Shown here: one piece after another, positions 1 to 64,000 of the stretch
Layout: every line of letters starts with the position of its first letter
How positions within the stretch are numbered: position 1 is the stretch's first letter
NCBI RefSeq assembly: GCF_003122365.1
Contig: NZ_CP029254.1
Span: forward strand, 3,429,001 to 3,493,000
Length of the DNA stretch: 64,000 nucleotides
Direction of reading: 5' to 3'
From: Streptomyces spongiicola
GTDB lineage: Bacteria > Actinomycetota > Actinomycetes > Streptomycetales > Streptomycetaceae
The notes under the pieces: generated by a model
The model's database searches: none
What the model was told of the DNA's origin: nothing
The model's input: the letters and a program-made list of their open reading frames with translations, nothing else
Program-made: the position numbers and the translations under genes

Positions 1-45
1 CCCTCGACCGACGCGCTCCCGGCGCCCGATCCGGTCTCCGGGCCC

Positions 46-888
46 ATGCCCGTGGACCTGTCAATGGACATGTCCACATCGGCGTCCGTGGACGTGTCCA
101 CGGACCTGCCAGCGGGTGCCACCGGGGCCCTCGACACCCGCACGCTCTCGCGCTCGCTGTTCCTGCGGCTGGCCGCCCTCGACGAGGACAGCCCCGAGCG
201 TACGTACGTACGCGACACCCTGATCGAGCTCAACCTGCCGCTGGTGCGCTACGCGGCCGCACGCTTCCGCAGCCGCAACGAGCCGATGGAGGACATCGTC
301 CAGGTCGGCACCATCGGCCTGATCAAGGCGATCGACCGCTTCGACTGCGAACGCGGCGTGGAGTTCCCGACGTTCGCGATGCCGACCGTGGTCGGCGAAA
401 TCAAGCGCTTCTTCCGGGACACCAGTTGGTCGGTTCGCGTGCCGCGCCGGCTCCAGGAGCTGCGGCTCGCGCTGACGAAGGCGAGCGACGAACTGGCCCA
501 GAAGCTGGACCGCTCCCCGACCGTGCCCGAACTCGCCGCGGTACTGGGCGTGTCGGAGGAGGACGTGGTCGACGGCCTCGCCGTGGGCAACGCGTACACG
601 GCGTCCTCGCTGGACTCGCCGTCGCCCGAGGACGACGGGGGCGAGGGCTCCCTCGCGGACCGCCTGGGCTACGAGGACGGCGCCCTGGAGGGCGTCGAGT
701 ACCGCGAGTCCCTGAAGCCGCTGCTGGCCAAACTCCCCCCGCGCGAACGGCAGATCATCATGCTGCGCTTCTTCGCCAATATGACGCAGTCTCAGATCGG
801 TGAGGAGGTCGGCATCTCCCAGATGCACGTCTCCCGGCTGCTCACGCGGACGCTGGCCCAGCTTCGCGAGGGCCTGATCGCCGACTGA
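46..888 (+). CDS. SigF/SigB-family RNA polymerase sigma factor
   Basis: Alternative sigma factor of the SigB/SigF/SigG group, which in Streptomyces directs stress and sporulation genes and is normally held by an RsbW-type anti-sigma factor. Region 2 is visible around residues 60-130 (NLPLVRYAAARF, then DIVQVGTIGLIKAIDRFD and the FPTFAMPTVVGEIKRFFRD segment typical of this group). Region 3 follows at about 135-200, and region 4 ends in an HTH (MTQSQIGEEVGISQMHVSRLL) near residues 245-270. At 280 aa it has the normal length. The reading frame is open to the first base of the window, so the true start may lie upstream; the first 30 residues are low-complexity. No anti-sigma gene follows within the window. 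Confidence 0.93.
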   Translation: MPVDLSMDMSTSASVDVSTDLPAGATGALDTRTLSRSLFLRLAALDEDSPERTYVRDTLIELNLPLVRYAAARFRSRNEPMEDIVQVGTIGLIKAIDRFDCERGVEFPTFAMPTVVGEIKRFFRDTSWSVRVPRRLQELRLALTKASDELAQKLDRSPTVPELAAVLGVSEEDVVDGLAVGNAYTASSLDSPSPEDDGGEGSLADRLGYEDGALEGVEYRESLKPLLAKLPPRERQIIMLRFFANMTQSQIGEEVGISQMHVSRLLTRTLAQLREGLIAD

Positions 889-1544
889 CGTGCCGCCCAG
901 GCGGTACGGACGTCACGGACGGCACGGACGTCAAGGACGTCACGTCCGTCACGGCCGTACCGTCCGCCTCGCGGTCAACCGCCGCTCCCCGCGGCGGGGT
1001 TCCGCTCCGGCCGGACGCCGGGCGGACTGTCCCGATGCGACGGCGGACGGCGACGGCGATGAATCGGTTACGGGCTGGCGGGGGCCGCGCTCCGACCGGG
1101 CGGGGTAGTCGCGGCCTCCGGGTCCGACCCCCCGCAACACCCGCCGTCACCGCCGCCGGACCCGTCGCCGCAACCGCCGCGCGTACCCGCCCTGCCGGTG
1201 GTCGCAGAGGTGCGGAGGTACGGAGGTACGGAGGCATCCCGCGGACGGGCGGTGGTGCGAGAACGCCGCCGTGCGGTTCCGCAATGACGGTGGCGCAGCG
1301 GCGCGTCCGGTCAGCGTGTCGTCCGGCACGCACCTCATCGGCGTGCTCGGCACCGACCGGGCGACGATCCGTTCCACCCGGGGTCTCCCGGCGCCCGGCG
1401 CCGCGGGTGCGGCGAGGACGGCGGCGTACCGGCTGTGCGTGGGCTCCTGGCGCGTGCCGCCGGGCATGCGTGTGGAGACCGCGGGACGTGCGGGCGGAGC
1501 ACCCGTCCTGACCGGACGGACATCGCGCAGCCGGTTTCGGAGGC
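889..1544. other. Non-coding stretch with short repeats
   Basis: I see no credible gene in these 656 bases. All frames give Arg/Pro/Gly-rich shadow translations without a recognisable domain. It contains repeated GGACGTCA/TGACGTCC-like words just after the sigma factor gene (about 900-960), which could form a terminator-like structure, and a short tandem of TACGGAGG near 1210-1235. Confidence 0.5.
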
Positions 1545-1760
1545 TCAGCCGAGCGCGAGCCAGACGACCGTACCGAGGATCGCGACGGCGGCCGCGATGC
1601 CGACGATGAGCCCGACCCGGGGTCCGGCCGGCGCGGGCGCGGCGGCGCCGCGGCCTCCGTGCTGCGGACCGCCGTCGTCGACGAAGGCGCGGAACATCTG
1701 CGTACTGCCCGCGGGGTCGTGGCCCTCGGGGCTCTGGGGCGCTTGGGGGTTGTGTGCCAT
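1545..1760 (-). CDS. Small single-pass membrane protein
   Basis: A 71-residue protein with a polar, Pro/Gly-rich N-terminal half (MAHNPQAPQSPEGHDPAGST at the start) and one C-terminal hydrophobic helix (about residues 49-70: VGLIVGIAAAVAILGTVVWL), ending two residues later. That arrangement suggests a tail-anchored protein whose N-terminus faces the cytoplasm. No enzymatic motif is visible. It stands alone between the sigma factor gene and the divergent MarR/MFS pair. The ribosome binding site is weak. I do not recognise a named family. Confidence 0.6.
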   Translation of the reverse strand: MAHNPQAPQSPEGHDPAGSTQMFRAFVDDGGPQHGGRGAAAPAPAGPRVGLIVGIAAAVAILGTVVWLALG

Positions 1761-1925
1761 GAGTCAGGACCCTAGCGAACCCGGGTGAGCCGCCCAAGTC
1801 CCGGTCGGCCGCACCCCGCGACATGCCCGCAGGACGTCCGTACGTCTCCCGCCGGAATGGCCGGATCGTGACCACTCACCCGCAAGGCCTTTGGGGTTCC
1901 TTCACCCCGAAGAGCACCTTTTCGT

Positions 1926-1967
1926 TTGCCTGCGGCAACCAACTGCTTCTATGGTTGCCCTAAGCAA
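1926..1967 (+). promoter_or_regulatory. Promoter with two TTGC-N5-GCAA operators for the MarR gene
   Basis: A -35-like TTGCCT (1926-1931) and -10-like TATGGT (1950-1955) are spaced by 18 nt. Two 13-bp palindromes with the same arms and spacing, TTGC-N5-GCAA, lie at 1926-1938 and 1955-1967. The first overlaps the -35 and the second starts on the last base of the -10. That placement is what an autorepressing MarR protein would use. This is inference from the sequence; the regulator has not been tested. Confidence 0.5.
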
Positions 1968-1983
1968 TAAGATGGGGGAGGTC

Positions 1984-2451
1984 GTGGCCGAACGGAGTCA
2001 GTACGAGGAGCTGGCCCGCCAGCTCAGCGCCATGGGCGCCGTGAAGCGGAGGGTCGCACGCCTGCTGCCGGCAGAGTGCCCGTCCGGCTCCGCCGCCGTG
2101 CTGGCCCTCCTGGACCGGTACGGGGAGATGCGGATCAGCCGGCTCGCCGAACTCCTCGCGGTCGACATGTCCGTCACCAGCCGCCATGTGGCGCATGTCG
2201 CCGGGTGCGGCTGGATAGAGCGGTCACCAGACCCGGACGACGGACGCTCGCGCATCCTGCGGCTCACCCCCGCGGGGGTGGCCCAGCTCGGCGAACTCAG
2301 CCGGCGCACGACCGATCTGTTCGCCCACCACCTCGAAGACTGGTCCGACGACGACGTCGGACAGCTGAACGCGCTGCTGGCCCGTCTCCGCGCATCCGTC
2401 GGGGACTGCCGGACCGCCCGCACGCCCGCCCACGGCATGTTGCGAAAGTAG
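1984..2451 (+). CDS. MarR-family transcriptional regulator
   Basis: A 155-residue winged-helix regulator. The DNA-binding core is at about residues 38-105 (alanine-rich AVLALLDRYGEMRISRLAELL, then the VDMSVTSRHVAHVAGCGWIERSPDPDDGRSRILRL recognition helix and wing; quoted in two parts because it is long). Helical dimerisation segments flank it. The GTG at 1984 is preceded by GGGGGAGG at 1974-1981, very close to the start. An in-frame ATG at 1951 lies inside the predicted promoter, so I prefer the GTG. It is followed after 69 bp by a co-directional DHA2-type exporter, the classical MarR/efflux arrangement, suggesting ligand-controlled efflux. Confidence 0.85.
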   Translation: MAERSQYEELARQLSAMGAVKRRVARLLPAECPSGSAAVLALLDRYGEMRISRLAELLAVDMSVTSRHVAHVAGCGWIERSPDPDDGRSRILRLTPAGVAQLGELSRRTTDLFAHHLEDWSDDDVGQLNALLARLRASVGDCRTARTPAHGMLRK

Positions 2452-2520
2452 CTCAGCCCGCCCGCAGGGCAGGAGGGACTCTCGCAACACGCCATGGGAG
2501 ACAAGGAGACAGGGAAGTAC

Positions 2521-5112
2521 ATGGCTACGACCACACCGGCCGGTGTGCGGGGCGGCCACGCCGGACGCGCAGGCGACTCGGCCGCCGGGGACACCTCCGC
2601 CGCCGGGGACACGGCACCCGCGGGCACCTCCGCCTCCGCCTCCGCCTCCGCCTCCGAGGACGGTGCGCCGATGACGCACCGGCAGATCATGGAGGCTCTG
2701 TCCGGACTGCTGCTCGGCATGTTCGTCGCCATCCTGTCCTCGACCATCGTCTCCAACGCCCTGCCCGAGATCATCAGTGATCTCGGCGGCGGCCAGTCCG
2801 CCTACACCTGGGTGGTCACGGCGGCCCTGCTGGCGATGACCGCGACAACCCCGCTCTGGGGCAAGCTCGCCGACCTCCTCAGCAAGAAGCTGCTGGTCCA
2901 GGCAGCCCTCGTCATCTATGTGGCGGGTTCGGTGGCGGCCGGGTTCGCACAGGGCACCGGCACACTCATCGCCTGCCGCGTGGTGCAGGGCATCGGCGTC
3001 GGCGGCCTCACCGCCCTGGCGCAGGTGATCATGGCCGCGATGATCTCCCCGCGGGAGCGCGGCCGCTACAGCGGCTACCTCGGCGCGACATTCGCCGTCG
3101 CCACCGTCGGCGGCCCGCTGCTCGGCGGCGTCATCACCGACACGGAATGGCTCGGCTGGCGCTGGTGCTTCTACGCCGGAGTGCCGTTCGCGCTCGTCGC
3201 GCTGCTCGTGCTGCAGAAGACCCTCGAACTCCCCGTGGTGAAGCGGCAGGTGAAGGTCGACTGGGCGGGCGCCCTCTCCATCAGCGCCGCGGTCTCGCTG
3301 CTGCTGGTCTGGGTCACCTTCGCGGGTGACACATACCCGTGGCTGTCCTGGCAGACGTACGCCATGACCGGCGGGGCGGCGGTCCTGGGACTGGTCTTCC
3401 TGGTCGTCGAGTCCCGGGCGAGCGAACCGATCATCCCGCTGCGGCTGTTCCGCAACCGGACCATCACGCTGGCCTCCCTGGCGTCGCTCTTCGTGGGTGT
3501 CGCGATGTTCGCCGGCACGGTCTTCTTCAGCCAGTACTTCCAACTGGCCCGGGGCGAGTCGCCCACGATGTCCGGCGTCATGACCATCCCCATGATCGTG
3601 GGTCTGTTCGTCTCCTCGACGGTCAGCGGCCTGGTCATCACCAAGACCGGCAGGTGGAAGGCATGGCTGGTCAGCGGCGGTGTCCTGGTCACCGGCGGGC
3701 TCGGCCTGCTGGGCACGATCCGCTACGACACCGAGTACTGGCGCATCGCCGTCTTCATGGCCGTCATGGGTCTGGGCCTCGGCATGATGATGCAGAACCT
3801 GGTGCTCTGCACCCAGAACCAGGTTGCCCCGCAGGACCTGGGCGCGGCGTCCTCGGTCGTCACCTTCTTCCGGTCGCTGGGCGGTGCCGTGGGCGTCTCC
3901 GCGCTGGGCGCGGTGCTCGCCGACCGCGTCACCCGCTACGTCGAGGACGGCCTCGCCGAACTCGGCCCGGGCGGCGCGCCGACGGGCCGCGGCGGCACCG
4001 TCGGCGGAGGCATCCCCGACCTGGACGCGCTGCCCGCGCCGGTCCGCACCGTGGTCGAGAGCGCGTACGGGCACGGAGTCGCGGACGTGTTCCTGTACTC
4101 GGCACCGTTCGCGCTGCTGGCGTTCCTGGTGACCCTGTTCATCAAGGAGGTGGCACTCAGGGGAACGCCGGCCGCCACCCCGGACACCGCCGTACGGGAG
4201 ACCGGTGGCACCGCTGCCGTGGGCACGGCGCCCGTGGGCACCGCTCCCGTGAGCACGGGGCCCGCCGTGGCCGGCGTGACCGCCGTGCACGGTGTGGTGT
4301 GGGGCCCGGACGGCGCGGCCGTCGGAGGAGCCGCCGTCACACTGCTCTCGCCAGCGGGCCGGCAACCGGCCCGCACGGTGGCGCGCGGCGACGGCTCGTA
4401 CACCCTGGACGCTCCGGGATCGGGCCCGTATGTGCTGATCGCCTCGGCCGACGGCTTCCAGCCGCGGGCCTCCACCGTGGCCGTCGGGGACGAGCCCCTG
4501 ACCCACGACGTCCTCCTCGCCGGTACGAACGGGCCGAGTCGGCCGAGTGAGCCGAGTGCACTGCCCGGCCCGACCGGCCCGACCGGCCCGACCGGCCCGG
4601 GCATCCTGAGCGGCACCGTGGTCTCGGCCCACGGCGGCGCGGCGGTCGAGGGGGCGACGGTCGTCGTCACCGATGCACGCGGGGATGTGCTGGCCGCCGA
4701 CACCTCCGGCCCGGACGGGGGCTTCGCCTTCACCGGGCTGCCGTCCGGCGGGGTGACCGTCGCCGTGAGCGCCCCCGGCTTCCGGCCGCTGGCCCTCCCC
4801 TCGGAGGCCGGCGGCCAGGACGCCACCCGGCTCGGGGCGTTCCTGCTCCCGGGTGCCGTGATCCACGGCATCGTCCGGGCCGGAGACATGGGAAGCCCGC
4901 TCTCCGGCGCACGGGTGACGCTCCTCGACCCGGCGGGGAACGCGGTCGCGACCGCGGCCACCGGCGAGGACGGCGCGTACTCCTTCACCGACCTCGACGC
5001 GGGCGCGTACACCGTCATCTCGACCGGCTACCCACCGGTGGCGAGCACGCTCTCCGTGACCGGTGGCGGTGTACACGGCCACGACATCGCACTCGCCCAC
5101 GCGGGCGAGTGA
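2521..5112 (+). CDS. MFS (DHA2/EmrB-like) transporter with three C-terminal carboxypeptidase-regulatory-like domains
   Basis: Membrane exporter of 863 residues. A 14-helix major-facilitator domain covers about residues 45-545; it starts with a helix containing LLGMFVAILSSTIVSNALP and has the motif A-like stretch GKLADLLSKKLL. The extra 320 residues hold three tandem Ig-like beta-sandwich repeats of the carboxypeptidase regulatory-like/CnaB type (from about 580, 690 and 780), each with a GxV...G.PV.GA.V.L...G pattern and a DGxYxF motif, so they are probably extracellular. The N-terminus has a short Ser-Ala repeat. ATG 2521 is preferred over ATG 2494 because AGGGAAG precedes it. The preceding MarR gene probably controls it. 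Such fusions occur in Streptomyces; the substrate cannot be inferred. Confidence 0.88.
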   Translation: MATTTPAGVRGGHAGRAGDSAAGDTSAAGDTAPAGTSASASASASEDGAPMTHRQIMEALSGLLLGMFVAILSSTIVSNALPEIISDLGGGQSAYTWVVTAALLAMTATTPLWGKLADLLSKKLLVQAALVIYVAGSVAAGFAQGTGTLIACRVVQGIGVGGLTALAQVIMAAMISPRERGRYSGYLGATFAVATVGGPLLGGVITDTEWLGWRWCFYAGVPFALVALLVLQKTLELPVVKRQVKVDWAGALSISAAVSLLLVWVTFAGDTYPWLSWQTYAMTGGAAVLGLVFLVVESRASEPIIPLRLFRNRTITLASLASLFVGVAMFAGTVFFSQYFQLARGESPTMSGVMTIPMIVGLFVSSTVSGLVITKTGRWKAWLVSGGVLVTGGLGLLGTIRYDTEYWRIAVFMAVMGLGLGMMMQNLVLCTQNQVAPQDLGAASSVVTFFRSLGGAVGVSALGAVLADRVTRYVEDGLAELGPGGAPTGRGGTVGGGIPDLDALPAPVRTVVESAYGHGVADVFLYSAPFALLAFLVTLFIKEVALRGTPAATPDTAVRETGGTAAVGTAPVGTAPVSTGPAVAGVTAVHGVVWGPDGAAVGGAAVTLLSPAGRQPARTVARGDGSYTLDAPGSGPYVLIASADGFQPRASTVAVGDEPLTHDVLLAGTNGPSRPSEPSALPGPTGPTGPTGPGILSGTVVSAHGGAAVEGATVVVTDARGDVLAADTSGPDGGFAFTGLPSGGVTVAVSAPGFRPLALPSEAGGQDATRLGAFLLPGAVIHGIVRAGDMGSPLSGARVTLLDPAGNAVATAATGEDGAYSFTDLDAGAYTVISTGYPPVASTLSVTGGGVHGHDIALAHAGE

Positions 5113-5119
5113 CCCGACC

Positions 5120-5154
5120 CCCGGGCGCCGCTCCCAGCGGAGGCGGCGCCCGGG
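5120..5154. terminator. Strong hairpin between convergent genes
   Basis: Perfect 11-bp stem (5120-5130 with 5144-5154) and a 13-nt loop directly after the MFS stop codon. It can serve the rightward transporter. There is no T-tract, as is usual in Streptomyces. Confidence 0.6.
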
Positions 5155-5270
5155 CCGGGCGGCGGGCGTGGGACGGCCCGCCGCCCCCTGCGGCCGGCTC
5201 CGGTTCCGGGTCCGGTGGCCGACGGCCCGTTCCGGCCACCGGCCACCGGCTCCCGCGTCCGGCAACCGCA

Positions 5271-5312
5271 TCCCGCAACCGCGTCCGGCGTCCGGCGTCC
5301 GGCGTCCGGCGT
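5271..5312. repeat. Tandem 7-bp repeat (GTCCGGC)
   Basis: About five near-perfect copies of a GTCCGGC unit in the spacer between the convergent transporter and glycosyltransferase genes. It is non-coding and probably replication slippage. Confidence 0.6.
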
Positions 5313-5373
5313 CCTTCGGGAGCGGTGGCCACGGGCGGCCTCCGGACGCGGCCGACGGGTGCGCCGTACGGCG

Positions 5374-7632
5374 CTACTGCGGCGAGGTGAGGTCGTACAG
5401 GGTGGTGCCGCCCACGGTGACCTTCGTGAAGTTCGCCGCGACCCACTCCCGGATCTCCCCGGAGCTATCGCCACCAGGGCCCCGGCCCCGGGCGCCGCCG
5501 CCCTCCCCGCCGTCGATGAACCAGTGGATCTCACCATCGGCCGCATACTGCTGGAACTGGGCGAGCGTCGGAGACGGGTCGCTGCCGTTGAACCCGCCGA
5601 TCGGCATGACGGGCAGTTCCGTGGCGAGTTGGTAGGAGGCGGCGTTCTGGGAGCCGACGGCCGCGGCCGCCCAGGTGTAGGCGGAGGCGTTCTCGGTCAG
5701 CCTGGAGACGACGGCGGAACCCACCTCCGGCCCGTTGAGCAGCCCCCCGGCCTGGCCGCCGCCGCCCGGCCCCTCGCCACCTGCCCGGCGACCCTGGCCA
5801 CCGCCGGGCTGCCCGCCCTGGCCCTGGCCCCGCCCCTGGTCCATACCCTGCCTGGGTCCCTGCCCCTGGCCCTGCCCCTGGCCCGGTGCCTGGCCCTGCC
5901 CTTGCCCTTGCCCCTGACCGGGTCCCCGGCCGGGTCCCTGGCCCTGGCCGCCCGCCGCCCCGGGCGGCATCATCCCGCCGCCGGCCGCGAGGCCGCCCTC
6001 CGCCGAGGGACCGCCGCGGGCGCCGGTGCCACCGCCGGGACCACCGCCGGGACCGCCCCGTGCGGACGCGGGTCCGGCGACCACCAGCGAGCCCTGGTGC
6101 CCGGTGCCCAACGTGGTGAGGGTGTACGCCACGGGACCGGCCAGCGACGCCGCGAGCCCGAGGCCCGCCGCACCCAGCGCGAGCCGGTGCCCGAGCCGCC
6201 CGGCGGACAGCAGTCCCAGCACGGCCACGAGCGCCCCGACCAGCACCGCCCAACGCAGCCACGGCACGAAGTCCGGAGTGCGTCCGAGGAGGACCCACGC
6301 CCAGACGGCCGTCACCGCAACCGCCCCCGCCAGCACCGCACGGGCCGCGGGTCGGGCACGCTCCTCCCACAGCACGGTGATGCCCATGCCGATGAGCGCC
6401 GCGATGTACGGGGCGAGCGCCACCGTGTAGTACTCGTGGAAGATGCCGGCCATGAAGCTGAAGACCACGAGCGTCGTGACCAGGGCCCCGCCCCAGACGA
6501 GGAACGCCGCCCTCGCGGAGTCGGTCCTGCCGGCGCGCCGGGTCAGCACCAGGCCGGCCACGAGCAGGATCAGCGCGGCGGGCAGCAGCCAGGAGATCTG
6601 CCCCCCGACGCTGTCGCCGAACATCCGCCCGATACCGGTCTCACCCCAGCGGCTGCCCCCGGCCCCGCCGCCTCCGGCCCCACCACCTCCGACGCTGCCG
6701 GTCTCGTTGCCGTTGATACGGCCGAGGCCGTTGTAGCCGAAGGTGAGTTCGAGGAAGCTGTTGTTCTGGGAACCACCGATGTACGGGCGGGAGGAGGCCG
6801 GCCACAACTCCACGATCGCCACCCACCAGCCTCCGGACACGATCAGCGCCAAGCCCGCCAGGGCGAGTTGGCCGATCCTCCGCCGCACCGGCGCCGGCGC
6901 GCACACCGCGTACACGAGTGCGAGCGGCGGCAGGACGAGGAACGCCTGGAGGGTCTTGGTCAGGAAGGCGAAACCGACCGCGACACCCGCCGCCACCAGC
7001 CAGCCCGTGCGAGCCCCTTCGACAGCGCGCAGCACGCAGTACACGGCCACCGTCGTCAGCAGCGCCAGCAGCGCGTCAGGGTTGTTGAAGCGGAACATCA
7101 GGGCGGCGACGGGCGTCAGCGCCAGCACCGCACCCGCGATCAGCCCCGCCGCGGCGCCGAAGCGCCTGCGAACCGCCGCATGGAGGACGGCTACCGCCAC
7201 CACCCCCATCAGCACCTCGGGCACCAGGATCTGCCAGGACCCCAGCCCGAACAACCGGACCGACAGCGCCATCGGCCAGAGCGCGGCGGGCGGTTTGTCG
7301 ACGGTGATGGAGTTCGCGGCGTCGGACGAGCCGAAGAAGAACGCCTTCCAGCTCTCGCTGCCCGCCTGCACGGCGGCGGAGTAGAAGGAGTTGGCGTAGC
7401 CGGAGGCGCTGAGGTTGTACAGGTACAGCGCCCCGGTCAGCACCAGCAGCGCGATCAGGGCGGGCCGCGCCCACGCCGGGTCCGCGGCCCGGGCCCGTCG
7501 CGGCCGGGCGGCCCGGCCGCGACGCGGCCGCGTCCCCGGCGGTCCGGGCGGCTCAGGTGCTCCAAGTGCGCCAGGCGCTCCCGGCACCTCGTTCCCGGGG
7601 GTCGCGTGGTCGTCGCGCGGTGCGGTCGTCAT
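5374..7632 (-). CDS. ArnT/PMT-type (GT39-like) membrane glycosyltransferase
   Basis: A 752-residue polytopic membrane protein of the dolichyl/polyprenyl-phosphate-sugar mannosyltransferase superfamily. The first extracytoplasmic loop carries the family signature (YANSFYSAAVQAGSESWKAF near residue 80, then SITVDKPPAALW near 105). Roughly ten hydrophobic helices follow. Residues about 520-630 are a Gly/Gln/Pro-rich low-complexity linker, and the last 110 residues form a globular domain (LPVMPIGGFNGSDPSPTLAQ) typical of the C-terminus in this family. Its ATG overlaps the stop of the preceding GT2/GtrA gene (ATGA), and GGGGGA precedes it. It probably transfers a sugar from the polyprenyl-phosphate carrier made by its neighbour to an exported acceptor. 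Confidence 0.88.
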   Translation of the reverse strand: MTTAPRDDHATPGNEVPGAPGALGAPEPPGPPGTRPRRGRAARPRRARAADPAWARPALIALLVLTGALYLYNLSASGYANSFYSAAVQAGSESWKAFFFGSSDAANSITVDKPPAALWPMALSVRLFGLGSWQILVPEVLMGVVAVAVLHAAVRRRFGAAAGLIAGAVLALTPVAALMFRFNNPDALLALLTTVAVYCVLRAVEGARTGWLVAAGVAVGFAFLTKTLQAFLVLPPLALVYAVCAPAPVRRRIGQLALAGLALIVSGGWWVAIVELWPASSRPYIGGSQNNSFLELTFGYNGLGRINGNETGSVGGGGAGGGGAGGSRWGETGIGRMFGDSVGGQISWLLPAALILLVAGLVLTRRAGRTDSARAAFLVWGGALVTTLVVFSFMAGIFHEYYTVALAPYIAALIGMGITVLWEERARPAARAVLAGAVAVTAVWAWVLLGRTPDFVPWLRWAVLVGALVAVLGLLSAGRLGHRLALGAAGLGLAASLAGPVAYTLTTLGTGHQGSLVVAGPASARGGPGGGPGGGTGARGGPSAEGGLAAGGGMMPPGAAGGQGQGPGRGPGQGQGQGQGQAPGQGQGQGQGPRQGMDQGRGQGQGGQPGGGQGRRAGGEGPGGGGQAGGLLNGPEVGSAVVSRLTENASAYTWAAAAVGSQNAASYQLATELPVMPIGGFNGSDPSPTLAQFQQYAADGEIHWFIDGGEGGGARGRGPGGDSSGEIREWVAANFTKVTVGGTTLYDLTSPQ

Positions 7633-9398
7633 CGTCGGTCCCCCGTGGTCATGCCGGTCGTACGGTCATCGGAAGTCATGTCGGTCCCGCCGTATGTGCA
7701 GGTCCCGCCATCCGCGTAGGCCCTGCCGTCCGCGTAGGTCCCACCGTCCGCGTAGGTCCCACCGTCCGTGTACGTCCCGCCGTACACACCGGCCCCACCG
7801 TCCGCGTAAGCCCCGCCGTCCGTGTACGTCCCGCCGTACACACCGGCCCCGCCGTCCGCGTAGGCCCCGCCGTCCGCGTAGGCCCCGCCATCCGTGTAGG
7901 TCCCGCCATCCGCGTAAGCCCCGCCGTCCGCGTAGGTCCCGCCGTACACACCGGCCCCACCGCTCATGCCCGTTGCTCCGTACGCGCCGGTTGTGCCGGT
8001 CGTCCCGGTGGTGCCGGCCATTCCGTTCACACCGGTCATACCGTTCACACCGGTCACAGCATTCGCATAGTTCAACCCACTCGCGCCATTGGCATTCTTC
8101 GTACGCTCCTCGGTTCCCGTCCCGGCAGCGTGCCGCGGCAGGTCCCGGCGGTCGGGGAAGACCCAGGCGCGGTAGAGCAGGAAGCGCAGCACGGTGGCCG
8201 CGAGGTTGGCCACGACCAGGACGGCCAGCTCGGTACCGCGGGAGGGGTCGCCCGCGGCGGCCTCCAGCGCGGCGAGGGAACCGCTGGTGAGCACGAGGCC
8301 GACGCCGAAGACCACCAGTCCCTGCGCCTGGTGGCGGACCGCCCGCTCGCGTCCGCGCACCCCGAAGGTGAGTCTGCGGTTCGCGGCCGTGTTGGCTACC
8401 GCCGACAGCAGCAGTGCGGCGGCGTTCGCCGTCTGGGGCCCGACACCTGTGCGGAACACCGAGTAGAGCAGCAGATAGAGCAGCGTCGACAGCGCCCCGA
8501 CCGCGCAGAAGCCGAGCAGTTGCCGGGCCAGCCCGCCGGGGACCCCGGTGATCCGGCCGTCCCTCGGGTCGTCGCCGAACGGCCGGGCCAGCCGGTCCAG
8601 CGGCAGTGCCCCGACCGCCAGCGCCCGCCCGACCCGCAGCACGCCCTTCAGGTCGTCGACGGCCGTGCGGACGATGTGCACGCTGGAGTCCGGGTCGTCG
8701 ACCCAGTCCACGGGGACCTCGTGGATCCGCAGTCCGGCGCGCTCGGCCAGCACCAGCAGTTCGGTGTCGAAGAACCAGCCGGTGTCCTCGACCATCGGCA
8801 GCAGGCGCTCGGCCACGTCCCGCCGTATCGCCTTGAACCCGCACTGCGCGTCGGAGAAGCGCGCGGCGAGCGAGCCGCGCAGGATCAGGTTGTACACCCG
8901 GGAGACGAACTCCCGCTTCGCCCCGCGCACCACCCGCGACGACCGGGTCAGCCGGGAGCCGATCGCCAGGTCCGAGTGCCCCGAGATCAGCGGCGCGACC
9001 AGGGGCAGCAGCGCCTTGAGGTCGGTGGACAGGTCCACGTCCATGTACGCCAGCACGGGCGCGTCGGACTCCGCCCACACGGTTCGCAGGGCACGGCCGC
9101 GCCCCTTCTGCTCCAGCCGGCGGAACCGCACCTCCGGCACGGAGGCCGCGAGGGCCGCCGCCACCCGGGGCGTGCGGTCGGTGCTCGCGTTGTCCGCGAC
9201 GGTGATCCGGAAGCCGTAGGGGAAGGTACGGGCGAGATGGTCGTGGAGCCGGCGTACGCACGGCTCGAGGTCCTTCTCCTCGTTGAAGACGGGGATGACC
9301 ACATCGAGCACGGGCGGGCCGGCCGCATCCACGGGCAGATGCTCCCGTGCCGGCAGGGTGCCCGTGGCGGTGGTGCCCGCCGGGGTGTCGGTTCGCAT
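7629..9398 (-). CDS. Bifunctional GT2 glycosyltransferase / GtrA-like membrane protein with repeat tail
   Basis: A 589-residue fusion. Residues about 28-255 are a family 2 glycosyltransferase like polyprenyl-phosphate mannose/glucose synthases (VLDVVIPVFNEEKDL at the start, NASTDRTP, and the metal-binding YMDVDLSTDL near residue 117). Residues about 280-430 are a four-helix GtrA-like domain, which moves the lipid-linked sugar across the membrane. The last 150 residues are Gly/Asn/Thr-rich and end in a hexapeptide repeat of the type G-[AT]-Y-[AT]-D-G. ATG 9398 is chosen because the kinase stop lies 26 bp upstream. It is third in a leftward operon: regulator, kinase, GT2/GtrA, GT39-like. The domain order is known in Streptomyces; the repeat tail is probably strain-variable. 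Confidence 0.85.
   Translation of the reverse strand: MRTDTPAGTTATGTLPAREHLPVDAAGPPVLDVVIPVFNEEKDLEPCVRRLHDHLARTFPYGFRITVADNASTDRTPRVAAALAASVPEVRFRRLEQKGRGRALRTVWAESDAPVLAYMDVDLSTDLKALLPLVAPLISGHSDLAIGSRLTRSSRVVRGAKREFVSRVYNLILRGSLAARFSDAQCGFKAIRRDVAERLLPMVEDTGWFFDTELLVLAERAGLRIHEVPVDWVDDPDSSVHIVRTAVDDLKGVLRVGRALAVGALPLDRLARPFGDDPRDGRITGVPGGLARQLLGFCAVGALSTLLYLLLYSVFRTGVGPQTANAAALLLSAVANTAANRRLTFGVRGRERAVRHQAQGLVVFGVGLVLTSGSLAALEAAAGDPSRGTELAVLVVANLAATVLRFLLYRAWVFPDRRDLPRHAAGTGTEERTKNANGASGLNYANAVTGVNGMTGVNGMAGTTGTTGTTGAYGATGMSGGAGVYGGTYADGGAYADGGTYTDGGAYADGGAYADGGAGVYGGTYTDGGAYADGGAGVYGGTYTDGGTYADGGTYADGRAYADGGTCTYGGTDMTSDDRTTGMTTGDRR
7700..7965 (-). repeat. In-frame 18-bp coding repeats
   Basis: An array of imperfect 18-bp units encodes the hexapeptide G-[AT]-Y-[AT]-D-G, interrupted several times by a G-A-G-V-Y-G variant. 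All units keep the reading frame of the GT2/GtrA gene. It is not CRISPR-like, because there are no unique spacers. Confidence 0.85.
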
Positions 9399-9423
9399 GC
9401 TCCGACTCTCGACGGGCCCGCTG

Positions 9424-10941
9424 TCACGGCCGTGTGCCGACGCTGTGCGGCGTCTGTGAGTCGCCCGGCTCCCGCACCAGCGCCAGCCGCACGGAGAAGA
9501 CCGTGCGTCCGGGGGCGCTCGCCACGTCCACCGTCCCCCCGTGCGCCGTGACCACGGCGTGCACGATCGCCAGCCCGAGGCCGGTGCTTCCGGCATGGCG
9601 GGAACGCGAGGCGTCGCCGCGCGCGAAGCGCTCGAAGACATACGGCAGCAGTCCTGGGGGAATGCCGGGACCGTCGTCCCGGACCTCCAGTACGACCGCG
9701 CTCCGGCAATCCGTGGTCCGTACGGCCGCGGTGACGGTGGTGCCCGGCGGAGTGTGGGTGCGGGCGTTCGCCAGCAGGTTGACCAGTACCTGATGCAGCC
9801 GCTCGGGATCGGCCCGCACCACCGCCGGGTCGTCCGGCAGGTCCAGGCGCCAGACGTGGTCCGGACCCGCGGCCCGGGCGTCGCTCACCGCGTCGACGAC
9901 CAGCGGGGACAGATCGGTGCTCTGGTACGCCAGGGGCCGTCCCGCGTCGAGGCGGGCCAGCAGCAGCAGATCCTCCACCAGCCCCGTCATCCGGGTGGCC
10001 TCCGACTCGATCCGGTCCAGTGCGTGCCGGGTGTCGGGGCCGGGCCGCTCCCGGCCGCGCCGGGTCAGCTCGGCATAGCCCCGGATGGACGCGAGCGGGG
10101 TCCGCAGCTCATGGCCGGCGTCCGCCACGAACTGCCGCACCCGGGTCTCGCTCTCCTGCCGCGCGTGCAGGGCCGAGTGGACGTGGTCGAGCATCCGGTT
10201 GAGCGCGGCGCCGACCCGGCCGACCTCGGTACCGGGGTCGGCCTCCGCGTCCGGTACCCGCTCGTACAGCGCCACCTCGCCTCTGTGCAGAGGGAGTTCG
10301 GACACCCGGGTGGCCGTCGCCGCGACCCTCCGCAGCGGGCGCAGCGCGACCCCGACGAGGGTGCCGCCGGCCAGTCCGGCGGCGGCCAGTCCGGCGGCGG
10401 TCACACAGATCTCGACGACGACGAGGGTGCCCAGGGTGCTGTGCACCTCGGCGAGGGGGACGCCGACGAGGAACGCGCCGTTGGCGCCCATCCGGTACTC
10501 CACGCGGTAGTCGCCGAGGCCCGGCACCTCCACGGTGTGCGGCTCCAGGTCGCGTGGGACGGCCGTGAGCGCGGCCCGCTCCGCCCCGGTCAGCGGCCGG
10601 TCCATGACCCGCGGGCCCAGTGCGTCCGACTCCTGCTGGACCGAGACGGCCCCGTCGCCGAGGGAACCGTCCACCGCGACCTGCACGCCGACCGTCCCGA
10701 GCGGTGCGCCGCCGCTCGTGACGAACCGCAGCGACCCCGGCGACCGCGGGCCACCGCCCGGCTCGCCCGGCGGCGGCCCGGCCGCCCGCTGCGCGACGCC
10801 CTGCAACTGCTCGTCCTTCTGTCCGTACAGATAGGTGCGCAGTGCGAGCGTGGTCACGGTGCCGATGACCGCCGCGACCACCGCGATGAGCGCCACCGCG
10901 GACACCACCAGCCTGGTCCGCAGGGACCATCCGCCGCTCAC
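9424..10941 (-). CDS. OmpR-type sensor histidine kinase
   Basis: A 505-residue membrane sensor kinase. An N-terminal helix (residues about 8-33) and a second near 170-195 enclose a roughly 130-residue extracytoplasmic sensor. HAMP follows (about 195-250), then HisKA with the phosphoacceptor motif GHELRTPL near residue 276, the N box (LVNLLANARTH near 390), the DGPGIP box, an F box (YVFERFARGD) and a GLGLAIVHAVV box. The GTG at 10941 has GGGAGG 8 nt upstream and starts just before the first helix. The ORF can be read further upstream, but that extension is Cys/Arg/Gly-rich non-coding-like sequence. It pairs with the response regulator upstream. Confidence 0.9.
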   Translation of the reverse strand: MSGGWSLRTRLVVSAVALIAVVAAVIGTVTTLALRTYLYGQKDEQLQGVAQRAAGPPPGEPGGGPRSPGSLRFVTSGGAPLGTVGVQVAVDGSLGDGAVSVQQESDALGPRVMDRPLTGAERAALTAVPRDLEPHTVEVPGLGDYRVEYRMGANGAFLVGVPLAEVHSTLGTLVVVEICVTAAGLAAAGLAGGTLVGVALRPLRRVAATATRVSELPLHRGEVALYERVPDAEADPGTEVGRVGAALNRMLDHVHSALHARQESETRVRQFVADAGHELRTPLASIRGYAELTRRGRERPGPDTRHALDRIESEATRMTGLVEDLLLLARLDAGRPLAYQSTDLSPLVVDAVSDARAAGPDHVWRLDLPDDPAVVRADPERLHQVLVNLLANARTHTPPGTTVTAAVRTTDCRSAVVLEVRDDGPGIPPGLLPYVFERFARGDASRSRHAGSTGLGLAIVHAVVTAHGGTVDVASAPGRTVFSVRLALVREPGDSQTPHSVGTRP

Positions 10942-11133
10942 CCGGTGCACCTCCCGGCAGGCTCCGCCCCGTCGCCCCGCACCCCGGCACCCCGCACCCC
11001 GGCACTCCGACACCCCGCACCCTCACCGGGTCGGCCGAAGGCCCCGGCGGCCCGGAAGCGAGGGGGCGCGGCCGGCCTGCCGTCGCGCGCGCCGGACGAC
11101 GTTTCCGGACGGGTCGGCGCCACCGCCCGGGCC

Positions 11134-11874
11134 CTACTCACCGGGCTTGATCAGATATCCCGCGCCACGCCTGGTGTGGATCATCGGGGTGCGTCCGGCG
11201 TCGATCTTGCGCCGCAGATAGGAGATGTAGAGCTCGACCACGTTGGCCTGCCCGCCGAAGTCGTACGACCACACCCGGTCCAGGATCTGGGCCTTGCTCA
11301 GCACCCGCCGGGGATTGCGCATCAGATAGCGCAGCAGCTCGAACTCCGTCGCCGTGAGGTGGATCGACGTGCCGTCGCGGGTCACCTCGTGGCTGTCCTC
11401 GTCGAGCGTCAGGTCACCGACGACCAGCAGCGACTCGTCGCGCGCGGCCGCCGCCCTCCCCGAGCGCCGGATGAGCCCGCGCAGCCGGGCCACGACCTCC
11501 TCCAGGCTGAACGGCTTGGTGACGTAGTCGTCACCGCCCGCGGTGAGACCGGCGATCCGGTCCTCGACGGCGTCCCTGGCCGTCAGGAACAGCACCGGCA
11601 CGTCGGGGAGTTCGCGGCGCAGTCTGCCGAGGACCGTCAGCCCGTCCATGTCGGGCAGCATCACGTCGAGGATCACGGCGTCCGGCCGGAAAGCACGCGC
11701 CGCGCGCACGGCGCCCGCCCCGTCACCGGCGCTGCGCACCTCCCAGCCCTCGTAGCGCAGAGCCATCGACAGCAGCTCGGTGAGGGAGGACTCGTCGTCC
11801 ACGACAAGCACCCGTACGGGGCTGCCGTCGGTCCTGCGCAGTTCGGTCCGTCCCCGGGACGTACTCGTCGTCAT
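11134..11874 (-). CDS. OmpR/PhoB-family response regulator
   Basis: A 246-residue two-domain regulator. The receiver has the acidic pair D26/D27, phosphoacceptor D70 (VILDVMLPDMDG) and K120 (DDYVTKPF). A C-terminal winged helix follows (about 155-245, including LTATEFELLRYLMRNPRRVL and the wing ending TRRGAGYLI). ATG 11874 is chosen over the in-frame codon nine bases upstream because it starts close to the receiver. It is first in a leftward operon with the kinase and two glycosyltransferases, so it probably controls cell-envelope glycosylation, possibly including its own operon. Confidence 0.92.
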   Translation of the reverse strand: MTTSTSRGRTELRRTDGSPVRVLVVDDESSLTELLSMALRYEGWEVRSAGDGAGAVRAARAFRPDAVILDVMLPDMDGLTVLGRLRRELPDVPVLFLTARDAVEDRIAGLTAGGDDYVTKPFSLEEVVARLRGLIRRSGRAAAARDESLLVVGDLTLDEDSHEVTRDGTSIHLTATEFELLRYLMRNPRRVLSKAQILDRVWSYDFGGQANVVELYISYLRRKIDAGRTPMIHTRRGAGYLIKPGE

Positions 11875-11991
11875 GCAGCCCACCCTGGACCGCGGCGGTA
11901 AGAAGGACCTTTCGCTTCCCTGTGAATTCGCTGAGAACCGTCACGGGACGGGAGACCCGAGAGCGTCACCGGACGGAAGACCCGAGGACCG

Positions 11992-13038
11992 TCACGGGAC
12001 GGAGAACAGCGCGGCCGCGTTGCCGTGGCAGACCGCCCGCAGCCAGTCGTCGCCCATGTCCAGCCGCTCCAGTGCCCGAAGCTGGTGGAGATAGGGGTAG
12101 GGGATGTTGGGGAAGTCCGTCCCGAGCAGCACGCGGTCACCCAGGTCCGCCAGGCGTGCCCGCTCGGCCGCCGGGAACGGGCTGAGGCGCTCGCTGAAGT
12201 CGGTGAACGCCATCGTGGTGTCCAGGCGGACCTCCTCGTGGCGCTCGGCCAGGTCGAGGAAGTCCGTGTACTCGGGCATCCCCATGTGGGCGACGATCAG
12301 CGGCAGCCGGGGATGGCGGGCGAGGAGGCTCCCCACCGGTCCGGGCCCCGTGTGCTTGCCGGGCGCCGGCCCGGAACCGCAGTGCATCACGACCGGTACG
12401 CGCGCCTCGGCCAGCAGTCCCCACACCGGGTCGAGGAGGGGATCGCCGGGGGCGTACGCACCGACCTGGACATGCGACTTGAACACCCGGGCGCCACCCT
12501 CGACAGCCGCGCGGACGTAGCGCTCGACGCCCTCTTCCGGGAACAGGGTCGCCGTCCGCAGGCAGTCGGGCGTCCGGGCCGCGAAGTCCGCGGCCCATCC
12601 GTTGAGCCACTCCGCCATTCCGGGCTTATGGGGATACAGCATGGAGGTGAAGCTCCCGACCCCGAACTCCCGGAGCAGCGCGACCCGCCTGCCCTCCTCC
12701 TCGCGGTAGGTGATGGGCCACGCCATGCCCGTCAGCGGTCCGGCGGAGTCGAAGTACGCCCACACCTTCTCCAGGACCCGTTCGGGCATGAAGTGGGTGT
12801 GCACGTCGATGAGCCCGGGCAGCCCCAGCCGCGTCCAGAAGGCCCGTACCGCCACGGCTTCGGAACCCTCGAGGCCCGCGGGGCCATCGGGACCCTCAGG
12901 ACCCTCAGGACCCTCGGGAGCGTCCTGGGCCGGGCTCCCGGACGGTGCCGCCGTACCTTCTCGGGCCGTCTCCGCGGTATCCGGCGAACAGCACGGGGCG
13001 GTGGGTCGGTTCGCTTCCGTCTCGGGGTGATCGCTCAT
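11992..13038 (-). CDS. Amidohydrolase-family metal hydrolase
   Basis: A 348-residue TIM-barrel hydrolase of the amidohydrolase-2 group. The metal-binding HTH motif appears in GLPGLIDVHTHFMPERVL near residue 75. Other conserved parts are VMHCGSGP, LIVAHMGMPEY and the final Asp in VLLGTDFPNIPYPYL. The first 70 residues are low-complexity (EGPEGPEGPDGP and similar) and start at ATG 13038. The frame extends further upstream but only through the GGGCCCAGTACGGC repeat array. No neighbouring gene points to the substrate. Confidence 0.85.
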   Translation of the reverse strand: MSDHPETEANRPTAPCCSPDTAETAREGTAAPSGSPAQDAPEGPEGPEGPDGPAGLEGSEAVAVRAFWTRLGLPGLIDVHTHFMPERVLEKVWAYFDSAGPLTGMAWPITYREEEGRRVALLREFGVGSFTSMLYPHKPGMAEWLNGWAADFAARTPDCLRTATLFPEEGVERYVRAAVEGGARVFKSHVQVGAYAPGDPLLDPVWGLLAEARVPVVMHCGSGPAPGKHTGPGPVGSLLARHPRLPLIVAHMGMPEYTDFLDLAERHEEVRLDTTMAFTDFSERLSPFPAAERARLADLGDRVLLGTDFPNIPYPYLHQLRALERLDMGDDWLRAVCHGNAAALFSVP

Positions 13039-13144
13039 GCCCACAGCCTCAGGCGTCCCCCGAGGCGCTGTCCAGGCCCCGCGTGTGGCTCGGCCCGTCC
13101 CCCTCCGCGTCCGCAGATGGGCCGACGGGGCACCGGTACCCGAC

Positions 13145-13216
13145 CGGCACCGGGCCCAGTACGGCACCGGGCCCAGTACGGCACCGGGCCCAGTACGGCT
13201 CCGGGCCCAGTACGGG
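13145..13216. repeat. Tandem 18-bp repeat (CACCGGGCCCAGTACGGC)
   Basis: Four adjacent copies of an 18-bp unit, the last with substitutions, between the amidohydrolase start and the DUF2797 gene end. Each unit contains the palindrome GGGCCC. It is intergenic. Confidence 0.75.
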
Positions 13217-13362
13217 TCCGATACCGGACCGGAGCCGCATCGCATCCGGTCCGCGCCCCGACCGGCGCAGGTCGACCGGTTCCGAGCCGGGCCGCCCCCG
13301 GCCTGGTCGTTGCCCCTGATCCTGGCGGCCCGCACCAGGCCCGGCACAGAGTGCGGCACCGG

Positions 13363-14268
13363 TCAGAACAGCCCGTCCTGAACACCCGTCGGCAACTCGT
13401 CCACCGGCACGGTCGGAGCGGGACGAGGATCGGCCGCGACCAGCTCCCAGCCGGACAGCAGTCGGGTGTCGAGGACCGTCATCCGGCCGTCCTGGCCACC
13501 CAGATGCAGATCGGGGCCCGCCGCCGCGACGAGCCGCCCGGCCACACAGCCGCCGTCCACCAGTTCCCGCACCACCCGCAGAGCGGACGGGCCCCCGCGC
13601 GCCGGCCCCGGGGGCACCGCACGGTCCAGCCCGAACACCCGGACGTGGTCCACCACCTCGAACGCGGCCCGTTCCAGCGCCTCGGGCCACCCCGGCAGCT
13701 CCACGGCTCGCGCGTACAGCCCGACGACCTCGGCGGCCCGCTCCTCCGCGGCTGCCGGAAGCACGGGGCGCACCGCCCGCTTCCGCGCGTAGGAGATCCG
13801 GTCCGGTACACCGAGAGCCGCACGCAGCAGTTCCTCCGTGCGGCGGGCGGCCATCAGCGGCCCGCGCCCCAGCCAGCAGAACACCACCGCACCCTGCTCC
13901 AGCAGACGGGCCGTGCCCCGTTCCTCGGCGGTGATCCCGACCTTCACCAGCCCGGGCCCGAACCAGGCCAGATAGACCCGGAACGGGCGCGGATCGCCGG
14001 CGACGGTGTCGGCCGCCACCGAATGCGCCCGGTCCAGCCGCGCGCACTCCGGGCACTGCCCCCCGGTACTCCTGCCGGGCACCACGGCCCCGAGCGGGCA
14101 CACCTGCCCCCGCACCCCGGCGCACCTGCGCACCCCGGCGGCCCGGAAGGCGATCTCCTGCGCGTGGGCGAGCCGGCTCGTCCTCGTCCCGGTACCGCGC
14201 ACCCACCGCAGTTCGGGAACTCCTCGCCCCCAGCTCAGCCCCCCGCACCGCCACCGCTCGCCGTCCAT
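13363..14268 (-). CDS. DUF2797 domain protein (GIY-YIG-like fold)
   Basis: A 301-residue protein matching the DUF2797 pattern as I know it from actinobacteria: an N-terminal Trp/Cys segment (RWRCGGLSWG), a likely zinc site built from CAGVRGQVC and QCPEC, then a GIY-YIG-like core (RVYLAWFGPGLVKVGITAEE, ARLLEQGAVVF) and an AARRTEELL helix. The biochemical role is unknown; GIY-YIG-like proteins often act on nucleic acids. ATG 14268 matches where homologues begin, although GGGAGG sits only one base from it. Confidence 0.75.
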   Translation of the reverse strand: MDGERWRCGGLSWGRGVPELRWVRGTGTRTSRLAHAQEIAFRAAGVRRCAGVRGQVCPLGAVVPGRSTGGQCPECARLDRAHSVAADTVAGDPRPFRVYLAWFGPGLVKVGITAEERGTARLLEQGAVVFCWLGRGPLMAARRTEELLRAALGVPDRISYARKRAVRPVLPAAAEERAAEVVGLYARAVELPGWPEALERAAFEVVDHVRVFGLDRAVPPGPARGGPSALRVVRELVDGGCVAGRLVAAAGPDLHLGGQDGRMTVLDTRLLSGWELVAADPRPAPTVPVDELPTGVQDGLF

Positions 14269-14572
14269 GCCTCCCGCACTCCTCCTCCCCACCCCAAGGA
14301 CGGGGCCGGATCGATCGGTGGCGGTCATACCGGCCGGGCGACGCCCCAAGAGGGCACGGTCAGACAAGGCCGTTTGCTGTGATTGCCGTACTTCGCCGCT
14401 GTACCGCTACCACAGAGTGACACGGGAGTTCGGTCACGCCTCAATGCGCTTACTGGCCGTGCGCCCGTGGTTCCAAGCCTGACCGAGCGCGGCCTGACCT
14501 ACGCGGTCGCGGTCGAAGCCACCACGACCGCACACTCCGGCGACGCCACGCCCGAGCGCTACGGTGCCGCTC
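14269..14572. other. Divergent spacer between DUF2797 and GNAT genes
   Basis: About 300 bases with no convincing ORF. It must hold the promoters of the two divergent genes, but I cannot pick out a clear -35/-10 pair. A slightly AT-richer patch lies at about 14368-14450. Confidence 0.4.
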
Positions 14573-15439
14573 ATGTTCTTCCGCTGGGACTGGCTCCGGC
14601 CCCAACTGACCGCGCCGATCGTGCCGACTCTCGGTCCTGTCCACCCCGACGCCCTGACCGTCGGGATCTTCGAGGACGTCCTGCGAGCGGCCGACACCGG
14701 TGGCTTCCTGCCCTACGACAAGGACCGGCGCTGGGGCGGCGAGAAGGACGAGAGAGTCCTTCGCGACGACGTGGTCCACCAGCCCGAGCACACCCTCATC
14801 CCCACCCTGACCCGGCGCGGACGCGGCACTGTGAAGGTCTTCGCCTACGGGCTGGGTGACGGCGTCGTGGATGAGGCCGCCGAGCGAGCCGCGAAGCTCG
14901 CCGCCGGGCACGACGTGGCAGGCGCCCGGGTCGTACGCCCCCTCGGCCCCGAGAGCACGCATCCGCGCGGCACCCGCATCCAGCTGAAGGACTTCACCGC
15001 CGGCTCCTGCCCCGCCCCCGATGGCCCGGTCCGGCCCATCACGGCCTGGCCGACCGCCGTGCAGGAGTCCTTCGCCCCGTTCGCCGAGGCCATGGCCGGC
15101 GACGGCCTGTCCTTCCTCCACGCCCGGATGCAGGCCGGCCGATGCGGCCCGGTTCTCGCCGCCGCAATCGAGGACCGCATCGTGGGCGCGATCGGCCCCA
15201 TGGAGATCCAGCCCGACGCCATTGGACACCCCCAGCTCATGCCCCAGTACTTCGCCGTCCTCCCCGAGGCCCGAGGCCAGGGCCTGGGACGTGTCCTGTG
15301 GCGGGCAGCCATGCACTGGGGCCAGTCCCACGGCGCCGCCTGCCAACTCCTCCAGACCGAGATCGGCGGACTTTCCGACCGGCTGTGCCAGGCCGAAGGA
15401 CTCACCTCCCTCGGCTTCACCTACGCCATGTCCGCATAG
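14573..15439 (+). CDS. GNAT-family N-acetyltransferase
   Basis: A 288-residue protein. The C-terminal half holds the acetyl-CoA-binding motif A of the GNAT fold (YFAVLPEARGQGLGRVLWRA near residue 225). The N-terminal 130 residues (MFFRWDWLRPQL onward) form a region conserved in Streptomyces homologues that may contribute substrate binding. The substrate is unknown. ATG 14573 is used; an in-frame GTG lies 9 bases upstream, and neither has a strong ribosome binding site. Confidence 0.8.
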   Translation: MFFRWDWLRPQLTAPIVPTLGPVHPDALTVGIFEDVLRAADTGGFLPYDKDRRWGGEKDERVLRDDVVHQPEHTLIPTLTRRGRGTVKVFAYGLGDGVVDEAAERAAKLAAGHDVAGARVVRPLGPESTHPRGTRIQLKDFTAGSCPAPDGPVRPITAWPTAVQESFAPFAEAMAGDGLSFLHARMQAGRCGPVLAAAIEDRIVGAIGPMEIQPDAIGHPQLMPQYFAVLPEARGQGLGRVLWRAAMHWGQSHGAACQLLQTEIGGLSDRLCQAEGLTSLGFTYAMSA

Positions 15440-15515
15440 CTCCGGACCGCGCCGCCTGCTCTGGTCGGCTGCCCCGTGCCGTTGGCGACCTCAGCCACGG
15501 AAGGTCAGCCACGAC

Positions 15516-15542
15516 GGCGGGTGCGCCGAACAAGCACCCGCC
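15516..15542 (+). terminator. Hairpin downstream of the GNAT gene
   Basis: Perfect 9-bp stem (15516-15524 with 15534-15542), loop of 9 nt, 77 bp after the GNAT stop. Confidence 0.5.
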
Positions 15543-15905
15543 ACGGGTGCCTCCATCAACCACCCACCGGCCCCGGCCACGCTTCCCCAGTGCGTCACGG
15601 TCTCGGCCACGTTGCAGCCTGAGCGCGGCCGCCGGCCTCGCCTGATGGATGGGCGGGAGACCGATCGACGGGCCACGACTGGCTGACCGGCAACCCGCGG
15701 TGGCCGATGCGGACTTGGCAAGCGTCCCGTTCCTTCCGGCCCTGCTCGCCGGGGGGCAGCTGTCGGGGTTCTTCACGGGTCTGACTGCCCGCTTCTCGGG
15801 CTTCTGCGGCCCTGACGCCGGCAGGCGGATCACCCTTCACCCCGCAGGGGAGACCGACGCGATCGGGGCGGTTGCCCGTCAATCACCGCCGTCACGACAC
15901 ACGAC
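15543..15905. other. Non-coding stretch
   Basis: No supported gene. The open frames here are short, compositionally odd and domain-free. Confidence 0.45.
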
Positions 15906-15937
15906 AGAGGCCCTCAGGATCTCTCCTGAGGGCCTCT
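15906..15937 (-). terminator. Terminator of tRNA-Arg
   Basis: Perfect 14-bp stem (15906-15919 with 15924-15937) and a TCTC loop, ten bases beyond the tRNA 3' end in its direction of transcription. Confidence 0.8.
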
Positions 15938-15946
15938 GGTCTGCTG

Positions 15947-16019
15947 TGCACTCGGCAGGATTCGAACCTGCAACCTTCTGATCCGTAGTCAGATGCTCTA
16001 TCCGTTAAGCTACGAGTGC
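15947..16019 (-). tRNA. tRNA-Arg (anticodon ACG)
   Basis: A 73-nt cloverleaf on the minus strand. The acceptor stem is GCACTCG paired with CGAGTGC, with discriminator A. The anticodon arm is TCTGA-CTACGGA-TCAGA, giving ACG, which inosine modification lets read CGN codons. The T arm is GCAGG-TTCGAAT-CCTGC. CCA is not encoded. A possible -10 (TAATGT on the minus strand, 16062-16067) lies about 45 bp upstream of the 5' end. Confidence 0.95.
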
Positions 16020-16320
16020 TTGTGAACCGGGCTCCTCGGCCCGGTCGGCGTTGCGGGAACAACATTACATGACCTGTGGCGCCAGGCGAAATCCATTGAC
16101 CAAACCCTCTTTGACCTGCACGAATGCCCGGACGGCCGTATGGGCGCCCCGGCTGGGCCATGGTCGGCCGGCGTCCCCGACACAGGGGAGCGGACAGGGG
16201 CGTCCGCCGCGGACAGCCGGGGTGGGGGATCAGGGGATCGCCCGGGCGGGCTCAGCGGCGGCTCGGGTCAGGGGAAGCCGCGGGGCGGGCGGCGGGGGCA
16301 CGGGGCATGCGCCGGGAACG
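16020..16320. other. Spacer between tRNA-Arg and the tRNA-Ser terminator/attL
   Basis: About 300 bases without a supported gene. It holds the tRNA-Arg upstream region, including an ACCGGGC/GCCCGGT inverted repeat at about 16026-16045. Confidence 0.45.
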
Positions 16321-16354
16321 ACCGAAGCCCCGGCGGTCGGGCCGGGGCTTCGGT
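16321..16354 (-). terminator. Original terminator of tRNA-Ser, now separated from it
   Basis: Perfect 14-bp stem (16321-16334 with 16341-16354) and a 6-nt loop, lying 7 bp outside attL. Transcription of the tRNA-Ser gene runs leftward, so this hairpin would have followed the tRNA before the 31.6-kb element was inserted between them. Confidence 0.7.
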
Positions 16355-16360
16355 GATGGT

Positions 16361-16420
16361 GCGGAGGCGGAGGGATATGAACCCTCGATGGGCTTTAAGG
16401 CCCAAACCGCATTAGCAGTG
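16361..16420 (-). repeat. attL: duplicated 3' part of tRNA-Ser
   Basis: Identical to 48003-48062 except position 16377 (A, versus T at 48019). It covers the acceptor 3' strand, T arm, variable arm and anticodon arm. On the tRNA strand the mismatch changes the T loop from TTCAAAT to TTCATAT, hitting conserved A58. Confidence 0.92.
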
Positions 16421-16576
16421 TGCTGGGGTTCGTCCGAGCATGATCCACGCCGACCGGCGGCGAACCGTACGCCCTGCTCAGCACGGGCGGTTGCCCGGTC
16501 TGGACGGACGGCGCCCGAACGCGATCCACGCTCTTGGCGCCATCCGCGTGCCATCAGCACGGCCGGTTGGAGGGCA

Positions 16577-16786
16577 CTACCCGAGGTCGGTCCGCGCCCC
16601 CTGACCAGGGCGTTGGAAGTTGATGATCGTGGCAGGCTTCCAGACGGGAGAGCGCCCGAAGACCGCATCCGGCTCGGGCAGCTCTCCGCGCCTTCGGGAC
16701 CGGTACGTACGGATCGTCTGAGGAGTGACGCCCCAGTACCCGGCGACGTCCCCGATGGTCCAGTAGTCGGCGTTCGGGTCGGCCAT
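16577..16786 (-). CDS. Small helix-turn-helix DNA-binding protein (MerR/excisionase-like)
   Basis: A 69-residue protein with an N-terminal winged-HTH of the MerR/AlpA kind (YWTIGDVAGYWGVTPQTIRT, then PEPDAVFGRSPVWKPATI, the usual wing and 'trait' strand). The start is secure: AAGGAGGTG precedes ATG 16786 by 5-6 nt. It is the first gene inside attL and is divergent from the transfer operon, with inverted repeats between them. It could be a transfer regulator or a recombination directionality factor; other HTH candidates lie beside the integrase, so I favour a regulator. Confidence 0.8.
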   Translation of the reverse strand: MADPNADYWTIGDVAGYWGVTPQTIRTYRSRRRGELPEPDAVFGRSPVWKPATIINFQRPGQGARTDLG

Positions 16787-16871
16787 GTCGCACCTCCTTG
16801 TCGTCATGAAGTGGACGAAGTCTATGTAGCCACCGACGTCGGGCCCACGCCACAACCTCGCCCCCTTGATG

Positions 16872-16923
16872 TTGACAAGGTTCGTGACCGAATCTAACTT
16901 CGTCCATCCAAGATGGACAAAGT
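16872..16923 (+). promoter_or_regulatory. Promoter and inverted-repeat operator of the transfer operon
   Basis: A near-consensus promoter: TTGACA (16872-16877), 17-nt spacer, TAACTT (16895-16900). Overlapping the -10 is a 27-bp inverted repeat (16897-16908 with 16912-16923, one mismatch) with arms ACTTCGTCCATC. Related half-sites lie at 16810-16820 (GTGGACGAAGT) and near 16930. The repeat is well placed for repression of both the rightward operon and the divergent HTH gene. Confidence 0.6.
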
Positions 16924-17015
16924 TTGCGGTCCATCTACGCGACGGCCCCGGCTCGGTGCGTCCAACACCGGCCGGGGCCTGACGGACCAACCTGCTCAAG
17001 ACAGGAAGACCCGCT

Positions 17016-17123
17016 GTGATCAACCTTCCCACGCCCCCTCGCGCCGCTCGTACGGTGCGCGGCCTGCTCGACGCCTTCCCGGCCGCCGAACAGATCCAGG
17101 TGGCCCAGGCGGTGACTGCGTGA
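17016..17123 (+). CDS. Small ORF, first gene of the transfer operon
   Basis: A 35-residue ORF starting GTG with AGGAAG about 8 nt upstream, about 110 bp downstream of the predicted promoter. The product is helical and hydrophobic-polar (TVRGLLDAFPAAEQIQVAQA). Its stop overlaps the next start (TGATG). No family is recognised. The ribosome binding site and coupling support it being translated. Confidence 0.5.
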   Translation: MINLPTPPRAARTVRGLLDAFPAAEQIQVAQAVTA

Positions 17124-17293
17124 TGACGACCACCCCCGCCCCGGCCCCGGACGCCGACCACACGAGCGGCGGCCCGCGCCGCCTGGTCGCGGCCGGGATC
17201 ATCGCTCGCCACCAGGACCGCACCTTCCTCATCAGCGTCACCGCCGCCGGTGTCACAGGGAGCCTGCTCCGCACCGAGGGAGGCAGGTCGTGA
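17123..17293 (+). CDS. Small hypothetical protein
   Basis: A 56-residue protein starting at the ATG that overlaps the preceding stop and ending in a GTGA overlap with the next gene. The N-terminus is Pro/Ala-rich; the C-terminal part has short strand-like segments (RTFLISVTAAGVTGSLL). Translational coupling on both sides is the main evidence. Function unknown. Confidence 0.5.
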   Translation: MTTTPAPAPDADHTSGGPRRLVAAGIIARHQDRTFLISVTAAGVTGSLLRTEGGRS

Positions 17294-17709
17294 CCGACCA
17301 GTTCCCCACCACCGACGACATCGCTTCCGTCTTCACCGCGGTCGCTGTCCACTTCACCGAGGTGCATCCCGCCGAGGCGCTGCACCCTGACTCGCTGCTG
17401 GTCACCATCAGCGCCGGGACGTACAAGCTCATCGGCCGGACCCTCGACGGACGGTCCATCGTCCTGTCCCGCGCGGTCGCCCAGACCGCGCCGGACGTCC
17501 CGGATGGGGCGACCCGAGGCGAGTACGCCGCCCTCCTGGTCGACGCCATCCCCGGCCTCGACCGCTTCGAGGACGACGGGGCCGGCCTCTGGGCGGCGGG
17601 CCCGGTCGTCCCCACCCTGCCCCGCCCCCGCACCGAACCCGGACCCGGACCGCGTACGAAACCCGGCCGTGCCCGCATCCCCGACCAGCCGAAGCAGCTG
17701 GAGGCGTGA
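17290..17709 (+). CDS. Hypothetical AICE protein
   Basis: A 139-residue protein. The first 100 residues look globular (DDIASVFTAVAVHFTEVHPA, LLVTISAGTYKLIGRTLDG) and the C-terminal 35 residues are Pro/Arg-rich. The GTG start overlaps the preceding TGA, and its own TGA overlaps the next ATG. It lies in the small-ORF run that precedes spd/tra genes, where many AICEs carry unassigned proteins. No function assigned. Confidence 0.65.
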   Translation: MTDQFPTTDDIASVFTAVAVHFTEVHPAEALHPDSLLVTISAGTYKLIGRTLDGRSIVLSRAVAQTAPDVPDGATRGEYAALLVDAIPGLDRFEDDGAGLWAAGPVVPTLPRPRTEPGPGPRTKPGRARIPDQPKQLEA

Positions 17710-17864
17710 TGGCGGACGCCCCCGCTCGGTCCGAGACGGTGGCCGAGCTCCACGCGCAGGCGGCCCGGGAGTACGCCGAGGCCGAGGCGCGCCGCCGGGC
17801 GCAGGACCACCGTGACGACGCCGGCCTCAGCGCCCGCGGAGCCGAGGACGCTGCGGCCCGCTGA
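17709..17864 (+). CDS. Small alpha-helical protein
   Basis: A 51-residue, highly charged Ala/Arg/Glu-rich protein (VAELHAQAAREYAEAEARRR) predicted to be one long helix. ATG overlaps the upstream stop (TGATG). It ends about 100 bp before the next gene. Function unknown. Confidence 0.5.
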   Translation: MADAPARSETVAELHAQAAREYAEAEARRRAQDHRDDAGLSARGAEDAAAR

Positions 17865-17964
17865 CCCACCCCTCCGCGGGGTCCCGGGGCCGGCGTACGT
17901 CGTCTCCGGGCCCCCGCGGCCCCATCCTTCTGCGACCTCTCCACGATTCAGGGAGCACAGCTCG

Positions 17965-18546
17965 ATGTACGACCACACCGCCGACCCGACGTGCCTGCTC
18001 TCGCAGGCCGCCGACGACGTCCGTTCCTTCAACCACGTCTCCCGCGCGACGGCGCCCGGCTGGGACTACCCGAGCCACGCGTACGACGCGCTCGGCGCTC
18101 TCTCCCGGCTGACGGGCATGCTTCCGCAGGCCCTGGAGCAGATCGTCCGGCCGGTGACCCACACCCACGGCAACGGCCGCGTGCTCATCGACGGAGGCGG
18201 CGACGCCGACGTGGCGGTCGAGTACCTCCGGGCCGCACTGTCCAAGGCCGTGCACGCGGCAGCCCAGCTGTCCGAAGCCGTCCAGCGGATGCACAGCGAG
18301 ACCTCCCCCATGGGCCTCGACACCCGCGGCCTGCCGGCGTTCGAGGACAACGACCAAAACGACGAGGAGCCCGCAGCCTGCGCCCGCTGTCGCAAGCCGT
18401 TCGACCACGCCGACCTCCGGCACGACGGCGCCGGCCAGTACGCCTCCACCCCCTGGTGCCGCCGCTGTATCGACCACTGCCACGACGGCAGCACCGAGCA
18501 CGTCTGCGTCATCTGCGACCCGGCCCGCTACGGAGGCACCCGATGA
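17965..18546 (+). CDS. Hypothetical protein with C-terminal zinc-finger-like Cys cluster
   Basis: A 193-residue protein. The N-terminal 120 residues are helical (LLSQAADDVRSFNHVSRA, LEQIVRPV). The C-terminal 60 residues carry several CxxC/HxxC motifs (CARCRKPFDHADLR, WCRRCIDHCHDG, HVCVICD) suggesting a treble-clef or RING-like zinc fold. ATG 17965 has GGGAG upstream; the frame is open further upstream without a good start. Its stop overlaps the SpdB-like start (ATGA). Similar proteins accompany spdB in Streptomyces elements, but the role is unknown. Confidence 0.7.
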   Translation: MYDHTADPTCLLSQAADDVRSFNHVSRATAPGWDYPSHAYDALGALSRLTGMLPQALEQIVRPVTHTHGNGRVLIDGGGDADVAVEYLRAALSKAVHAAAQLSEAVQRMHSETSPMGLDTRGLPAFEDNDQNDEEPAACARCRKPFDHADLRHDGAGQYASTPWCRRCIDHCHDGSTEHVCVICDPARYGGTR

Positions 18547-19613
18547 GGCCCAAGACCCGCATGGTCCGCCGGACCCGGCACGTGCCCGTCGCCCTCGGCG
18601 GCCGTACCCGCATGGGCACGCAGACCTACGAGGAAGCCGTACCCGTCGCGCCTCGTGACTGGGACTACGTCATCCTCACCGGCTCCACCGTCGCCGCCGC
18701 GGCACTCCTGGCCGTCTGTGTCGTGTGGACCACCGCGTCCGTGGGCGGTCTGCTCGCCCACGCGGTCCCGGCGTGGGTCGCCTACCTCGTGTCCGGCGGA
18801 TTCGACCTGGTATGGATCATCTGCCTCAGCCTGGAATGGGTCGCCCGCTACGACGACGACCGGTCCGCATCCGTGAAGAAGGCCGGCCGGATGTTCCTCG
18901 CCATCGCCATGGCGGCGGTCGGCGCGCACGGGTGGATGGCCGGGAACCCGGCGGTCGGCATCGTCGGCGCCCTCGTCGCGCTGCTCGCCAAGGGCGCCTG
19001 GACCCAGGTGATGAACTACCACAGGGTGCCGCTGTCCGAGCCGGTCCGTGACGTCCTGGCGCAGGAGCGCGCGGAACTCGGCCTGGAGCTGGTCCTCGCC
19101 GCGCACCAGCGGCAGGTGCTCCGCACCCGCGGGCAGCTCGCCTCCTACCGTGCCGCTCTCGCCGCCCAGGAAGAGCCCGCCGTGAAGGTGTCCCAGATGC
19201 CACGCACGGTTCCGGGCGAACGCGCAGAGAGCACCGTCCGTGCCGCAGTGCGTGCCGCTCAGGCCGCGCTGCCAGACGCTGATGCGGCGGCGATCGTCGC
19301 CCAGCTTGATCACGCCGGGATCAGCGTGGACGAGGACACCGTCCGGGCCTTGATCGGGGAGCCCAGGACCAGCGGGGCAGAAGATGCGCATCGACCTGCT
19401 GCGCCCGCGCATCAGCAGGTCAGCGCCCTGAACGTGGTCACCGTCGAGGCCGCCGTCGTCGAGGCCGCATCCATCCTCGGCCCGGACGCATCAGCCCGTG
19501 AGATCGCCGAGTACGTCGCGCGTCACCGGCGTCTGGCCGTCACCGAGCCCTACGTCCGCACCGCCCTCTCCAGGGCTGCCAAGAAGACCGAGATGGACGG
19601 CGGATACGCGTGA
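18543..19613 (+). CDS. SpdB-like spread/transfer membrane protein
   Basis: A 356-residue protein. Three or four hydrophobic helices lie between residues about 40 and 155 (VILTGSTVAAAALLAVCVVW, WVAYLVSGGFDLVWIICLSL, AGRMFLAIAMAAVGAHGWMA). A long hydrophilic, helical C-terminal half contains two HTH-like repeats (DADAAAIVAQLDHAGISVDE and ASAREIAEYVARHRRLAVTE). This is the usual make-up of SpdB proteins, which help transferred DNA spread across septa inside recipient mycelium. GGAGG precedes the ATG, and it is coupled to the genes on both sides. Confidence 0.8.
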   Translation: MRPKTRMVRRTRHVPVALGGRTRMGTQTYEEAVPVAPRDWDYVILTGSTVAAAALLAVCVVWTTASVGGLLAHAVPAWVAYLVSGGFDLVWIICLSLEWVARYDDDRSASVKKAGRMFLAIAMAAVGAHGWMAGNPAVGIVGALVALLAKGAWTQVMNYHRVPLSEPVRDVLAQERAELGLELVLAAHQRQVLRTRGQLASYRAALAAQEEPAVKVSQMPRTVPGERAESTVRAAVRAAQAALPDADAAAIVAQLDHAGISVDEDTVRALIGEPRTSGAEDAHRPAAPAHQQVSALNVVTVEAAVVEAASILGPDASAREIAEYVARHRRLAVTEPYVRTALSRAAKKTEMDGGYA

Positions 19614-19789
19614 TGCGCTGGCTCCTCCTCGGTGCCCTGCTCGGGCTGCTCATCATGTTCCCCGCGCTCCTGACGGCAGTCGTGGGTGCCGCCACGGCGG
19701 CCGTCTCTGAGCCGGTCGTCACGGCATTCGTCATCGGCCTCACGGCCCCTCGCCGGCCGCCCCGGCTGGCTCTGAGGAGGACCCCGTGA
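19613..19789 (+). CDS. Small membrane protein (SpdA-like position)
   Basis: A 58-residue protein with one or two hydrophobic helices (WLLLGALLGLLIMFPALLTA, then AAVSEPVVTAFVIGL) and a basic C-terminus. ATG overlaps the spdB stop (TGATG); its stop overlaps the next GTG. Probably membrane-located and part of the spread machinery by position only. Confidence 0.6.
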   Translation: MRWLLLGALLGLLIMFPALLTAVVGAATAAVSEPVVTAFVIGLTAPRRPPRLALRRTP

Positions 19790-19935
19790 AGGAGACGTTC
19801 CAAGACCGAATGTTCATGGGCAGTGAGGCCATCTATGCCCGCATCGAGGCGGGTGAGGAGTTCGACGTCACCGCGGCCCTCGGGGACGCCCGGCTACAGG
19901 CGTCCGTGACCAACGACGAACAGCCGCACCAGTAG
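19786..19935 (+). CDS. Small acidic hypothetical protein
   Basis: A 49-residue protein starting at a GTG that overlaps the previous TGA (GTGA). Acidic and helical (FMGSEAIYARIEAGEEFDVT). Last gene of the coupled spd group before a strong hairpin. Function unknown. Confidence 0.55.
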   Translation: MKETFQDRMFMGSEAIYARIEAGEEFDVTAALGDARLQASVTNDEQPHQ

Positions 19936-19941
19936 CCACGC

Positions 19942-19986
19942 CCCGGGGGCGGCCGTCCAACCGCCAAGTCGCCGGCCGCCCCCGGG
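19942..19986 (+). terminator. Strong hairpin between spd genes and the transfer ATPase
   Basis: Perfect 14-bp stem (19942-19955 with 19973-19986), 17-nt loop. It would end or attenuate the spd transcript 38 bp before the tra gene. Confidence 0.65.
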
Positions 19987-20024
19987 CCCATCCCCCTACC
20001 GAGTACGAGAACGGGACAGCAAGC

Positions 20025-22148
20025 ATGACGGACAACGTGATCCGGCTCCACAAGGACATCCCCGACGAAGCGCTGACGGCGGCCGAGGAGAGGCAGGACG
20101 CCGAGCTGCGACAGACCGTCGTCGACGTCGTCGAGAACGCCGAACCGCGGCCGGTCGACAACCCCGAGCTCACAGCCCCGGAGGGCACGTGGCTGGCCCA
20201 GGTGCAGGCATACCTCGCCGAGGCCCCGCCGATCATCCCCACGTTCCTGCGCAACGGCGCCGAGTTCGCCGACGCCGCTCGCTGGACGGTCTCCTACTAC
20301 GGGCACGTGACCGCGTTCCACGCCCTCCGCACGCCCGTCTACCTGACACGGCTGCTGATCCGGTTCCCGCGCGGCACCGGCCGGCTGATCGTCAGGTGGG
20401 GCCGGTGGGTGGCCGACACCGAGGCCCGCCCGGTCGAAGCCAAGACCGCCGCGTCCGCGGACATCGAGGCGTGGCTCGCCCTGTCCCGCGAGCACTCCCG
20501 CCGCGTACGCCCGCGCCGTATCGCCTCCCTCACTGTCGCCACCGCCACCGGCATCACCACCCTGGCCAGCGCGTTCCTCGTACCCGGCTGGACCCTCACC
20601 GCAGCCGTGGCGGGTGCCGCGCTGGCCGGCCTGAACGGCAAGAAGCACGACGGCAAACCGCTCATCACCCGCTACGTCGCCACGAACGCGCTGCGCCGCC
20701 TCGACTCCACCGAGGTCTTCGAAGCCCTCGCCGCGATCGGCATCGAGGGCAAAAAGGGCCGCCGCGGCGTGGAGTTCGCCGCCGAGGTGATGCGGGACGG
20801 GCCCGGCTGGCGCGCCGAAGTCGACCTCCCCGCAGGCGTGGAAGCCACCGCCGTCCTGGAGAAGCGATCCGCGCTCGCCGCCGCCATGCGCCGACCAATC
20901 AGCACCGTGTGGCCGGAGGCCGACCGCGCAGCCCACCCAGGCCGCCTCGTGCTGTGGGTGGCGCAGCGTGACCCCGCGAAGGCCGGGCGGAAGCTGTGGC
21001 CGCTGATGAAAGACGGCCAGGCGGACGTGTACGAGCCGCTGCCGTTCGGGTTCGACCCACGCGGCAACCTCGTCGAGATCACCCTCATGTACTCCAACCT
21101 CCTCGTCGGCGGCATCCCCGGCTCCGGCAAGACGAGCTGCGCCCTCGCGATCGTCCTCGGCGTCGCCCTCGACCCCACCGCCGAGCTGTGGATCTACGAG
21201 CTGAAGGGTTCCGGCGACCTCGACGCGGTCAAGCCCGTCTGCCACCGGTACGTCTCCGGCGACGAGGACGAGGACCTGGAGGCCGCCCTCGCCGGCCTGC
21301 GGTCCGGGATCGCCGAGTACCAGCGGCGCGCGAAGTTCATCAAGGCCCTGCCCGCCGGCGAGGTACCCGAGGGCCGCAAGGTGACCCGGGCCCTGGCGGA
21401 GAAGTACCCCGAGCAGCAGCTCGGGCCGCGCGTCATCGTCGTCGACGAGGTCCAAGAGCTGTTCACCCACCCCGACTACAAGGACGAAGCCGCCGCCCTG
21501 TGCACCTGGCTGATCAAGAAGGGCCGCGCGTACGGCCTGATCCTGATCCTGCTCACCCAGAACCCCGACGCCCCCTCCCTGCCCACCTCCGTCTCCTCCA
21601 GCGTCGGCACCCGCCTGTGCCTCGCGGTCATGGACTGGCGAGCGAACAACAACGTGCTCGGTACCGGCGCCTACGACCGGGGCCTGCGCGCCACGGACAT
21701 CAGCGTCGACGAGCAGGGAACCGGCATCCTCGCCCGCGGCCGGGAAGGCACCACCGTGCGAGCCGCGTTCATCAAACAGACCGAGGCCGAGGAGATCGGC
21801 AAGCGAGCCCTGGCACTGCGCACCGCCGCCGGGACACTGTCCGGACAGTCGGCCGGACAGCGCGTGGAGGAGCACGACGTGGAGACGGTCCTGGACCACC
21901 TGCGGGTCGTATGGCCGGACGGCACCGAATCCGTGCACTCCCACCGGCTCGTCGAGGCCCTGGCCGCCTACCGACCGGACCTGTACAAGCCCTGGCTCGA
22001 CATGGACGCCGCAGGCGCCTCGACCGCGCTCAGCGCAGCGCTGAAGCCGTTCAAGGTGGCCACCCGGCAGCTGACCATCCGCGAGTGCTGCGGGGGCGCG
22101 AAGGGCGTGCGGTGGGCAGATGTCCCGGCGGTCGACGACGGCGAGTAG
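20025..22148 (+). CDS. FtsK/SpoIIIE-type DNA translocase (TraB/TraSA-like)
   Basis: A 707-residue conjugation ATPase. Two hydrophobic segments lie near residues 160-205 (SLTVATATGITTLASAFLVP, LTAAVAGAALAGL) as membrane anchor. The motor domain has Walker A GGIPGSGKTS near residue 364, Walker B VIVVDEVQEL near 475 and the sensor-like ILLTQNPDAP. Proteins of this type form hexameric pores and pump double-stranded plasmid DNA between hyphae without a relaxase. The C-terminal about 60 residues, which include a Cys pair, may be the wHTH that reads clt repeats. ATG 20025 has only a weak GGGA upstream. Confidence 0.88.
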   Translation: MTDNVIRLHKDIPDEALTAAEERQDAELRQTVVDVVENAEPRPVDNPELTAPEGTWLAQVQAYLAEAPPIIPTFLRNGAEFADAARWTVSYYGHVTAFHALRTPVYLTRLLIRFPRGTGRLIVRWGRWVADTEARPVEAKTAASADIEAWLALSREHSRRVRPRRIASLTVATATGITTLASAFLVPGWTLTAAVAGAALAGLNGKKHDGKPLITRYVATNALRRLDSTEVFEALAAIGIEGKKGRRGVEFAAEVMRDGPGWRAEVDLPAGVEATAVLEKRSALAAAMRRPISTVWPEADRAAHPGRLVLWVAQRDPAKAGRKLWPLMKDGQADVYEPLPFGFDPRGNLVEITLMYSNLLVGGIPGSGKTSCALAIVLGVALDPTAELWIYELKGSGDLDAVKPVCHRYVSGDEDEDLEAALAGLRSGIAEYQRRAKFIKALPAGEVPEGRKVTRALAEKYPEQQLGPRVIVVDEVQELFTHPDYKDEAAALCTWLIKKGRAYGLILILLTQNPDAPSLPTSVSSSVGTRLCLAVMDWRANNNVLGTGAYDRGLRATDISVDEQGTGILARGREGTTVRAAFIKQTEAEEIGKRALALRTAAGTLSGQSAGQRVEEHDVETVLDHLRVVWPDGTESVHSHRLVEALAAYRPDLYKPWLDMDAAGASTALSAALKPFKVATRQLTIRECCGGAKGVRWADVPAVDDGE

Positions 22149-22149
22149 G

Positions 22150-22406
22150 GCCCACGGGCCGGTTTCGAGTGGAGGTGGTGGTTTCACCCCCACCCGAAAC
22201 CGGTTTCGCCCCCGATATCGGCCCTGAGCTGGGAAGTTTCGGGTTTCGGGGACCCGCCGACAACGCCGGAATCCCCGCAGAGTCACGTCGTCCCGTGTCC
22301 GGCTGGGCCGAATCCGCCCCGGAACGCCAGCCCCTCACAGACCGCGTCGGCCAACCGAGACGGTTCGTGTTCCCCATCGGGGGGCCGCCTGCTGCGAGTC
22401 CGCCTG
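22150..22406. promoter_or_regulatory. GTTTCG-rich palindromic region, candidate clt
   Basis: Directly after the tra stop codon there are at least four GTTTCG/CGAAAC words within 90 bp (22162, 22195-22208, 22236, 22243), including a perfect 14-bp palindrome CGAAACCGGTTTCG at 22195-22208. TraB-type translocases recognise short repeats at the clt locus, which is often near tra. The assignment to clt rests on position and repetition only. Confidence 0.4.
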
Positions 22407-22727
22407 CTACAGGGAACGGTCGGCGATCTGCCGCAGCCGCTCCTCGAACACCTTCTGCGCATCAGGAGTGAGCGTCGCGAGGGCTACGAGCGTGGTCAAT
22501 GCGACGTCGCACAACTCCTTCTGGACGTCCTGCCAGGTGTGACTCGCCCCCTTCCGGGGGTTCGCCGCCCACGCCCCGTGCAAGGCCTCCGCGACCTCAC
22601 CGAACTCCTCACCGATCTTCAGCACACGCAGCAGGCGCGCCTCGTCGGGCGACACAGGGCTCTCGGCGTCCAGCCAGTCCCGCAGCCGCTCAACGGTCTC
22701 CCAGGTGCTCGCGTCCAACGTCGTCAC
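22407..22727 (-). CDS. MazG-like nucleotide pyrophosphohydrolase
   Basis: A 106-residue protein with the MazG/dUTPase-type helical metal site: KIGEEFGEVAEALHG supplies the EExxE pair and KELCDVALTTLVALATL the second E/D helix. Such enzymes hydrolyse non-canonical or signalling nucleoside triphosphates. GTG 22727 is chosen; the frame continues upstream to 22814 but without a binding site. It points toward the tra gene and away from the HAD gene, so it is a separate unit in the cargo block. Confidence 0.78.
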   Translation of the reverse strand: MTTLDASTWETVERLRDWLDAESPVSPDEARLLRVLKIGEEFGEVAEALHGAWAANPRKGASHTWQDVQKELCDVALTTLVALATLTPDAQKVFEERLRQIADRSL

Positions 22728-22879
22728 CTTCTCTTCTTGTGATCTCGTATCAGGACCGGGCGTTGCGGCTCCCGCAACATTGCTTTCGAGGGGAGAGCGG
22801 CCCGCCCCCATCACCGCTGGCTCGGGGGCGGGCGAGTACCTTCACGGGTGTTCAGATGTACCCGGAAGGTGGTGGAAGC

Positions 22880-23530
22880 GTGGCACATCGCAACGACAGT
22901 CGACCTCTCTATCAGGGGCTGATCCTGGACTTCGTGGGGGTGCTGACCGCCGGCGTGTTGGAGGCGCATCGGACCTGGTGTGTCGGCCAGGGGCTCGCTC
23001 CTAACGCCTGGCGAGCCACTTTGGAGGACCACCCCGAGGGGCGCAGCCTGTACGCCGCGCTGGAGTCGGGACAGCTGACCCAGGCTGAGTGGAACAGGCG
23101 TACGGCGCCGCTGCTGGGTGTGGATGAACACCACAACCTGATGGGCCGGGCGTGGTCAGCCGTGCGTCCGGCGGACAGCATGGTCGCCCTGGCCCGGGCG
23201 GCCCGGGCGGCGGGGATGCGGGTGGCGTTGTTGTCGAACTCCTTTGGCCTGGAGCCCTACGACCCGTACGGAACGCTGGGCGTGTGGGAGCTGTTCGACG
23301 TAACAGTGATCTCCGAGCGAGAGGGCATCGCCAAGCCCGATCCGGCGATCTACCAGCGCACCCTGGAACGGATGGGCTTGCCCGGAGAGGTGTGTGTGTT
23401 CGTGGACGACAACCCGGTGAACCTTCCTCCGGCGGCAGACCTCGGGATCACCACGGTCCATGCCGACGGCCAGGCCGACACTGTGAAACGCCTGTCGAAT
23501 CTACTGGGGGTGCTTCCCGCCGCAGCGTGA
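22880..23530 (+). CDS. HAD-superfamily hydrolase
   Basis: A 216-residue HAD phosphatase-like protein (subfamily IA type). Motif I is ILDFVGVLT, with nucleophile D17 but Val in the usual second-Asp position, as in the epoxide-hydrolase N-terminal/YihX-like branch. Motif II is VALLSNS, motif III Lys lies in GIAKPDPAIY and motif IV is VFVDDNPVNL. GTG 22880 has GGTGGAAG close upstream; ATG 22856 is an alternative start. The substrate is probably a small phosphorylated metabolite. Confidence 0.82.
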   Translation: MAHRNDSRPLYQGLILDFVGVLTAGVLEAHRTWCVGQGLAPNAWRATLEDHPEGRSLYAALESGQLTQAEWNRRTAPLLGVDEHHNLMGRAWSAVRPADSMVALARAARAAGMRVALLSNSFGLEPYDPYGTLGVWELFDVTVISEREGIAKPDPAIYQRTLERMGLPGEVCVFVDDNPVNLPPAADLGITTVHADGQADTVKRLSNLLGVLPAAA

Positions 23531-23543
23531 GAGACACCGAAGG

Positions 23544-23587
23544 CAGGTCCGCCCCTCCTTGCCGAACTGGCAGGCGGGGCGGACCTG
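23544..23587 (+). terminator. Terminator of the HAD gene
   Basis: Perfect 12-bp stem (23544-23555 with 23576-23587) and an inner TGCC/GGCA pair in the loop, 14 bp after the stop codon. Confidence 0.7.
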
Positions 23588-23618
23588 TTACGCGGCATCC
23601 CTGACGCGCGTACCGTCA

Positions 23619-23638
23619 CCTGTGAGGCCAATCACAGG
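23619..23638. promoter_or_regulatory. Perfect CRP-type palindrome upstream of the XRE gene
   Basis: CCTGTGA-N6-TCACAGG, containing TGTGA-N6-TCACA (23621-23636), which equals the CRP consensus. It ends 15 bp before the start codon of the XRE/TPR gene. It could bind the host Crp or the XRE protein itself. Confidence 0.55.
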
Positions 23639-23653
23639 AATGAGGCTCAGGGC

Positions 23654-24853
23654 ATGGGCAATTGGGACAGCTACACCACCGGGCAGCGGGTGAAACTCCT
23701 ACGCGGCACGGACTTCACGCAGGAGACGCTGGCCGAGGCCGCTGGGGTCTCAGTCGGTACCATACGCAAGATCGAGCAGGGCGGTTCCGTGAGCCTGCCG
23801 ACGCTACTTCGGGTCTCGGAGGCCCTTCACACCGACGTCTCGGTCCTCGTCGGCCAGCAGGCACCCCGCCGGGCCATGGCCGCTGCCGACCGAGCCGCCC
23901 TGCGGGGTCTGTCGGCGGCCGTGCACGACACAGCGGCCGGAATCGGCATCGATGCCGCGCCCCCGGAAGAGTCCGTGCACGCCGCCAAGCTGGCCGCGGC
24001 CTGGGAGCTGTACCAGCTTGGCGACTACACCGGTGCCGCACTGGCCGTGTCCCCGCTGGTACAGCAGGCAGCCGCGATGGTGAAAGCGATGCTGGCGGAC
24101 CGGGTGTGCGCGGCGCGCGGCGTCCTGTCGGATTCCTACCGGCTGGCCGCGTACTGCGCGAACCTCATGGGCGCGCGGGATCTCGCCTATGCGGCGGTCG
24201 GGCACGCGCAGACGCAGGCGGAGCTGGCGTCAGATCCGCTGCGGGTAGCGCTGGTCGCCTCGGGCCGGTCGTGGGTGTACCTGCGGGACTCGCGGCTTGT
24301 TCAGGCGCAGGAGGTCGCGGAGCAGGCCGCGAACGCGATCGAGCCCCGGTACACAGACAGCGACCCGAAGAGGCTCGCGGTGTACGGGTGTCACATCGTG
24401 TTCGCGTCCGTGGTGGCGTCCCGCAGAGGAGACTCGGATCGTGCGGGGGATCTCCTCAGCCATGCGCACGCAGTCGGGGCCCGGATGGGGAACGACATCA
24501 CCACGAACGGCGTGAGCTTCGGGCCGGTGTACGCGACTGCTCAGGCCGTAGGCATCAATGTGGCGCTCGGGCAGGCCGGGAAGGCCCTCACTCTGGGGAA
24601 GAGCCTGGGTGACCGGTCGGCGCTCCAGCAGGCGACGCAGAACCGGCTTGCGCTGGACCTGTCGATGGCGCAGTGCGAGGCTCGGATGTGGGACACGGCG
24701 CTGGACACCCTGATGTCGGTGTGCACCGAGCATCCGGAGTGGGCGCGGCACCAGGCGCTGACGGTGATCTTGGGGCGGCGTATCGGGAAGGCGAACAAGG
24801 GGGCGCTGCGGAAGCTGGGCGGCGTCCTTGGAGCAGACCTGCTGGCCGGCTGA
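23654..24853 (+). CDS. XRE-family regulator with TPR-like C-terminal region
   Basis: A 399-residue protein. An N-terminal XRE helix-turn-helix spans about residues 10-65 (GQRVKLLRGTDFTQETLAEA, GVSVGTIRKIEQG). The rest is all-helical with TPR-like repeats (LAAAWELYQLGDYTGAALAV, LVAQ-type helices, WDTALDTLMSV). This architecture is common in Streptomyces regulators that sense peptides or small ligands. It is upstream of the cargo cassette and is the best candidate for its regulator. Confidence 0.82.
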   Translation: MGNWDSYTTGQRVKLLRGTDFTQETLAEAAGVSVGTIRKIEQGGSVSLPTLLRVSEALHTDVSVLVGQQAPRRAMAAADRAALRGLSAAVHDTAAGIGIDAAPPEESVHAAKLAAAWELYQLGDYTGAALAVSPLVQQAAAMVKAMLADRVCAARGVLSDSYRLAAYCANLMGARDLAYAAVGHAQTQAELASDPLRVALVASGRSWVYLRDSRLVQAQEVAEQAANAIEPRYTDSDPKRLAVYGCHIVFASVVASRRGDSDRAGDLLSHAHAVGARMGNDITTNGVSFGPVYATAQAVGINVALGQAGKALTLGKSLGDRSALQQATQNRLALDLSMAQCEARMWDTALDTLMSVCTEHPEWARHQALTVILGRRIGKANKGALRKLGGVLGADLLAG

Positions 24854-24862
24854 TGCTCGACT

Positions 24863-24919
24863 ACCACGCCCCGTGGTACCACGAGCCATCTCGGTTTTCG
24901 GGGCGCTACGGGGCGTGGT
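24863..24919. terminator. Nested inverted repeats after the XRE gene
   Basis: A perfect 12-bp arm pair ACCACGCCCCGT / ACGGGGCGTGGT (24863-24874, 24908-24919) encloses a second, competing 12-bp palindrome CGTGGTACCACG (24872-24883). It follows the XRE stop by about 10 bp and can act as a terminator; the alternative pairing is unusual. Confidence 0.5.
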
Positions 24920-24963
24920 GTTTACTCCGGGTACGACTTTAAGTAGTGCCACGCACCGTGGAT

Positions 24964-24987
24964 TCACCAAGAGTGATCATTTGGTGA
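24964..24987. promoter_or_regulatory. Inverted repeat TCACCAA-N10-TTGGTGA
   Basis: Seven-base arms separated by one helical turn centre to centre, 10 bp upstream of the resolvase-like gene. Probable operator; a candidate target of the XRE protein encoded just upstream. Confidence 0.4.
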
Positions 24988-24997
24988 CCCTGGATGC

Positions 24998-25426
24998 ATG
25001 GTGAATGACTCTCAGACCGGCTCCAGAGTCCCGGTCGTCGTGTACGTGTGCACCGCCGAGGACGACGCGGCAGACCTGATCGCCGAGCACGTTCAGCAGT
25101 ACGCGCACGCCCGGGACTGGCCAGTGGTGGAGACGGTCCGGGATCACGACCGGCTCCAGCCGCTCGACCAGCGGCCCGGATGGGCCCGCGTCCTCGAGCT
25201 GACCCCCGACCGGGCGCGAGGCATCGTCACCTTCTCTCCGCCGATGCTCACGGCCGACATCGCCGCGTTCGAGGCCCTGCGCCGCAAGGTCGCCGACCAG
25301 GGCCACTTCCTGGTGGCCACCCGCACGTCGGGCGTCCGGCCCCGCCGTACTGCCGCCGATGCGGCACGCCGACGCGACCTCGCCGCTGCCGCCTCGGGCT
25401 GGCTCCTCGACGCACCGCACGCCTGA
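24998..25426 (+). CDS. Hypothetical protein resembling a resolvase N-terminal fold without catalytic Ser
   Basis: A 142-residue protein. Its order of segments (VPVVVYVCTAEDDAADLIAE, WPVVETVRD, RPGWARVLEL, ARGIVTFSPPMLTADIAAFE, LRRKVADQGHFLVAT) parallels the serine-recombinase catalytic domain (Y-x-R-x-S, V..D, RP.L..LL, D.lvv.kldRL.R, L...g..f.s). The nucleophilic Ser and its Arg are replaced (VCT). If the resemblance is real it would be a non-catalytic DNA-binding or regulatory relative. The C-terminus is Arg/Ala-rich. No clear ribosome binding site. Confidence 0.55.
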   Translation: MVNDSQTGSRVPVVVYVCTAEDDAADLIAEHVQQYAHARDWPVVETVRDHDRLQPLDQRPGWARVLELTPDRARGIVTFSPPMLTADIAAFEALRRKVADQGHFLVATRTSGVRPRRTAADAARRRDLAAAASGWLLDAPHA

Positions 25427-25496
25427 TCCCCCTTCTGGCCTGGCAGCCCTGACCCGCCGATCGCGATCCGCGATTCCCCAGGGCCATTCCCAAGCA

Positions 25497-25538
25497 CCGC
25501 TGCCCGCTGCCTGTCCCCCTGTCGGGAACGGGCAGCGG
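25497..25538 (+). terminator. Hairpin before the four-gene cassette
   Basis: Perfect 10-bp stem (25497-25506 with 25529-25538), between the resolvase-like gene and the next gene. Confidence 0.55.
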
Positions 25539-25566
25539 CATCCCTGTCCAGCGACCTGGAGACCAG

Positions 25567-25752
25567 ATGACCCGTCAGCAGGAGAACCCGCAGCTGCCCG
25601 TGACATTGCATGGCACGAGCGACCATCCGGGCCAACCGTCCGCTGCCCTACTGGAAAGGGCCCGGCACGGCTGGGACTCGTTCCTCGCTCGCTGCCAGGC
25701 CCCGGGGGAGAGCGGATCGGAGACAGATCCGGCCGGGGAGCCCGAGAGGTGA
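25567..25752 (+). CDS. Small hypothetical protein, first of a coupled cassette
   Basis: A 61-residue protein, GGAGA 7 nt before the ATG. It has a short helix with aromatic residues (SAALLERARHGWDSFLARCQ) and a Gly/Ser/Glu-rich end. Its TGA overlaps the next GTG (GTGA). It could be a peptide substrate or an accessory protein of the cassette; nothing in the sequence decides. Confidence 0.6.
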   Translation: MTRQQENPQLPVTLHGTSDHPGQPSAALLERARHGWDSFLARCQAPGESGSETDPAGEPER

Positions 25753-26090
25753 GTACGACTCAGCAGGTGCCCACGACCGTCGACATGGCCCGCGACAGCA
25801 ACCTCGCCGTGACCCTGGCCAACTACGGCACACCCACCGGCCTCACCGCCGATGAGCTGCGCAAGCGCCTCCGCGGCTACATCGGCCTCCTGGCCGAGCC
25901 GACCGGACAGTACGCGGAAGCCCTGGGGGACAGCCGGGCGAAGGACATCGCACAGAACACCGTCGAGCACGCGCAGCGGGTCGCCGCCGACCGGGGCGGC
26001 AACCCGGAGGCGAATCTCCGGCTGCTCGGCAAGTCCGTGGCGCTTCTCCTGCGGTACGCCGGCGACCACCAGAGGAGGCAAGCGCAGTGA
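25749..26090 (+). CDS. DUF6415-like protein
   Basis: A 113-residue helical protein. The segment ADELRKRLRGYIGLLAEPTG followed by AQRVAADRG and LRLLGKSVALLLRYAGDH fits the pattern of the DUF6415 'natural product biosynthesis' family as I remember it from Streptomyces. GTG start overlapping the previous stop; its stop overlaps the PhyH start (GTGA). The role is not established. Confidence 0.6.
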   Translation: MSTTQQVPTTVDMARDSNLAVTLANYGTPTGLTADELRKRLRGYIGLLAEPTGQYAEALGDSRAKDIAQNTVEHAQRVAADRGGNPEANLRLLGKSVALLLRYAGDHQRRQAQ

Positions 26091-26827
26091 GCGAACTGAC
26101 GCACCACGCCCGCACCGTGACCGGTCCGCTCGGGCACCGCGGAGTGCGCACGACCGTCGAGTGGGCGCCCCTGGGAGCGGCCCGCGCGCGTGCCGCTGCC
26201 CTCATCGCGGAGCACCGGGCGCACCAGACGGAGATCGTCCGCAACCCGCACCTCGACCAGGAGTGGGCCGCCGCCATGGTCCGGTCGCGCCTGCTGCTCG
26301 CCTCTGTGCGGGCGGTCCTCGGGCCCGACGTCGCCGTGGAGAACACCTTCCTCGTCGTGAAGTGGCCCGGCCGCGCCTTCGAGGTGCCGTGGCACCAGGA
26401 CGGCATCGACGCCCGGATCGAACTCGATCCCGCGCGGTCCGTCGCCGCCTGGCTCGCGCTCACCGACGCGACCGTGGCCTCCGGCTGCCTCGACGTCATC
26501 CCCGGCTCACATCAGGCCGGCTACCTCCCGTACGGCCCGGAGGCGGTCACCGGGCAGGCCCGGGGCCGCGCGGACACCGTGAGCGTGGAACCCGAAGGCC
26601 AACTCCTCAGCGTGCCCGTACACGCGGGGCGCGCGGTGCTGATGGACATGCGCCTTCTGCACCGTTCCCGGTCCAACACCAGCGACGGCGCCCGCGTCGG
26701 GTTGAACGTCCGCTACGTCGCCCCGGGCGCCTGCCTGCGGCGCGACCCCACATGCCCCAGCCTCGTCCCGGTCAGTGGGACGGGCTGGTCATCCACACCC
26801 CAAGAGGGAAGGGAGAGCTCCACGTGA
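26087..26827 (+). CDS. Phytanoyl-CoA dioxygenase (PhyH)-family Fe(II)/2-oxoglutarate oxygenase
   Basis: A 246-residue oxygenase. The iron triad is visible: H103 and D105 in WHQDG and the distal H192 in LLHRSRSN. An Arg about 12 residues later (ARVGLNVRY) is placed to bind 2-oxoglutarate. The family hydroxylates or otherwise oxidises small molecules and peptide-bound substrates. GTG start and GTGA overlaps with both neighbours show tight coupling with the DUF6415-like and 142-aa proteins. Confidence 0.85.
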   Translation: MSELTHHARTVTGPLGHRGVRTTVEWAPLGAARARAAALIAEHRAHQTEIVRNPHLDQEWAAAMVRSRLLLASVRAVLGPDVAVENTFLVVKWPGRAFEVPWHQDGIDARIELDPARSVAAWLALTDATVASGCLDVIPGSHQAGYLPYGPEAVTGQARGRADTVSVEPEGQLLSVPVHAGRAVLMDMRLLHRSRSNTSDGARVGLNVRYVAPGACLRRDPTCPSLVPVSGTGWSSTPQEGRESST

Positions 26828-27252
26828 GCATCGTCAAGGAGTTCATCGACCAGAACGCGCCGACCCGCGTGCGCGTGCTGAACGGCGAGGACACCGACGC
26901 CGGCCGCCGCGGCGACAAGAAGCCGATCACCCGCAGCGAGTGCACGTACTACTGCCCGGACGAGGCCACCGGTCGCCGGGTCATCGAGGCGCTGGAGGAG
27001 TCGGACAAGCGGCTCCGCGAGCGTCCCGAGGAGCTGATGCTCTGGGACTGGCAGGCCACCTACTGGGAGGCCGAGACGGACAACCCGAACGGCGGCGGCA
27101 CGGTGATCCTGGGCGTCGCCTGGTACGACCAGGAGTTCTTCGACGAGCGCCGCGACGCCTGGTTCGGCCGGATGCACCAGAAGATCTACCAGGACCTCGG
27201 CATCCCGCTGGAGAACATCGAGGTCTCGCACTGGGCGCGCCTCGCCGCGTGA
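26824..27252 (+). CDS. Hypothetical protein, last of the coupled cassette
   Basis: A 142-residue soluble protein starting GTG in a GTGA overlap with the PhyH gene. It is rich in aromatic and charged residues (WDWQATYWEAETDNPNGGG, VAWYDQEFFDERRDAWFGRM). A Cys pair (SECTYYCPD) could bind metal or form a disulfide. I do not recognise the family. The coupling suggests it acts with the oxygenase, as partner or substrate. Confidence 0.65.
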   Translation: MSIVKEFIDQNAPTRVRVLNGEDTDAGRRGDKKPITRSECTYYCPDEATGRRVIEALEESDKRLRERPEELMLWDWQATYWEAETDNPNGGGTVILGVAWYDQEFFDERRDAWFGRMHQKIYQDLGIPLENIEVSHWARLAA

Positions 27253-27271
27253 CCCGGTCCTGAACTGACAG

Positions 27272-27310
27272 TCGGGCCCTGTCTCCCCCGTGCCGGAAGA
27301 CGGGGCCCGA
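27272..27310. terminator. Bidirectional terminator between convergent genes
   Basis: TCGGGCCC (27272-27279) pairs with GGGCCCGA (27303-27310), with a weaker inner stem; it lies between the cassette and the convergent MFS gene. Confidence 0.65.
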
Positions 27311-27317
27311 CCCGTGT

Positions 27318-28568
27318 TCAGTCGTGGGCGAGGGCCTTCTCCCGCTCTTCCACCGGTGTGTGGCTTCGGCCCGACCGCAGGGCGAACAGGGTCCCTGCCC
27401 CGGCGATGGTCACCAGCGCGAAGCCGCTGATCGGGAAGGACGCGACGGGCGTGGTCGCGGCGAGGCCGGGGATGACGAGCATCGAGAGGGTTCCGGCGGT
27501 GCGGATGACGGTGAGGTCGACGCTCATCAGCCGCAGCCGGGCTGCCGGCGGGAACGAGGACAGGTGCGTGCTGAGGGTGACCTGGAGGAACGGGTTCACC
27601 ACGCCGAGGAGCGCGGAGACGAGCAGGAGGCTGGCCATCGAGTTCGTGAGGGCGATCGCGGAGAGCACGAGGCCGGAGGCGGCCCAGGTGCCGCAGTAGA
27701 ACGCGGGGCGGTTCGCGGGCAGCCGGAGGTTCCCGGCGAAGCCGTTCGCCGCCAGGGCCCCGGCACCGGTCGCGGCGAGCGCGGCTCCGTAGGCCGCGGC
27801 GCCCGCGTCCAGCCGCGCGGCGAGGAACGCGGGCAGGACCAGGGCGACGGAGTGGGCGGCGATCCCGGCCCCGTGCACGCCGATGGCGACGGCCGTGTCC
27901 GGTCGCATCCGCAGCAGCGCACGGGCCTGCGGCCGGATCGTCGAGCCGGCCTCCTTGGTGTCACTGCTCGCGGCCGGCGTCGTCCTGGCGGCCAGCAGGA
28001 CGAGGACGAGGGCGGACACGACGAACGTCGCTCCGTCGAGCCAGAACAGCGATTGCCTGGGCACGAGCGTGAGGAGGACGCCGGCGGCACCGGGACCGGC
28101 GATCCGGGCGATGCGGCCGGTGAGGTCCATGAGCCCGTTCACGGCCTGGACGTCGCGCTTGTCAACAAGCTCCGGCACGAGCGCGCCGAGGTTCGGGTCG
28201 AACAGTGCGCCGCTCATGCCGAGGAGGACCGCGCAGGCGAGCATTCCCGGGACGCCGAGCGCTTCCCACGCCAGCGGCAGTGCGGCCACGAGCCCGGCTC
28301 GGGCGACGTCGACGACCGCGAGGCGGCGCAGCGAGGCGAAGCGGGCCACCACCTTGCGGCCGACCGTCCCCAGGACGATGTACGGCACGGACTCGGCGAC
28401 CGCGACCAGTCCCATCGCGGCGGCCCCGGCCTCCTGCCAGGCGATCCACATGATCGCCATGGCGTAGAGGCGGTCACCGAACACGCTCAAGGTCTGTGCT
28501 CCCCACAGGAGCAGAACCGGCCCCTGACGCAGCAGCCGTACGTAACCCAAGATCGATCTCCGCCCCAT
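27318..28568 (-). CDS. MFS exporter
   Basis: A 416-residue 12-helix major-facilitator protein of the MefA/EntS type (MGRRSILGYVRLL start, LLWGAQTLSVFGDRLYAMAI in helix 1, AVNGLMDLTGRIARIAGPGA in the 4-5 region). It is divergent from the kinase-like gene (108-bp spacer) and convergent with the oxygenase cassette. It probably exports the cassette's product or gives self-protection. ATG 28568 is chosen because upstream residues are low-complexity; the ribosome binding site is weak. Confidence 0.82.
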   Translation of the reverse strand: MGRRSILGYVRLLRQGPVLLLWGAQTLSVFGDRLYAMAIMWIAWQEAGAAAMGLVAVAESVPYIVLGTVGRKVVARFASLRRLAVVDVARAGLVAALPLAWEALGVPGMLACAVLLGMSGALFDPNLGALVPELVDKRDVQAVNGLMDLTGRIARIAGPGAAGVLLTLVPRQSLFWLDGATFVVSALVLVLLAARTTPAASSDTKEAGSTIRPQARALLRMRPDTAVAIGVHGAGIAAHSVALVLPAFLAARLDAGAAAYGAALAATGAGALAANGFAGNLRLPANRPAFYCGTWAASGLVLSAIALTNSMASLLLVSALLGVVNPFLQVTLSTHLSSFPPAARLRLMSVDLTVIRTAGTLSMLVIPGLAATTPVASFPISGFALVTIAGAGTLFALRSGRSHTPVEEREKALAHD

Positions 28569-28676
28569 GGAAGCACGAAGCCCGGCGCCGAAACCGGCTG
28601 CCGGGAATGCCCGCCACCCTACGACACCACCGCCACCCTGTATCGCAAACGCACCCACGCCACCCGAGGAGAACCC

Positions 28677-29531
28677 GTGTCCCGAGAGCACCGCGCCGCC
28701 GAGGAACAGCTCTGCCCGTACGACGCAGTCCAGGCCGCCGAGGCCCTATGCGGGCCGGTCGTCCTGGAGCCGGTCACCGACCGGCGCGGATCGGCCGTGT
28801 GGCGAGCCGTCGGCCCGAACGGGGCGGTGGCGGTGAAGGCCGGAGAGGGGGACGGCGCGCTCGTGACCGCGCGGGAGGGCGAGGTCGCCGACCGCTTGGG
28901 GCTGCTGGGGACCCACGGCGTCAGCGACGGCGTCGCCTGGCTCGTGACCCCCTGGTTCGACGGACCGTCCACCCGGGAGGTCTTCGCCCCGGTGCGCGCC
29001 GGCGACAGCGACCGGGCTGCGGTCCGCGCGGCGGCGGTTGACCTCTGCCGCGCGGTCGCCGACCTCCACGCGCGCGGGTGGGTGCACGCCGACCTCCAGC
29101 CCGAGCACGCGATCCACACGAAGGACGGCGTAAGGCTGATCGACCTGTCGTGGGCCTGGCGGCCAGGGTTCGAGCCGAGCGAGATGTTCCGCGGCGGCAT
29201 CCCGCATCTCCTCGCCCCCGAGCTGGCCGCAGCGGTGGTCGCCGGCGTCCGCCCGGCCGCGCCGAGCCCGGCCGCCGAGGTGTACACGCTCGCGGGTGTG
29301 CTGTGGACCTGCATCACCGGGCGCTGGCCGCTCGACTACGAGCGGGCGGGCCTCCTGCCGCGCGAGCTCGGAGCGGCGGGAGTCCGCGAGGCGATCGCTA
29401 CGGGCGGGATCCCCCTGGACGCGGACCGTCCTTGGCCGGAACTGCAGCAGCTCCTCGAGGGCGCGCTACTGGCCCCGGCCGGAGAGCGGCCAACGGCGGC
29501 TGAACTCGCCGGACAGATCTCCGATGTCTGA
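28677..29531 (+). CDS. Protein-kinase-like protein
   Basis: A 284-residue protein with a eukaryotic-type kinase fold. The beta-3 Lys is in GAVAVKAGEG, the catalytic loop is HADLQPEHAI (H137, D139) and the metal loop is DLS (D156) in place of DFG. The usual Asn after the catalytic loop is His. The C-lobe has APE-like LLAPELAA and a YTLAGVLWTCITGRWP helix. It could phosphorylate a small molecule or peptide, or be a pseudokinase. GTG 28677 follows GAGGAG at 5 nt. Confidence 0.78.
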   Translation: MSREHRAAEEQLCPYDAVQAAEALCGPVVLEPVTDRRGSAVWRAVGPNGAVAVKAGEGDGALVTAREGEVADRLGLLGTHGVSDGVAWLVTPWFDGPSTREVFAPVRAGDSDRAAVRAAAVDLCRAVADLHARGWVHADLQPEHAIHTKDGVRLIDLSWAWRPGFEPSEMFRGGIPHLLAPELAAAVVAGVRPAAPSPAAEVYTLAGVLWTCITGRWPLDYERAGLLPRELGAAGVREAIATGGIPLDADRPWPELQQLLEGALLAPAGERPTAAELAGQISDV

Positions 29532-29555
29532 GGTCGCTTCGTCCTGCACCAGCAA

Positions 29556-30290
29556 GTGAACGCCCCGTCTTCGACACGAGAGAGAACGATCGAATTGAAC
29601 GCTTACGCAGCGAATGAGGAGAGCTGGGTCCGCTACGGACAGATTCAGTTGGACCGTGGCTACATGCCGCCGGTCCCCGACGTGATCAGGTGGGGGTTCT
29701 GGGACGGCGTAGGACCGGGTGCCGAAGTGCTCGGCCCAGTCCGCGGAAAGAGAGTCCTGGCCGTCGGATCGGGCCCCGGCCACCAGGCCGTCCACCTGGC
29801 CCGCAGGTGCGGCGCCCTCGTAGACGCTGTCGAACTGTCCCCGACTCAGCACCAGCGAGCTGTAGAGCACTTCGGCAACGAGTCCGGCGTCCAGTTCGTG
29901 AACGCCGATGTCGTGGAGCACCTACACACCGCCATCCCGTACAACGCCGCGTACGGCATCTGCACGCTCGGGTGCGCCGACCCCCGGTACGTTCTGCCGG
30001 CGCTCGCGAACGGGCTCTGTGCCGGCGCTCCCCTCGTCTTCTCCGCCCTGCACACCAACCTTCACGGGCACGGCCCTTCCTCCGTGATCACGCCCCGGGA
30101 GGAGCTGATCCGCATCGCTGGGCAGGAGCCGATCCCGGTGCAGATGTGGGTACTCACGCCACATCTGTGGGAGGACGTTCTCGGCGAATACGGGTTCCGT
30201 GTGGAGTCAGTCGAGGTGCTTCGGGCTCCCGACGCCGACAACCCGGTTGCCGTACAGCTTGTCCGTTCTCGCCGTGCCCCTGACGCGTAG
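29556..30290 (+). CDS. Class I SAM-dependent methyltransferase
   Basis: A 244-residue Rossmann-fold methyltransferase with motif I VLAVGSGPGHQAVHLA, an acidic strand end (VDAVELSP), motif II-like VQFVNADV and a post-motif (LCAGAPLVFSAL). Its N-terminus (NEESWVRYGQIQLDRGYMPP) is of the small-molecule methyltransferase kind. It is downstream of the kinase-like gene with a 24-bp gap, probably one transcript. The GTG at 29556 lacks a ribosome binding site; a TTG at 29595 preceded by GAGAGAA is an alternative. Confidence 0.78.
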   Translation: MNAPSSTRERTIELNAYAANEESWVRYGQIQLDRGYMPPVPDVIRWGFWDGVGPGAEVLGPVRGKRVLAVGSGPGHQAVHLARRCGALVDAVELSPTQHQRAVEHFGNESGVQFVNADVVEHLHTAIPYNAAYGICTLGCADPRYVLPALANGLCAGAPLVFSALHTNLHGHGPSSVITPREELIRIAGQEPIPVQMWVLTPHLWEDVLGEYGFRVESVEVLRAPDADNPVAVQLVRSRRAPDA

Positions 30291-30317
30291 CAGGCCGCCA
30301 CTCCCGGGGTACGCCGT

Positions 30318-30641
30318 CTACGAGACGGCGCGGCCACGGCGCGGTCCAGAGGGACGGATCGAGGCCAGAGGGTGCACGCTCCTCTGCTCCGGTTCCGGCC
30401 TCTCCGTCTGTCCGTTGCCCGCCTGGAGGAGGTCGAGCACACCGGCGGGCAGGACAGTGAACATCGACTGGATCAAGGCGAGTTCGCAGTCGCAGAACGC
30501 CGGAGACTGCCCGAGCTTCTGGTGAGGCAGACGGCTGATGTTCTCCTCCAGCCACCGTCGCTTGCAGCGCAGCTTCTCGGCTGCTTCGCCGTAGTCGTAA
30601 TTGCGGACCATCGTGCACTTGCAGTAGTCACGGCGAAGCAT
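30318..30641 (-). CDS. Small helix-turn-helix (excisionase/MerR-like) protein
   Basis: A 107-residue protein with a central HTH (YDYGEAAEKLRCKRRWLEEN, then ISRLPHQKLGQSPAFCDCEL), the AlpA/excisionase-type pattern including the 'LP.qk.g....f...el' tail. AAGGGAG lies 5 nt before ATG 30641. The C-terminal 35 residues are Arg/Pro-rich. Upstream there are three GTTC(CT) words in tandem (30661-30682, minus strand), possibly its operator. It lies between the two cargo blocks and is convergent with the methyltransferase gene. Confidence 0.72.
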   Translation of the reverse strand: MLRRDYCKCTMVRNYDYGEAAEKLRCKRRWLEENISRLPHQKLGQSPAFCDCELALIQSMFTVLPAGVLDLLQAGNGQTERPEPEQRSVHPLASIRPSGPRRGRAVS

Positions 30642-30850
30642 CGGACTCCCTTCAGGTACCCGAACAGGAACAAATAGGAACAGTAGCCCACCTTTCGGAC
30701 GCCTCCTGTGCGTTGCGCTCCCCTGGAACGTGTCCGCTGTCGACGCTCTACCCACCCTCGAGCACCGTCGCGTTTCACGCGGACAACGGCCACCGTCGAG
30801 CGACCTCTCGGCATCTGCAGGAACAAGGGCCTCTTCCGCATTCCCGTGGC

Positions 30851-31228
30851 CTACAGCAGGCCGGAGAACAGCGCGCCCAGCAGCGGGTCCGTCCTGGCAG
30901 GGAGGGCGTTGTCGAGAGCCTTGCCGAGCGGACGGATGGCAGCCAGATAGCCGGGCTCCCTGCGGTCGACAATGCGCGCCAGGAGCAGACACAGTTCCCG
31001 CTGGACCTGGGCGCACGGGTCGTCGGCATCGACGCCCTCCAAGGCGCGCAGCACGGCGGCCACCAGCGGGCCGTCCGTACGCGGACCCAGGTCCTCGCGG
31101 TCACCCACGGCAGCGGCGAGCGCTTCGGCGGCGACGGCCGCGAGGGATGTCCCGCGCTCGGCGGCACGCTCGGTCAGCCGGGCATGGACGTACGGCGGCA
31201 CGCGGGCGGCGACGACAATCGAGGGCAT
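30851..31228 (-). CDS. Ribbon-helix-helix-type DNA-binding protein
   Basis: A 125-residue protein. Residues 3-40 fit an Arc/CopG ribbon-helix-helix (IVVAARVPPYVHARLTERAA, then GTSLAAVAAEALAAAV): a beta strand followed by two helices. The C-terminal domain is helical (LLLARIVDRREPGYLAAI). GAAAGG precedes ATG 31228 by about 7 nt. It faces away from the helicase gene and shares its upstream region, so it may repress itself and the defence operon. Confidence 0.72.
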   Translation of the reverse strand: MPSIVVAARVPPYVHARLTERAAERGTSLAAVAAEALAAAVGDREDLGPRTDGPLVAAVLRALEGVDADDPCAQVQRELCLLLARIVDRREPGYLAAIRPLGKALDNALPARTDPLLGALFSGLL

Positions 31229-31703
31229 GGCGGGCCTTTCAAGAGCAAGAGAGCGGCAAGGAAGGTGTATACAGCGGCACCGGCTCTGACCAGGGCAGAG
31301 GTGTAACGCAACAAGGTCGCGAATTCACCGGACTGTAGCGTTCTGTCAGCTTTACAGCAGCTTTTGTCAGGGTGGCTGTGGGCGGGACGCCCGGGGACGG
31401 TCCGCCGGTCGCCGGAGCACGGGCGGACAGTGGCCAGGAGCAGGAGCATGTGGACACAGATCATCCCAATGAGCGCGTTCGCATCTGGAGCCGGAACAAG
31501 GCGGGTGGGCGGTGCTGGCTGACGCAGGAGGGATTCGCCAGTCTGGGATGAGGTCGACAGCAGGCCGTCGTCCGTGAGTGCCCTCCTTGATCCGTGTCGT
31601 CGATGGTTGTCTGATTTGGGCCAGCCCGCTCCAGAGGAGGAGTGAACTGGTTACGATCGAGGGCGACGGGGCCTCTCGGCTCTTGGCTGTGGGGAAGGAT
31701 CCT
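31229..31703. other. Control region between RHH gene and the defence operon
   Basis: 475 bases. On the minus strand a TATACA -10-like element lies within the 8-bp palindrome TGTATACA (31266-31273), about 40 bp from the RHH start. A small plus-strand ORF (GTG 31372 or GTG 31450 to 31551; ends VRIWSRNKAGGRCWLTQEGF plus five residues) might be a gene remnant but has no ribosome binding site. The helicase frame is open from 31578, and GAGGAGG occurs at about 31633 without a usable in-frame start. Confidence 0.4.
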
Positions 31704-34700
31704 ATGCGCGCCGATGATGTCGAGCCTGGGGTTCGCCTGACCGGTCTGGCCTCTCAGCCGGTCACCGTCGTGGCTGTCGCGCCGGTCGGTGACGCTCTAC
31801 AGATCACAGCCCGCGACGACACAGGGCATCTGTTCGAACAGGTGCTCTTCCCCGACGACATCGCTGGGCTGCGGCGTGAAGCGCCCAGATCACGATGGTC
31901 GTTCGACGCCGCCCCTGAGCAGTTCCGTCTGGCGGCTGAGGCGCTGCGCATGCGACACGCGGGGTTGTCGGACCCGATGCTGGCGGTGGAGACCAGCGAC
32001 ATCGACCCGCTGCCCCACCAGATCCGCGCCGTCTACGGCACCCTGCTGGCCCAGACCGGCTCCCTGCGCTTCCTGCTCGCGGACGACCCGGGCGCAGGAA
32101 AGACGATCATGGCAGGCCTGTACCTCAAGGAACTGTTGCTGCGCGGTGACGTGCAACGTTGCCTGATCGTCGCGCCCGGTGGGCTGGTCGAGCAGTGGCA
32201 GACCGAACTCGCGGAGAAGTTCGGGATCGAGATGGCGATCTTGACGCGCGACCTCGCGGAGGCCGACCGCGACGGCGACCCGTTCCGGCACAACCCGATG
32301 CTGATCGCGCGCATGGACCAGCTGGCCCGCAACCAAGAGTGGCAGACCGTACTTGCGGAGTCGGAATGGGACCTCATCGTGGTGGACGAGGCCCACCGCA
32401 TGAGTGCCTCCTGGTTCGGCAACGAACTCAAGCGCACCCGCCGCTACGAGCTGGGGCAGCTTCTCGGAACGATCACCCGGCACTTCCTGCTGATGACCGC
32501 GACTCCACACTCGGGGTCAGAAGCAAGCTTCCAGACCTTCCTCGCGCTACTGGACCCCGACCGGTTCGCCGGCCAGTACCGACAGGGTGTGCACTCCACA
32601 GACACCACCGGACTGATGCGCAGGATGATCAAGGAGGACCTGCTCACCTTCGACGGCAAGCCGCTCTTCCCCGAGCGGTTGGCCGAAACCGTCGAGTACA
32701 CGCTCTCCCCAGCGGAGATGCGCCTGTACGAGGAGGTCACCGAGTACGTACGCACGGAGATGAACCGGGCCGAGCAAGCCGACGGCAAGCGGCGCACCGT
32801 CGGCTTCGCCCTCACGGTCATGCAGCGGCGCCTGGCATCCAGCCCCGAAGCGATCTACCAGTCGATCCGGCGCCGCGCCGCCCGCCTGCGCACCCACCGC
32901 GAGCAGATACTGGCGGGCCCGTTCGTTCCGCCACCCGAGACAACGTCCTTCGACCCCGACGACTTCGACTCCGACGAGCTGGGCGCCGCCGAGCTGGAGC
33001 AGCTGGAGAGCGAGGTCCTGGACGCCGCTACCGCCGCGCGCACCGCGGCCGAGCTGGACGCTGAGCTCGCGGTCCTGGCACGTCTTGAAGAGGTCGCCCA
33101 ACAGGTTCGTGCCTCGGGTGAGGATCGCAAGTGGCAGGAGTTGCGTTCCCTCGTCCTCAAGGCCCGCGAAGAGGGTCTGAGCGAAGACAGCCACGCCCCA
33201 CACAAGATCATCGTCTTCACCGAGCACCGCGACACCCTCGACTACCTCGCAGGCCGTATCACCACCCTGCTGGGCGGCGATACGGATGTCGTGTGCACCA
33301 TCCATGGCGGCACCGCGCGACAGGCTCGTCGGGAGATCCGCACCAAGTTCACCAACGACCCGCGCTGCCACGTCCTGATCGCCACCGACGCCGCCGGCGA
33401 AGGGCTGAACCTTCAGGCCGCGCACCTGATGGTCAACTACGACCTCCCGTGGAACCCCAACCGAATCGAGCAGCGCTTCGGACGTATCCACCGCATCGGC
33501 CAGCGCGAGGTCTGCCGCCTGTGGAACCTCGTAGCCTCGGAGACCAGGGAGGGCCAGGTCTTCCAGCGCCTGCTGACCAAGATCGAGCAGCAGCGCCGCG
33601 CCTACCGCGGCAAGGTCTTCGACGTCCTGGGCGAGAACGCCTTCGCGGACGAGCCGCTGCGTGACCTGCTCATGCGAGCCATCCGCTACGGCGAGCAGCC
33701 CGAGGTCCGCGCCTACCTGGACCAGGTCATCGACAAGTCCGTGGCCGACGGCCTACAGGATCTGATCAAGGAACGCGCCCTGGCCACCCCGGAGATCGGG
33801 CTGGAAGAGCTGGCCGAGCTACGCCGACAGATGGATGAGGCCCGCGCCCGGCGGATGCAGCCCCATTTTGTGCAGGCCTTCGTCATGGAGTCCCTGCGTG
33901 CCCTGGGCGGGCGCGCATCCAAACGGGAGAAGGACCGGTTCGAGCTGACCCAGGTACCCGCAGTCCTGCGCGAGGGTCGGCGTACGGTCAGCCCGCGTTA
34001 TGGACGCATCACCTTCGAGCCCTCGGCCGTGGTCATGCCCGGCCGCCCGGACGCCGAGCTCATAGCGCCCGGTCATCCGCTGATGGACGCGATCATCACC
34101 GAGATCCTGAACAGGTACGGCGACGCCCTGACGCGTGGAGCGACCTTCCTGGACCGGACCGTCACCACTCCCCAGCTCGTGTTCGCCCTGCTGGAAGAAC
34201 TCTCGGACGGGCGCGGCACTGCAATCAGCAAGAGGTTCGAGTACGTCTCCGTGCTGCCCGACGGAACCGCACAGCCGGCAGGCCCTGCCCCGTACCTCGA
34301 CCTGTCCCTGCCCACAGAACTGAACCTTGAGCAGCACGCCGCACTGGCCCTTGCCATCAACTCCGAGCTGTCCTCGGCCTGGCTTGCCGACGGCGTTGAG
34401 AAGATCGCCCAGATCTGGGCGATCCAGCACGGCCTGCCCGAGCACCGAGCCGACGTCGTCGCTCGCGTCGTCCCGGCTGTCGAGCGGACGCGCAAGCTGG
34501 TGCGTCAGCGGCTGCTGGCCCAGATGAACTACTGGGACGGCGAATCGATCAAGCTCGCCGAGGCGCAGGCGGCAGGCAAGAAGATCCGTATCTCGCCGGC
34601 CACCGCACGTGATCGCGCCCGGGCGCTGGAGGCCCGGCTCGAACGCCGCCAAGACGAGCTCGATCGCGAAAACCAGGTCAACGTGCACCCGCCGCAGATC

Positions 34701-35174
34701 ATCAGCGCAGCGCTCGTCCTACCCGCCGCGGTCGTTCCGGGTACCGCCGGCGAGCAGCCGACACCTGACAGCTTCGCCCTGGACACCACCGTCACCGAGC
34801 GTCGTGCCGTAGATGCCGTACTGGCTGCCGAGCGTCGACTCGGCCGGGTGCCTGAGGAGATGGCGCACTCCAACAAGGGCTTCGACATCCGTTCCAGCAA
34901 GCCCGACGGCCACCTGATCTTCATCGAGGTCAAGGGGCGTGTGCTGGGCGCTGACAGCTTCACTGTCACCACCAGCGAGGTCGGCTACGCCAAGAACGCC
35001 GAGCCCGACTACCGGCTCGCCCTCGTCGCCGTCGACCCCGACACCCCCGACGGGTCGAACGACCGGGTCCGCTATGTACTCAACCCCTTCGCCGACCTCG
35101 TCCTGGACAAGTACGTCGACGACCTGCGCCGCAAGTGGAAGGCCGAGTGGGACCGCGGTGTAGAGCCCCTCTGA
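31704..35174 (+). CDS. SNF2-family helicase with C-terminal DUF3883 nuclease-like domain
   Basis: A 1156-residue defence-type helicase. An N-terminal SH3-like region (VRLTGLASQPVTVVAVAPVG) precedes the motor: Walker A LADDPGAGKT near residue 127, DEAH box near 228, motif III TATPHSG, then the C-lobe with TDAAGEGLNLQAAH and QRFGRIHRIGQ. Residues about 1040-1120 fit DUF3883, with a PD-(D/E)xK-like core: GFDIRS, 10 residues, IFIEVKG. It would translocate on, and probably cut, non-self DNA. ATG 31704 is chosen because GGGGAAGG lies 5 nt upstream; the frame extends to a GTG at 31578. It is followed by the methyltransferase gene after 79 bp. Confidence 0.88.
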   Translation: MRADDVEPGVRLTGLASQPVTVVAVAPVGDALQITARDDTGHLFEQVLFPDDIAGLRREAPRSRWSFDAAPEQFRLAAEALRMRHAGLSDPMLAVETSDIDPLPHQIRAVYGTLLAQTGSLRFLLADDPGAGKTIMAGLYLKELLLRGDVQRCLIVAPGGLVEQWQTELAEKFGIEMAILTRDLAEADRDGDPFRHNPMLIARMDQLARNQEWQTVLAESEWDLIVVDEAHRMSASWFGNELKRTRRYELGQLLGTITRHFLLMTATPHSGSEASFQTFLALLDPDRFAGQYRQGVHSTDTTGLMRRMIKEDLLTFDGKPLFPERLAETVEYTLSPAEMRLYEEVTEYVRTEMNRAEQADGKRRTVGFALTVMQRRLASSPEAIYQSIRRRAARLRTHREQILAGPFVPPPETTSFDPDDFDSDELGAAELEQLESEVLDAATAARTAAELDAELAVLARLEEVAQQVRASGEDRKWQELRSLVLKAREEGLSEDSHAPHKIIVFTEHRDTLDYLAGRITTLLGGDTDVVCTIHGGTARQARREIRTKFTNDPRCHVLIATDAAGEGLNLQAAHLMVNYDLPWNPNRIEQRFGRIHRIGQREVCRLWNLVASETREGQVFQRLLTKIEQQRRAYRGKVFDVLGENAFADEPLRDLLMRAIRYGEQPEVRAYLDQVIDKSVADGLQDLIKERALATPEIGLEELAELRRQMDEARARRMQPHFVQAFVMESLRALGGRASKREKDRFELTQVPAVLREGRRTVSPRYGRITFEPSAVVMPGRPDAELIAPGHPLMDAIITEILNRYGDALTRGATFLDRTVTTPQLVFALLEELSDGRGTAISKRFEYVSVLPDGTAQPAGPAPYLDLSLPTELNLEQHAALALAINSELSSAWLADGVEKIAQIWAIQHGLPEHRADVVARVVPAVERTRKLVRQRLLAQMNYWDGESIKLAEAQAAGKKIRISPATARDRARALEARLERRQDELDRENQVNVHPPQIISAALVLPAAVVPGTAGEQPTPDSFALDTTVTERRAVDAVLAAERRLGRVPEEMAHSNKGFDIRSSKPDGHLIFIEVKGRVLGADSFTVTTSEVGYAKNAEPDYRLALVAVDPDTPDGSNDRVRYVLNPFADLVLDKYVDDLRRKWKAEWDRGVEPL

Positions 35175-35198
35175 CACACAAGATCCACACGTTTCATC

Positions 35199-35231
35199 CG
35201 CTCGAACGCCACCCGAGGCACGGTTCGAGCG
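35199..35231 (+). terminator. Hairpin between helicase and methyltransferase genes
   Basis: Perfect 9-bp arms CGCTCGAAC / GTTCGAGCG (35199-35207, 35223-35231), 15-nt loop, 25 bp after the helicase stop. It may attenuate read-through. Confidence 0.45.
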
Positions 35232-35241
35232 CCTCGGAATC

Positions 35242-35254
35242 TAGATTGAGCAGG
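35242..35254 (+). promoter_or_regulatory. Possible leaderless promoter of the methyltransferase
   Basis: TAGATT (35242-35247) fits a -10 element and the GTG start codon follows after 6 nt, the spacing of leaderless transcripts. There is no ribosome binding site before this GTG. No convincing -35 is visible. Confidence 0.4.
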
Positions 35255-38115
35255 TGAACACCGCAGTGCAGCCCGGAACGCCGTCAGGCTCTGTCCCTCG
35301 ACGCAAGCTCATCGAGGTCTCCCTCCCTCTGGAGGACATCAACGCGGAGTCCGCCCGTGAGAAGTCGATCCGCCACGGGCACCCCTCCACACTGCACCTG
35401 TGGTGGGCCCGCCGGCCGCTGGCGGCGGCACGGGCCGTGCTGTTCGCCCAGCTCGTCGACGACCCGTCTTCGCATCCCGAGCTGTTCCCCACGGAGGAGG
35501 AGCAGAAGAAGGAGCGCGAGCGCCTACACGGGATCATCCGACGACTGGTGGTCTGGGAGAACATCAACGACGAGGGCCTGTATCGGGAAGCCCGCGAGGA
35601 GATCCTCAAGAGCACGGGAGGGAACCCGCCTGCAATCCTGGACCCGTTCGCGGGCGGCGGAACGATCCCGTTGGAGGCGCAGCGCCTGGGCCTGGAGGCT
35701 CACGCCAGCGACCTCAACCCGGTGCCCGTACTGATCAACAAGGCCCTCATCGAGATCCCGCCGAAGTTCGCGGGAAAGCCGCCCGTGTTCCCGGGAGCTG
35801 CGGAGACTCGATTGGGGCCTTGGCCGCGTGCCACAGGTCTGGCGGAGGACGTGCGCCGCTATGGCGCGTGGATGCGCGACCGGGCACAGGAGCGGATCGG
35901 GGACCTGTATCCGAAGGCGCAGGTGCCTGTGCTGGGAGGCGACGGCAAGCCCACGGGGAAGACGACCGAAGCCACCGTGATCGCGTGGATCTGGGCCCGG
36001 ACAGTGATCTGCCCGAACCCGGCGTGCGGCATTCAAATGCCACTGGTGCGTTCTTGGTGGCTGGGCAAGAAGAAGGGCAAGGAAGCGTACGTCGTCCCGA
36101 AGGTAGTCGACGACGTGGCGGCGCGCGGCGGACGGCGTGTGGAGTTCAGCATCGGGCACGACCCGAAGCAGGCCCCCACGACAACGAGCGATGGAACCAT
36201 GACGACGAGCAAGGGTGCTACTTGCGTCGCCTGCGGAGGGTTCGCCACTCTGGCTTACATCCGTTCCGAAGGAGCCTCCAGCCGGATTAGCGCTCAACTA
36301 CTTGCCGTCGTCGCAGAAGGCAACCGTCGCCGCATCTACCTAGCTCCCGATGAGAAGCATGCACAGGCGGCAAATACCCCGCGGCCGGCGAACCCGCCCA
36401 CCGGTTCTGTCGCGAATAATCCACGCTGGTTCTCTCCTCCCCAGTATGGCTTTACCGAGTTCTCCGACCTGTTCACAAACAGGCAACTCACGACGCTCAC
36501 GACTCTGAGCGACCTCGTCAGCGAGGCCCGAGAACAGCTACATGCCGACGCCATCGCGGCAGGTCTCACTCGTGGTGAACCTCTGAGCAATGGCGGGGAC
36601 GCTGCAGAGGCGTACGCTGACGCGGTAGCAACATACCTCGGGATGGCAGCAAGCCGTTTGTCTGACTACGGCGGAACGATCTCCACCTGGATGCCCGACC
36701 CAAAGAACGAAGGAATTCGAAACACTTTCGCCCGCCAGGCTCTCCCAATGACTTGGGATTTCGCAGAGGCGAACCTGTTTAGCGAATCTTCCGGCAACTT
36801 CGGGTTCATGCTTCGCGGAATTGCCCGCGTACTTGATGAACTTCCCGCACGGAACGGCGGGAACGCGGAGCAGGCCGACGCCGCCAGTCGCGATTACACG
36901 AATCTCCTGATTGCGACCGATCCACCTTATTACGATAATATCGGATACTCAGACCTATCCGACTATTTCTACGTCTGGCTGCGGCGTTCCCTACGCGACA
37001 TTCACCCAGACTCGTTCGGCACAATGCTTGTTCCGAAGGCGGAAGAACTCATCGCCAACCCGTACCGCCATGGAGGAAAGGAGAGTGCGGAGAGATTTTT
37101 TGAGGAAGGTTTCGAACAAGTCTTTGCGCGGGCGCGGCAGGCAGCCTCGCCAGATTACCCGATCACTACCTTCTACGCCTTCAAGCAGGCCGAGCTAGAG
37201 AAGGAAGGAGTCGCTTCCACAGGGTGGTCCACCTTCCTGGAGGGCATGGTTCGCAATGGCTGGACGATCACCGCGACGTGGCCTGTTCGCTCGGAGCGTG
37301 GCGGTCGAATGATCTCGGTGGGTACGAATGCTCTCGCCTCATCGATCGTGTTGGCTCTCCGCCCCCGTGAGACAACCGCCCCGGCAACGGACCGCACGGG
37401 GTTCCTGGTTGCGCTGCACTCGGAACTGGAGGAGGCGCTACCTCGTATCCGTGAGGGCGCGATCGCTCCGGCGGACCTGCGTCAGACGATCCTCGGCCCA
37501 GGCATGGCGGTGTTCTCCCGCTTCTCCCGCGTGCTGGAGGACGACGGCTCCACAATGTCGGTGAAGACCGCACTGGCGCTGATCAACCAGACATTCGACG
37601 CGTTGCAGAACGAGCACGACGCCGAACTGGACGCCGACACCCGGTTCTGCCTGGACTGGTTCCGCTCCTACGGCTGGGACACCCGCCCCTACGGTGATGC
37701 CGAGTCGCTGGCTGTGCCCCTGGGCCTCTCGGTGGACGGAATCGCCCGCGGTGGAACCCTCACCTCCGGCGGCGGAAAGGTCGCGCTGATCAAGCCGCAG
37801 GATCTCGCCCCCGGATGGGATCCGGCCCACGATGACCGGCTGTCCCTGTGGGAGGTCACGTGCCATCTGGCACGCGCCTACGCCACCGAGGGGCGCGAGG
37901 AGGCCGCCAGGCTCATGGTCGGGGTGAAGGGGAGGGTGGACCTGGACGAAGTCAACCGCCTGGCCACCCGCCTGTACGAGCTGATGGAGTCTCAAGACTC
38001 CTCGACCGCTGGCCTGTTCAATGGGCTCGGCGGGGCGTGGGCCGATGTCTCCGCGACATCGACCACGATCCGCCCGGCCGCGGTGGCCGAGACGCTCTTT
38101 GGGGAGGAGATCTGA
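35254..38115 (+). CDS. DUF1156 DNA methyltransferase
   Basis: A 953-residue adenine-type DNA methylase of the COG1743/DUF1156 family. The N-terminal DUF1156 signature is present ([40 protein letters not shown]). SAM motif [14 protein letters not shown] is at residue 130 and catalytic DPPY at 556-559. Between them lies a Zn-ribbon (CPNPACGI and CVACGGFA). Bases about 36240-37250 are much AT-richer than the rest of the gene. The protein presumably marks host DNA for the helicase/ATPase partners. Its stop overlaps the DUF499 start (TGATG). Confidence 0.88.
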
Positions 38116-41100
38116 TGGCGCTGACGAACAACGAGAAGGTACTGCGCGGATTCGACCAGCTGCTCGAGGGCATGCGGCCGTGGGTCGACATGCGTATGTC
38201 CGCCCAGGCTCCGCCCGGCAAGGACTGGATCGAGCTGATCGCCGCCGAGGACGTGGCGAAGTTCGGCACGGCCAAGACGTACTCGCGGGACGACGTGCGG
38301 TTCCTGCTGCGCATAGTCACTGAGCGATGGAAGGTCTTCGAGAAGGACCTCTCGCGCCCGCAGTCCGCGTTGGCCTCCGAACTGCGGGAGACGGCGAACG
38401 CGGCTCACCACGGGCAGAAGTTCTCCTCGGACGACACCTACCGTGCGCTGGACACGATCGAGCGTCTGCTGACGGTGATCGGAGCCGGCGACGAGGCCGA
38501 TGCGGTCGCGAAGACGCGCATGGAGCATCAGCGGGAGGTCTTCGAGAAGCAGACCCGCAACCGGCTGACGCGTGAGGCGCAGGCCGTCAAGGTGGCCGGC
38601 ATGCAGGCTGGTACGGCGATCAAGCCGTGGCGAGAGGTCATCCGGCCGCACGCCGACGTGATCCGTGGGCAGTTCTCCGCCGCGGAGTTCGCCGCCGACC
38701 TGTACGCGGTGGCCCATGGCCACACCGCGGCGCCGGAGTATCTGAACCCGGCTGAGTTCTTCTCCCGTACCTACCTCACCAGCGGTCTGTCCGACCTGCT
38801 GACTCGTGCGCTCAAGCGCCTCTCCGGGGACGCCGGCGCAAGCCCAGTGATAAATCTGCAGACCCAGTTCGGTGGCGGCAAGACGCACTCGATGCTGGCT
38901 CTGTACCACCTGTTCTCCGAGGGCCTGGCCACGAGCGCGCTGTCCCAGGCCGTGCAGGACGTCGTGCATGCCTCCCTGCCCACGGCCGAAGGCGACCCGC
39001 TGAGGTCGTTGGACGTGAAGCGGGTCACTTTGGTGGGCACGAAGCTCTCCCCGAGCCAACCGATCCCGAAGGACGACGGCACGCAGGTGCGCACGCTCTG
39101 GGGGGAGTTGGCCTGGCAGCTCGGAGACCGTGAGGCGTTCGACCGCGTCGCGATCGCTGATGCGACCGGCACCGATCCCGGCGACGCGCTGGACGCCGTC
39201 GTACGCGACGTCGTCGCCGGCGGCAAGAGCGTGCTGATCCTGATCGACGAGTGGGTGGCCTATGCCCGCCAGCTCGTGGGCCGCGACGACCTGCCCGGCG
39301 GATCCTTCGCTACGCAGCACACCTTCGCCCAGCACCTGACCGAGATGGCCAAGTCCATCCCGGGCGTCATGCTCGTGGTCTCCATCCCCGCTTCCGACTC
39401 CCTGGACAACGGGGGCGGCGGCTCGGCGCTGGAGGTGGGTGGCCCCAACGGGCACGTCGCTCTGGAGACCCTGCAACACACCATCGGCCGCAACGCCGAC
39501 GACTGGCGGCCGGCCAACAACATCGAGTCCTTCGAGATCGTGCGGCGGCGCCTGTTCGAAGAACCCGATGCCGTGGCCCTGGCGGACATCGCCGCGGTGG
39601 CCAAGCAGTACGTGAAGTACTACCAGGAGAACACCGGGTTCTTCCCGCGTGAGACGACCACCGGCGGGTACGAGCAGCGCATCCGAGCGGCGTACCCGAT
39701 CCATCCCGAGTTGTTCGACCGGCTCTACGAGGACTGGTCGACGCTGCCGAAGTTCCAGCGCACCCGCGGTGTGCTGCGTCTGATGAGCGTGGTCATCAAC
39801 TCGCTGTGGGCCGCCAACGACACCACACCGCTCATCACCCCCGGCGCCGTGCCCGTCCACGACACCCAGGTATTCAGCGAGATCACCAAGTATCTCGACG
39901 ACAACTGGAAGCCGGTGGTGGACAAGGACGTCGACGGCGAGGGGGCCACCCCCGTTCAGATCGACCGCGATCGTCCGTCGTTCGGGCAGCGAGCCCTTAC
40001 CAGGCGGGTCGCCCGGTCGGTGTTCATCGCGACCGTCCCGACCCTGCGCTCGGCGCACAAGGGCGTAGACATCCAGCAGCTCCGCCTGGGCACTGCGGTA
40101 CCCGGCGACGTCATCAACCACATCGGTGACGCGCGCGCACTGCTGGGCCAGCGTGCCACCTACTTCTACGAGGACGGCGACCGCTCCTGGTACGACCTGG
40201 CTGCTTCGGTCTCCCGCGTGGCCGCCGACCGCGCGGCCGGCTACAGCGAGGCCGACGTGCACGCCACGATCGTCGAACGCCTCAAAGCCACGGAGAGGGC
40301 ATCCAGGGCTTCTTTCGGTGCCGTACATGCCGCGCCTCTCGACACCGGGGACATCCCCGACTCCGAGGTGCTCAAGCTCGTCGTCCTGCACCCGAAGTTC
40401 ACCTGGGGCAAGGACGCCTCCACCGCCACGGACTTCGCCGCGCGTCTCCTGCGGGAGGCGGGCACCGGGCAGCGGCAACGCCGCAACATGCTGGTCATGG
40501 TCGCCGCAGATCGCGACACGTACCCCGAGCTCGAAGGGGTGGTGCGCGAGTACCGGGCCTGGAAGTCCATCGCCGACGAGGCCGAAGAACTCGAGCTCAG
40601 TGCCCAGCAGCGCAAGCAGTCCGTCACCCGCGCACGCCAGTTGGACGCGGCCGTAGACGACCGCGTCCGCGCGGCCTTCACCGCGGCGCTGATCCCGACC
40701 GAACTGCCCGGCCAGAAGCCGACCATCTCCTTCACCCGTGTCGCCAGGGACGGTGGTTCCCTCGCCGAGCGCGTCACCGCGGCGCTCAAGGCCAAGGGCT
40801 GGATCACCCCGGTGCTCGGCACCACGCTCGTGCGCATGGCTCTCGAAGGCGCCCTGGCCAACGCCTGGGGCAAGGGACACGTGAGGTTCGGCGACCTGTG
40901 GTCCTGGTACACGCAGTACCCCTACCTCAAGCGCCTGCCCAACCGGCAGGTGCTCGAACAGGCCGTACTCGGCGCTGCCGACGTCCTCCTCTGGCAGCAG
41001 GACGCCTTCGCGCTCGCCGACGGCTACGACGAAGCCACCGACGAATACCAGAACCTCTGGATCCATGGCGACAAGCCCGATCCCAGCTTCGTCACCAACG

Positions 41101-41528
41101 GCACGCTCCTCGTCCAGCCGGCACGAGCAGTCGCTCAGCGTGCACGAGTCGTCGCCACCCCACCGATCGAGCCGGTCACCCCGTCGGACGGCGACAACGG
41201 CAGTGAAGGCAGCACCCCGCCCCCCGGCCCCGGCACCAACACGCCTACCCCCGGCCCCGGGGCTCAGCCTCCGGTGCCGCCGGCCAAGAGGGTCACGCGC
41301 AGGTTCTGGGGCGTCAAGACCCTCAGGCCCAACCGCCCCGCCGCAGATTTCGCCAACATCCAGCAGGAAGTCCTCGCACACCTCGAGGCCGCCGACGGCG
41401 TCCAGCTCGAGGTCCGCATCGAGATCACCGCAACCACCGCCGACGGATTCACCGAACAGCAGGTGCGTACCGTCCGCGAGAACGCCGCCCAACTGAAGTT
41501 CGAAGACAGCGGTTTCGAAGAAAACTGA
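38115..41528 (+). CDS. DUF499 AAA+ ATPase
   Basis: A 1137-residue protein of the COG1483/DUF499 family. Walker A is TQFGGGKTHSMLALYHL near residue 253, Walker B LILIDEWVAYARQL near 375, and LMLVVSIPASDS a sensor-like strand. The C-terminal part has a Pro/Gly-rich linker (about 1025-1060) and a short alpha-beta end. In other genomes DUF499 ATPases are neighbours of DUF1156 methylases and large helicases in defence islands. GGGGAGGAG precedes the ATG, which overlaps the methylase stop. Confidence 0.88.
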   Translation: MALTNNEKVLRGFDQLLEGMRPWVDMRMSAQAPPGKDWIELIAAEDVAKFGTAKTYSRDDVRFLLRIVTERWKVFEKDLSRPQSALASELRETANAAHHGQKFSSDDTYRALDTIERLLTVIGAGDEADAVAKTRMEHQREVFEKQTRNRLTREAQAVKVAGMQAGTAIKPWREVIRPHADVIRGQFSAAEFAADLYAVAHGHTAAPEYLNPAEFFSRTYLTSGLSDLLTRALKRLSGDAGASPVINLQTQFGGGKTHSMLALYHLFSEGLATSALSQAVQDVVHASLPTAEGDPLRSLDVKRVTLVGTKLSPSQPIPKDDGTQVRTLWGELAWQLGDREAFDRVAIADATGTDPGDALDAVVRDVVAGGKSVLILIDEWVAYARQLVGRDDLPGGSFATQHTFAQHLTEMAKSIPGVMLVVSIPASDSLDNGGGGSALEVGGPNGHVALETLQHTIGRNADDWRPANNIESFEIVRRRLFEEPDAVALADIAAVAKQYVKYYQENTGFFPRETTTGGYEQRIRAAYPIHPELFDRLYEDWSTLPKFQRTRGVLRLMSVVINSLWAANDTTPLITPGAVPVHDTQVFSEITKYLDDNWKPVVDKDVDGEGATPVQIDRDRPSFGQRALTRRVARSVFIATVPTLRSAHKGVDIQQLRLGTAVPGDVINHIGDARALLGQRATYFYEDGDRSWYDLAASVSRVAADRAAGYSEADVHATIVERLKATERASRASFGAVHAAPLDTGDIPDSEVLKLVVLHPKFTWGKDASTATDFAARLLREAGTGQRQRRNMLVMVAADRDTYPELEGVVREYRAWKSIADEAEELELSAQQRKQSVTRARQLDAAVDDRVRAAFTAALIPTELPGQKPTISFTRVARDGGSLAERVTAALKAKGWITPVLGTTLVRMALEGALANAWGKGHVRFGDLWSWYTQYPYLKRLPNRQVLEQAVLGAADVLLWQQDAFALADGYDEATDEYQNLWIHGDKPDPSFVTNGTLLVQPARAVAQRARVVATPPIEPVTPSDGDNGSEGSTPPPGPGTNTPTPGPGAQPPVPPAKRVTRRFWGVKTLRPNRPAADFANIQQEVLAHLEAADGVQLEVRIEITATTADGFTEQQVRTVRENAAQLKFEDSGFEEN

Positions 41529-41568
41529 GCCGGACCTAACGACCCGCGCCAGTGGTTGGCATGCCGAG

Positions 41569-41602
41569 TATTGGTGTGGGGCTCATGTGGTCCACACCAA
41601 TA
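41569..41602 (+). terminator. Terminator of the defence operon
   Basis: Perfect 11-bp stem TATTGGTGTGG / CCACACCAATA (41569-41579, 41592-41602), 12-nt loop, about 40 bp after the DUF499 stop. Confidence 0.7.
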
Positions 41603-41776
41603 CGGGTCTTCAAAGTTGAGCGGTGTGTCGTCCCGAGTGGACTGACTGACTGTCACGTTGCGTGAGGGCCACGGGTGGTGGAGGTTGCCCTGACAGCAGG
41701 ACGCCCGTGGCACTCACGGTGGCTTCTACGATGCGCGGGTCAGCTGCTGACTCGAGTGCCCACACTCGAAGTCGAG

Positions 41777-42145
41777 CTACTCGGCATTAATCTTCTCCGC
41801 CGTGAGGAAGCCCGACACCGAAGCCAGGAACTGCGCCGACGTGAAGTAGGGATTGTTCGTGCCACCGAGCACCTCGATGAGGATCGCTTCCCCGTCGCAC
41901 TCCATGACTCGGTACTGGTCACCTGCCCGGATCGCGAGGCCTTTGCCGTCCTCGCCGTCGGACACGACGTCGAAGACCTGGCCCTTCGTCGAGCACGGGG
42001 CGTTCCGCTTCTTGGCAGCAGCCTTGACGGTCCGGAATACGTTCTTCCCGCCAGCTTCAACACCCCGGCCGATGGCCCACCCGCCCACGGCAGTGACGAC
42101 GACCAGCACCCCGGGGCCGCCCACCTTCTTCGCCAGCGTCGTCAT
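41777..42145 (-). CDS. Small membrane-anchored hypothetical protein
   Basis: A 122-residue protein with an N-terminal hydrophobic segment (GGPGVLVVVTAVGGWAIG) and a C-terminal compact beta-rich domain (VFDVVSDGEDGKGLAIRAGD, YRVMECDGEAILIEVLGG). ATG 42145 has GGGGGA 9 nt upstream; the frame extends to 42172. It is the last gene of the leftward set and faces the end of the defence operon. Unknown function; by placement it could equally belong to the element core. Confidence 0.6.
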   Translation of the reverse strand: MTTLAKKVGGPGVLVVVTAVGGWAIGRGVEAGGKNVFRTVKAAAKKRNAPCSTKGQVFDVVSDGEDGKGLAIRAGDQYRVMECDGEAILIEVLGGTNNPYFTSAQFLASVSGFLTAEKINAE

Positions 42146-42282
42146 CGTCTGGTATCCCCCCAGATTGCCCACCCACGCCTCCTCGTTGGCCGCGCATCAG
42201 GGACAATCTTATGGAAGGTGGCGGCGTTGCTGTGGCCGGTCGCGATGAACGCCGAGATCTCGGGCCACCAGCAGTCGAGCGT

Positions 42283-43887
42283 TCACCGCTCTACGGCCCG
42301 TGTACGGCCGCGTACGGGTCCTTCGTGGTCAGTGGCTTCGCGGAGGGCCATCCGGATGTCTTCTTGGCACTCGCTGCACAGCGGTACCTCGGGCGGGGTG
42401 CCCCTGCCCAGGCGGCGGCATGTGGGCGTCTCGCACCGCCACGTGGCGCGCTGCTCCGGCAGGCCGAGCACGTCGTGCTGCTCCTGGTCCTCGAAGGCCG
42501 GCCTCGCCACACCTTCCCGTGCCTGCCGCGCAGCGGCCAGCCGCACCGTCTCCGTCTCCAGTCGGGTACCGAGGGCGGCGACGGCTCGCTCGGCCGCGCG
42601 GCCCTCACACACCGTGCACTCCTCGCCGGTCGTCAGCAGAATGCCCAGCTCGCATTCCGACCGGATGCACTCCTGGACGGTGAGGGCGGTCGCCAGGTAG
42701 CCGACGGGGCGCCGGATGGCGTCAGGGCCGTCGTAGTCCTTGGCGGCCCGTTCCGGGCCCTGGGCGCGGTACCAGCCACGGTTGATCCGGGCGAGGGCGT
42801 GTTCCGGCCTGCGCGGGTAGGCGTCGAACGCGGTGAGGCGGGCGTCTGTGTTGTGCCCGAGAAGTTGCCGGACGGCCTTCCGCAGCGTCGGCGGGCGGGT
42901 GTCGGGTCGGTTGCCCAGCTCGGTGAGAACGGGCTCCAAAGCGGCCCAGACGTCCTCCTCACCCGGGACCGGCCGGGCTTCGGTCACCTTCGTCGCCTTG
43001 CGCTGCTTCGGGGTCGGCGATGCTTTCCAGTCGACGGCGGAGCCGTCCTGCATGCTGTCCGCTTTCGGCTCCGCGCTGCTGCTCGCACCCGCAGGCACCA
43101 AACCACCCGCACCTTGGCCTCCGGCCGAACCCCCGTCAGTAGGTGTGGAAGAAGGCTCTCGACCACCGGCTTTAGATAGGGCGTCACCCATGACACCACC
43201 GGACGTGTCTTCCACGACGCCACCGGTAGCGTCCTCCGTGACGCCACCCCCCTCGTTTGCAGGGTCCTCAGGGGTAGCGTCATCGGTGACGCCACCCCCC
43301 TTCTTCGACTTCTTCCGACGGGCCCGCTCTTTACGCCGCTGCTCCGCCCGCCGCTCCTGCTGTCCCTGGAGCCTCGCAGTGTGGGCGGCCCGCCAGCCGG
43401 TCAGGTCGAAGTCGGGAGCGTGCTCCTCCATCCACGCCTCGATGTCGAAGCCAGCGATCGTGTGGCCGTACCGGGCGACGAGTTGCGGTGGGGTGTCCGC
43501 CGACGGCGGGACGCCTTGGATCAGCCAGGCGTCGAAGACCATGTAGAGGTTGGCGTCGTTCTCGTCCTCCTTGCCCTCCACCTTCCGGTGGACCACCCGG
43601 ACGAGCCCGATCTCCTGTTCCAGGTACTTCGTGGCCCGGTCGATGGTCTGTTTCGTGCAGTCCAGGCAGGCCGCGAGCGCCTCGCGGTACGGGTAGCCCT
43701 GGCCGGTGTCGCGTGAGCTGACGTCCGCGAAGGACACAAGCAGGTCGTACAGCGGCTTGGCCTTGCCCTTGTTCAGCTCGGCGTCCGGGTCCCGGACCAC
43801 ACAGACGGCGAACATGCCGAACCGGAGGCCGGTGGAGCCGGGGCGGCTCACGCTCGGGCGGTGCGCGTTCGAGGGGCGCCGGGTCAT
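42283..43887 (-). CDS. Large winged-HTH/zinc-ribbon protein, possible replication initiator
   Basis: A 534-residue protein. Residues about 25-115 form a winged HTH (KPLYDLLVSFADVSSRDTGQ, LAACLDCTKQTIDRATKYLE, IGLVRVVHRKVEG). A Lys/Arg-rich stretch and a low-complexity Gly/Ser/Thr linker (about 175-290) follow, then a helical domain and a C-terminal zinc ribbon (CTVCEG; CETPTC ... LCSECQ). AICEs normally encode a replication initiator in this region and no other candidate exists in the element, so this is my best guess. ATG 43887 has AGGAG 7 nt upstream and overlaps the stop of the small ORF before it. Confidence 0.62.
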   Translation of the reverse strand: MTRRPSNAHRPSVSRPGSTGLRFGMFAVCVVRDPDAELNKGKAKPLYDLLVSFADVSSRDTGQGYPYREALAACLDCTKQTIDRATKYLEQEIGLVRVVHRKVEGKEDENDANLYMVFDAWLIQGVPPSADTPPQLVARYGHTIAGFDIEAWMEEHAPDFDLTGWRAAHTARLQGQQERRAEQRRKERARRKKSKKGGGVTDDATPEDPANEGGGVTEDATGGVVEDTSGGVMGDALSKAGGREPSSTPTDGGSAGGQGAGGLVPAGASSSAEPKADSMQDGSAVDWKASPTPKQRKATKVTEARPVPGEEDVWAALEPVLTELGNRPDTRPPTLRKAVRQLLGHNTDARLTAFDAYPRRPEHALARINRGWYRAQGPERAAKDYDGPDAIRRPVGYLATALTVQECIRSECELGILLTTGEECTVCEGRAAERAVAALGTRLETETVRLAAARQAREGVARPAFEDQEQHDVLGLPEQRATWRCETPTCRRLGRGTPPEVPLCSECQEDIRMALREATDHEGPVRGRTRAVER

Positions 43888-43979
43888 CGGGCGCTCCTGG
43901 TGAGGCCCAGGCCGCACGCGACGGCGGCGGGGGCGGAGGAGACGGTCACCGGCCCGCTGGTGTATGCCAGAGTGTGCAT
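43884..43979 (-). CDS. Small ORF coupled to the wHTH gene
   Basis: A 31-residue ORF whose TGA overlaps the next ATG (ATGA). Sequence is small-residue-rich (MHTLAYTSGPVTVSSAPAAV at the start). Could be a leader peptide controlling translation of the wHTH protein. Confidence 0.4.
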   Translation of the reverse strand: MHTLAYTSGPVTVSSAPAAVACGLGLTRSAR

Positions 43980-44055
43980 TGGCGTCTTTCTGAGGGGTCG
44001 GGCCCCGGGTCTGCTTGGCGGTAGGTACCGGGGACCGGCACGGATATGGCGTCAA

Positions 44056-44094
44056 GGCCGTGCCGTCGGCGTCCCAATCGCCGACGGCACGGCC
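44056..44094 (-). terminator. Terminator after the antirepressor gene
   Basis: Perfect 16-bp stem (44056-44071 with 44079-44094), 7-nt loop, directly beyond the stop of the leftward antirepressor gene. It would limit read-through into the wHTH gene. Confidence 0.75.
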
Positions 44095-44098
44095 GTTC

Positions 44099-44887
44099 TC
44101 ATGCCGCAGCGTCGTCGAGAGGGATCGGCGTGTGCCGACACCCCAGGTGATCGCGCAGCGCGGCAAGTCCCTTGGGGGTGATGCGGAGCTGCCAGGACGG
44201 CATCCGCTTGTTGGTGCGTGGATGGCGGTAGCTGGTGACGCGGCGTACGAGGCGCCCGGCGTCCACGGCTGCCTGGTAGGGCTGCCCCGAGGTGTCGGTC
44301 CAGCCGAGTTCGCGAAGGGTCCGCGCCAGCCTGTTCTGTCCCGTACGGACGCAGCCGTCGCGGTTGAGGAGCTGTGCAGCGGTGCGGAGCGAGTAGTCAC
44401 CGACGCTGTCGGAGGCGAGGACATCCCACGCGGCGGCGGACGGCTCCAGCTCAGCGTTACGCCGCTCCAGTGCCTCACGGGCTTCGAGCGCGGTGACCAG
44501 GTCCCTGGCGAGCTCCAGCTTGGTCGGCTCCCGCCGGGCGACCTCGTACCGGCCGGAGGCGCGGACAGCAGGGATGACCTCGTGCGTCACCCACCGCTTG
44601 AAGGCCCGCGCCTCGGGCTTGCGACTCCGGAGGACGAGTGAGTACAGGCCGGCCTCGCTGATGACCGTGACGTCCTGCTCGCCGCCGGGGGTGCGGATAG
44701 TCTCCGTACCCTTCTCGTCGTCGTCGAGCGACCGCACGGCGTCGTGGGTCCGGCCGATGTCCAGCACAGCAGCCACGTCGGACGCGACCCACCAGAGGGA
44801 GCCGCCCCGCGCGAGAGCGCGCACCTGCTGACCAGTGACGGGGAAGGTGTGAACCGCGGGATGCGGTTCGTAGTGGATACTCAGCAC
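44099..44887 (-). CDS. Phage-type antirepressor (BRO-N and KilA-C domains)
   Basis: A 262-residue protein. The N-terminal BRO domain spans about residues 10-115 (GGSLWWVASDVAAVLDIGRT, then TVISEAGLYSLVLRSRKPEA, RAFKRWVTHEVIPAVRASGR). A central coiled coil (KLELARDLVTALEAREALER) follows, then a C-terminal KilA-C/ANT domain (YSLRTAAQLLNRDG, PSWQLRITPKGLAALRDHLG). Such proteins relieve phage repressors, so it may induce the element. GTG 44887 has AAGGAG about 7 nt upstream. Confidence 0.88.
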   Translation of the reverse strand: MLSIHYEPHPAVHTFPVTGQQVRALARGGSLWWVASDVAAVLDIGRTHDAVRSLDDDEKGTETIRTPGGEQDVTVISEAGLYSLVLRSRKPEARAFKRWVTHEVIPAVRASGRYEVARREPTKLELARDLVTALEAREALERRNAELEPSAAAWDVLASDSVGDYSLRTAAQLLNRDGCVRTGQNRLARTLRELGWTDTSGQPYQAAVDAGRLVRRVTSYRHPRTNKRMPSWQLRITPKGLAALRDHLGCRHTPIPLDDAAA

Positions 44888-44959
44888 GGCCTTCTCCTTC
44901 CGTGCGGCCTCCGGGTACCACCGGGGGCCGTCGTGCGTCGTGAGCGTCGGGCCCCTTGC

Positions 44960-45328
44960 TCACCTATGGGTCAGCGCGGTCGTGGTAGTCCGCCGAAGCT
45001 GGATCACCTCAGCCGGGGCAAGGATGCAACCGCATGAGTGATGCGGTTCGCTGGCCGTGACCTGCGGCGATGCGGCGTGATGGCACGCAGTTGGCACGAC
45101 TGGGATCGGCGCGGTGGCGGCCTCGGGGACGTACAGATAGGCGATCAGGTCGCGCGTCGGGATCTTGATCCTCCGGCCGAGCCGGAGGACGCGGGTCATC
45201 GTCCACTCTCCGCGCCGGATCATCGCGTACACGATGTCCGCGTCGACGCCGACGATTGCCGCAGCGGTCGGCACGTCCGTCGTCGGCCCCAGCGCTTCGA
45301 TCGCCTCACGTGACCAGTGGACCGTCAT
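44960..45328 (-). CDS. Excisionase-like helix-turn-helix protein
   Basis: A 122-residue protein with an HTH of the excisionase/MerR type (VPTAAAIVGVDADIVYAMIR, TRVLRLGRRIKIPTRDLIAY); the C-terminal 45 residues are disordered. ATG 45328 overlaps the stop of the preceding HTH gene (TGATG). Two such proteins in a row beside the integrase/repressor region suggest that one is the recombination directionality factor. Confidence 0.72.
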   Translation of the reverse strand: MTVHWSREAIEALGPTTDVPTAAAIVGVDADIVYAMIRRGEWTMTRVLRLGRRIKIPTRDLIAYLYVPEAATAPIPVVPTACHHAASPQVTASEPHHSCGCILAPAEVIQLRRTTTTALTHR

Positions 45329-45594
45329 CAGCCAGCCCCCGTCTCGACGACCTGCGAGTCGAGCCATGCCTCGACGTCAGAACGGCGGTAACGGACGGGG
45401 GCGGTGACGCTCACACCCAGCTTGATGAAGCGCGGACCTCGACGGTCTCGACGCATGTTCGCCAGCGTCTGGAGAGCCAGCTTCGTCGAGCTGCTCACCT
45501 CTTCCGGCGTGAGGAGCTCCTCGATTTCGGAATGGGGTTCAGCCGTAACCGGGCGCCCAGTGAAGCCAGTTTTGATGGCATATCGCTCATTCAC
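45328..45594 (-). CDS. HTH_17-type protein, candidate excisionase (Xis)
   Basis: An 88-residue protein with the classic AlpA/Xis HTH (LLTPEEVSSSTKLALQTLAN, MRRDRRGPRFIKLG, VRYRRSDVEAWLDSQ). The start is taken at GTG 45594, 6 nt downstream of a CAGTAT -10-like element, implying a leaderless transcript; a TTG at 45630 would lengthen it by 12 residues. First gene of the leftward set and divergent from the XRE/integrase pair. Confidence 0.75.
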   Translation of the reverse strand: MNERYAIKTGFTGRPVTAEPHSEIEELLTPEEVSSSTKLALQTLANMRRDRRGPRFIKLGVSVTAPVRYRRSDVEAWLDSQVVETGAG

Positions 45595-45600
45595 AGCTTC

Positions 45601-45653
45601 ATACTGGTACTCACCGTGGGCACTCGTCAAGAATCCCCAGACGCCGATACAGT
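45601..45653. promoter_or_regulatory. Back-to-back leaderless promoters
   Basis: Minus strand: TTGACG (45630-45625), 18 nt, CAGTAT (45606-45601), GTG 45594 after 6 nt. Plus strand: -10 TACAGT (45648-45653), ATG 45660 after 6 nt; its -35 region falls on the complement of the minus-strand TTGACG. The two promoters overlap and should compete. Confidence 0.45.
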
Positions 45654-45659
45654 CGCTTC

Positions 45660-46430
45660 ATGCCCCATCCACGACCCGAACCCGAACATCCTGCTGCTAC
45701 ACCCTTCGCTCAGGCTCTCGGTGAACGCATCCGCCAGGCACGGGAAGCCGACCAGCGCACTGCGGACAACATCGCGCACAGCGCCCGCCGACTCGGGCTT
45801 ACCTGGCACCGCACGACCGTCGGGGCCACCGAGCGCGGCGAGCGCGCCATCACCGCCACCGAGCTTCTGATGCTGCCGCTGCTGTACCGGCGCCCTCTTC
45901 GCACACTTCTGCCGGACCCGGACGCCGGAACCACCCGGCTTACCGCCGTGGCCGCCGTCGACAACGACGAGCTTCACAAGCTTCTGGAAGAAGATCACAA
46001 GCCGCGGCCGAAGGCGTGGCAGATCGACGACGCCCACTGGTGGGACGAACTCCGCGAGTTCGCGCACGCCATCGGTGGGCTGCTCGCCCCTTGGCCGACG
46101 TCCTCGCCCGACCCGGCGCTCATGGCCGCACCTGATGAAGCGGAGTCGAAGGCCGCCAAGCGGCTGGAGACGACCGCCCACTTCGTGGCCTACGGAGCGC
46201 GCGCCCTCTGGGGCCGGGGCCTGGCCGCAGAACGGGACGCCCGCCTCGCCGAACGCCCCGATGCACCCGACATGACTGCGCGGGCGCGGCAGGCGGCTCG
46301 CGGTCACATCACCCGCACCCTCATTGGGGAGCTGGAACCGCTGATCCGCGACTACAACCGCCAGCGTGCCGCCGAACCCACTGTGACTTTCCGTCCTGCA
46401 ACTGACCGCCAGACCGACGAGGGGGAATGA
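45660..46430 (+). CDS. XRE-type regulator preceding the integrase
   Basis: A 256-residue protein. The N-terminal HTH spans about residues 17-80 (FAQALGERIRQAREADQRTA, HRTTVGATERGERAITATEL). The remainder is helical with no further domain I can name. ATG 45660 lies 6 nt downstream of a -10 and has no ribosome binding site. The integrase GTG follows its stop by one base, so they form one transcript. It probably balances integration against the divergent early genes. Confidence 0.75.
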   Translation: MPHPRPEPEHPAATPFAQALGERIRQAREADQRTADNIAHSARRLGLTWHRTTVGATERGERAITATELLMLPLLYRRPLRTLLPDPDAGTTRLTAVAAVDNDELHKLLEEDHKPRPKAWQIDDAHWWDELREFAHAIGGLLAPWPTSSPDPALMAAPDEAESKAAKRLETTAHFVAYGARALWGRGLAAERDARLAERPDAPDMTARARQAARGHITRTLIGELEPLIRDYNRQRAAEPTVTFRPATDRQTDEGE

Positions 46431-46431
46431 C

Positions 46432-47940
46432 GTGAAGCCCTATAAGGCGTGTAGCTGCCGAGCCCCGGAGACGAAGAAGCTCCTCGGCAAGAAGTGCCCG
46501 CAGCTCAGCAAGAAGAACCACGGTGCCTGGTATGCCCGGTACGAGGCGCCGCACAGCGCGGACGGGAAGCGCCGGCAGCCTCGCGTCGGCCCGTACGCGA
46601 CGGAGAAGGAGTGCAAGGAAGGGCTGATCAAGGTTCTCGGCCGCGCCAGCAACCCGAAGGCGCACGAGCAGCGGAACACGACGTTCGGCGAGTACCTCGA
46701 CCGCCGCCTCGCCTGGCGGGTGTCGGAGGCTGAGACCGGCGAGGGCCTGGCGAAGAAGACGCTCGACGCGGAGCGCGAGGCCATCGACCTGTACGGCAAG
46801 CCCGGCCTCGGGCACATCAAGGTCATCGACCTCACCGACGAGCACTTCCGTGAGCTGTACGCCGCCATGCGGAAGATCAACAAGGCGGAGGAGAAGGAGG
46901 ACCGGACCGAGATCCTGCGGCGGCTCGTCGGCGCGCGGGCGACGAGGGATGGCCGGCGGATCCACTCCCGTCCGATCTCGGAGTCCCGGATCAAACGCGT
47001 GCACGCGGTGTTCCACGGCGCCCTGACCGACGCCGTGAAGGTGTCGAAGATCCGGCTGGACAACCCCGTGGAGGGGCTGTGGCGGTCAAAAGGCGGCAAG
47101 CGCAGCAAGGGCCGCGCGAAGCCGCTGCTGTGGTCGGCCGAGCGCGTCGAGGCGTGGGAGCGCACGGGCGTCGTCCCGGCCAAGGTGATGGTCTGGACGG
47201 CGACGCAGACCGGCAATTTCCTCGACTTCGCGGAGGCGTCCGAAGAGCGGCTGTACCCGGCGTTCCACCTGACCTCATACTATGGGCCGCGCCGGAGCGA
47301 GCTCGTCGGCGCGGAGGACCAGCACCTCAGCCTCGAACGCGGGTGGCTGCACATCCTCCAGGCGCAGGCTGACGACGAGCTCGACGACACCAAGACCGAG
47401 GCGGGTTGGCGGCAGGTTCCCCTCGACGAGGAGACCGTGCGCGTTCACCGGGCGTGGCGGAAGCGGAAGCTCGAAGAACGGTTGCAGTGGGGCGAAGCGT
47501 ACGAGGACTCGGGCCGCGTCTACTGCTACGAGGACGGCAAGGCGCTCAAGCCCGCGTACCTCTCCAGCCGGTTCGGGATCCTGATCGAGCGGTACGGCAA
47601 CATCCGGAAGAGGGTCGGCAAGGGCTGGCCGGTCGAGCGGATCGCCCGGAAGTACCGAACGACGGAGGCCGCCGTGGACGTCGCGCTGCGGATGGTGCTC
47701 CCGCCCGTCCGCTTCCACGACCTGAGGCACGGCGCGGCGACGATGCTGATCGCCGCCGGGGTCGACGACAAGTTCGTGAGCGAGGTCCTTGGGCACGCCT
47801 CCGTGGCGTTCACGAAGGACGTGTACGCGGTCGTAGCCGAGGAGATGGCGGCGGACGCCACGCGCCGGATCGCGGCGTTCATCCCGCGTGCCAGCAGGCC
47901 CGCGACTGTTGGTGCCATCAGCGTGCCATCTGGAGGCTGA
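46432..47940 (+). CDS. Tyrosine-type site-specific integrase
   Basis: A 502-residue tyrosine recombinase. A Cys/basic N-terminal arm-binding region (KPYKACSCRAPETKKLLGKK) precedes a core-binding domain (about 80-240) and the catalytic domain: the Arg of box I in YYGPRRSELVG, box II H429-x-x-R432 (FHDLRHGAATML), VLGHAS and nucleophile Y465 (KDVYAVVAEEM). It lies 60 bp inside attR and would insert the circular element into the 3' part of tRNA-Ser(GCU). The GTG start is preceded by GAGGGGG. Confidence 0.93.
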   Translation: MKPYKACSCRAPETKKLLGKKCPQLSKKNHGAWYARYEAPHSADGKRRQPRVGPYATEKECKEGLIKVLGRASNPKAHEQRNTTFGEYLDRRLAWRVSEAETGEGLAKKTLDAEREAIDLYGKPGLGHIKVIDLTDEHFRELYAAMRKINKAEEKEDRTEILRRLVGARATRDGRRIHSRPISESRIKRVHAVFHGALTDAVKVSKIRLDNPVEGLWRSKGGKRSKGRAKPLLWSAERVEAWERTGVVPAKVMVWTATQTGNFLDFAEASEERLYPAFHLTSYYGPRRSELVGAEDQHLSLERGWLHILQAQADDELDDTKTEAGWRQVPLDEETVRVHRAWRKRKLEERLQWGEAYEDSGRVYCYEDGKALKPAYLSSRFGILIERYGNIRKRVGKGWPVERIARKYRTTEAAVDVALRMVLPPVRFHDLRHGAATMLIAAGVDDKFVSEVLGHASVAFTKDVYAVVAEEMAADATRRIAAFIPRASRPATVGAISVPSGG

Positions 47941-47960
47941 AGATGGCTCTGAAAACGACT

Positions 47961-47994
47961 CAGGGAGCCCGGCCGGAATCAGCCGGACTCCCTG
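47961..47994 (+). terminator. Terminator of the integrase gene
   Basis: CAGGGAG-C-CCGGC pairs with GCCGG-A-CTCCCTG (47961-47994) with one internal mismatch, just before attR/tRNA-Ser. Confidence 0.6.
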
Positions 47995-48002
47995 GTCAAG
48001 GG

Positions 48003-48062
48003 GCGGAGGCGGAGGGATTTGAACCCTCGATGGGCTTTAAGGCCCAAACCGCATTAGCAGTG
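48003..48062 (-). repeat. attR: 60-bp repeat within tRNA-Ser
   Basis: Copy of attL (16361-16420) with one mismatch; here it forms part of the complete tRNA gene. The 3' part of the functional tRNA is therefore supplied by the element. Confidence 0.92.
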
Positions 48063-48094
48063 CGGCGCCATAGACCGGACTAGGCGACGCCTCC
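48004..48094 (-). tRNA. tRNA-Ser (anticodon GCU)
   Basis: A 91-nt class II tRNA on the minus strand: acceptor GGAGGCG/CGCCTCC with discriminator G, anticodon loop CTGCTAA giving GCU, a long variable arm (GGGCCTTAAAGCCC region) and T arm GAGGG-TTCAAAT-CCCTC. CCA is not encoded. Integration target of the element. Confidence 0.96.
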
Positions 48095-48327
48095 AGCACA
48101 CTCGCGGCGTCGCGAGTGGTGCGTGCAGATGATGACACAGCCGGGTGGGGTGTCACCAATCGCTTCCCACGGTACTAGGCACGCAGGCTCCTGGGCAAAG
48201 CCCCGCACACACCCCGATCGGCCCAGCCGGGATTGCGCAACGCCCCGGAGCGCGGAGCGTTAGAGATGCCGGGACGCCGTCCCCGAAGCGGGGCTCCGCC
48301 CCCAGACCTTCGCTTCCAGGAGTACGC

Positions 48328-48864
48328 ATGCTGCGCCGCCTCGTCCTCACCGCCGCCGCGACGACGGCTTCGCTCGCCGCGTTGGCCGCCGCCGTACCGA
48401 CCGCGGGTGCCGTCCGCGCCCCGATCCCGCTGCCGCTGCTCGATACCGGCCCGCGGGAACAGGACGGCCGGTCCGTGCCCGGCGACCGGCTCACCGTGAC
48501 CACCGCGGAGACCGGCAACCCCCGGGCCGACGGTACGTACGAACTGACGTGCGGCAGCGAGAACGGCCCGGCGGGCGGCTCGCACCCCGAGGCGCGGGCC
48601 GCCTGCGATCGGCTGGCGGAGTTCGCGACGGAGCGGCGGGACCCGTTCCGTCCGGTCGACGGCGACGCCATGTGCACGATGCAGCACGGCGGCCCCGCCA
48701 CCGCGCGGATCACCGGGACATGGCGCGGCCAGCGCGTCGACGCCAGGTTCGACCGCACGAACGGCTGCGAGATCCGCCGCTGGGAGACTCTGGAGCCGGT
48801 CCTCCCGACCGCCCGCCACGACGACGCCCGCACAACCCGCACAGCCCGCACAGCCCGGGCGTGA
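48328..48864 (+). CDS. Secreted subtilisin-inhibitor-like (SSI family) protein
   Basis: A 178-residue protein. A signal peptide covers about residues 1-30 (MLRRLVLTAAATTASLAALA start). The mature part has the SSI layout: four Cys in two pairs (YELTCGSENG with AACDRLAEFA; AMCTMQHGGP with TNGCEIRRW), the SHPEA motif and the TGTWRGQRV strand. Compared with classical SSI the reactive-site loop reads CTM-Q, so P1 would be Met. Likely a secreted serine-protease inhibitor. AGGAG is 6 nt before ATG 48328. The C-terminus ends in a Thr/Arg/Ala tail. Confidence 0.8.
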   Translation: MLRRLVLTAAATTASLAALAAAVPTAGAVRAPIPLPLLDTGPREQDGRSVPGDRLTVTTAETGNPRADGTYELTCGSENGPAGGSHPEARAACDRLAEFATERRDPFRPVDGDAMCTMQHGGPATARITGTWRGQRVDARFDRTNGCEIRRWETLEPVLPTARHDDARTTRTARTARA

Positions 48865-49397
48865 CGCAGCCGGGTGGCGGACGATCACCTCGGCGGGCTG
48901 GCCCCCCATCCGGCTTCCGCCGGTCCGCACCGACCGGTCCGCACCGACCGGTCCGCACGGGTCCGCGCCGGTCCCCGCCAGGTCGTGTGCCGTCCGTTCG
49001 GAAACGTCTCTCGGGCGCCGGTGTGCGGGCGCCGGCGGTCTCGTGCCGGGGTGGCCGTCAACCCCGCTCCCCCCGCGGACGGCCCCGTCGGAAGCCCGCG
49101 TGTAACCCGTCCCGGGGTGTCGGCCGCAGCCCCGGCCGGCCCCCGCCTGGCACCCCGGGACCGGGTCCGGTGCTCGGCGCGGTCCGGCCGCGCCCAGGTC
49201 AGCGGGCCCGCCGACGGGCACCGGGCGAGCGTGTGTACACAGAGCCCCGGTGAGGGCTCCCCCTCATCCACCGCCGCTGCCGCATCCCCAGCCCTTAGAC
49301 TCCCTCCTGTGACAGGCTGCGGTCGCGAGGTCGGGAGGCCCCGGCCGTCCGCCGCAAGATGCCGTAGGTCGCTGTAGGTCAGAGAGGAAGCGTCGTC
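48865..49397. other. Non-coding spacer
   Basis: About 530 bases between the SSI-like gene and the PAS protein gene without a supported ORF. Tandem CACCGACCGGTCCG copies lie at about 48925-48960. A -10-like TAGACT occurs near 49296, about 100 bp before the next gene. Confidence 0.4.
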
Positions 49398-52300
49398 GTG
49401 AGCAGCAGGCCATCCCGAGGCGCTGCTCGCCTCGCCGCCATACTCGACGCGCTCCCGGACGGGCTCGTCCTCGTCAACTGCAACGGCACGGTCGTCAACG
49501 CCAACACCATCGCCCTCGAGATGTTCGAGGCCCCCGGCACCGCGCTCGTCGGGCGCGGGCTCCTCGACCTGCTGCCGGCGTTCGACTCCAAGCTCATCCC
49601 GGGCTCGATGCGTCGCCCCGACTCCGTCGGCAAGCGCGGCCGTACGAAGCCGACCCGGATGGTCGCCCGCCGCACCGACGGCGTCGAGTTCCCCGCGGAG
49701 GTGACCAGCGCCGGTCTGGAGGACGGGCGCGCGGCGTACGCATCGCCCGGCACCGGCGGAGGCACCGGCTACACCGGCGACGAACTGCTGATGCTCGTCG
49801 TGCGCGACCTGTCCGGCACCGTCGACACCGAGGCCGAACTCGCGCGCTCCCAGCGGCAGACCGAGATGATCCTGCGGGCGGCCGCCGAGGGCGTCGTCGG
49901 CACGGACACCGACGGCCGCGTCGTGCTCGTCAACCCGGCCGCCGCCCAGATCCTCGGCTTCCGCGCCAGCGACCTCGGCGGCAAGGAACTGCACCCGCTG
50001 GTCCTGCACTCGCGCCCGGACGGCGAGCCGTTCCCGTACGACGAGTCCCCGCTCGCCGACACGCTCAAGTCCGGGCGCAAGCACCGGGTCCGCGGCCAGG
50101 TGCTGTGGGCCAAGGACGGCAGGGAGGTGCCGGTCGATCTGACCACCGCGCCGGTGCGCGACGGGGAGCAGCTGGTCGGCGCGGTCATGACGTTCACCGA
50201 CCGGCGGCCCTACGAGGAGCAGGCTGAGCGGCACGCCGCCGAGATCGCCGAGCGGGACGAGAAGTACAGCACGGACATCGCCGAACTCGACGAGAAGTAC
50301 GCGACGGACCTGGCCGAGCGGGACCAGCGGCACGCGGCCGAACTGGCGGAGCTGGCCGAGAAGCACACCGCCGAGACGGCGGACAGGGCCGAGAAGTACG
50401 CCGCGGAGATCGAGACCCGCGACGAGCGGGAAGCCTCGCTGAACGCCCGGTACGCCCAGCTGGCCGCGGTGCTCGGGGACGCGCTGCGCGGGCCACTTGA
50501 GGAGCTGCGCCGCGAACTCGGGAAGCTGGCCGCCGATCCGGCCGGCCAGCTGTGGCCGGAGGCCAACCAGATCCTCCACCACCTGGCCGCGGGCTACGCC
50601 CGGATGACGACGCTGGTCGACAACGTCCTGGGCTTCCAGCGGCTGGACTCCGGCGCGGAGCGGCTGCACAAGGCCGTCGTCCTGCTCGACGCGGTGGTGG
50701 CCGCGGGTGTCGAGGGCGCGGTCGAGCTGATCGGTCCCGGACGGGCGCAGTTCGCGGTCCACGCCCCGCCGATCGAGGCCGAGGTGGACGGCGTACGGCT
50801 GGCGACCGCGCTGGCGCATCTGGTCGCCGACGTCGCGGGGATCGACTCGACGGGCAAGGCGAGGGTGGTACCCGGAACCGGGTACGTCGACTCGACCATC
50901 GTGGTCGCCGCGGCGCAGCGGGGCGACGTCGTACGGATCGAGGTGCGCGGTCCCCACTCCGGCGGCGACCCGGTGCACGAGCCCATCGTCCGCGGCATCG
51001 TGACGGCACACGGCGGTGTGCTGCAGACGCACGAGGTGCCGGGCACGGGCGGCAGCGCCTATGTCCTGGAGGTGCCGCTCGGCGAGGGAGCCGGCACGGT
51101 GGCGCCCCCGGCGGGGCCCCCGGAACAGCAGGCGCCGGCGGGACCCCTGGAGCAGCAGGCTCCGGCTGCCCTCCCGGCGCAGACCACGTCCGGTGGCGGA
51201 CGGCGGCGGGCCCGGCGCGCCTCGACGGACGCGTTCCTGGAGAGCCCGGTGGGCCCCGGGGACACGCCGGTGCCCCCCGGTTTCCCAGGGCGGCACCAGG
51301 CGGATACGGACACGGACGCGAGCGGTGGGGCGGGCGGATCAGCCGGAACCGTACCCGGCGGGCCCACCCCGGCGGCGACCGGCGGCACGGGCCGTCGACG
51401 CGGCCGCCCGAGCCCCGCAGAGGCCGAACTGGTCGCGCTCCCGGCTGCACAGGACGGCTTGGTCGTCACCGCGGCGGAGGCCGGAGCCGGCCGCCCGGCG
51501 CTGGGTGACACGGTCCCGCCGCAGGGGGTGGGTCCGGAAGCCGCGGCCCGGGAGGGCACCGGGCGGCGGGCCCGGCGCGCCCGCGCGGCACTTCCCGCGC
51601 TGCCTTCGGCGGGCTCGGTCCCCGACGCCCCGGCGGCCGTGGGACGGCCGACCGGCCGGAGCGACGGACAGGCCGTCGGACAGCCGGTCGGACAACCTGT
51701 CGGACAGGACATCGCCGCGCTGGAACCCGCCGTCACGGCAGCGGCTTCCGGCACCGGTGGCAGCGGCAACGGCAACGGCAGCGGCAGCACGGGTGGCGGC
51801 AGCGGAGCACAGCAGGGCGATCGGCGAGCGCGCCGGGCGCTCGCGGCCGGCAACGGCCGGCAGGTTCCCGCGGAGGAACCGCGCGGCCCGTTCGCGCTTC
51901 CCCCCGCCGAGGCCGACCGCACCCCGCCGTCAGGTGCTCCCGACGAGGGCCGCCACGACCCGGCGCGCCCGGAGCCGGAATCTGACCACACCCCGCCGCA
52001 GCCGCACCCCGTGCCCACCGGGCGCCGGCGGGCCCGCCCGGCCGAGGGCGGAACACCGGGCCAGGGCATCCCCGCGCAGGCCGGCCCGGTGCCACCGCAA
52101 ACCGGCCCGGTGACCCCGCCGACAAACCCGGTGCCCCCGCCGGCGAGCCCGGCGATGCCCGATGTGCTTGGTCCGGTGCCACCCGCCATCCCCGGTCCGG
52201 TGCCACCCGCCGCGCCCGGTCCGGTGCCCAGCCCGGTGCCACCCGCCATCCCCGGTCCGGTGCCCAGCCCGGTACCACCCGCCATCCCCGGTCCGGTGCC

Positions 52301-53747
52301 CAGCCCGGTACCACCCGCCATCCCCGGTCCGATGACTCCACCGTCCGGCACGGTGACCCCGCCGGCCGGCCCCGCGATGCCCGAAGCGCCCGGTCCGGTG
52401 CCGCCCGCCGTGCCCGGCCCCCGTCCCGCAGCGAATACCGCGCACGCCGGTGACACCGGTTCGGTACCGCTGCCCCCGGCGGCGCCGGTCCCGGCCGAGC
52501 CGCCCGCACCGTCCCGCCGCGCCGCCCAGCCCCTCCCGGCCGAGGCACCGACTCCCGCGGCCGGGACGGCCACGCCGATGCCCGCCCCGGAGCCGGTGGA
52601 CCCCGACGCCTCACAGGGCAGGGCGTTCAGCGTGCGCACCCTCGGTCAGGGCGTACCGCTCACCCAGCGGCTCGCCCAGCAGCAGGACCGGCAGGCCGTA
52701 CCCGCCGTGCCCGCCGTACCCGCCGCATCCCCGCCGCAGGCAGCATCCGGCGGTCAGACCCTCGGCTCCGGCCGCCGCCGAAAACTGGCCACCCGGCAGG
52801 AGGGCGAGCGCCAGGTGTCCGAGACGGGGGCGCGACCGCACCCGCACCCTCAACCGGCGCCCGCCCCCAGCCCTGCGCAGCGGCTCGGCGCTCCCACCGA
52901 GGGCCGGGCCTACGCGATCGGCGCCCCGGACGAGGGCGCGGAGGGCCCGGAGCCGCTGGACGGCCCCGGTGGCGCGATCGAGGTCGCCAACCGGCCGGCG
53001 CCCCTGCCCCTCGACGACGAACTCCCTCCGGAGCCCCTGGACAACCCGCGCCGGCTGCTGGTCTGGCCGGCGCCCGACGCCGCCACCCAGCAGGCACTGA
53101 GCGACCGCGGCTACCGTCCGGTGATCGTGCACTCCCGCGAGGAGGTCGACGCGCAGATCGCCGCGTTTCCGGCCGCTCTGTTCGTCGACCCGCTGACCGG
53201 GCCTATCACCCGTACCGCGCTGCAGGCGCTCCGTCAGGCCGCGGTGGCGGCCGAGGTCCCCGTGCTGCTGGCGGCGGGGCTGGGCCAGGCGACGCGCGAG
53301 GCCGCGTACGGAGCGGACCCCGCCGTGCTGCTGAAGGCCCTGGCGCCGCGCGACAGTGAGCAGCACCCGTCCCGCGTGCTGCTGATCGAGCAGCACGCCG
53401 ACATCTCCGCCGCGCTGACGGCCACCCTGGAGCGGCGCGGGATGCAGGTCGCGCGGGCGGCGGCCGACGCGGACGCGGTGACGCTCGCCCAGCAGACACG
53501 CCCGAACCTTGTGGTCATGGACCTGATGCAGGTGCGCCGCCGGCGCGCAGGGATCATCGACTGGCTGCGCGCGAGCGGGCAGTTGAACCGCACCCCGCTC
53601 GTCGTCTACACCTCGGCCGGACTCGATCAGGCGGAGCTGCCGAAACTCTCCTCGGGCGAGACCGTCCTCTTCCTGGCGGAGCGTTCCACGAGCGCCGAGG
53701 TCCAGGACCGGATCGTGGACCTGCTCGCGAAGATCGGCACGAACTGA
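49398..53747 (+). CDS. PAS-domain pseudokinase/scaffold with tandem receiver-like domains
   Basis: A 1449-residue cytoplasmic signalling protein. Two PAS domains (about 10-120 and 150-270), a coiled coil of repeated AERDEKYxxD units (275-350), a degenerate HisKA where the expected S-H-E-L-R-T-P-L reads GDALRGPL (near 360), and a degenerate ATPase domain without clear N and DxGxG boxes (to about 565). A 650-residue Pro/Ala/Gly-rich linker follows, then two receiver-like domains (1217-1312 and 1326-1447); the second keeps the Asp in LVVMDLMQV but lacks the usual Lys. It is probably a non-catalytic scaffold. GTG 49398 is preceded by GAGGAAG. Confidence 0.78.
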   Translation: MSSRPSRGAARLAAILDALPDGLVLVNCNGTVVNANTIALEMFEAPGTALVGRGLLDLLPAFDSKLIPGSMRRPDSVGKRGRTKPTRMVARRTDGVEFPAEVTSAGLEDGRAAYASPGTGGGTGYTGDELLMLVVRDLSGTVDTEAELARSQRQTEMILRAAAEGVVGTDTDGRVVLVNPAAAQILGFRASDLGGKELHPLVLHSRPDGEPFPYDESPLADTLKSGRKHRVRGQVLWAKDGREVPVDLTTAPVRDGEQLVGAVMTFTDRRPYEEQAERHAAEIAERDEKYSTDIAELDEKYATDLAERDQRHAAELAELAEKHTAETADRAEKYAAEIETRDEREASLNARYAQLAAVLGDALRGPLEELRRELGKLAADPAGQLWPEANQILHHLAAGYARMTTLVDNVLGFQRLDSGAERLHKAVVLLDAVVAAGVEGAVELIGPGRAQFAVHAPPIEAEVDGVRLATALAHLVADVAGIDSTGKARVVPGTGYVDSTIVVAAAQRGDVVRIEVRGPHSGGDPVHEPIVRGIVTAHGGVLQTHEVPGTGGSAYVLEVPLGEGAGTVAPPAGPPEQQAPAGPLEQQAPAALPAQTTSGGGRRRARRASTDAFLESPVGPGDTPVPPGFPGRHQADTDTDASGGAGGSAGTVPGGPTPAATGGTGRRRGRPSPAEAELVALPAAQDGLVVTAAEAGAGRPALGDTVPPQGVGPEAAAREGTGRRARRARAALPALPSAGSVPDAPAAVGRPTGRSDGQAVGQPVGQPVGQDIAALEPAVTAAASGTGGSGNGNGSGSTGGGSGAQQGDRRARRALAAGNGRQVPAEEPRGPFALPPAEADRTPPSGAPDEGRHDPARPEPESDHTPPQPHPVPTGRRRARPAEGGTPGQGIPAQAGPVPPQTGPVTPPTNPVPPPASPAMPDVLGPVPPAIPGPVPPAAPGPVPSPVPPAIPGPVPSPVPPAIPGPVPSPVPPAIPGPMTPPSGTVTPPAGPAMPEAPGPVPPAVPGPRPAANTAHAGDTGSVPLPPAAPVPAEPPAPSRRAAQPLPAEAPTPAAGTATPMPAPEPVDPDASQGRAFSVRTLGQGVPLTQRLAQQQDRQAVPAVPAVPAASPPQAASGGQTLGSGRRRKLATRQEGERQVSETGARPHPHPQPAPAPSPAQRLGAPTEGRAYAIGAPDEGAEGPEPLDGPGGAIEVANRPAPLPLDDELPPEPLDNPRRLLVWPAPDAATQQALSDRGYRPVIVHSREEVDAQIAAFPAALFVDPLTGPITRTALQALRQAAVAAEVPVLLAAGLGQATREAAYGADPAVLLKALAPRDSEQHPSRVLLIEQHADISAALTATLERRGMQVARAAADADAVTLAQQTRPNLVVMDLMQVRRRRAGIIDWLRASGQLNRTPLVVYTSAGLDQAELPKLSSGETVLFLAERSTSAEVQDRIVDLLAKIGTN
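51085..53040 (+). repeat. Low-complexity coding region with tandem Pro-Gly-Pro-Val-Pro units
   Basis: Within the PAS protein gene. The densest part (about 52160-52340) repeats a unit encoding PPAIPGPVPSPV; elsewhere there are repeated GRRRARR motifs (four or more) and Gln-Pro-Val-Gly units. The frame is kept throughout. Confidence 0.75.
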
Positions 53748-54187
53748 CGCCGGTCGCCGAGTGCCGGCCGCCTGGGCCGCGGCGCACCTGAGCCACCGGC
53801 CGCGGCACTCCAGAGCCACGGGCGGCCGCCTGGCCGCGGGCCGCCTGGCCGCGGCGCTCCCGAGCCGCCCGGCGCGCTTCGGAGCCTCTCGCTCAGACGG
53901 GCTGTGCGCGGCAGGATCCCGCAGGGCAGGCTCTGTACCGGAACCCAGGTACCGACGCTTCGCCGGCCATCACGGTCTGGAACACCGGCCGGCCACCGCC
54001 CACGCGCCTGCCGGATCACACGGCCCGCCCGACGGCGTACCCGCCGCACGCGCACTCCCGCAGCCGGGCAACCGCACACCCGCACACCCGCAGCCGGTCA
54101 GCCGGTCAGCCGGTCAGCCGGTCAGCCGGGGAGGAACGCGACGGCCCGGCACGTGGTGCGCACCGGACCGTACCCGAACCCAGGCTG
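53748..54187. other. Intergenic region with 8-bp tandem repeat
   Basis: 440 bases between convergent genes, no supported ORF. Five head-to-tail copies of CAGCCGGT occupy 54091-54130. Confidence 0.55.
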
Positions 54188-55840
<1,653 letters not shown>

Positions 55841-55930
55841 GGCGTCCTCCCGGTGGGCGCACAGCTCTGAAGGGTTTGAAGATTCTGAACACATACCGCG
55901 CGGTATGTCACTACCCCCGGGTAAGAAAGC

Positions 55931-56476
55931 TCAGCGGACCGGTGCCAGCTCCGGATCCTCGCGGAGCTTCCGCAGCGCCCGGGACACCGCGCTCTTGACC
56001 GTGCCCACGGACACGCCCAGCACCTCCGCGGTCTGCGCCTCGCTCAGGTCCTCGTAGTACCTGAGGACCACCATCGCGCGCTGCCGGTCCGGGAGCCGTG
56101 TCACGGCACGCCACATCGCGTCGTGCAGGACCTGCCGCTCGGCAGGGTCGGCCGGCGCCGCGACGGCGGGTTCCGGAAGCTCCTCGCAGCAGAACTCGTC
56201 GACCCTGCGCTTACGCCACTGCGAGGTACGGGTGTTGAGCAGGGCGCGGCGGACGTATCCGTCGAGGGCGCGGTGGTCCTCGATCCGCTCCCAGGCGAGG
56301 AAGGTCTTGGCGAGCGCGGTCTGCAGCAGATCCTCGGCGTCGTTCGGGTTGGCCGTGAGCGAGCGGGCGGTCCGCAGCAGCACGGGCCCTCGCGCCCGTA
56401 CGTACGACGAGAACGACGCATAAGTGGTCGGCGGCACGGCGGCGCTGGAGGCGGTCGTGCAGACTGGCGTGGTCAT
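55931..56476 (-). CDS. SigE-family ECF RNA polymerase sigma factor
   Basis: A 181-residue ECF sigma factor. Region 2 is visible (YASFSSYVRARGPVLLRTAR, NPNDAEDLLQTALAKTFLAW) and region 4 has the HTH (DLSEAQTAEVLGVSVGTVKS, AVSRALRKLRED). A short Ala/Pro linker with a Cys pair (DEFCCEELPEP) lies between. It belongs to the SigE-family (SigE-type 40/50) sigma factors common in actinobacteria. No adjacent anti-sigma factor gene is visible. Confidence 0.9.
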   Translation of the reverse strand: MTTPVCTTASSAAVPPTTYASFSSYVRARGPVLLRTARSLTANPNDAEDLLQTALAKTFLAWERIEDHRALDGYVRRALLNTRTSQWRKRRVDEFCCEELPEPAVAAPADPAERQVLHDAMWRAVTRLPDRQRAMVVLRYYEDLSEAQTAEVLGVSVGTVKSAVSRALRKLREDPELAPVR

Positions 56477-56559
56477 GGCCCCACGCTAGGAGCGGAGGCC
56501 TCCTCCCGGATCGGCCCCAGGTCCCGAACCCCGGTCCGCCTCAGGTTGTAGGGGTGCGG

Positions 56560-56770
56560 CGGCCCCCACCTCCTCTGGGTGGAGGATGCCGCGGCTCCGC
56601 CTCGGGGTCCAACGCAGGCATCCGGCTCATCCGCCTCGTCCTGCTCATCCGGCTCGTCCGGACGGCCCACCGAGACCGGCCCACCCCGAAACGGCCCACC
56701 CCGAAACGGCCTGTCCGTCCCGCCTGTCCGTCCCGCCGGTCCGTCCCGCCGGTGGGTCCCTCCGGCCCGT
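56560..56770. repeat. Short direct repeats in the sigma/lipid operon spacer
   Basis: The 300-base spacer 56477-56775 has no supported gene. It holds two copies of CGGCCCACCCCGAAA (about 56687-56715) and three of GTCCGTCCCGCC (about 56720-56756). Confidence 0.5.
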
Positions 56771-56775
56771 CCCGC

Positions 56776-57942
56776 TCATCCGTCCGCCCCGAGGATCAGC
56801 GCCGAGGTCGGGACGCCCGTACCGGCCGTGACCAGGACCCTGGCCGCCCCCGCGGTCTGGTTGGCCGAAGTGCCCCGCAGCTGTCTGACGGCTTCCGCTA
56901 TGCCGTTCATGCCGTGCAGATAGGCCTCGCCCAGCTGGCCCCCGTGCGTGTTCAGCGGGAGCACGTCCGCCGCGACGAACCCCGCCGCCTCGCCCCGTCC
57001 GCAGAAGCCGAACTCCTCCAGCTGCATCAGCACATAGGGAGTGAAGTGGTCGTAGATGATGCCCACGTCGATGTCGGCGGGGCCCATCCCGGAGGTCCGC
57101 CGGAGCTGCCGGGCGACGACACCCATCTCGGGCAGACCGGTGAGATCGTCGCGGTAGTAGCTGGTCATCTGCTCCTGGGCACGGCCCGCGCCCTGGGCCG
57201 CGGCGACCACGACGGCGGGCGGGTGCGGCAGATCCCTCGCCCGCTCGACGGAGGTCACGACGAGGGCCTGCCCGCCGTCCGTCTCCTGACAGCAGTCCAG
57301 CAGCCGAAGCGGCTCCACGATCCAGCGGGAGGCCGCGTGGTCGTCGAGGGTGATGGGCCTGCCGTGGAAGTACGCCGCCGGGTTGCGCGCCGCGTACCGC
57401 CGCCCGGTCACGGCCACCTGCCCGAACGCCTCCGGAGTGAGCCCGTGGGTGTGGAGGTAGCGCTGAGCCGTCATGGCCACCCAGGAGGCAGGAGTCAGCA
57501 GCCCGAACGGGAGGTTCCAGCCGAGCGCCGCGCCCTCAGCCGAGGGCTCGCGCCGCTGCACGCCCGATCCGAACCTGCGACCCGACCGCTCGTTGAACGC
57601 CCGGTAGCAGACGACGACGTCGGCCACTCCGGTGGCCACGGCGAGTGCCGCCTGCTGCACGGTCGCGCACGCCGCGCCGCCGCCGTAGTGGACGCGGGAG
57701 AAGAACGACAGCTCCCCGATCCCGGCCGCCTGGGCGACGGTGATCTCGGGACTGGTGTCCATGGTGAACGTGACCATGCCGTCGACATCGGAGGGGGAGA
57801 GGCCGGCGTCGTCGAGCGCGGACCGCACCGACTCGACGGCCAGACTCAGCTCGCTGCGTCCGGAGTCCTTGGAGAACTCCGTCGCGCCGATGCCGGCGAC
57901 GGCGGCCCGACCGCCGAGCGAGTCGGCCCTGCGCAGGCTCAT
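56776..57942 (-). CDS. Lipid-transfer protein-like thiolase
   Basis: A 388-residue thiolase-fold protein of the SCP-x/Ltp kind (RAAVAGIGATEFSKDSGRSE start, FFSRVHYGGGAACATVQQAA around the active-site Cys, GVIYD-like DVGIIYDHFTPYVLMQLEEF, and LNTHGGQLGEAYLHGMNG). In steroid side-chain catabolism such proteins act with DUF35/MaoC partners as aldolases or thiolases. Its ATG overlaps the stop of the MaoC gene before it, giving a tight operon. Confidence 0.87.
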   Translation of the reverse strand: MSLRRADSLGGRAAVAGIGATEFSKDSGRSELSLAVESVRSALDDAGLSPSDVDGMVTFTMDTSPEITVAQAAGIGELSFFSRVHYGGGAACATVQQAALAVATGVADVVVCYRAFNERSGRRFGSGVQRREPSAEGAALGWNLPFGLLTPASWVAMTAQRYLHTHGLTPEAFGQVAVTGRRYAARNPAAYFHGRPITLDDHAASRWIVEPLRLLDCCQETDGGQALVVTSVERARDLPHPPAVVVAAAQGAGRAQEQMTSYYRDDLTGLPEMGVVARQLRRTSGMGPADIDVGIIYDHFTPYVLMQLEEFGFCGRGEAAGFVAADVLPLNTHGGQLGEAYLHGMNGIAEAVRQLRGTSANQTAGAARVLVTAGTGVPTSALILGADG

Positions 57943-58364
57943 TCGGGCGCCTCCCCGGGCAGGCCGACGGTCACCGTGCCGGTGACGTGGTGACCGAGGC
58001 CGTTGGCCCCGACCACGCGCACCACGGCCGTGTCCCCTTCCGCCTCGATGACGGTGCCGGTCAACGTCATGGTGTCGCCGGGGTGGTTGGGGGCGCCGAG
58101 CCGTATCGCCACTCTGCGGAGTACGGCGTCCGGGCCGAAGTGGTCCGTGATGTAGCGTCCGACGAGGCCGTTGGTCGTCAGGATGTTCATGAAGATGTCG
58201 GGCGAGCCCTTCTCCCGGGCGAGTTCCGCGTCGTGGTGCACGTCCTGGTAGTCCCGGGAGGCGACGGCCCCCGCGACGATCAACGTACGGGTGATCGGGA
58301 CGACCAGCGGGGGCAGTTCCTCGCCGGCGCGCGGGGCGGAGGACCCGGTACCGCTCACACTCAT
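57939..58364 (-). CDS. MaoC-family hydratase
   Basis: A 141-residue hot-dog-fold protein. The hydratase motif region is VASRDYQDVHHDAELAREKG followed by IFMNILTTNGLVGRYITDHF. It hydrates enoyl-CoA double bonds, probably with the larger MaoC-DUF35 protein encoded upstream, as ChsH1/ChsH2-type heteromers do. ATG 58364 follows GGAGGAGA by about 6 nt; the longer frame is low-complexity. Confidence 0.82.
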   Translation of the reverse strand: MSVSGTGSSAPRAGEELPPLVVPITRTLIVAGAVASRDYQDVHHDAELAREKGSPDIFMNILTTNGLVGRYITDHFGPDAVLRRVAIRLGAPNHPGDTMTLTGTVIEAEGDTAVVRVVGANGLGHHVTGTVTVGLPGEAPE

Positions 58365-58428
58365 GCCGTCTCCTCCTGCTGCCCGGGCTCCTCGGCCACC
58401 GTCCGCTCGTCGACCGGATGCGGTCATC

Positions 58429-59493
58429 TCAGCCCGCCTCCGGCCGCAGGGCCCGGAACACCGGCAGCTCCAGTTCGTCGTCGGCCCTGATGAACTCCAG
58501 CCGGACGGGCATCCCGATGCGCACCTCGCGGCAGGGCACCCCGATCACGTTGCTCACCATCCGTACGCCCTCGGTCAGCTCGATGAGCGCCACCGCGTAC
58601 GGTTCCGCCACCGCGTCCCGACCCGCCACTCCGCCCGGCCCCGCCACTCCGCCCGGGCCGGTAGCGGCCAAGGCACCGCCGGACCCGCCGTCGCCGCGCC
58701 CGCCCTCACCGGACCCGCCCTCACCGCGTCCGCCTTCACCGGACCCGCCGTCGCCGAGCCCGCTGAAGGCGGGGAAGCGCGGATGGTGGATCACCACGTA
58801 CGAGTAGACGGTCCCCGCGCCCTCCGCCTCCACCGCCTCCCACTCCGCGGAGCCGCACCCCCCGCATCCCGGCAGCCAGGGGAAGCGCGGCCTCCCGCAC
58901 GAAGCGCAGCGCTGGAACAGCAGCCTGTGCTCGGCGACGCCTGCCCAGAATCCGGCGTTGTCCCGGTTGACCACCGGGCGGGGGCGCCGGGGCCGGTCCT
59001 CCCTCCCGCCCGCCGGCGGGGCGTACTTGAGGATCCGGAAGCGGTGCGTCCCGGCGAGTTCGCCGTCGGCCCGGACCTCCGTCCTGGTCGTGATGAAGTA
59101 GCCCGCGCCCAGTTTGGTCCTCTTGCGCGGCGAGACCGTCTCGATCACCGAGTCGAAGGTGATCCGTTGTCCCGGGCGGAGCGGGCGGAGGTACTCCTGC
59201 TCGCAGTCGGTGGCCACGACCGCGGCGAACCCGGCGCCGTCGAGCAGTGCGAACAGCTTGTCGTGCGCTCCCGTGCGGCCCGTGTGTCCGGACAGCCCGC
59301 CCATGGTCCACGCCTGGAGCATGGTCGGCGGAGCGATCGCGTCCGGACCCTCGTACGCGGGGTTCCGGTCACCCATCGCCTCGCACCAGTGCCTGATCAT
59401 CGGCTCGTTCACCGGGTCCTTCCCGACGCCGGGGGCCGAGGCGCTGCGCCCCTCGTACGGCTTCAGCAGCGGATACAGCTCGTCCTCGCTCAC
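58429..59493 (-). CDS. MaoC-like / DUF35 OB-fold fusion protein
   Basis: A 354-residue protein. The N-terminal half is a MaoC-like hot-dog (MIRHWCEAMGDRNPAYEGPD, IAPPTMLQAWTMGGL, CEQEYLRPLRPGQRITFDSV). The C-terminal half is a DUF35 rubredoxin-like zinc ribbon (RCASCGRPRFPWLPGCGGCG) plus OB-fold (SYVVIHHPRFPAF ... AVALIELTEGVRMVSNVIGV). A 35-residue Gly/Ser/Glu repeat insertion interrupts the OB-fold. This ChsH2-like layout provides the partner needed by Ltp aldolases. GTG 59493 follows GGGGGAAG. Confidence 0.85.
   Translation of the reverse strand: MSEDELYPLLKPYEGRSASAPGVGKDPVNEPMIRHWCEAMGDRNPAYEGPDAIAPPTMLQAWTMGGLSGHTGRTGAHDKLFALLDGAGFAAVVATDCEQEYLRPLRPGQRITFDSVIETVSPRKRTKLGAGYFITTRTEVRADGELAGTHRFRILKYAPPAGGREDRPRRPRPVVNRDNAGFWAGVAEHRLLFQRCASCGRPRFPWLPGCGGCGSAEWEAVEAEGAGTVYSYVVIHHPRFPAFSGLGDGGSGEGGRGEGGSGEGGRGDGGSGGALAATGPGGVAGPGGVAGRDAVAEPYAVALIELTEGVRMVSNVIGVPCREVRIGMPVRLEFIRADDELELPVFRALRPEAG
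58655..58755 (-). repeat. Coding repeat inside the DUF35 domain
   Basis: Imperfect tandem 15/30-bp units encoding GSGEGGRGEGG-type residues, in frame, inserted in the OB-fold between two conserved strands. Confidence 0.65.
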
Positions 59494-60331
59494 CGCTTCC
59501 CCCTCGGCGCCCGCCCGTACCGCCCCGGTGCCCGCGCCGGCCGCGTCATCGCGACGATGTCCCGCCGCCCCTCGCCCACCCCGTCTTGAGCTTGCCGATC
59601 CGTGCCGCCCCGCGGCCCCGCCCCGGCTCCCCGCTCCCCGCGGCTCCCGCTGGACCGGCACCCGCCGGGCCGGTCCCCGGCGCGGCCTCGGCCGCCGGAC
59701 TCGGCGGGCCGGCGGAGATGACGGAGATGACGCAGGCGGCTGAGGCGGCTGAGGCGGCTGAGAGGACGAAAGTGGCGATGGTGGCGACGATGGCGGATGC
59801 CGAGGAGCTTGCGCGGTGCCAGGAAACCTGGGCAGTCGCCGGCGCAGACGCGCCCGAGCCGCCGGTCCTGCTCCGCGGGGTCACCGGCAGTGGTGGGGGG
59901 ATCATCCGGCACGGGGAAGCCGGAGTACGAGCGGGTTCCGGAGCGCAGCCGCCGCCGTCGCTCTGTCGGGGCGAGGTACACGGCGAGGCCTCCCAGGCTG
60001 CGCGGGACAGGTGGTGGCGTACACAGCAACATTTCTGACTGTCCGTCAGATATGTTGGGCTGTCAAGGCCGTGGAGATCCGACGCCACCACGGGAACGCG
60101 CCGGGAACACGGCAGACGGCGACGGCATGCCGCCCCGCGTCCGGCGCGCCCGGACAGGAGCCCGGCGCGCCTCGCCCGCCACGGCCAACCACCGGGGACA
60201 CGACGCGAATCGCCCGCCGGGGACACCCACCCGCCGGGGACACGACGGCGAACGGCCCGCGCGGAGATGCCTGAGCACCGCCACGCAGGCCGTCGTTCAC
60301 CCCCCGGTCGAACCCTCCCCCGGCCGCACCC
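59494..60331. other. Long non-coding leader of the lipid operon
   Basis: About 840 bases without a supported gene on either strand; candidate frames are Arg/His- or Ala-rich and domain-free. It holds GGCGGCTGA tandem copies (59735-59762) and the 29-bp palindrome at 60028-60056. Confidence 0.5.
60028..60056. promoter_or_regulatory. 29-bp near-perfect palindromic operator (TetR type)
   Basis: AACAT-T-TCTGAC-TGTCC-GTCAGA-T-ATGTT: arms match except one base pair. The inner 17 bp (TCTGAC-N5-GTCAGA) is a form often bound by TetR-family regulators of acyl-CoA metabolism. It lies about 535 bp upstream of the leftward lipid operon. Confidence 0.55.
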
Positions 60332-60643
60332 CTACCAGAGCGGCAGGAAGGTGATCGCGATGTTCTCGTTGGACTGATCGATCGCCGTGAAGGCCGAACC
60401 GTTGACGTTGGCGGTGTTGTTCTGGTTGGACGCGCCGGCACCGGTGGCCACCTGCTGGGTGGTGGTCGAGTTGCCGAGGTTGTGACCGCCCACGCCACTG
60501 CCGCTGATGGTGGCCACGGCGGCGTTCGATCCGTCGCCCGCGAAGGCTCCGTTGTCGGCGTGCGCCACACCGGCGAACAGGGCGGCGGCCAGGGGCAGCG
60601 CCGCGACGGCGGCCAGGGCGCGGGCGGTACGGATGCTTGCCAT
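60332..60643 (-). CDS. Small secreted protein of unknown function
   Basis: A 103-residue protein with a clear signal peptide (TARALAAVAALPLAAALFAG, cleavage expected after VAHA near residue 28). The 75-residue mature part is rich in Asn, Gly, Ser and Thr with no Cys (DNGAFAGDGSNAAVATISGS, NQNNTANVNGSAFTAIDQSN) and ends in an aromatic LPLW. The composition suggests a beta-structured surface or spore-coat-like protein. GGAGGA is 6 nt before ATG 60643. I do not recognise a named family; it is neither a chaplin nor a classical rodlin. Confidence 0.72.
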   Translation of the reverse strand: MASIRTARALAAVAALPLAAALFAGVAHADNGAFAGDGSNAAVATISGSGVGGHNLGNSTTTQQVATGAGASNQNNTANVNGSAFTAIDQSNENIAITFLPLW

Positions 60644-60952
60644 GTCGATTCCTCCGAAGCATTGGAAGTGCACCGGACAGCGGCGCACCGGGCGTGCGGA
60701 ACTACGTCTGGAAACGTGGCGGTTGGCCGGCCGCCCGGTCGATCTTCACGACGTCGCGCATCCAGAGTTGCCCAGCGGATCTCCGGCGAACCACCCCGGA
60801 GGCGGAGATTCGCCCTCAAGCGTGAGCACTTGCCGATAAACCCCGCCACCCCGCGAACCTCACGACTCGGCCACCCGCGGGTCCGGATCCGGCTCCCTCC
60901 AGAGGAGAAGCGTTACGGCACATCGCGGGCCGCCCTCGCCCTCTTCCCTTAC
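60644..60952. other. Divergent spacer
   Basis: About 310 bases between the secreted protein and prim-pol genes. No gene seen; it must hold both promoters. Confidence 0.4.
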
Positions 60953-60968
60953 TCGAACTTGAGTACGA
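60953..60968. promoter_or_regulatory. LexA (SOS) box-like site
   Basis: TCGAAC-TTGA-GTACGA differs at one base from the actinobacterial SOS-box consensus TCGAAC-N4-GTTCGA and ends 10 bp before the ATG of the prim-pol gene. Confidence 0.5.
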
Positions 60969-60978
60969 GCATGGAGTC

Positions 60979-61848
60979 ATGGCCGTCACCGACCGGCACA
61001 CCGCCACGCTGGCCCTCGCCCACGCTCTCTCCGCCGCCGAGCGCGGGCTCCCCGTGATCCCGCTGTCCCCCACGAAGCTCCCCGCCCTGCCGTCGCCGCA
61101 CCGTCTGGCCCCGGAGCCCGTGCGCTGCCGCGGCGAGTGCGGCCTGCTCGGCCACGGCGTCCACGACGCCACGGCCGACCCCGCCGCCGTGCGCGTGCTC
61201 TTCTCGGCCGCCCCCTGGGCCACGGGGTACGGGATCGCCTGCGGACACCCGCCCCATCACCTGATCGGTATCGACCTGGACACCGGGACCGCCACCGCCG
61301 GCCCCACGGACTCGGCCGCGGCGCTGCGGCAGCTGGCACTCCGGCATCTCTTCACGGTCCCGGAGACCGTCACCGTCATCACCCCGAGCGGGGGCCGCCA
61401 TCTGTGGCTGACCGGCCCGCCCGGCGTGGTGGTGCCGAACTCTGCTGGCCGCCTCGCCCACGGAATCGACATCCGGGGCGCCGGAGGCTATCTCGTCGGC
61501 CCGGGCTCGGTCTCGGCTCGCGGCGCGTACCGGCTCGCACCGGACTCGGCGGCACTGCCTCCCGCCCCGTGCCCCGAGGCCCTGCTCAGACTGATCGCAC
61601 CACCCGCGCGCCGCCGCCACCCCGCACCCTCCCGTGTCCCGCGCGGCAAGGGCCTGGTCCGCTTCGTACTCGCCGCCCGCAGGGGGGAGCGCAACGCCCG
61701 GCTGTTCTGGGCCGCCTGCCGGGCGTACGAGAACGGCATCGGCGAGACCCTCGCCGACGCCCTGACGGACGCCGCGGTACGCATCGGACTGACCGAGCGC
61801 GAGGCACGGGCGACCATAGCGTCGGCGGCACGGCTGACGGGCCGTTGA
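60979..61848 (+). CDS. Bifunctional DNA primase/polymerase (prim-pol) domain protein
   Basis: A 289-residue protein with an archaeo-eukaryotic primase-like N-terminal domain. It begins ALAHALSAAERGLPVIPLSP and contains a CRGEC/CG pair, the catalytic strand HHLIGIDLDTGTAT (with the D-x-D metal site), TPSGGRHLWLTG and GIDIRGAGGYLVGPGS. The C-terminal 90 residues are helical, without a helicase domain. This is the chromosomal stand-alone form known in Streptomyces; its role is probably in repair or replication restart. ATG 60979 sits just after the LexA-like box. Confidence 0.85.
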   Translation: MAVTDRHTATLALAHALSAAERGLPVIPLSPTKLPALPSPHRLAPEPVRCRGECGLLGHGVHDATADPAAVRVLFSAAPWATGYGIACGHPPHHLIGIDLDTGTATAGPTDSAAALRQLALRHLFTVPETVTVITPSGGRHLWLTGPPGVVVPNSAGRLAHGIDIRGAGGYLVGPGSVSARGAYRLAPDSAALPPAPCPEALLRLIAPPARRRHPAPSRVPRGKGLVRFVLAARRGERNARLFWAACRAYENGIGETLADALTDAAVRIGLTEREARATIASAARLTGR

Positions 61849-62181
61849 GCGACGGTGCCGCACCGCACCGCGGGAGGACACCGCGCCCGCGCGGTGACCC
61901 GGCCCCGGCCCGCACCGGCACCGGCGCATGCGGAAGCCGCAGCCGTCCAACGGTGAACCGGCACGGGGCGCAGCCCCGGACCACCACCCCCAGCCGCTCA
62001 CCACCACGAGCGGCAGCCGCTCCGGCGACCCGGCGACCCCGCCGGAGCACGCGGCGGCCGGTTGCGGCCATGCCGCCCGGCTGCGCGCCGCCGGAAGGCA
62101 CGGCCCCTGAACTTCCTGCCCGGGGCCGCGCACGCAGGACCGGAAAGCGCTCCTGCCGGGGACGCCCTTCGGCGCACTCCG
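61849..62181. other. Non-coding spacer between convergent genes
   Basis: About 330 bases. Nothing supportable apart from short ACCGCG/CGCGGT inverted repeats near 61866-61896 that could terminate the prim-pol transcript. Confidence 0.4.
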
Positions 62182-63000
62182 TCAGCGTCCGCTGAAAGCG
62201 GTGCCGGGACGCTGCTGCCGCTCGCCGTCGACGATGACGTCGACGTACTCGTCGTAGAAGGCGACCCGGTTCTTGATGGCCCCCACCGCCGGCAGCGGAT
62301 CGGGATAGCTCCAGGCGACGTCGCGCCGCGCCTCGCCCTCCCCCTCGCCCGCCCACGACCAGTACTCGGTCGCCACGCCCTTGTACGGACAGCGGGTGCT
62401 CGTGTCGGTCGGGGTGAACAACTCGAGACGCACGTCCTCGCGCGGGAGGTAGTAGCGCACCGGCAGACCCGTCTCGAACAGCAGCACAGGTGACCGCGTG
62501 TCCGCGACGACGGTGCCGTCTATCTCGATCTGGACATGCCGAGCGCTGGGCAGCGCGTCGACCCGCTTGTGGGGATCACGTGGGTGCACGAAGATCTCCT
62601 CCTCCTCTTCGTACCAGTGGTCGAGGACCTCACGGCCGAACCAGGCGAAGCACACATGACCGGCCAGTTCCTCGCCGGGACACTCCCAGGCCGCGGAACG
62701 GACGACCCGGTCGTCCAGTGCGAGGTCGTAGAAGACGGTCGCTCCGGCGTGGTACCGCCCGGGAGGCCGCTCGGACCTCCGCAGCAGGTCCATCCGGACG
62801 TCGTCGGCCGGGAACGCGTAGATGGGGACGGGAGCGCCCGGCTCCCACACCAGAACCGGCCTGCGGCTGTCGACGACGGTGACGCCGCCCTTCGTCCCTC
62901 GGACCCAGCGCTCACCGGGCTCCCAGACCAGGGTGTCCGCCGGGTCGGGACGGCGCCGGACGACCGGCGGGGTCTCCGGCGTGCTCCCGGGTGTGGCCAT
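62182..63000 (-). CDS. Protein with two DUF427 domains
   Basis: A 272-residue protein made of two copies of the small beta-rich DUF427 fold: residues about 35-120 (VTVVDSRRPVLVWEPGAPVP, DVRMDLL) and about 148-250 (VQIEIDGTVVADTRSPVLLF, YYLPREDVRLELFTPTDTST, RCPYKGVATEYWSW, AWSYPDPLPAVGAIKNRVAF). Only the second copy keeps the full CPYKG...W motif. The molecular function is not established. GGAGGAGG precedes ATG 63000. Confidence 0.88.
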   Translation of the reverse strand: MATPGSTPETPPVVRRRPDPADTLVWEPGERWVRGTKGGVTVVDSRRPVLVWEPGAPVPIYAFPADDVRMDLLRRSERPPGRYHAGATVFYDLALDDRVVRSAAWECPGEELAGHVCFAWFGREVLDHWYEEEEEIFVHPRDPHKRVDALPSARHVQIEIDGTVVADTRSPVLLFETGLPVRYYLPREDVRLELFTPTDTSTRCPYKGVATEYWSWAGEGEGEARRDVAWSYPDPLPAVGAIKNRVAFYDEYVDVIVDGERQQRPGTAFSGR

Positions 63001-63157
63001 GGCCTCCTCCTCCGGTCCGGCTTGCCCTGATCGGCCTCCTCGGGCTCCGCGCGTTTACCGCGCCCCGGCCGCGCCCGAGCCGCGGCCCCCTCTGCCGACC
63101 CCTCCACCTTGAGGTTCCGCGATCCGCGACGCAACGCCGCGTTCCGCAATCCCCGGC
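63001..63157. other. Upstream region of the DUF427 gene
   Basis: No supported gene. It holds the DUF427 ribosome binding site and a stretch rich in CGCGGC words. Confidence 0.35.
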
Positions 63158-63290
63158 ACCGTTGGCCATCTCCCGGTACAGGCTCGCAAGCAGGGGCGGG
63201 AGGTCGAATCCGAGACCGGCCTCGACCGAAACCAAGTCCTCGGCACTCGCAGGCCGAGGCAGCGTCCCCGACGTGACCCTGGCTTTCGCC
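63158..63290 (-). pseudogene. Fragment resembling SMI1/KNR4-family protein
   Basis: About 40 codons on the minus strand read LPRPASAEDLVSVEAGLGFD then LPPLLASLYREMANG, a stretch typical of the N-terminal part of SMI1/KNR4-type proteins (often immunity proteins of polymorphic toxins). After MANG the similarity ends and the frame becomes Cys/Arg-rich. No start codon context is visible, so I read it as a decayed remnant. Confidence 0.5.
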
Positions 63291-63485
63291 GCTACGCGTG
63301 GAACGAGATCGGGCCTTGGACTCGGCGGGGTGGTGCTTCATTGCCATCTGTACAGGACTCCTGACCACCCAGACCATCAAGATCCAAGTGTCCCGCCCAA
63401 AGCCGCTACACCGACCTCAACGCACGGCTCGCGCTCACTGGCCCACCCGCTCGCGCACAGAGCCGCATAGGGATGGGGACGGCTC

Positions 63486-64000
63486 ATGCTCGCTGGCGCC
63501 CGGCCGCAGGTGGGATCCGCCTGGACTGACGACGGCAAACCGTACGAGGAACGACAGCTCAAGCATCGGGCCCGTCGCGCAGTCCGGCCCGTACCCATTC
63601 CGCCCGTACTGGTCGCCATCCTGCGCGCCCACCTCGAGGCGTTCGGCACGACGGCCGAGGGCCAACTGTTCAGTGCCGTTCGGGGAGGACCCGTCCGATC
63701 GCAGGAGTACGGCGCGGTGTGGAAGGAGGCTCGGAGGAAGGCACTCACCGCTGTGCAGGTGGCCTCCCCGCCGGCCGCCATCCCGTATGACCTGCGGCAT
63801 GCCTGCGCGTCGTTCTGGCTCCGCTCCGGGGTCAGCCTGGCAGAGACCGCCCGGCGTGCAGGCCAGAGCGTCGCCGTGCTCCAGCGCTACTACGTCAAGG
63901 TGCTGGACGGTGAGGAAGCCAGGATGAACGCGCTGATCGAGCAGGGGTTGGCAGAGCAGGAGGGGAGCCCGAAGAGCCGTAGAACCCGGCCGCAGGTTGG
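63486..64000 (+). pseudogene. C-terminal part of a tyrosine integrase, runs off the window
   Basis: An open frame from ATG 63486 to the window end, 171 codons. It encodes the catalytic C-terminal half of a phage-type integrase: a basic beta-hairpin (RQLKHRARRAVRPVPIPPVL), box II PYDLRHACASFWLRSG and the Tyr region (AVLQRYYVKVLDGEEARMN). The arm-binding and core domains and the first catalytic Arg are missing, and a stop lies in frame at 63468. It is probably a truncated relic of another integrated element. Confidence 0.7.

Follow-up and report, generated by a model that had tools for sequence, protein, structure and literature searches.

Described AICEs span 11.9–36.3 kb and carry resistance genes, RM systems or decayed cargo (PMC9513070). 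An element that resembles them in its integrase beside a tRNA gene, its att repeats, its TraB protein and its size lies in the window, i.e., the whole 64,000-nucleotide stretch of Streptomyces spongiicola DNA analyzed here. Its left att repeat (16352–16420), a copy of the 3' part of tRNA-Ser, is a 69-bp direct repeat, 94% identical to the right att repeat (47994–48062), which overlaps tRNA-Ser(gct) (48001–48095). A tyrosine integrase (46432–47940, plus strand; Pfam Phage_integrase, 1.5e-14) stands next to this tRNA, and a TraB-like FtsK/SpoIIIE DNA translocase (20025–22148, plus strand; Pfam FtsK_SpoIIIE, 1.8e-05, over cut-off) is encoded near the left end. Candidate ORFs for an AICE replication initiator (RepSA/RepAM/Prim-Pol) are located between 42 and 45 kb. 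Since att repeats, integrase and TraB surround it, the gene cassette described below is cargo of this 31.6-kb, AICE-type element. The integrative-element setting had been missed in an earlier, sequence-only reading of the locus. We found no description of this cargo, and literature searches returned nothing relevant on PhyH with kinase and MFS genes or on DUF6415.

The sequence-only reading had taken the interval 25567–30290 as one cassette, i.e., a gene chain followed by a convergent exporter, with tailoring-type content, no scaffold enzyme and a 142-aa protein without family. The window sequence bears out the arrangement: ORFs of 61, 113, 246 and 142 aa lie head to tail on the plus strand and are chained by three GTGA overlaps at 25749, 26087 and 26824. 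They encode a 61-aa product (25567–25752), a DUF6415 protein (25749–26090; Pfam PF19979, 4.2e-07), a PhyH-type Fe(II)/2-oxoglutarate oxygenase (26087–26827; Pfam, 2.3e-26) and the 142-aa protein, hereafter p142 (26824–27252). An MFS exporter gene on the minus strand (27318–28691; Pfam MFS_1/MFS_3, 5.5e-16/1.5e-15), whose true start is probably near 28586, is convergent with p142 and divergent from a gene for a Hanks-like kinase with an HADLQPEH catalytic loop (28677–29531, plus strand; Pfam Pkinase weak, below cut-off). A class I methyltransferase follows (29556–30290, plus strand; Pfam Methyltransf_25). Remaining intergenic spaces measure about 70–110 bp. Upstream, an XRE-type protein (23654–24853, plus strand; Pfam HTH_3, 7.4e-09) may act as regulator. 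The 61-aa and 142-aa products had no Pfam match and p142 had none in NCBIfam either, so that the earlier statement of a protein without family was confirmed, as was that of tailoring-type content without a scaffold enzyme.

To delimit the cassette we compared 22 non-redundant p142 loci, the window and 21 others. Homologues of p142 are rare; they occur in six of 296 Streptomyces genomes and 14 of 395 Streptomycetaceae genomes. Among 396 genomes sampled across the phylum, only that of the window has one. Named hosts include S. fimicarius, S. longispororuber and Actinacidiphila glaucinigra. The neighbourhood check proposed with the sequence-only reading, for co-occurrence of PhyH and p142 in other genomes, was positive: each of the 14 full-length p142 genes with 60% identity or more, window included, has this PhyH gene directly upstream, albeit as a broken copy at two loci (L029 and L033). 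The same MFS gene is found on the opposite strand at 12 of these 14 loci (at 11 of the 13 besides the window, in the same place and orientation), and L061 has a different MFS in this position. Kinase sequence is present at 11 of the 14 (10 of 13 besides the window), broken or partial in L029 and L030. The recurring order is thus PhyH-p142-MFS(minus)-kinase. Moreover, protein distances of the four genes intercorrelate (r = 0.76–0.96), with the observed value reached in 0–12 of 2000 permutations. As judged from these comparisons, the four genes form a conserved core that moves as a set among Streptomyces and Kitasatospora genomes, the kinase being included usually but not always. Two loci, L034 and L067, are variants with a methyltransferase in place of PhyH and MFS.

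The outer genes behaved differently, and the earlier view of the interval as one cassette held for PhyH, p142, MFS and kinase and failed for the 61-aa ORF, DUF6415 and the methyltransferase. At the DNA level, the window matches its nearest relative L028 only over about 25.78–29.51 kb, i.e., from DUF6415 to the kinase, and the outer genes were marginal in their matches, common or unlinked; we hence could not confirm 25.57–30.29 kb as a single unit. DUF6415 was rejected as a core part and classed as optional because it is common and scattered (41 of 61 sampled Streptomyces genomes) and among the other p142 loci is present in L028 and L034 only. The methyltransferase was likewise discarded: it is found in none of the other p142 loci, its family is common (73 of 150 Streptomyces genomes) and unlinked, and it has no detectable relationship with the methyltransferase of the L034 variant (BLAST E 0.11). 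Most upstream genes at other loci are regulators, namely XRE proteins of the NsdA family, small proteins and HATPase-like ones. Elsewhere in the genome of the window, at about 4396290–4396685, PhyH and p142 occur once more as a degraded copy in which the two are fused. Site-specific integration within p142 was dismissed as source of truncated copies, because breakpoints differ and the same-genome copy looks as if sequence had been deleted at an HLR stretch that is shared.

The PhyH domain is shared with tailoring oxygenases such as SnoK, EvdO2 and SyrB2-like enzymes. Sequence matches in the PDB were 6zyk (4.1e-17), SnoK (1.3e-12), EvdO2 (1.5e-10) and SyrB2 (4.2e-07); SnoK and EvdO2 act on small molecules. 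A WHQD motif, a distal His and an Arg are invariant in 11 PhyH copies; the iron and 2-oxoglutarate ligands of an Fe(II)/2-oxoglutarate oxygenase (HxD...H, Arg) are accordingly complete. The Asp to Ala/Gly exchange of SyrB2-type halogenases was not found, and the TIGR01762 score of 49 bits falls short of the cut-off (226). As the Asp ligand is kept in all copies, the protein is not a SyrB2-type halogenase. The cassette in the window has no recognised polyketide, NRPS or carrier-protein gene.

The kinase aligns with Hanks-type features in 12 of 13 copies, i.e., the ATP-binding Lys, catalytic HxD, metal-binding Asp and APE. The loop Asn is replaced by His, DFG reads DLS/DLA or similar, APE is SPE in L034 and L067, and the L029 copy is frameshifted. 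Cassettes contain two kinase types with about 35% mutual identity. PDB matches were PAK4-type kinases. In NCBIfam the best likeness was to the kinase domains of LanL (6.7e-11) and AfsK (1.2e-08), both far under the cut-offs; the window protein differs from LanKC/LanL and AfsK in its catalytic-loop His. Class III/IV lanthipeptide synthetases combine kinase, lyase and cyclase domains, whereas the window protein is a stand-alone kinase-like protein of about 285–288 aa, in which only the kinase-like region of this domain set was found. The family is present in 45 of 199 Streptomyces genomes. Eight kinase loci outside the p142 loci (about 39–59% identity) had no other cassette gene adjacent, and in several cases the kinase without p142 stood beside XRE-type regulator and GNAT genes. 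Because the family is widespread and these eight loci lack the other cassette genes, we read the kinase as an optional recruit.

Of the core proteins, p142 is the best conserved: window and L028 share 89% identity in p142, compared with 77% in the MFS, 64% in PhyH and 56–58% in the kinase. The pN/pS of p142 against L028 is 0.28. Its GC3 is 0.99, compared with 0.90–0.92 for its cassette neighbours, a hint of high expression. A sequence-profile search of the PDB gave no significant match. Two AlphaFold models from shallow alignments (mean pLDDT 69 and 73.5) have the order beta-alpha-beta-beta-alpha-beta, i.e., a predicted ferredoxin-like fold. This secondary-structure order is that of the dimeric alpha+beta barrel or ABM fold (IsdG, ActVA-Orf6), a family with which p142 has no sequence match. 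Fold searches returned generic ferredoxin-like matches only, including eIF4E, M20 peptidase lid domains and IsdG; the Z scores against ActVA-Orf6 (7.6 and 8.1) were equalled by unrelated folds, again with no Pfam match. As many unrelated ferredoxin-like folds score equally, the fold says nothing on function.

Distant relatives of p142 with 25–35% identity were found on plasmids. In Paraburkholderia megapolitana the relative has an MFS gene on either side and, as further neighbours, two YcaO-TfuA sets and ThiF and JmjC_2 genes. In Tunicatimonas pelagia it follows a Trypco2-trypsin pair and in Roseibium aggregatum it adjoins BfiI-type restriction genes, in both cases without PhyH or MFS. At L069 a distant p142 follows an MFS gene. 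We found p142 in no phage; searches of viral contigs returned a single p142 locus (L058), to which wider ones added nothing.

The sequence-only reading had considered the 61-aa or the 142-aa product as a RiPP precursor. Neither proposal was upheld. Matches to the 61-aa ORF beyond the window are marginal, and at other loci it does not precede PhyH; no short precursor ORF is conserved across the clusters, the upstream ORFs of 20 loci being regulators or unrelated. Unlike leader-core precursors, p142 is conserved up to its C-terminus and has no variable core-like end. In a broader version, PhyH would hydroxylate p142 or an unlinked peptide and the LanL/AfsK-like kinase would phosphorylate it; a precursor may also be encoded away from the cassette. 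We kept this rival because several distant surroundings are RiPP-like: besides the weak likeness of the kinase to LanL/LanKC kinase regions, the L034 methyltransferase is nearest to the daptide type, rSAM and HExxH genes stand beside a truncated p142 in L038, YcaO-TfuA sets accompany the Paraburkholderia relative, and a PhyH relative of 42% identity lies beside an rSAM gene and a methyltransferase of an ATP-grasp system. Set against the missing short ORF, the conserved C-terminus of p142 and cassette proteins that include no class-defining maturase (rSAM, YcaO, LanM/KC, ATP-grasp, lasso), these surroundings make for a weak case, and we consider a RiPP-like pathway improbable.

The element also carries a complete Hma defence system (31578–41528), which begins some 1.3 kb past the methyltransferase gene. 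This proximity, weak matches of the kinase to PD-T4-6 (best 1.5e-07) and MAD6 models in a defence-model scan (PADLOC), and the Trypco2-trypsin pair and restriction genes beside the Tunicatimonas and Roseibium p142 relatives would agree with kinase and p142 serving as a conflict or anti-phage module. Defence systems do not usually include PhyH proteins or drug-type exporters, which we count against this explanation, and we hold it to be very doubtful.

The exporter belongs to the MFS_3/H+-antiporter drug-efflux type (Pfam, NCBIfam). Three decayed loci (L031, L038 and L068) have lost PhyH together with the beginning of p142, and the MFS gene is kept without internal stops; L031 has kept its kinase as well. 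An exporter retained after loss of PhyH and p142 is what one expects if export protects, and the pattern is suggestive of a split between producing genes (PhyH/p142) and a protective exporter, although with three remnants the retention could be due to chance. The same observation bears on resistance or detoxification, where PhyH, p142 and kinase would inactivate or sequester a toxin made by others, the MFS would pump it out and the XRE regulators would respond. Retention of MFS in the remnants, its renewed association with p142 in Paraburkholderia and L069, and the stand-alone p142 genes on the Tunicatimonas and Roseibium plasmids are all consistent with such a role, and antibiotic-resistance genes are among the cargo of AICEs (PMC9513070). 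Joint loss of PhyH and p142 with the MFS retained is, however, a better fit to production, and no known resistance family in NCBIfam was matched above cut-off. We therefore regard resistance as an unlikely account of the cassette.

As best explanation we propose a mobile mini-cluster for a small specialised metabolite, probably a bioactive one, and assign this reading a probability of roughly 0.45. PhyH and p142, whose genes overlap in the window, would form a biosynthetic pair that modifies a small molecule taken from the host; the product would leave through the MFS pump, and the Hanks-like kinase may be an optional protective or regulatory component. All steps past gene content are inferred. 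The proposal draws on the recurring core order, the correlated protein distances, the conserved PhyH residues, the drug-efflux type of the MFS, the remnants, the MFS genes near distant p142 relatives and the GC3 of p142. Against it stand the lack of a scaffold enzyme and of a product, the p142 relatives without PhyH or MFS, the L034/L067 variant and the kinases without p142.

If a compound is made, this would be a short natural-product pathway without a scaffold enzyme on which standard cluster rules could key, and at its centre would be a protein family for which neither Pfam nor NCBIfam has a model. More speculatively, and in our estimate not likely, p142 may be the founder of a new family of enzymes or carriers that partner non-haem iron oxygenases in different phyla; together they would make a new class of small exported metabolites without any known scaffold enzyme, spread by mobile elements. 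The conserved core pinpoints the genes for expression or deletion, and the exporter-only remnants bear directly on self-protection. The element also combines a phage-defence system, Hma, with a putative metabolite cassette.

A degraded second copy of the cassette lies elsewhere in the same genome, at positions 9784–10185 of locus L036 (G000:C1:4396284–4396685), where the first ~57 residues of PhyH are joined in frame to residues 57–142 of the 142-aa protein, p142. A variant cluster at two further loci (L034, 8102–10760, and L067, 9878–12054) comprises p142 (43–46%), a methyltransferase and a kinase, PhyH and the MFS exporter being absent from both. The methyltransferase is closest to the daptide type, with a score under the cut-off of that model. 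In Streptomyces, loci L073–L082 represent a family of stand-alone Hanks-like kinases, and several of these genes have XRE-type regulators and GNAT acetyltransferases as neighbours.

The integrative element that carries the window's cassette also holds a complete Hma defence system (31578–41528), as recognized by the PADLOC models for HmaA, HmaB and HmaC. Judged by eye from its N-terminus alone, the minus-strand ORF at 44099–44887 looks like a BRO-N-type phage antirepressor. The ORF of a HAD-family hydrolase is listed as 22499–23530 on the plus strand, where its start overlaps a MazG-like gene on the opposite strand (22407–22814, minus strand); the true start of the hydrolase probably lies inward of 22499.

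On a Paraburkholderia megapolitana plasmid (L072, 2500–14836, with L039), two YcaO-TfuA sets occur together with two ThiF genes, MoaD/ThiS, several MFS genes and four cupin genes, of JmjC_2 type in all three tested. A PhyH relative of 42% identity (L037, 7909–10658) neighbours a radical SAM gene and a split peptide methyltransferase of the ATP-grasp-system type. In the remnant on a Kitasatospora cathayae plasmid (L038), truncated p142 and the MFS gene adjoin, in consecutive order, an FxsB-like radical SAM gene, a 46-aa ORF and an aKG-HExxH-type peptide beta-hydroxylase (4691–7783), a gene row that is likely a RiPP cluster.
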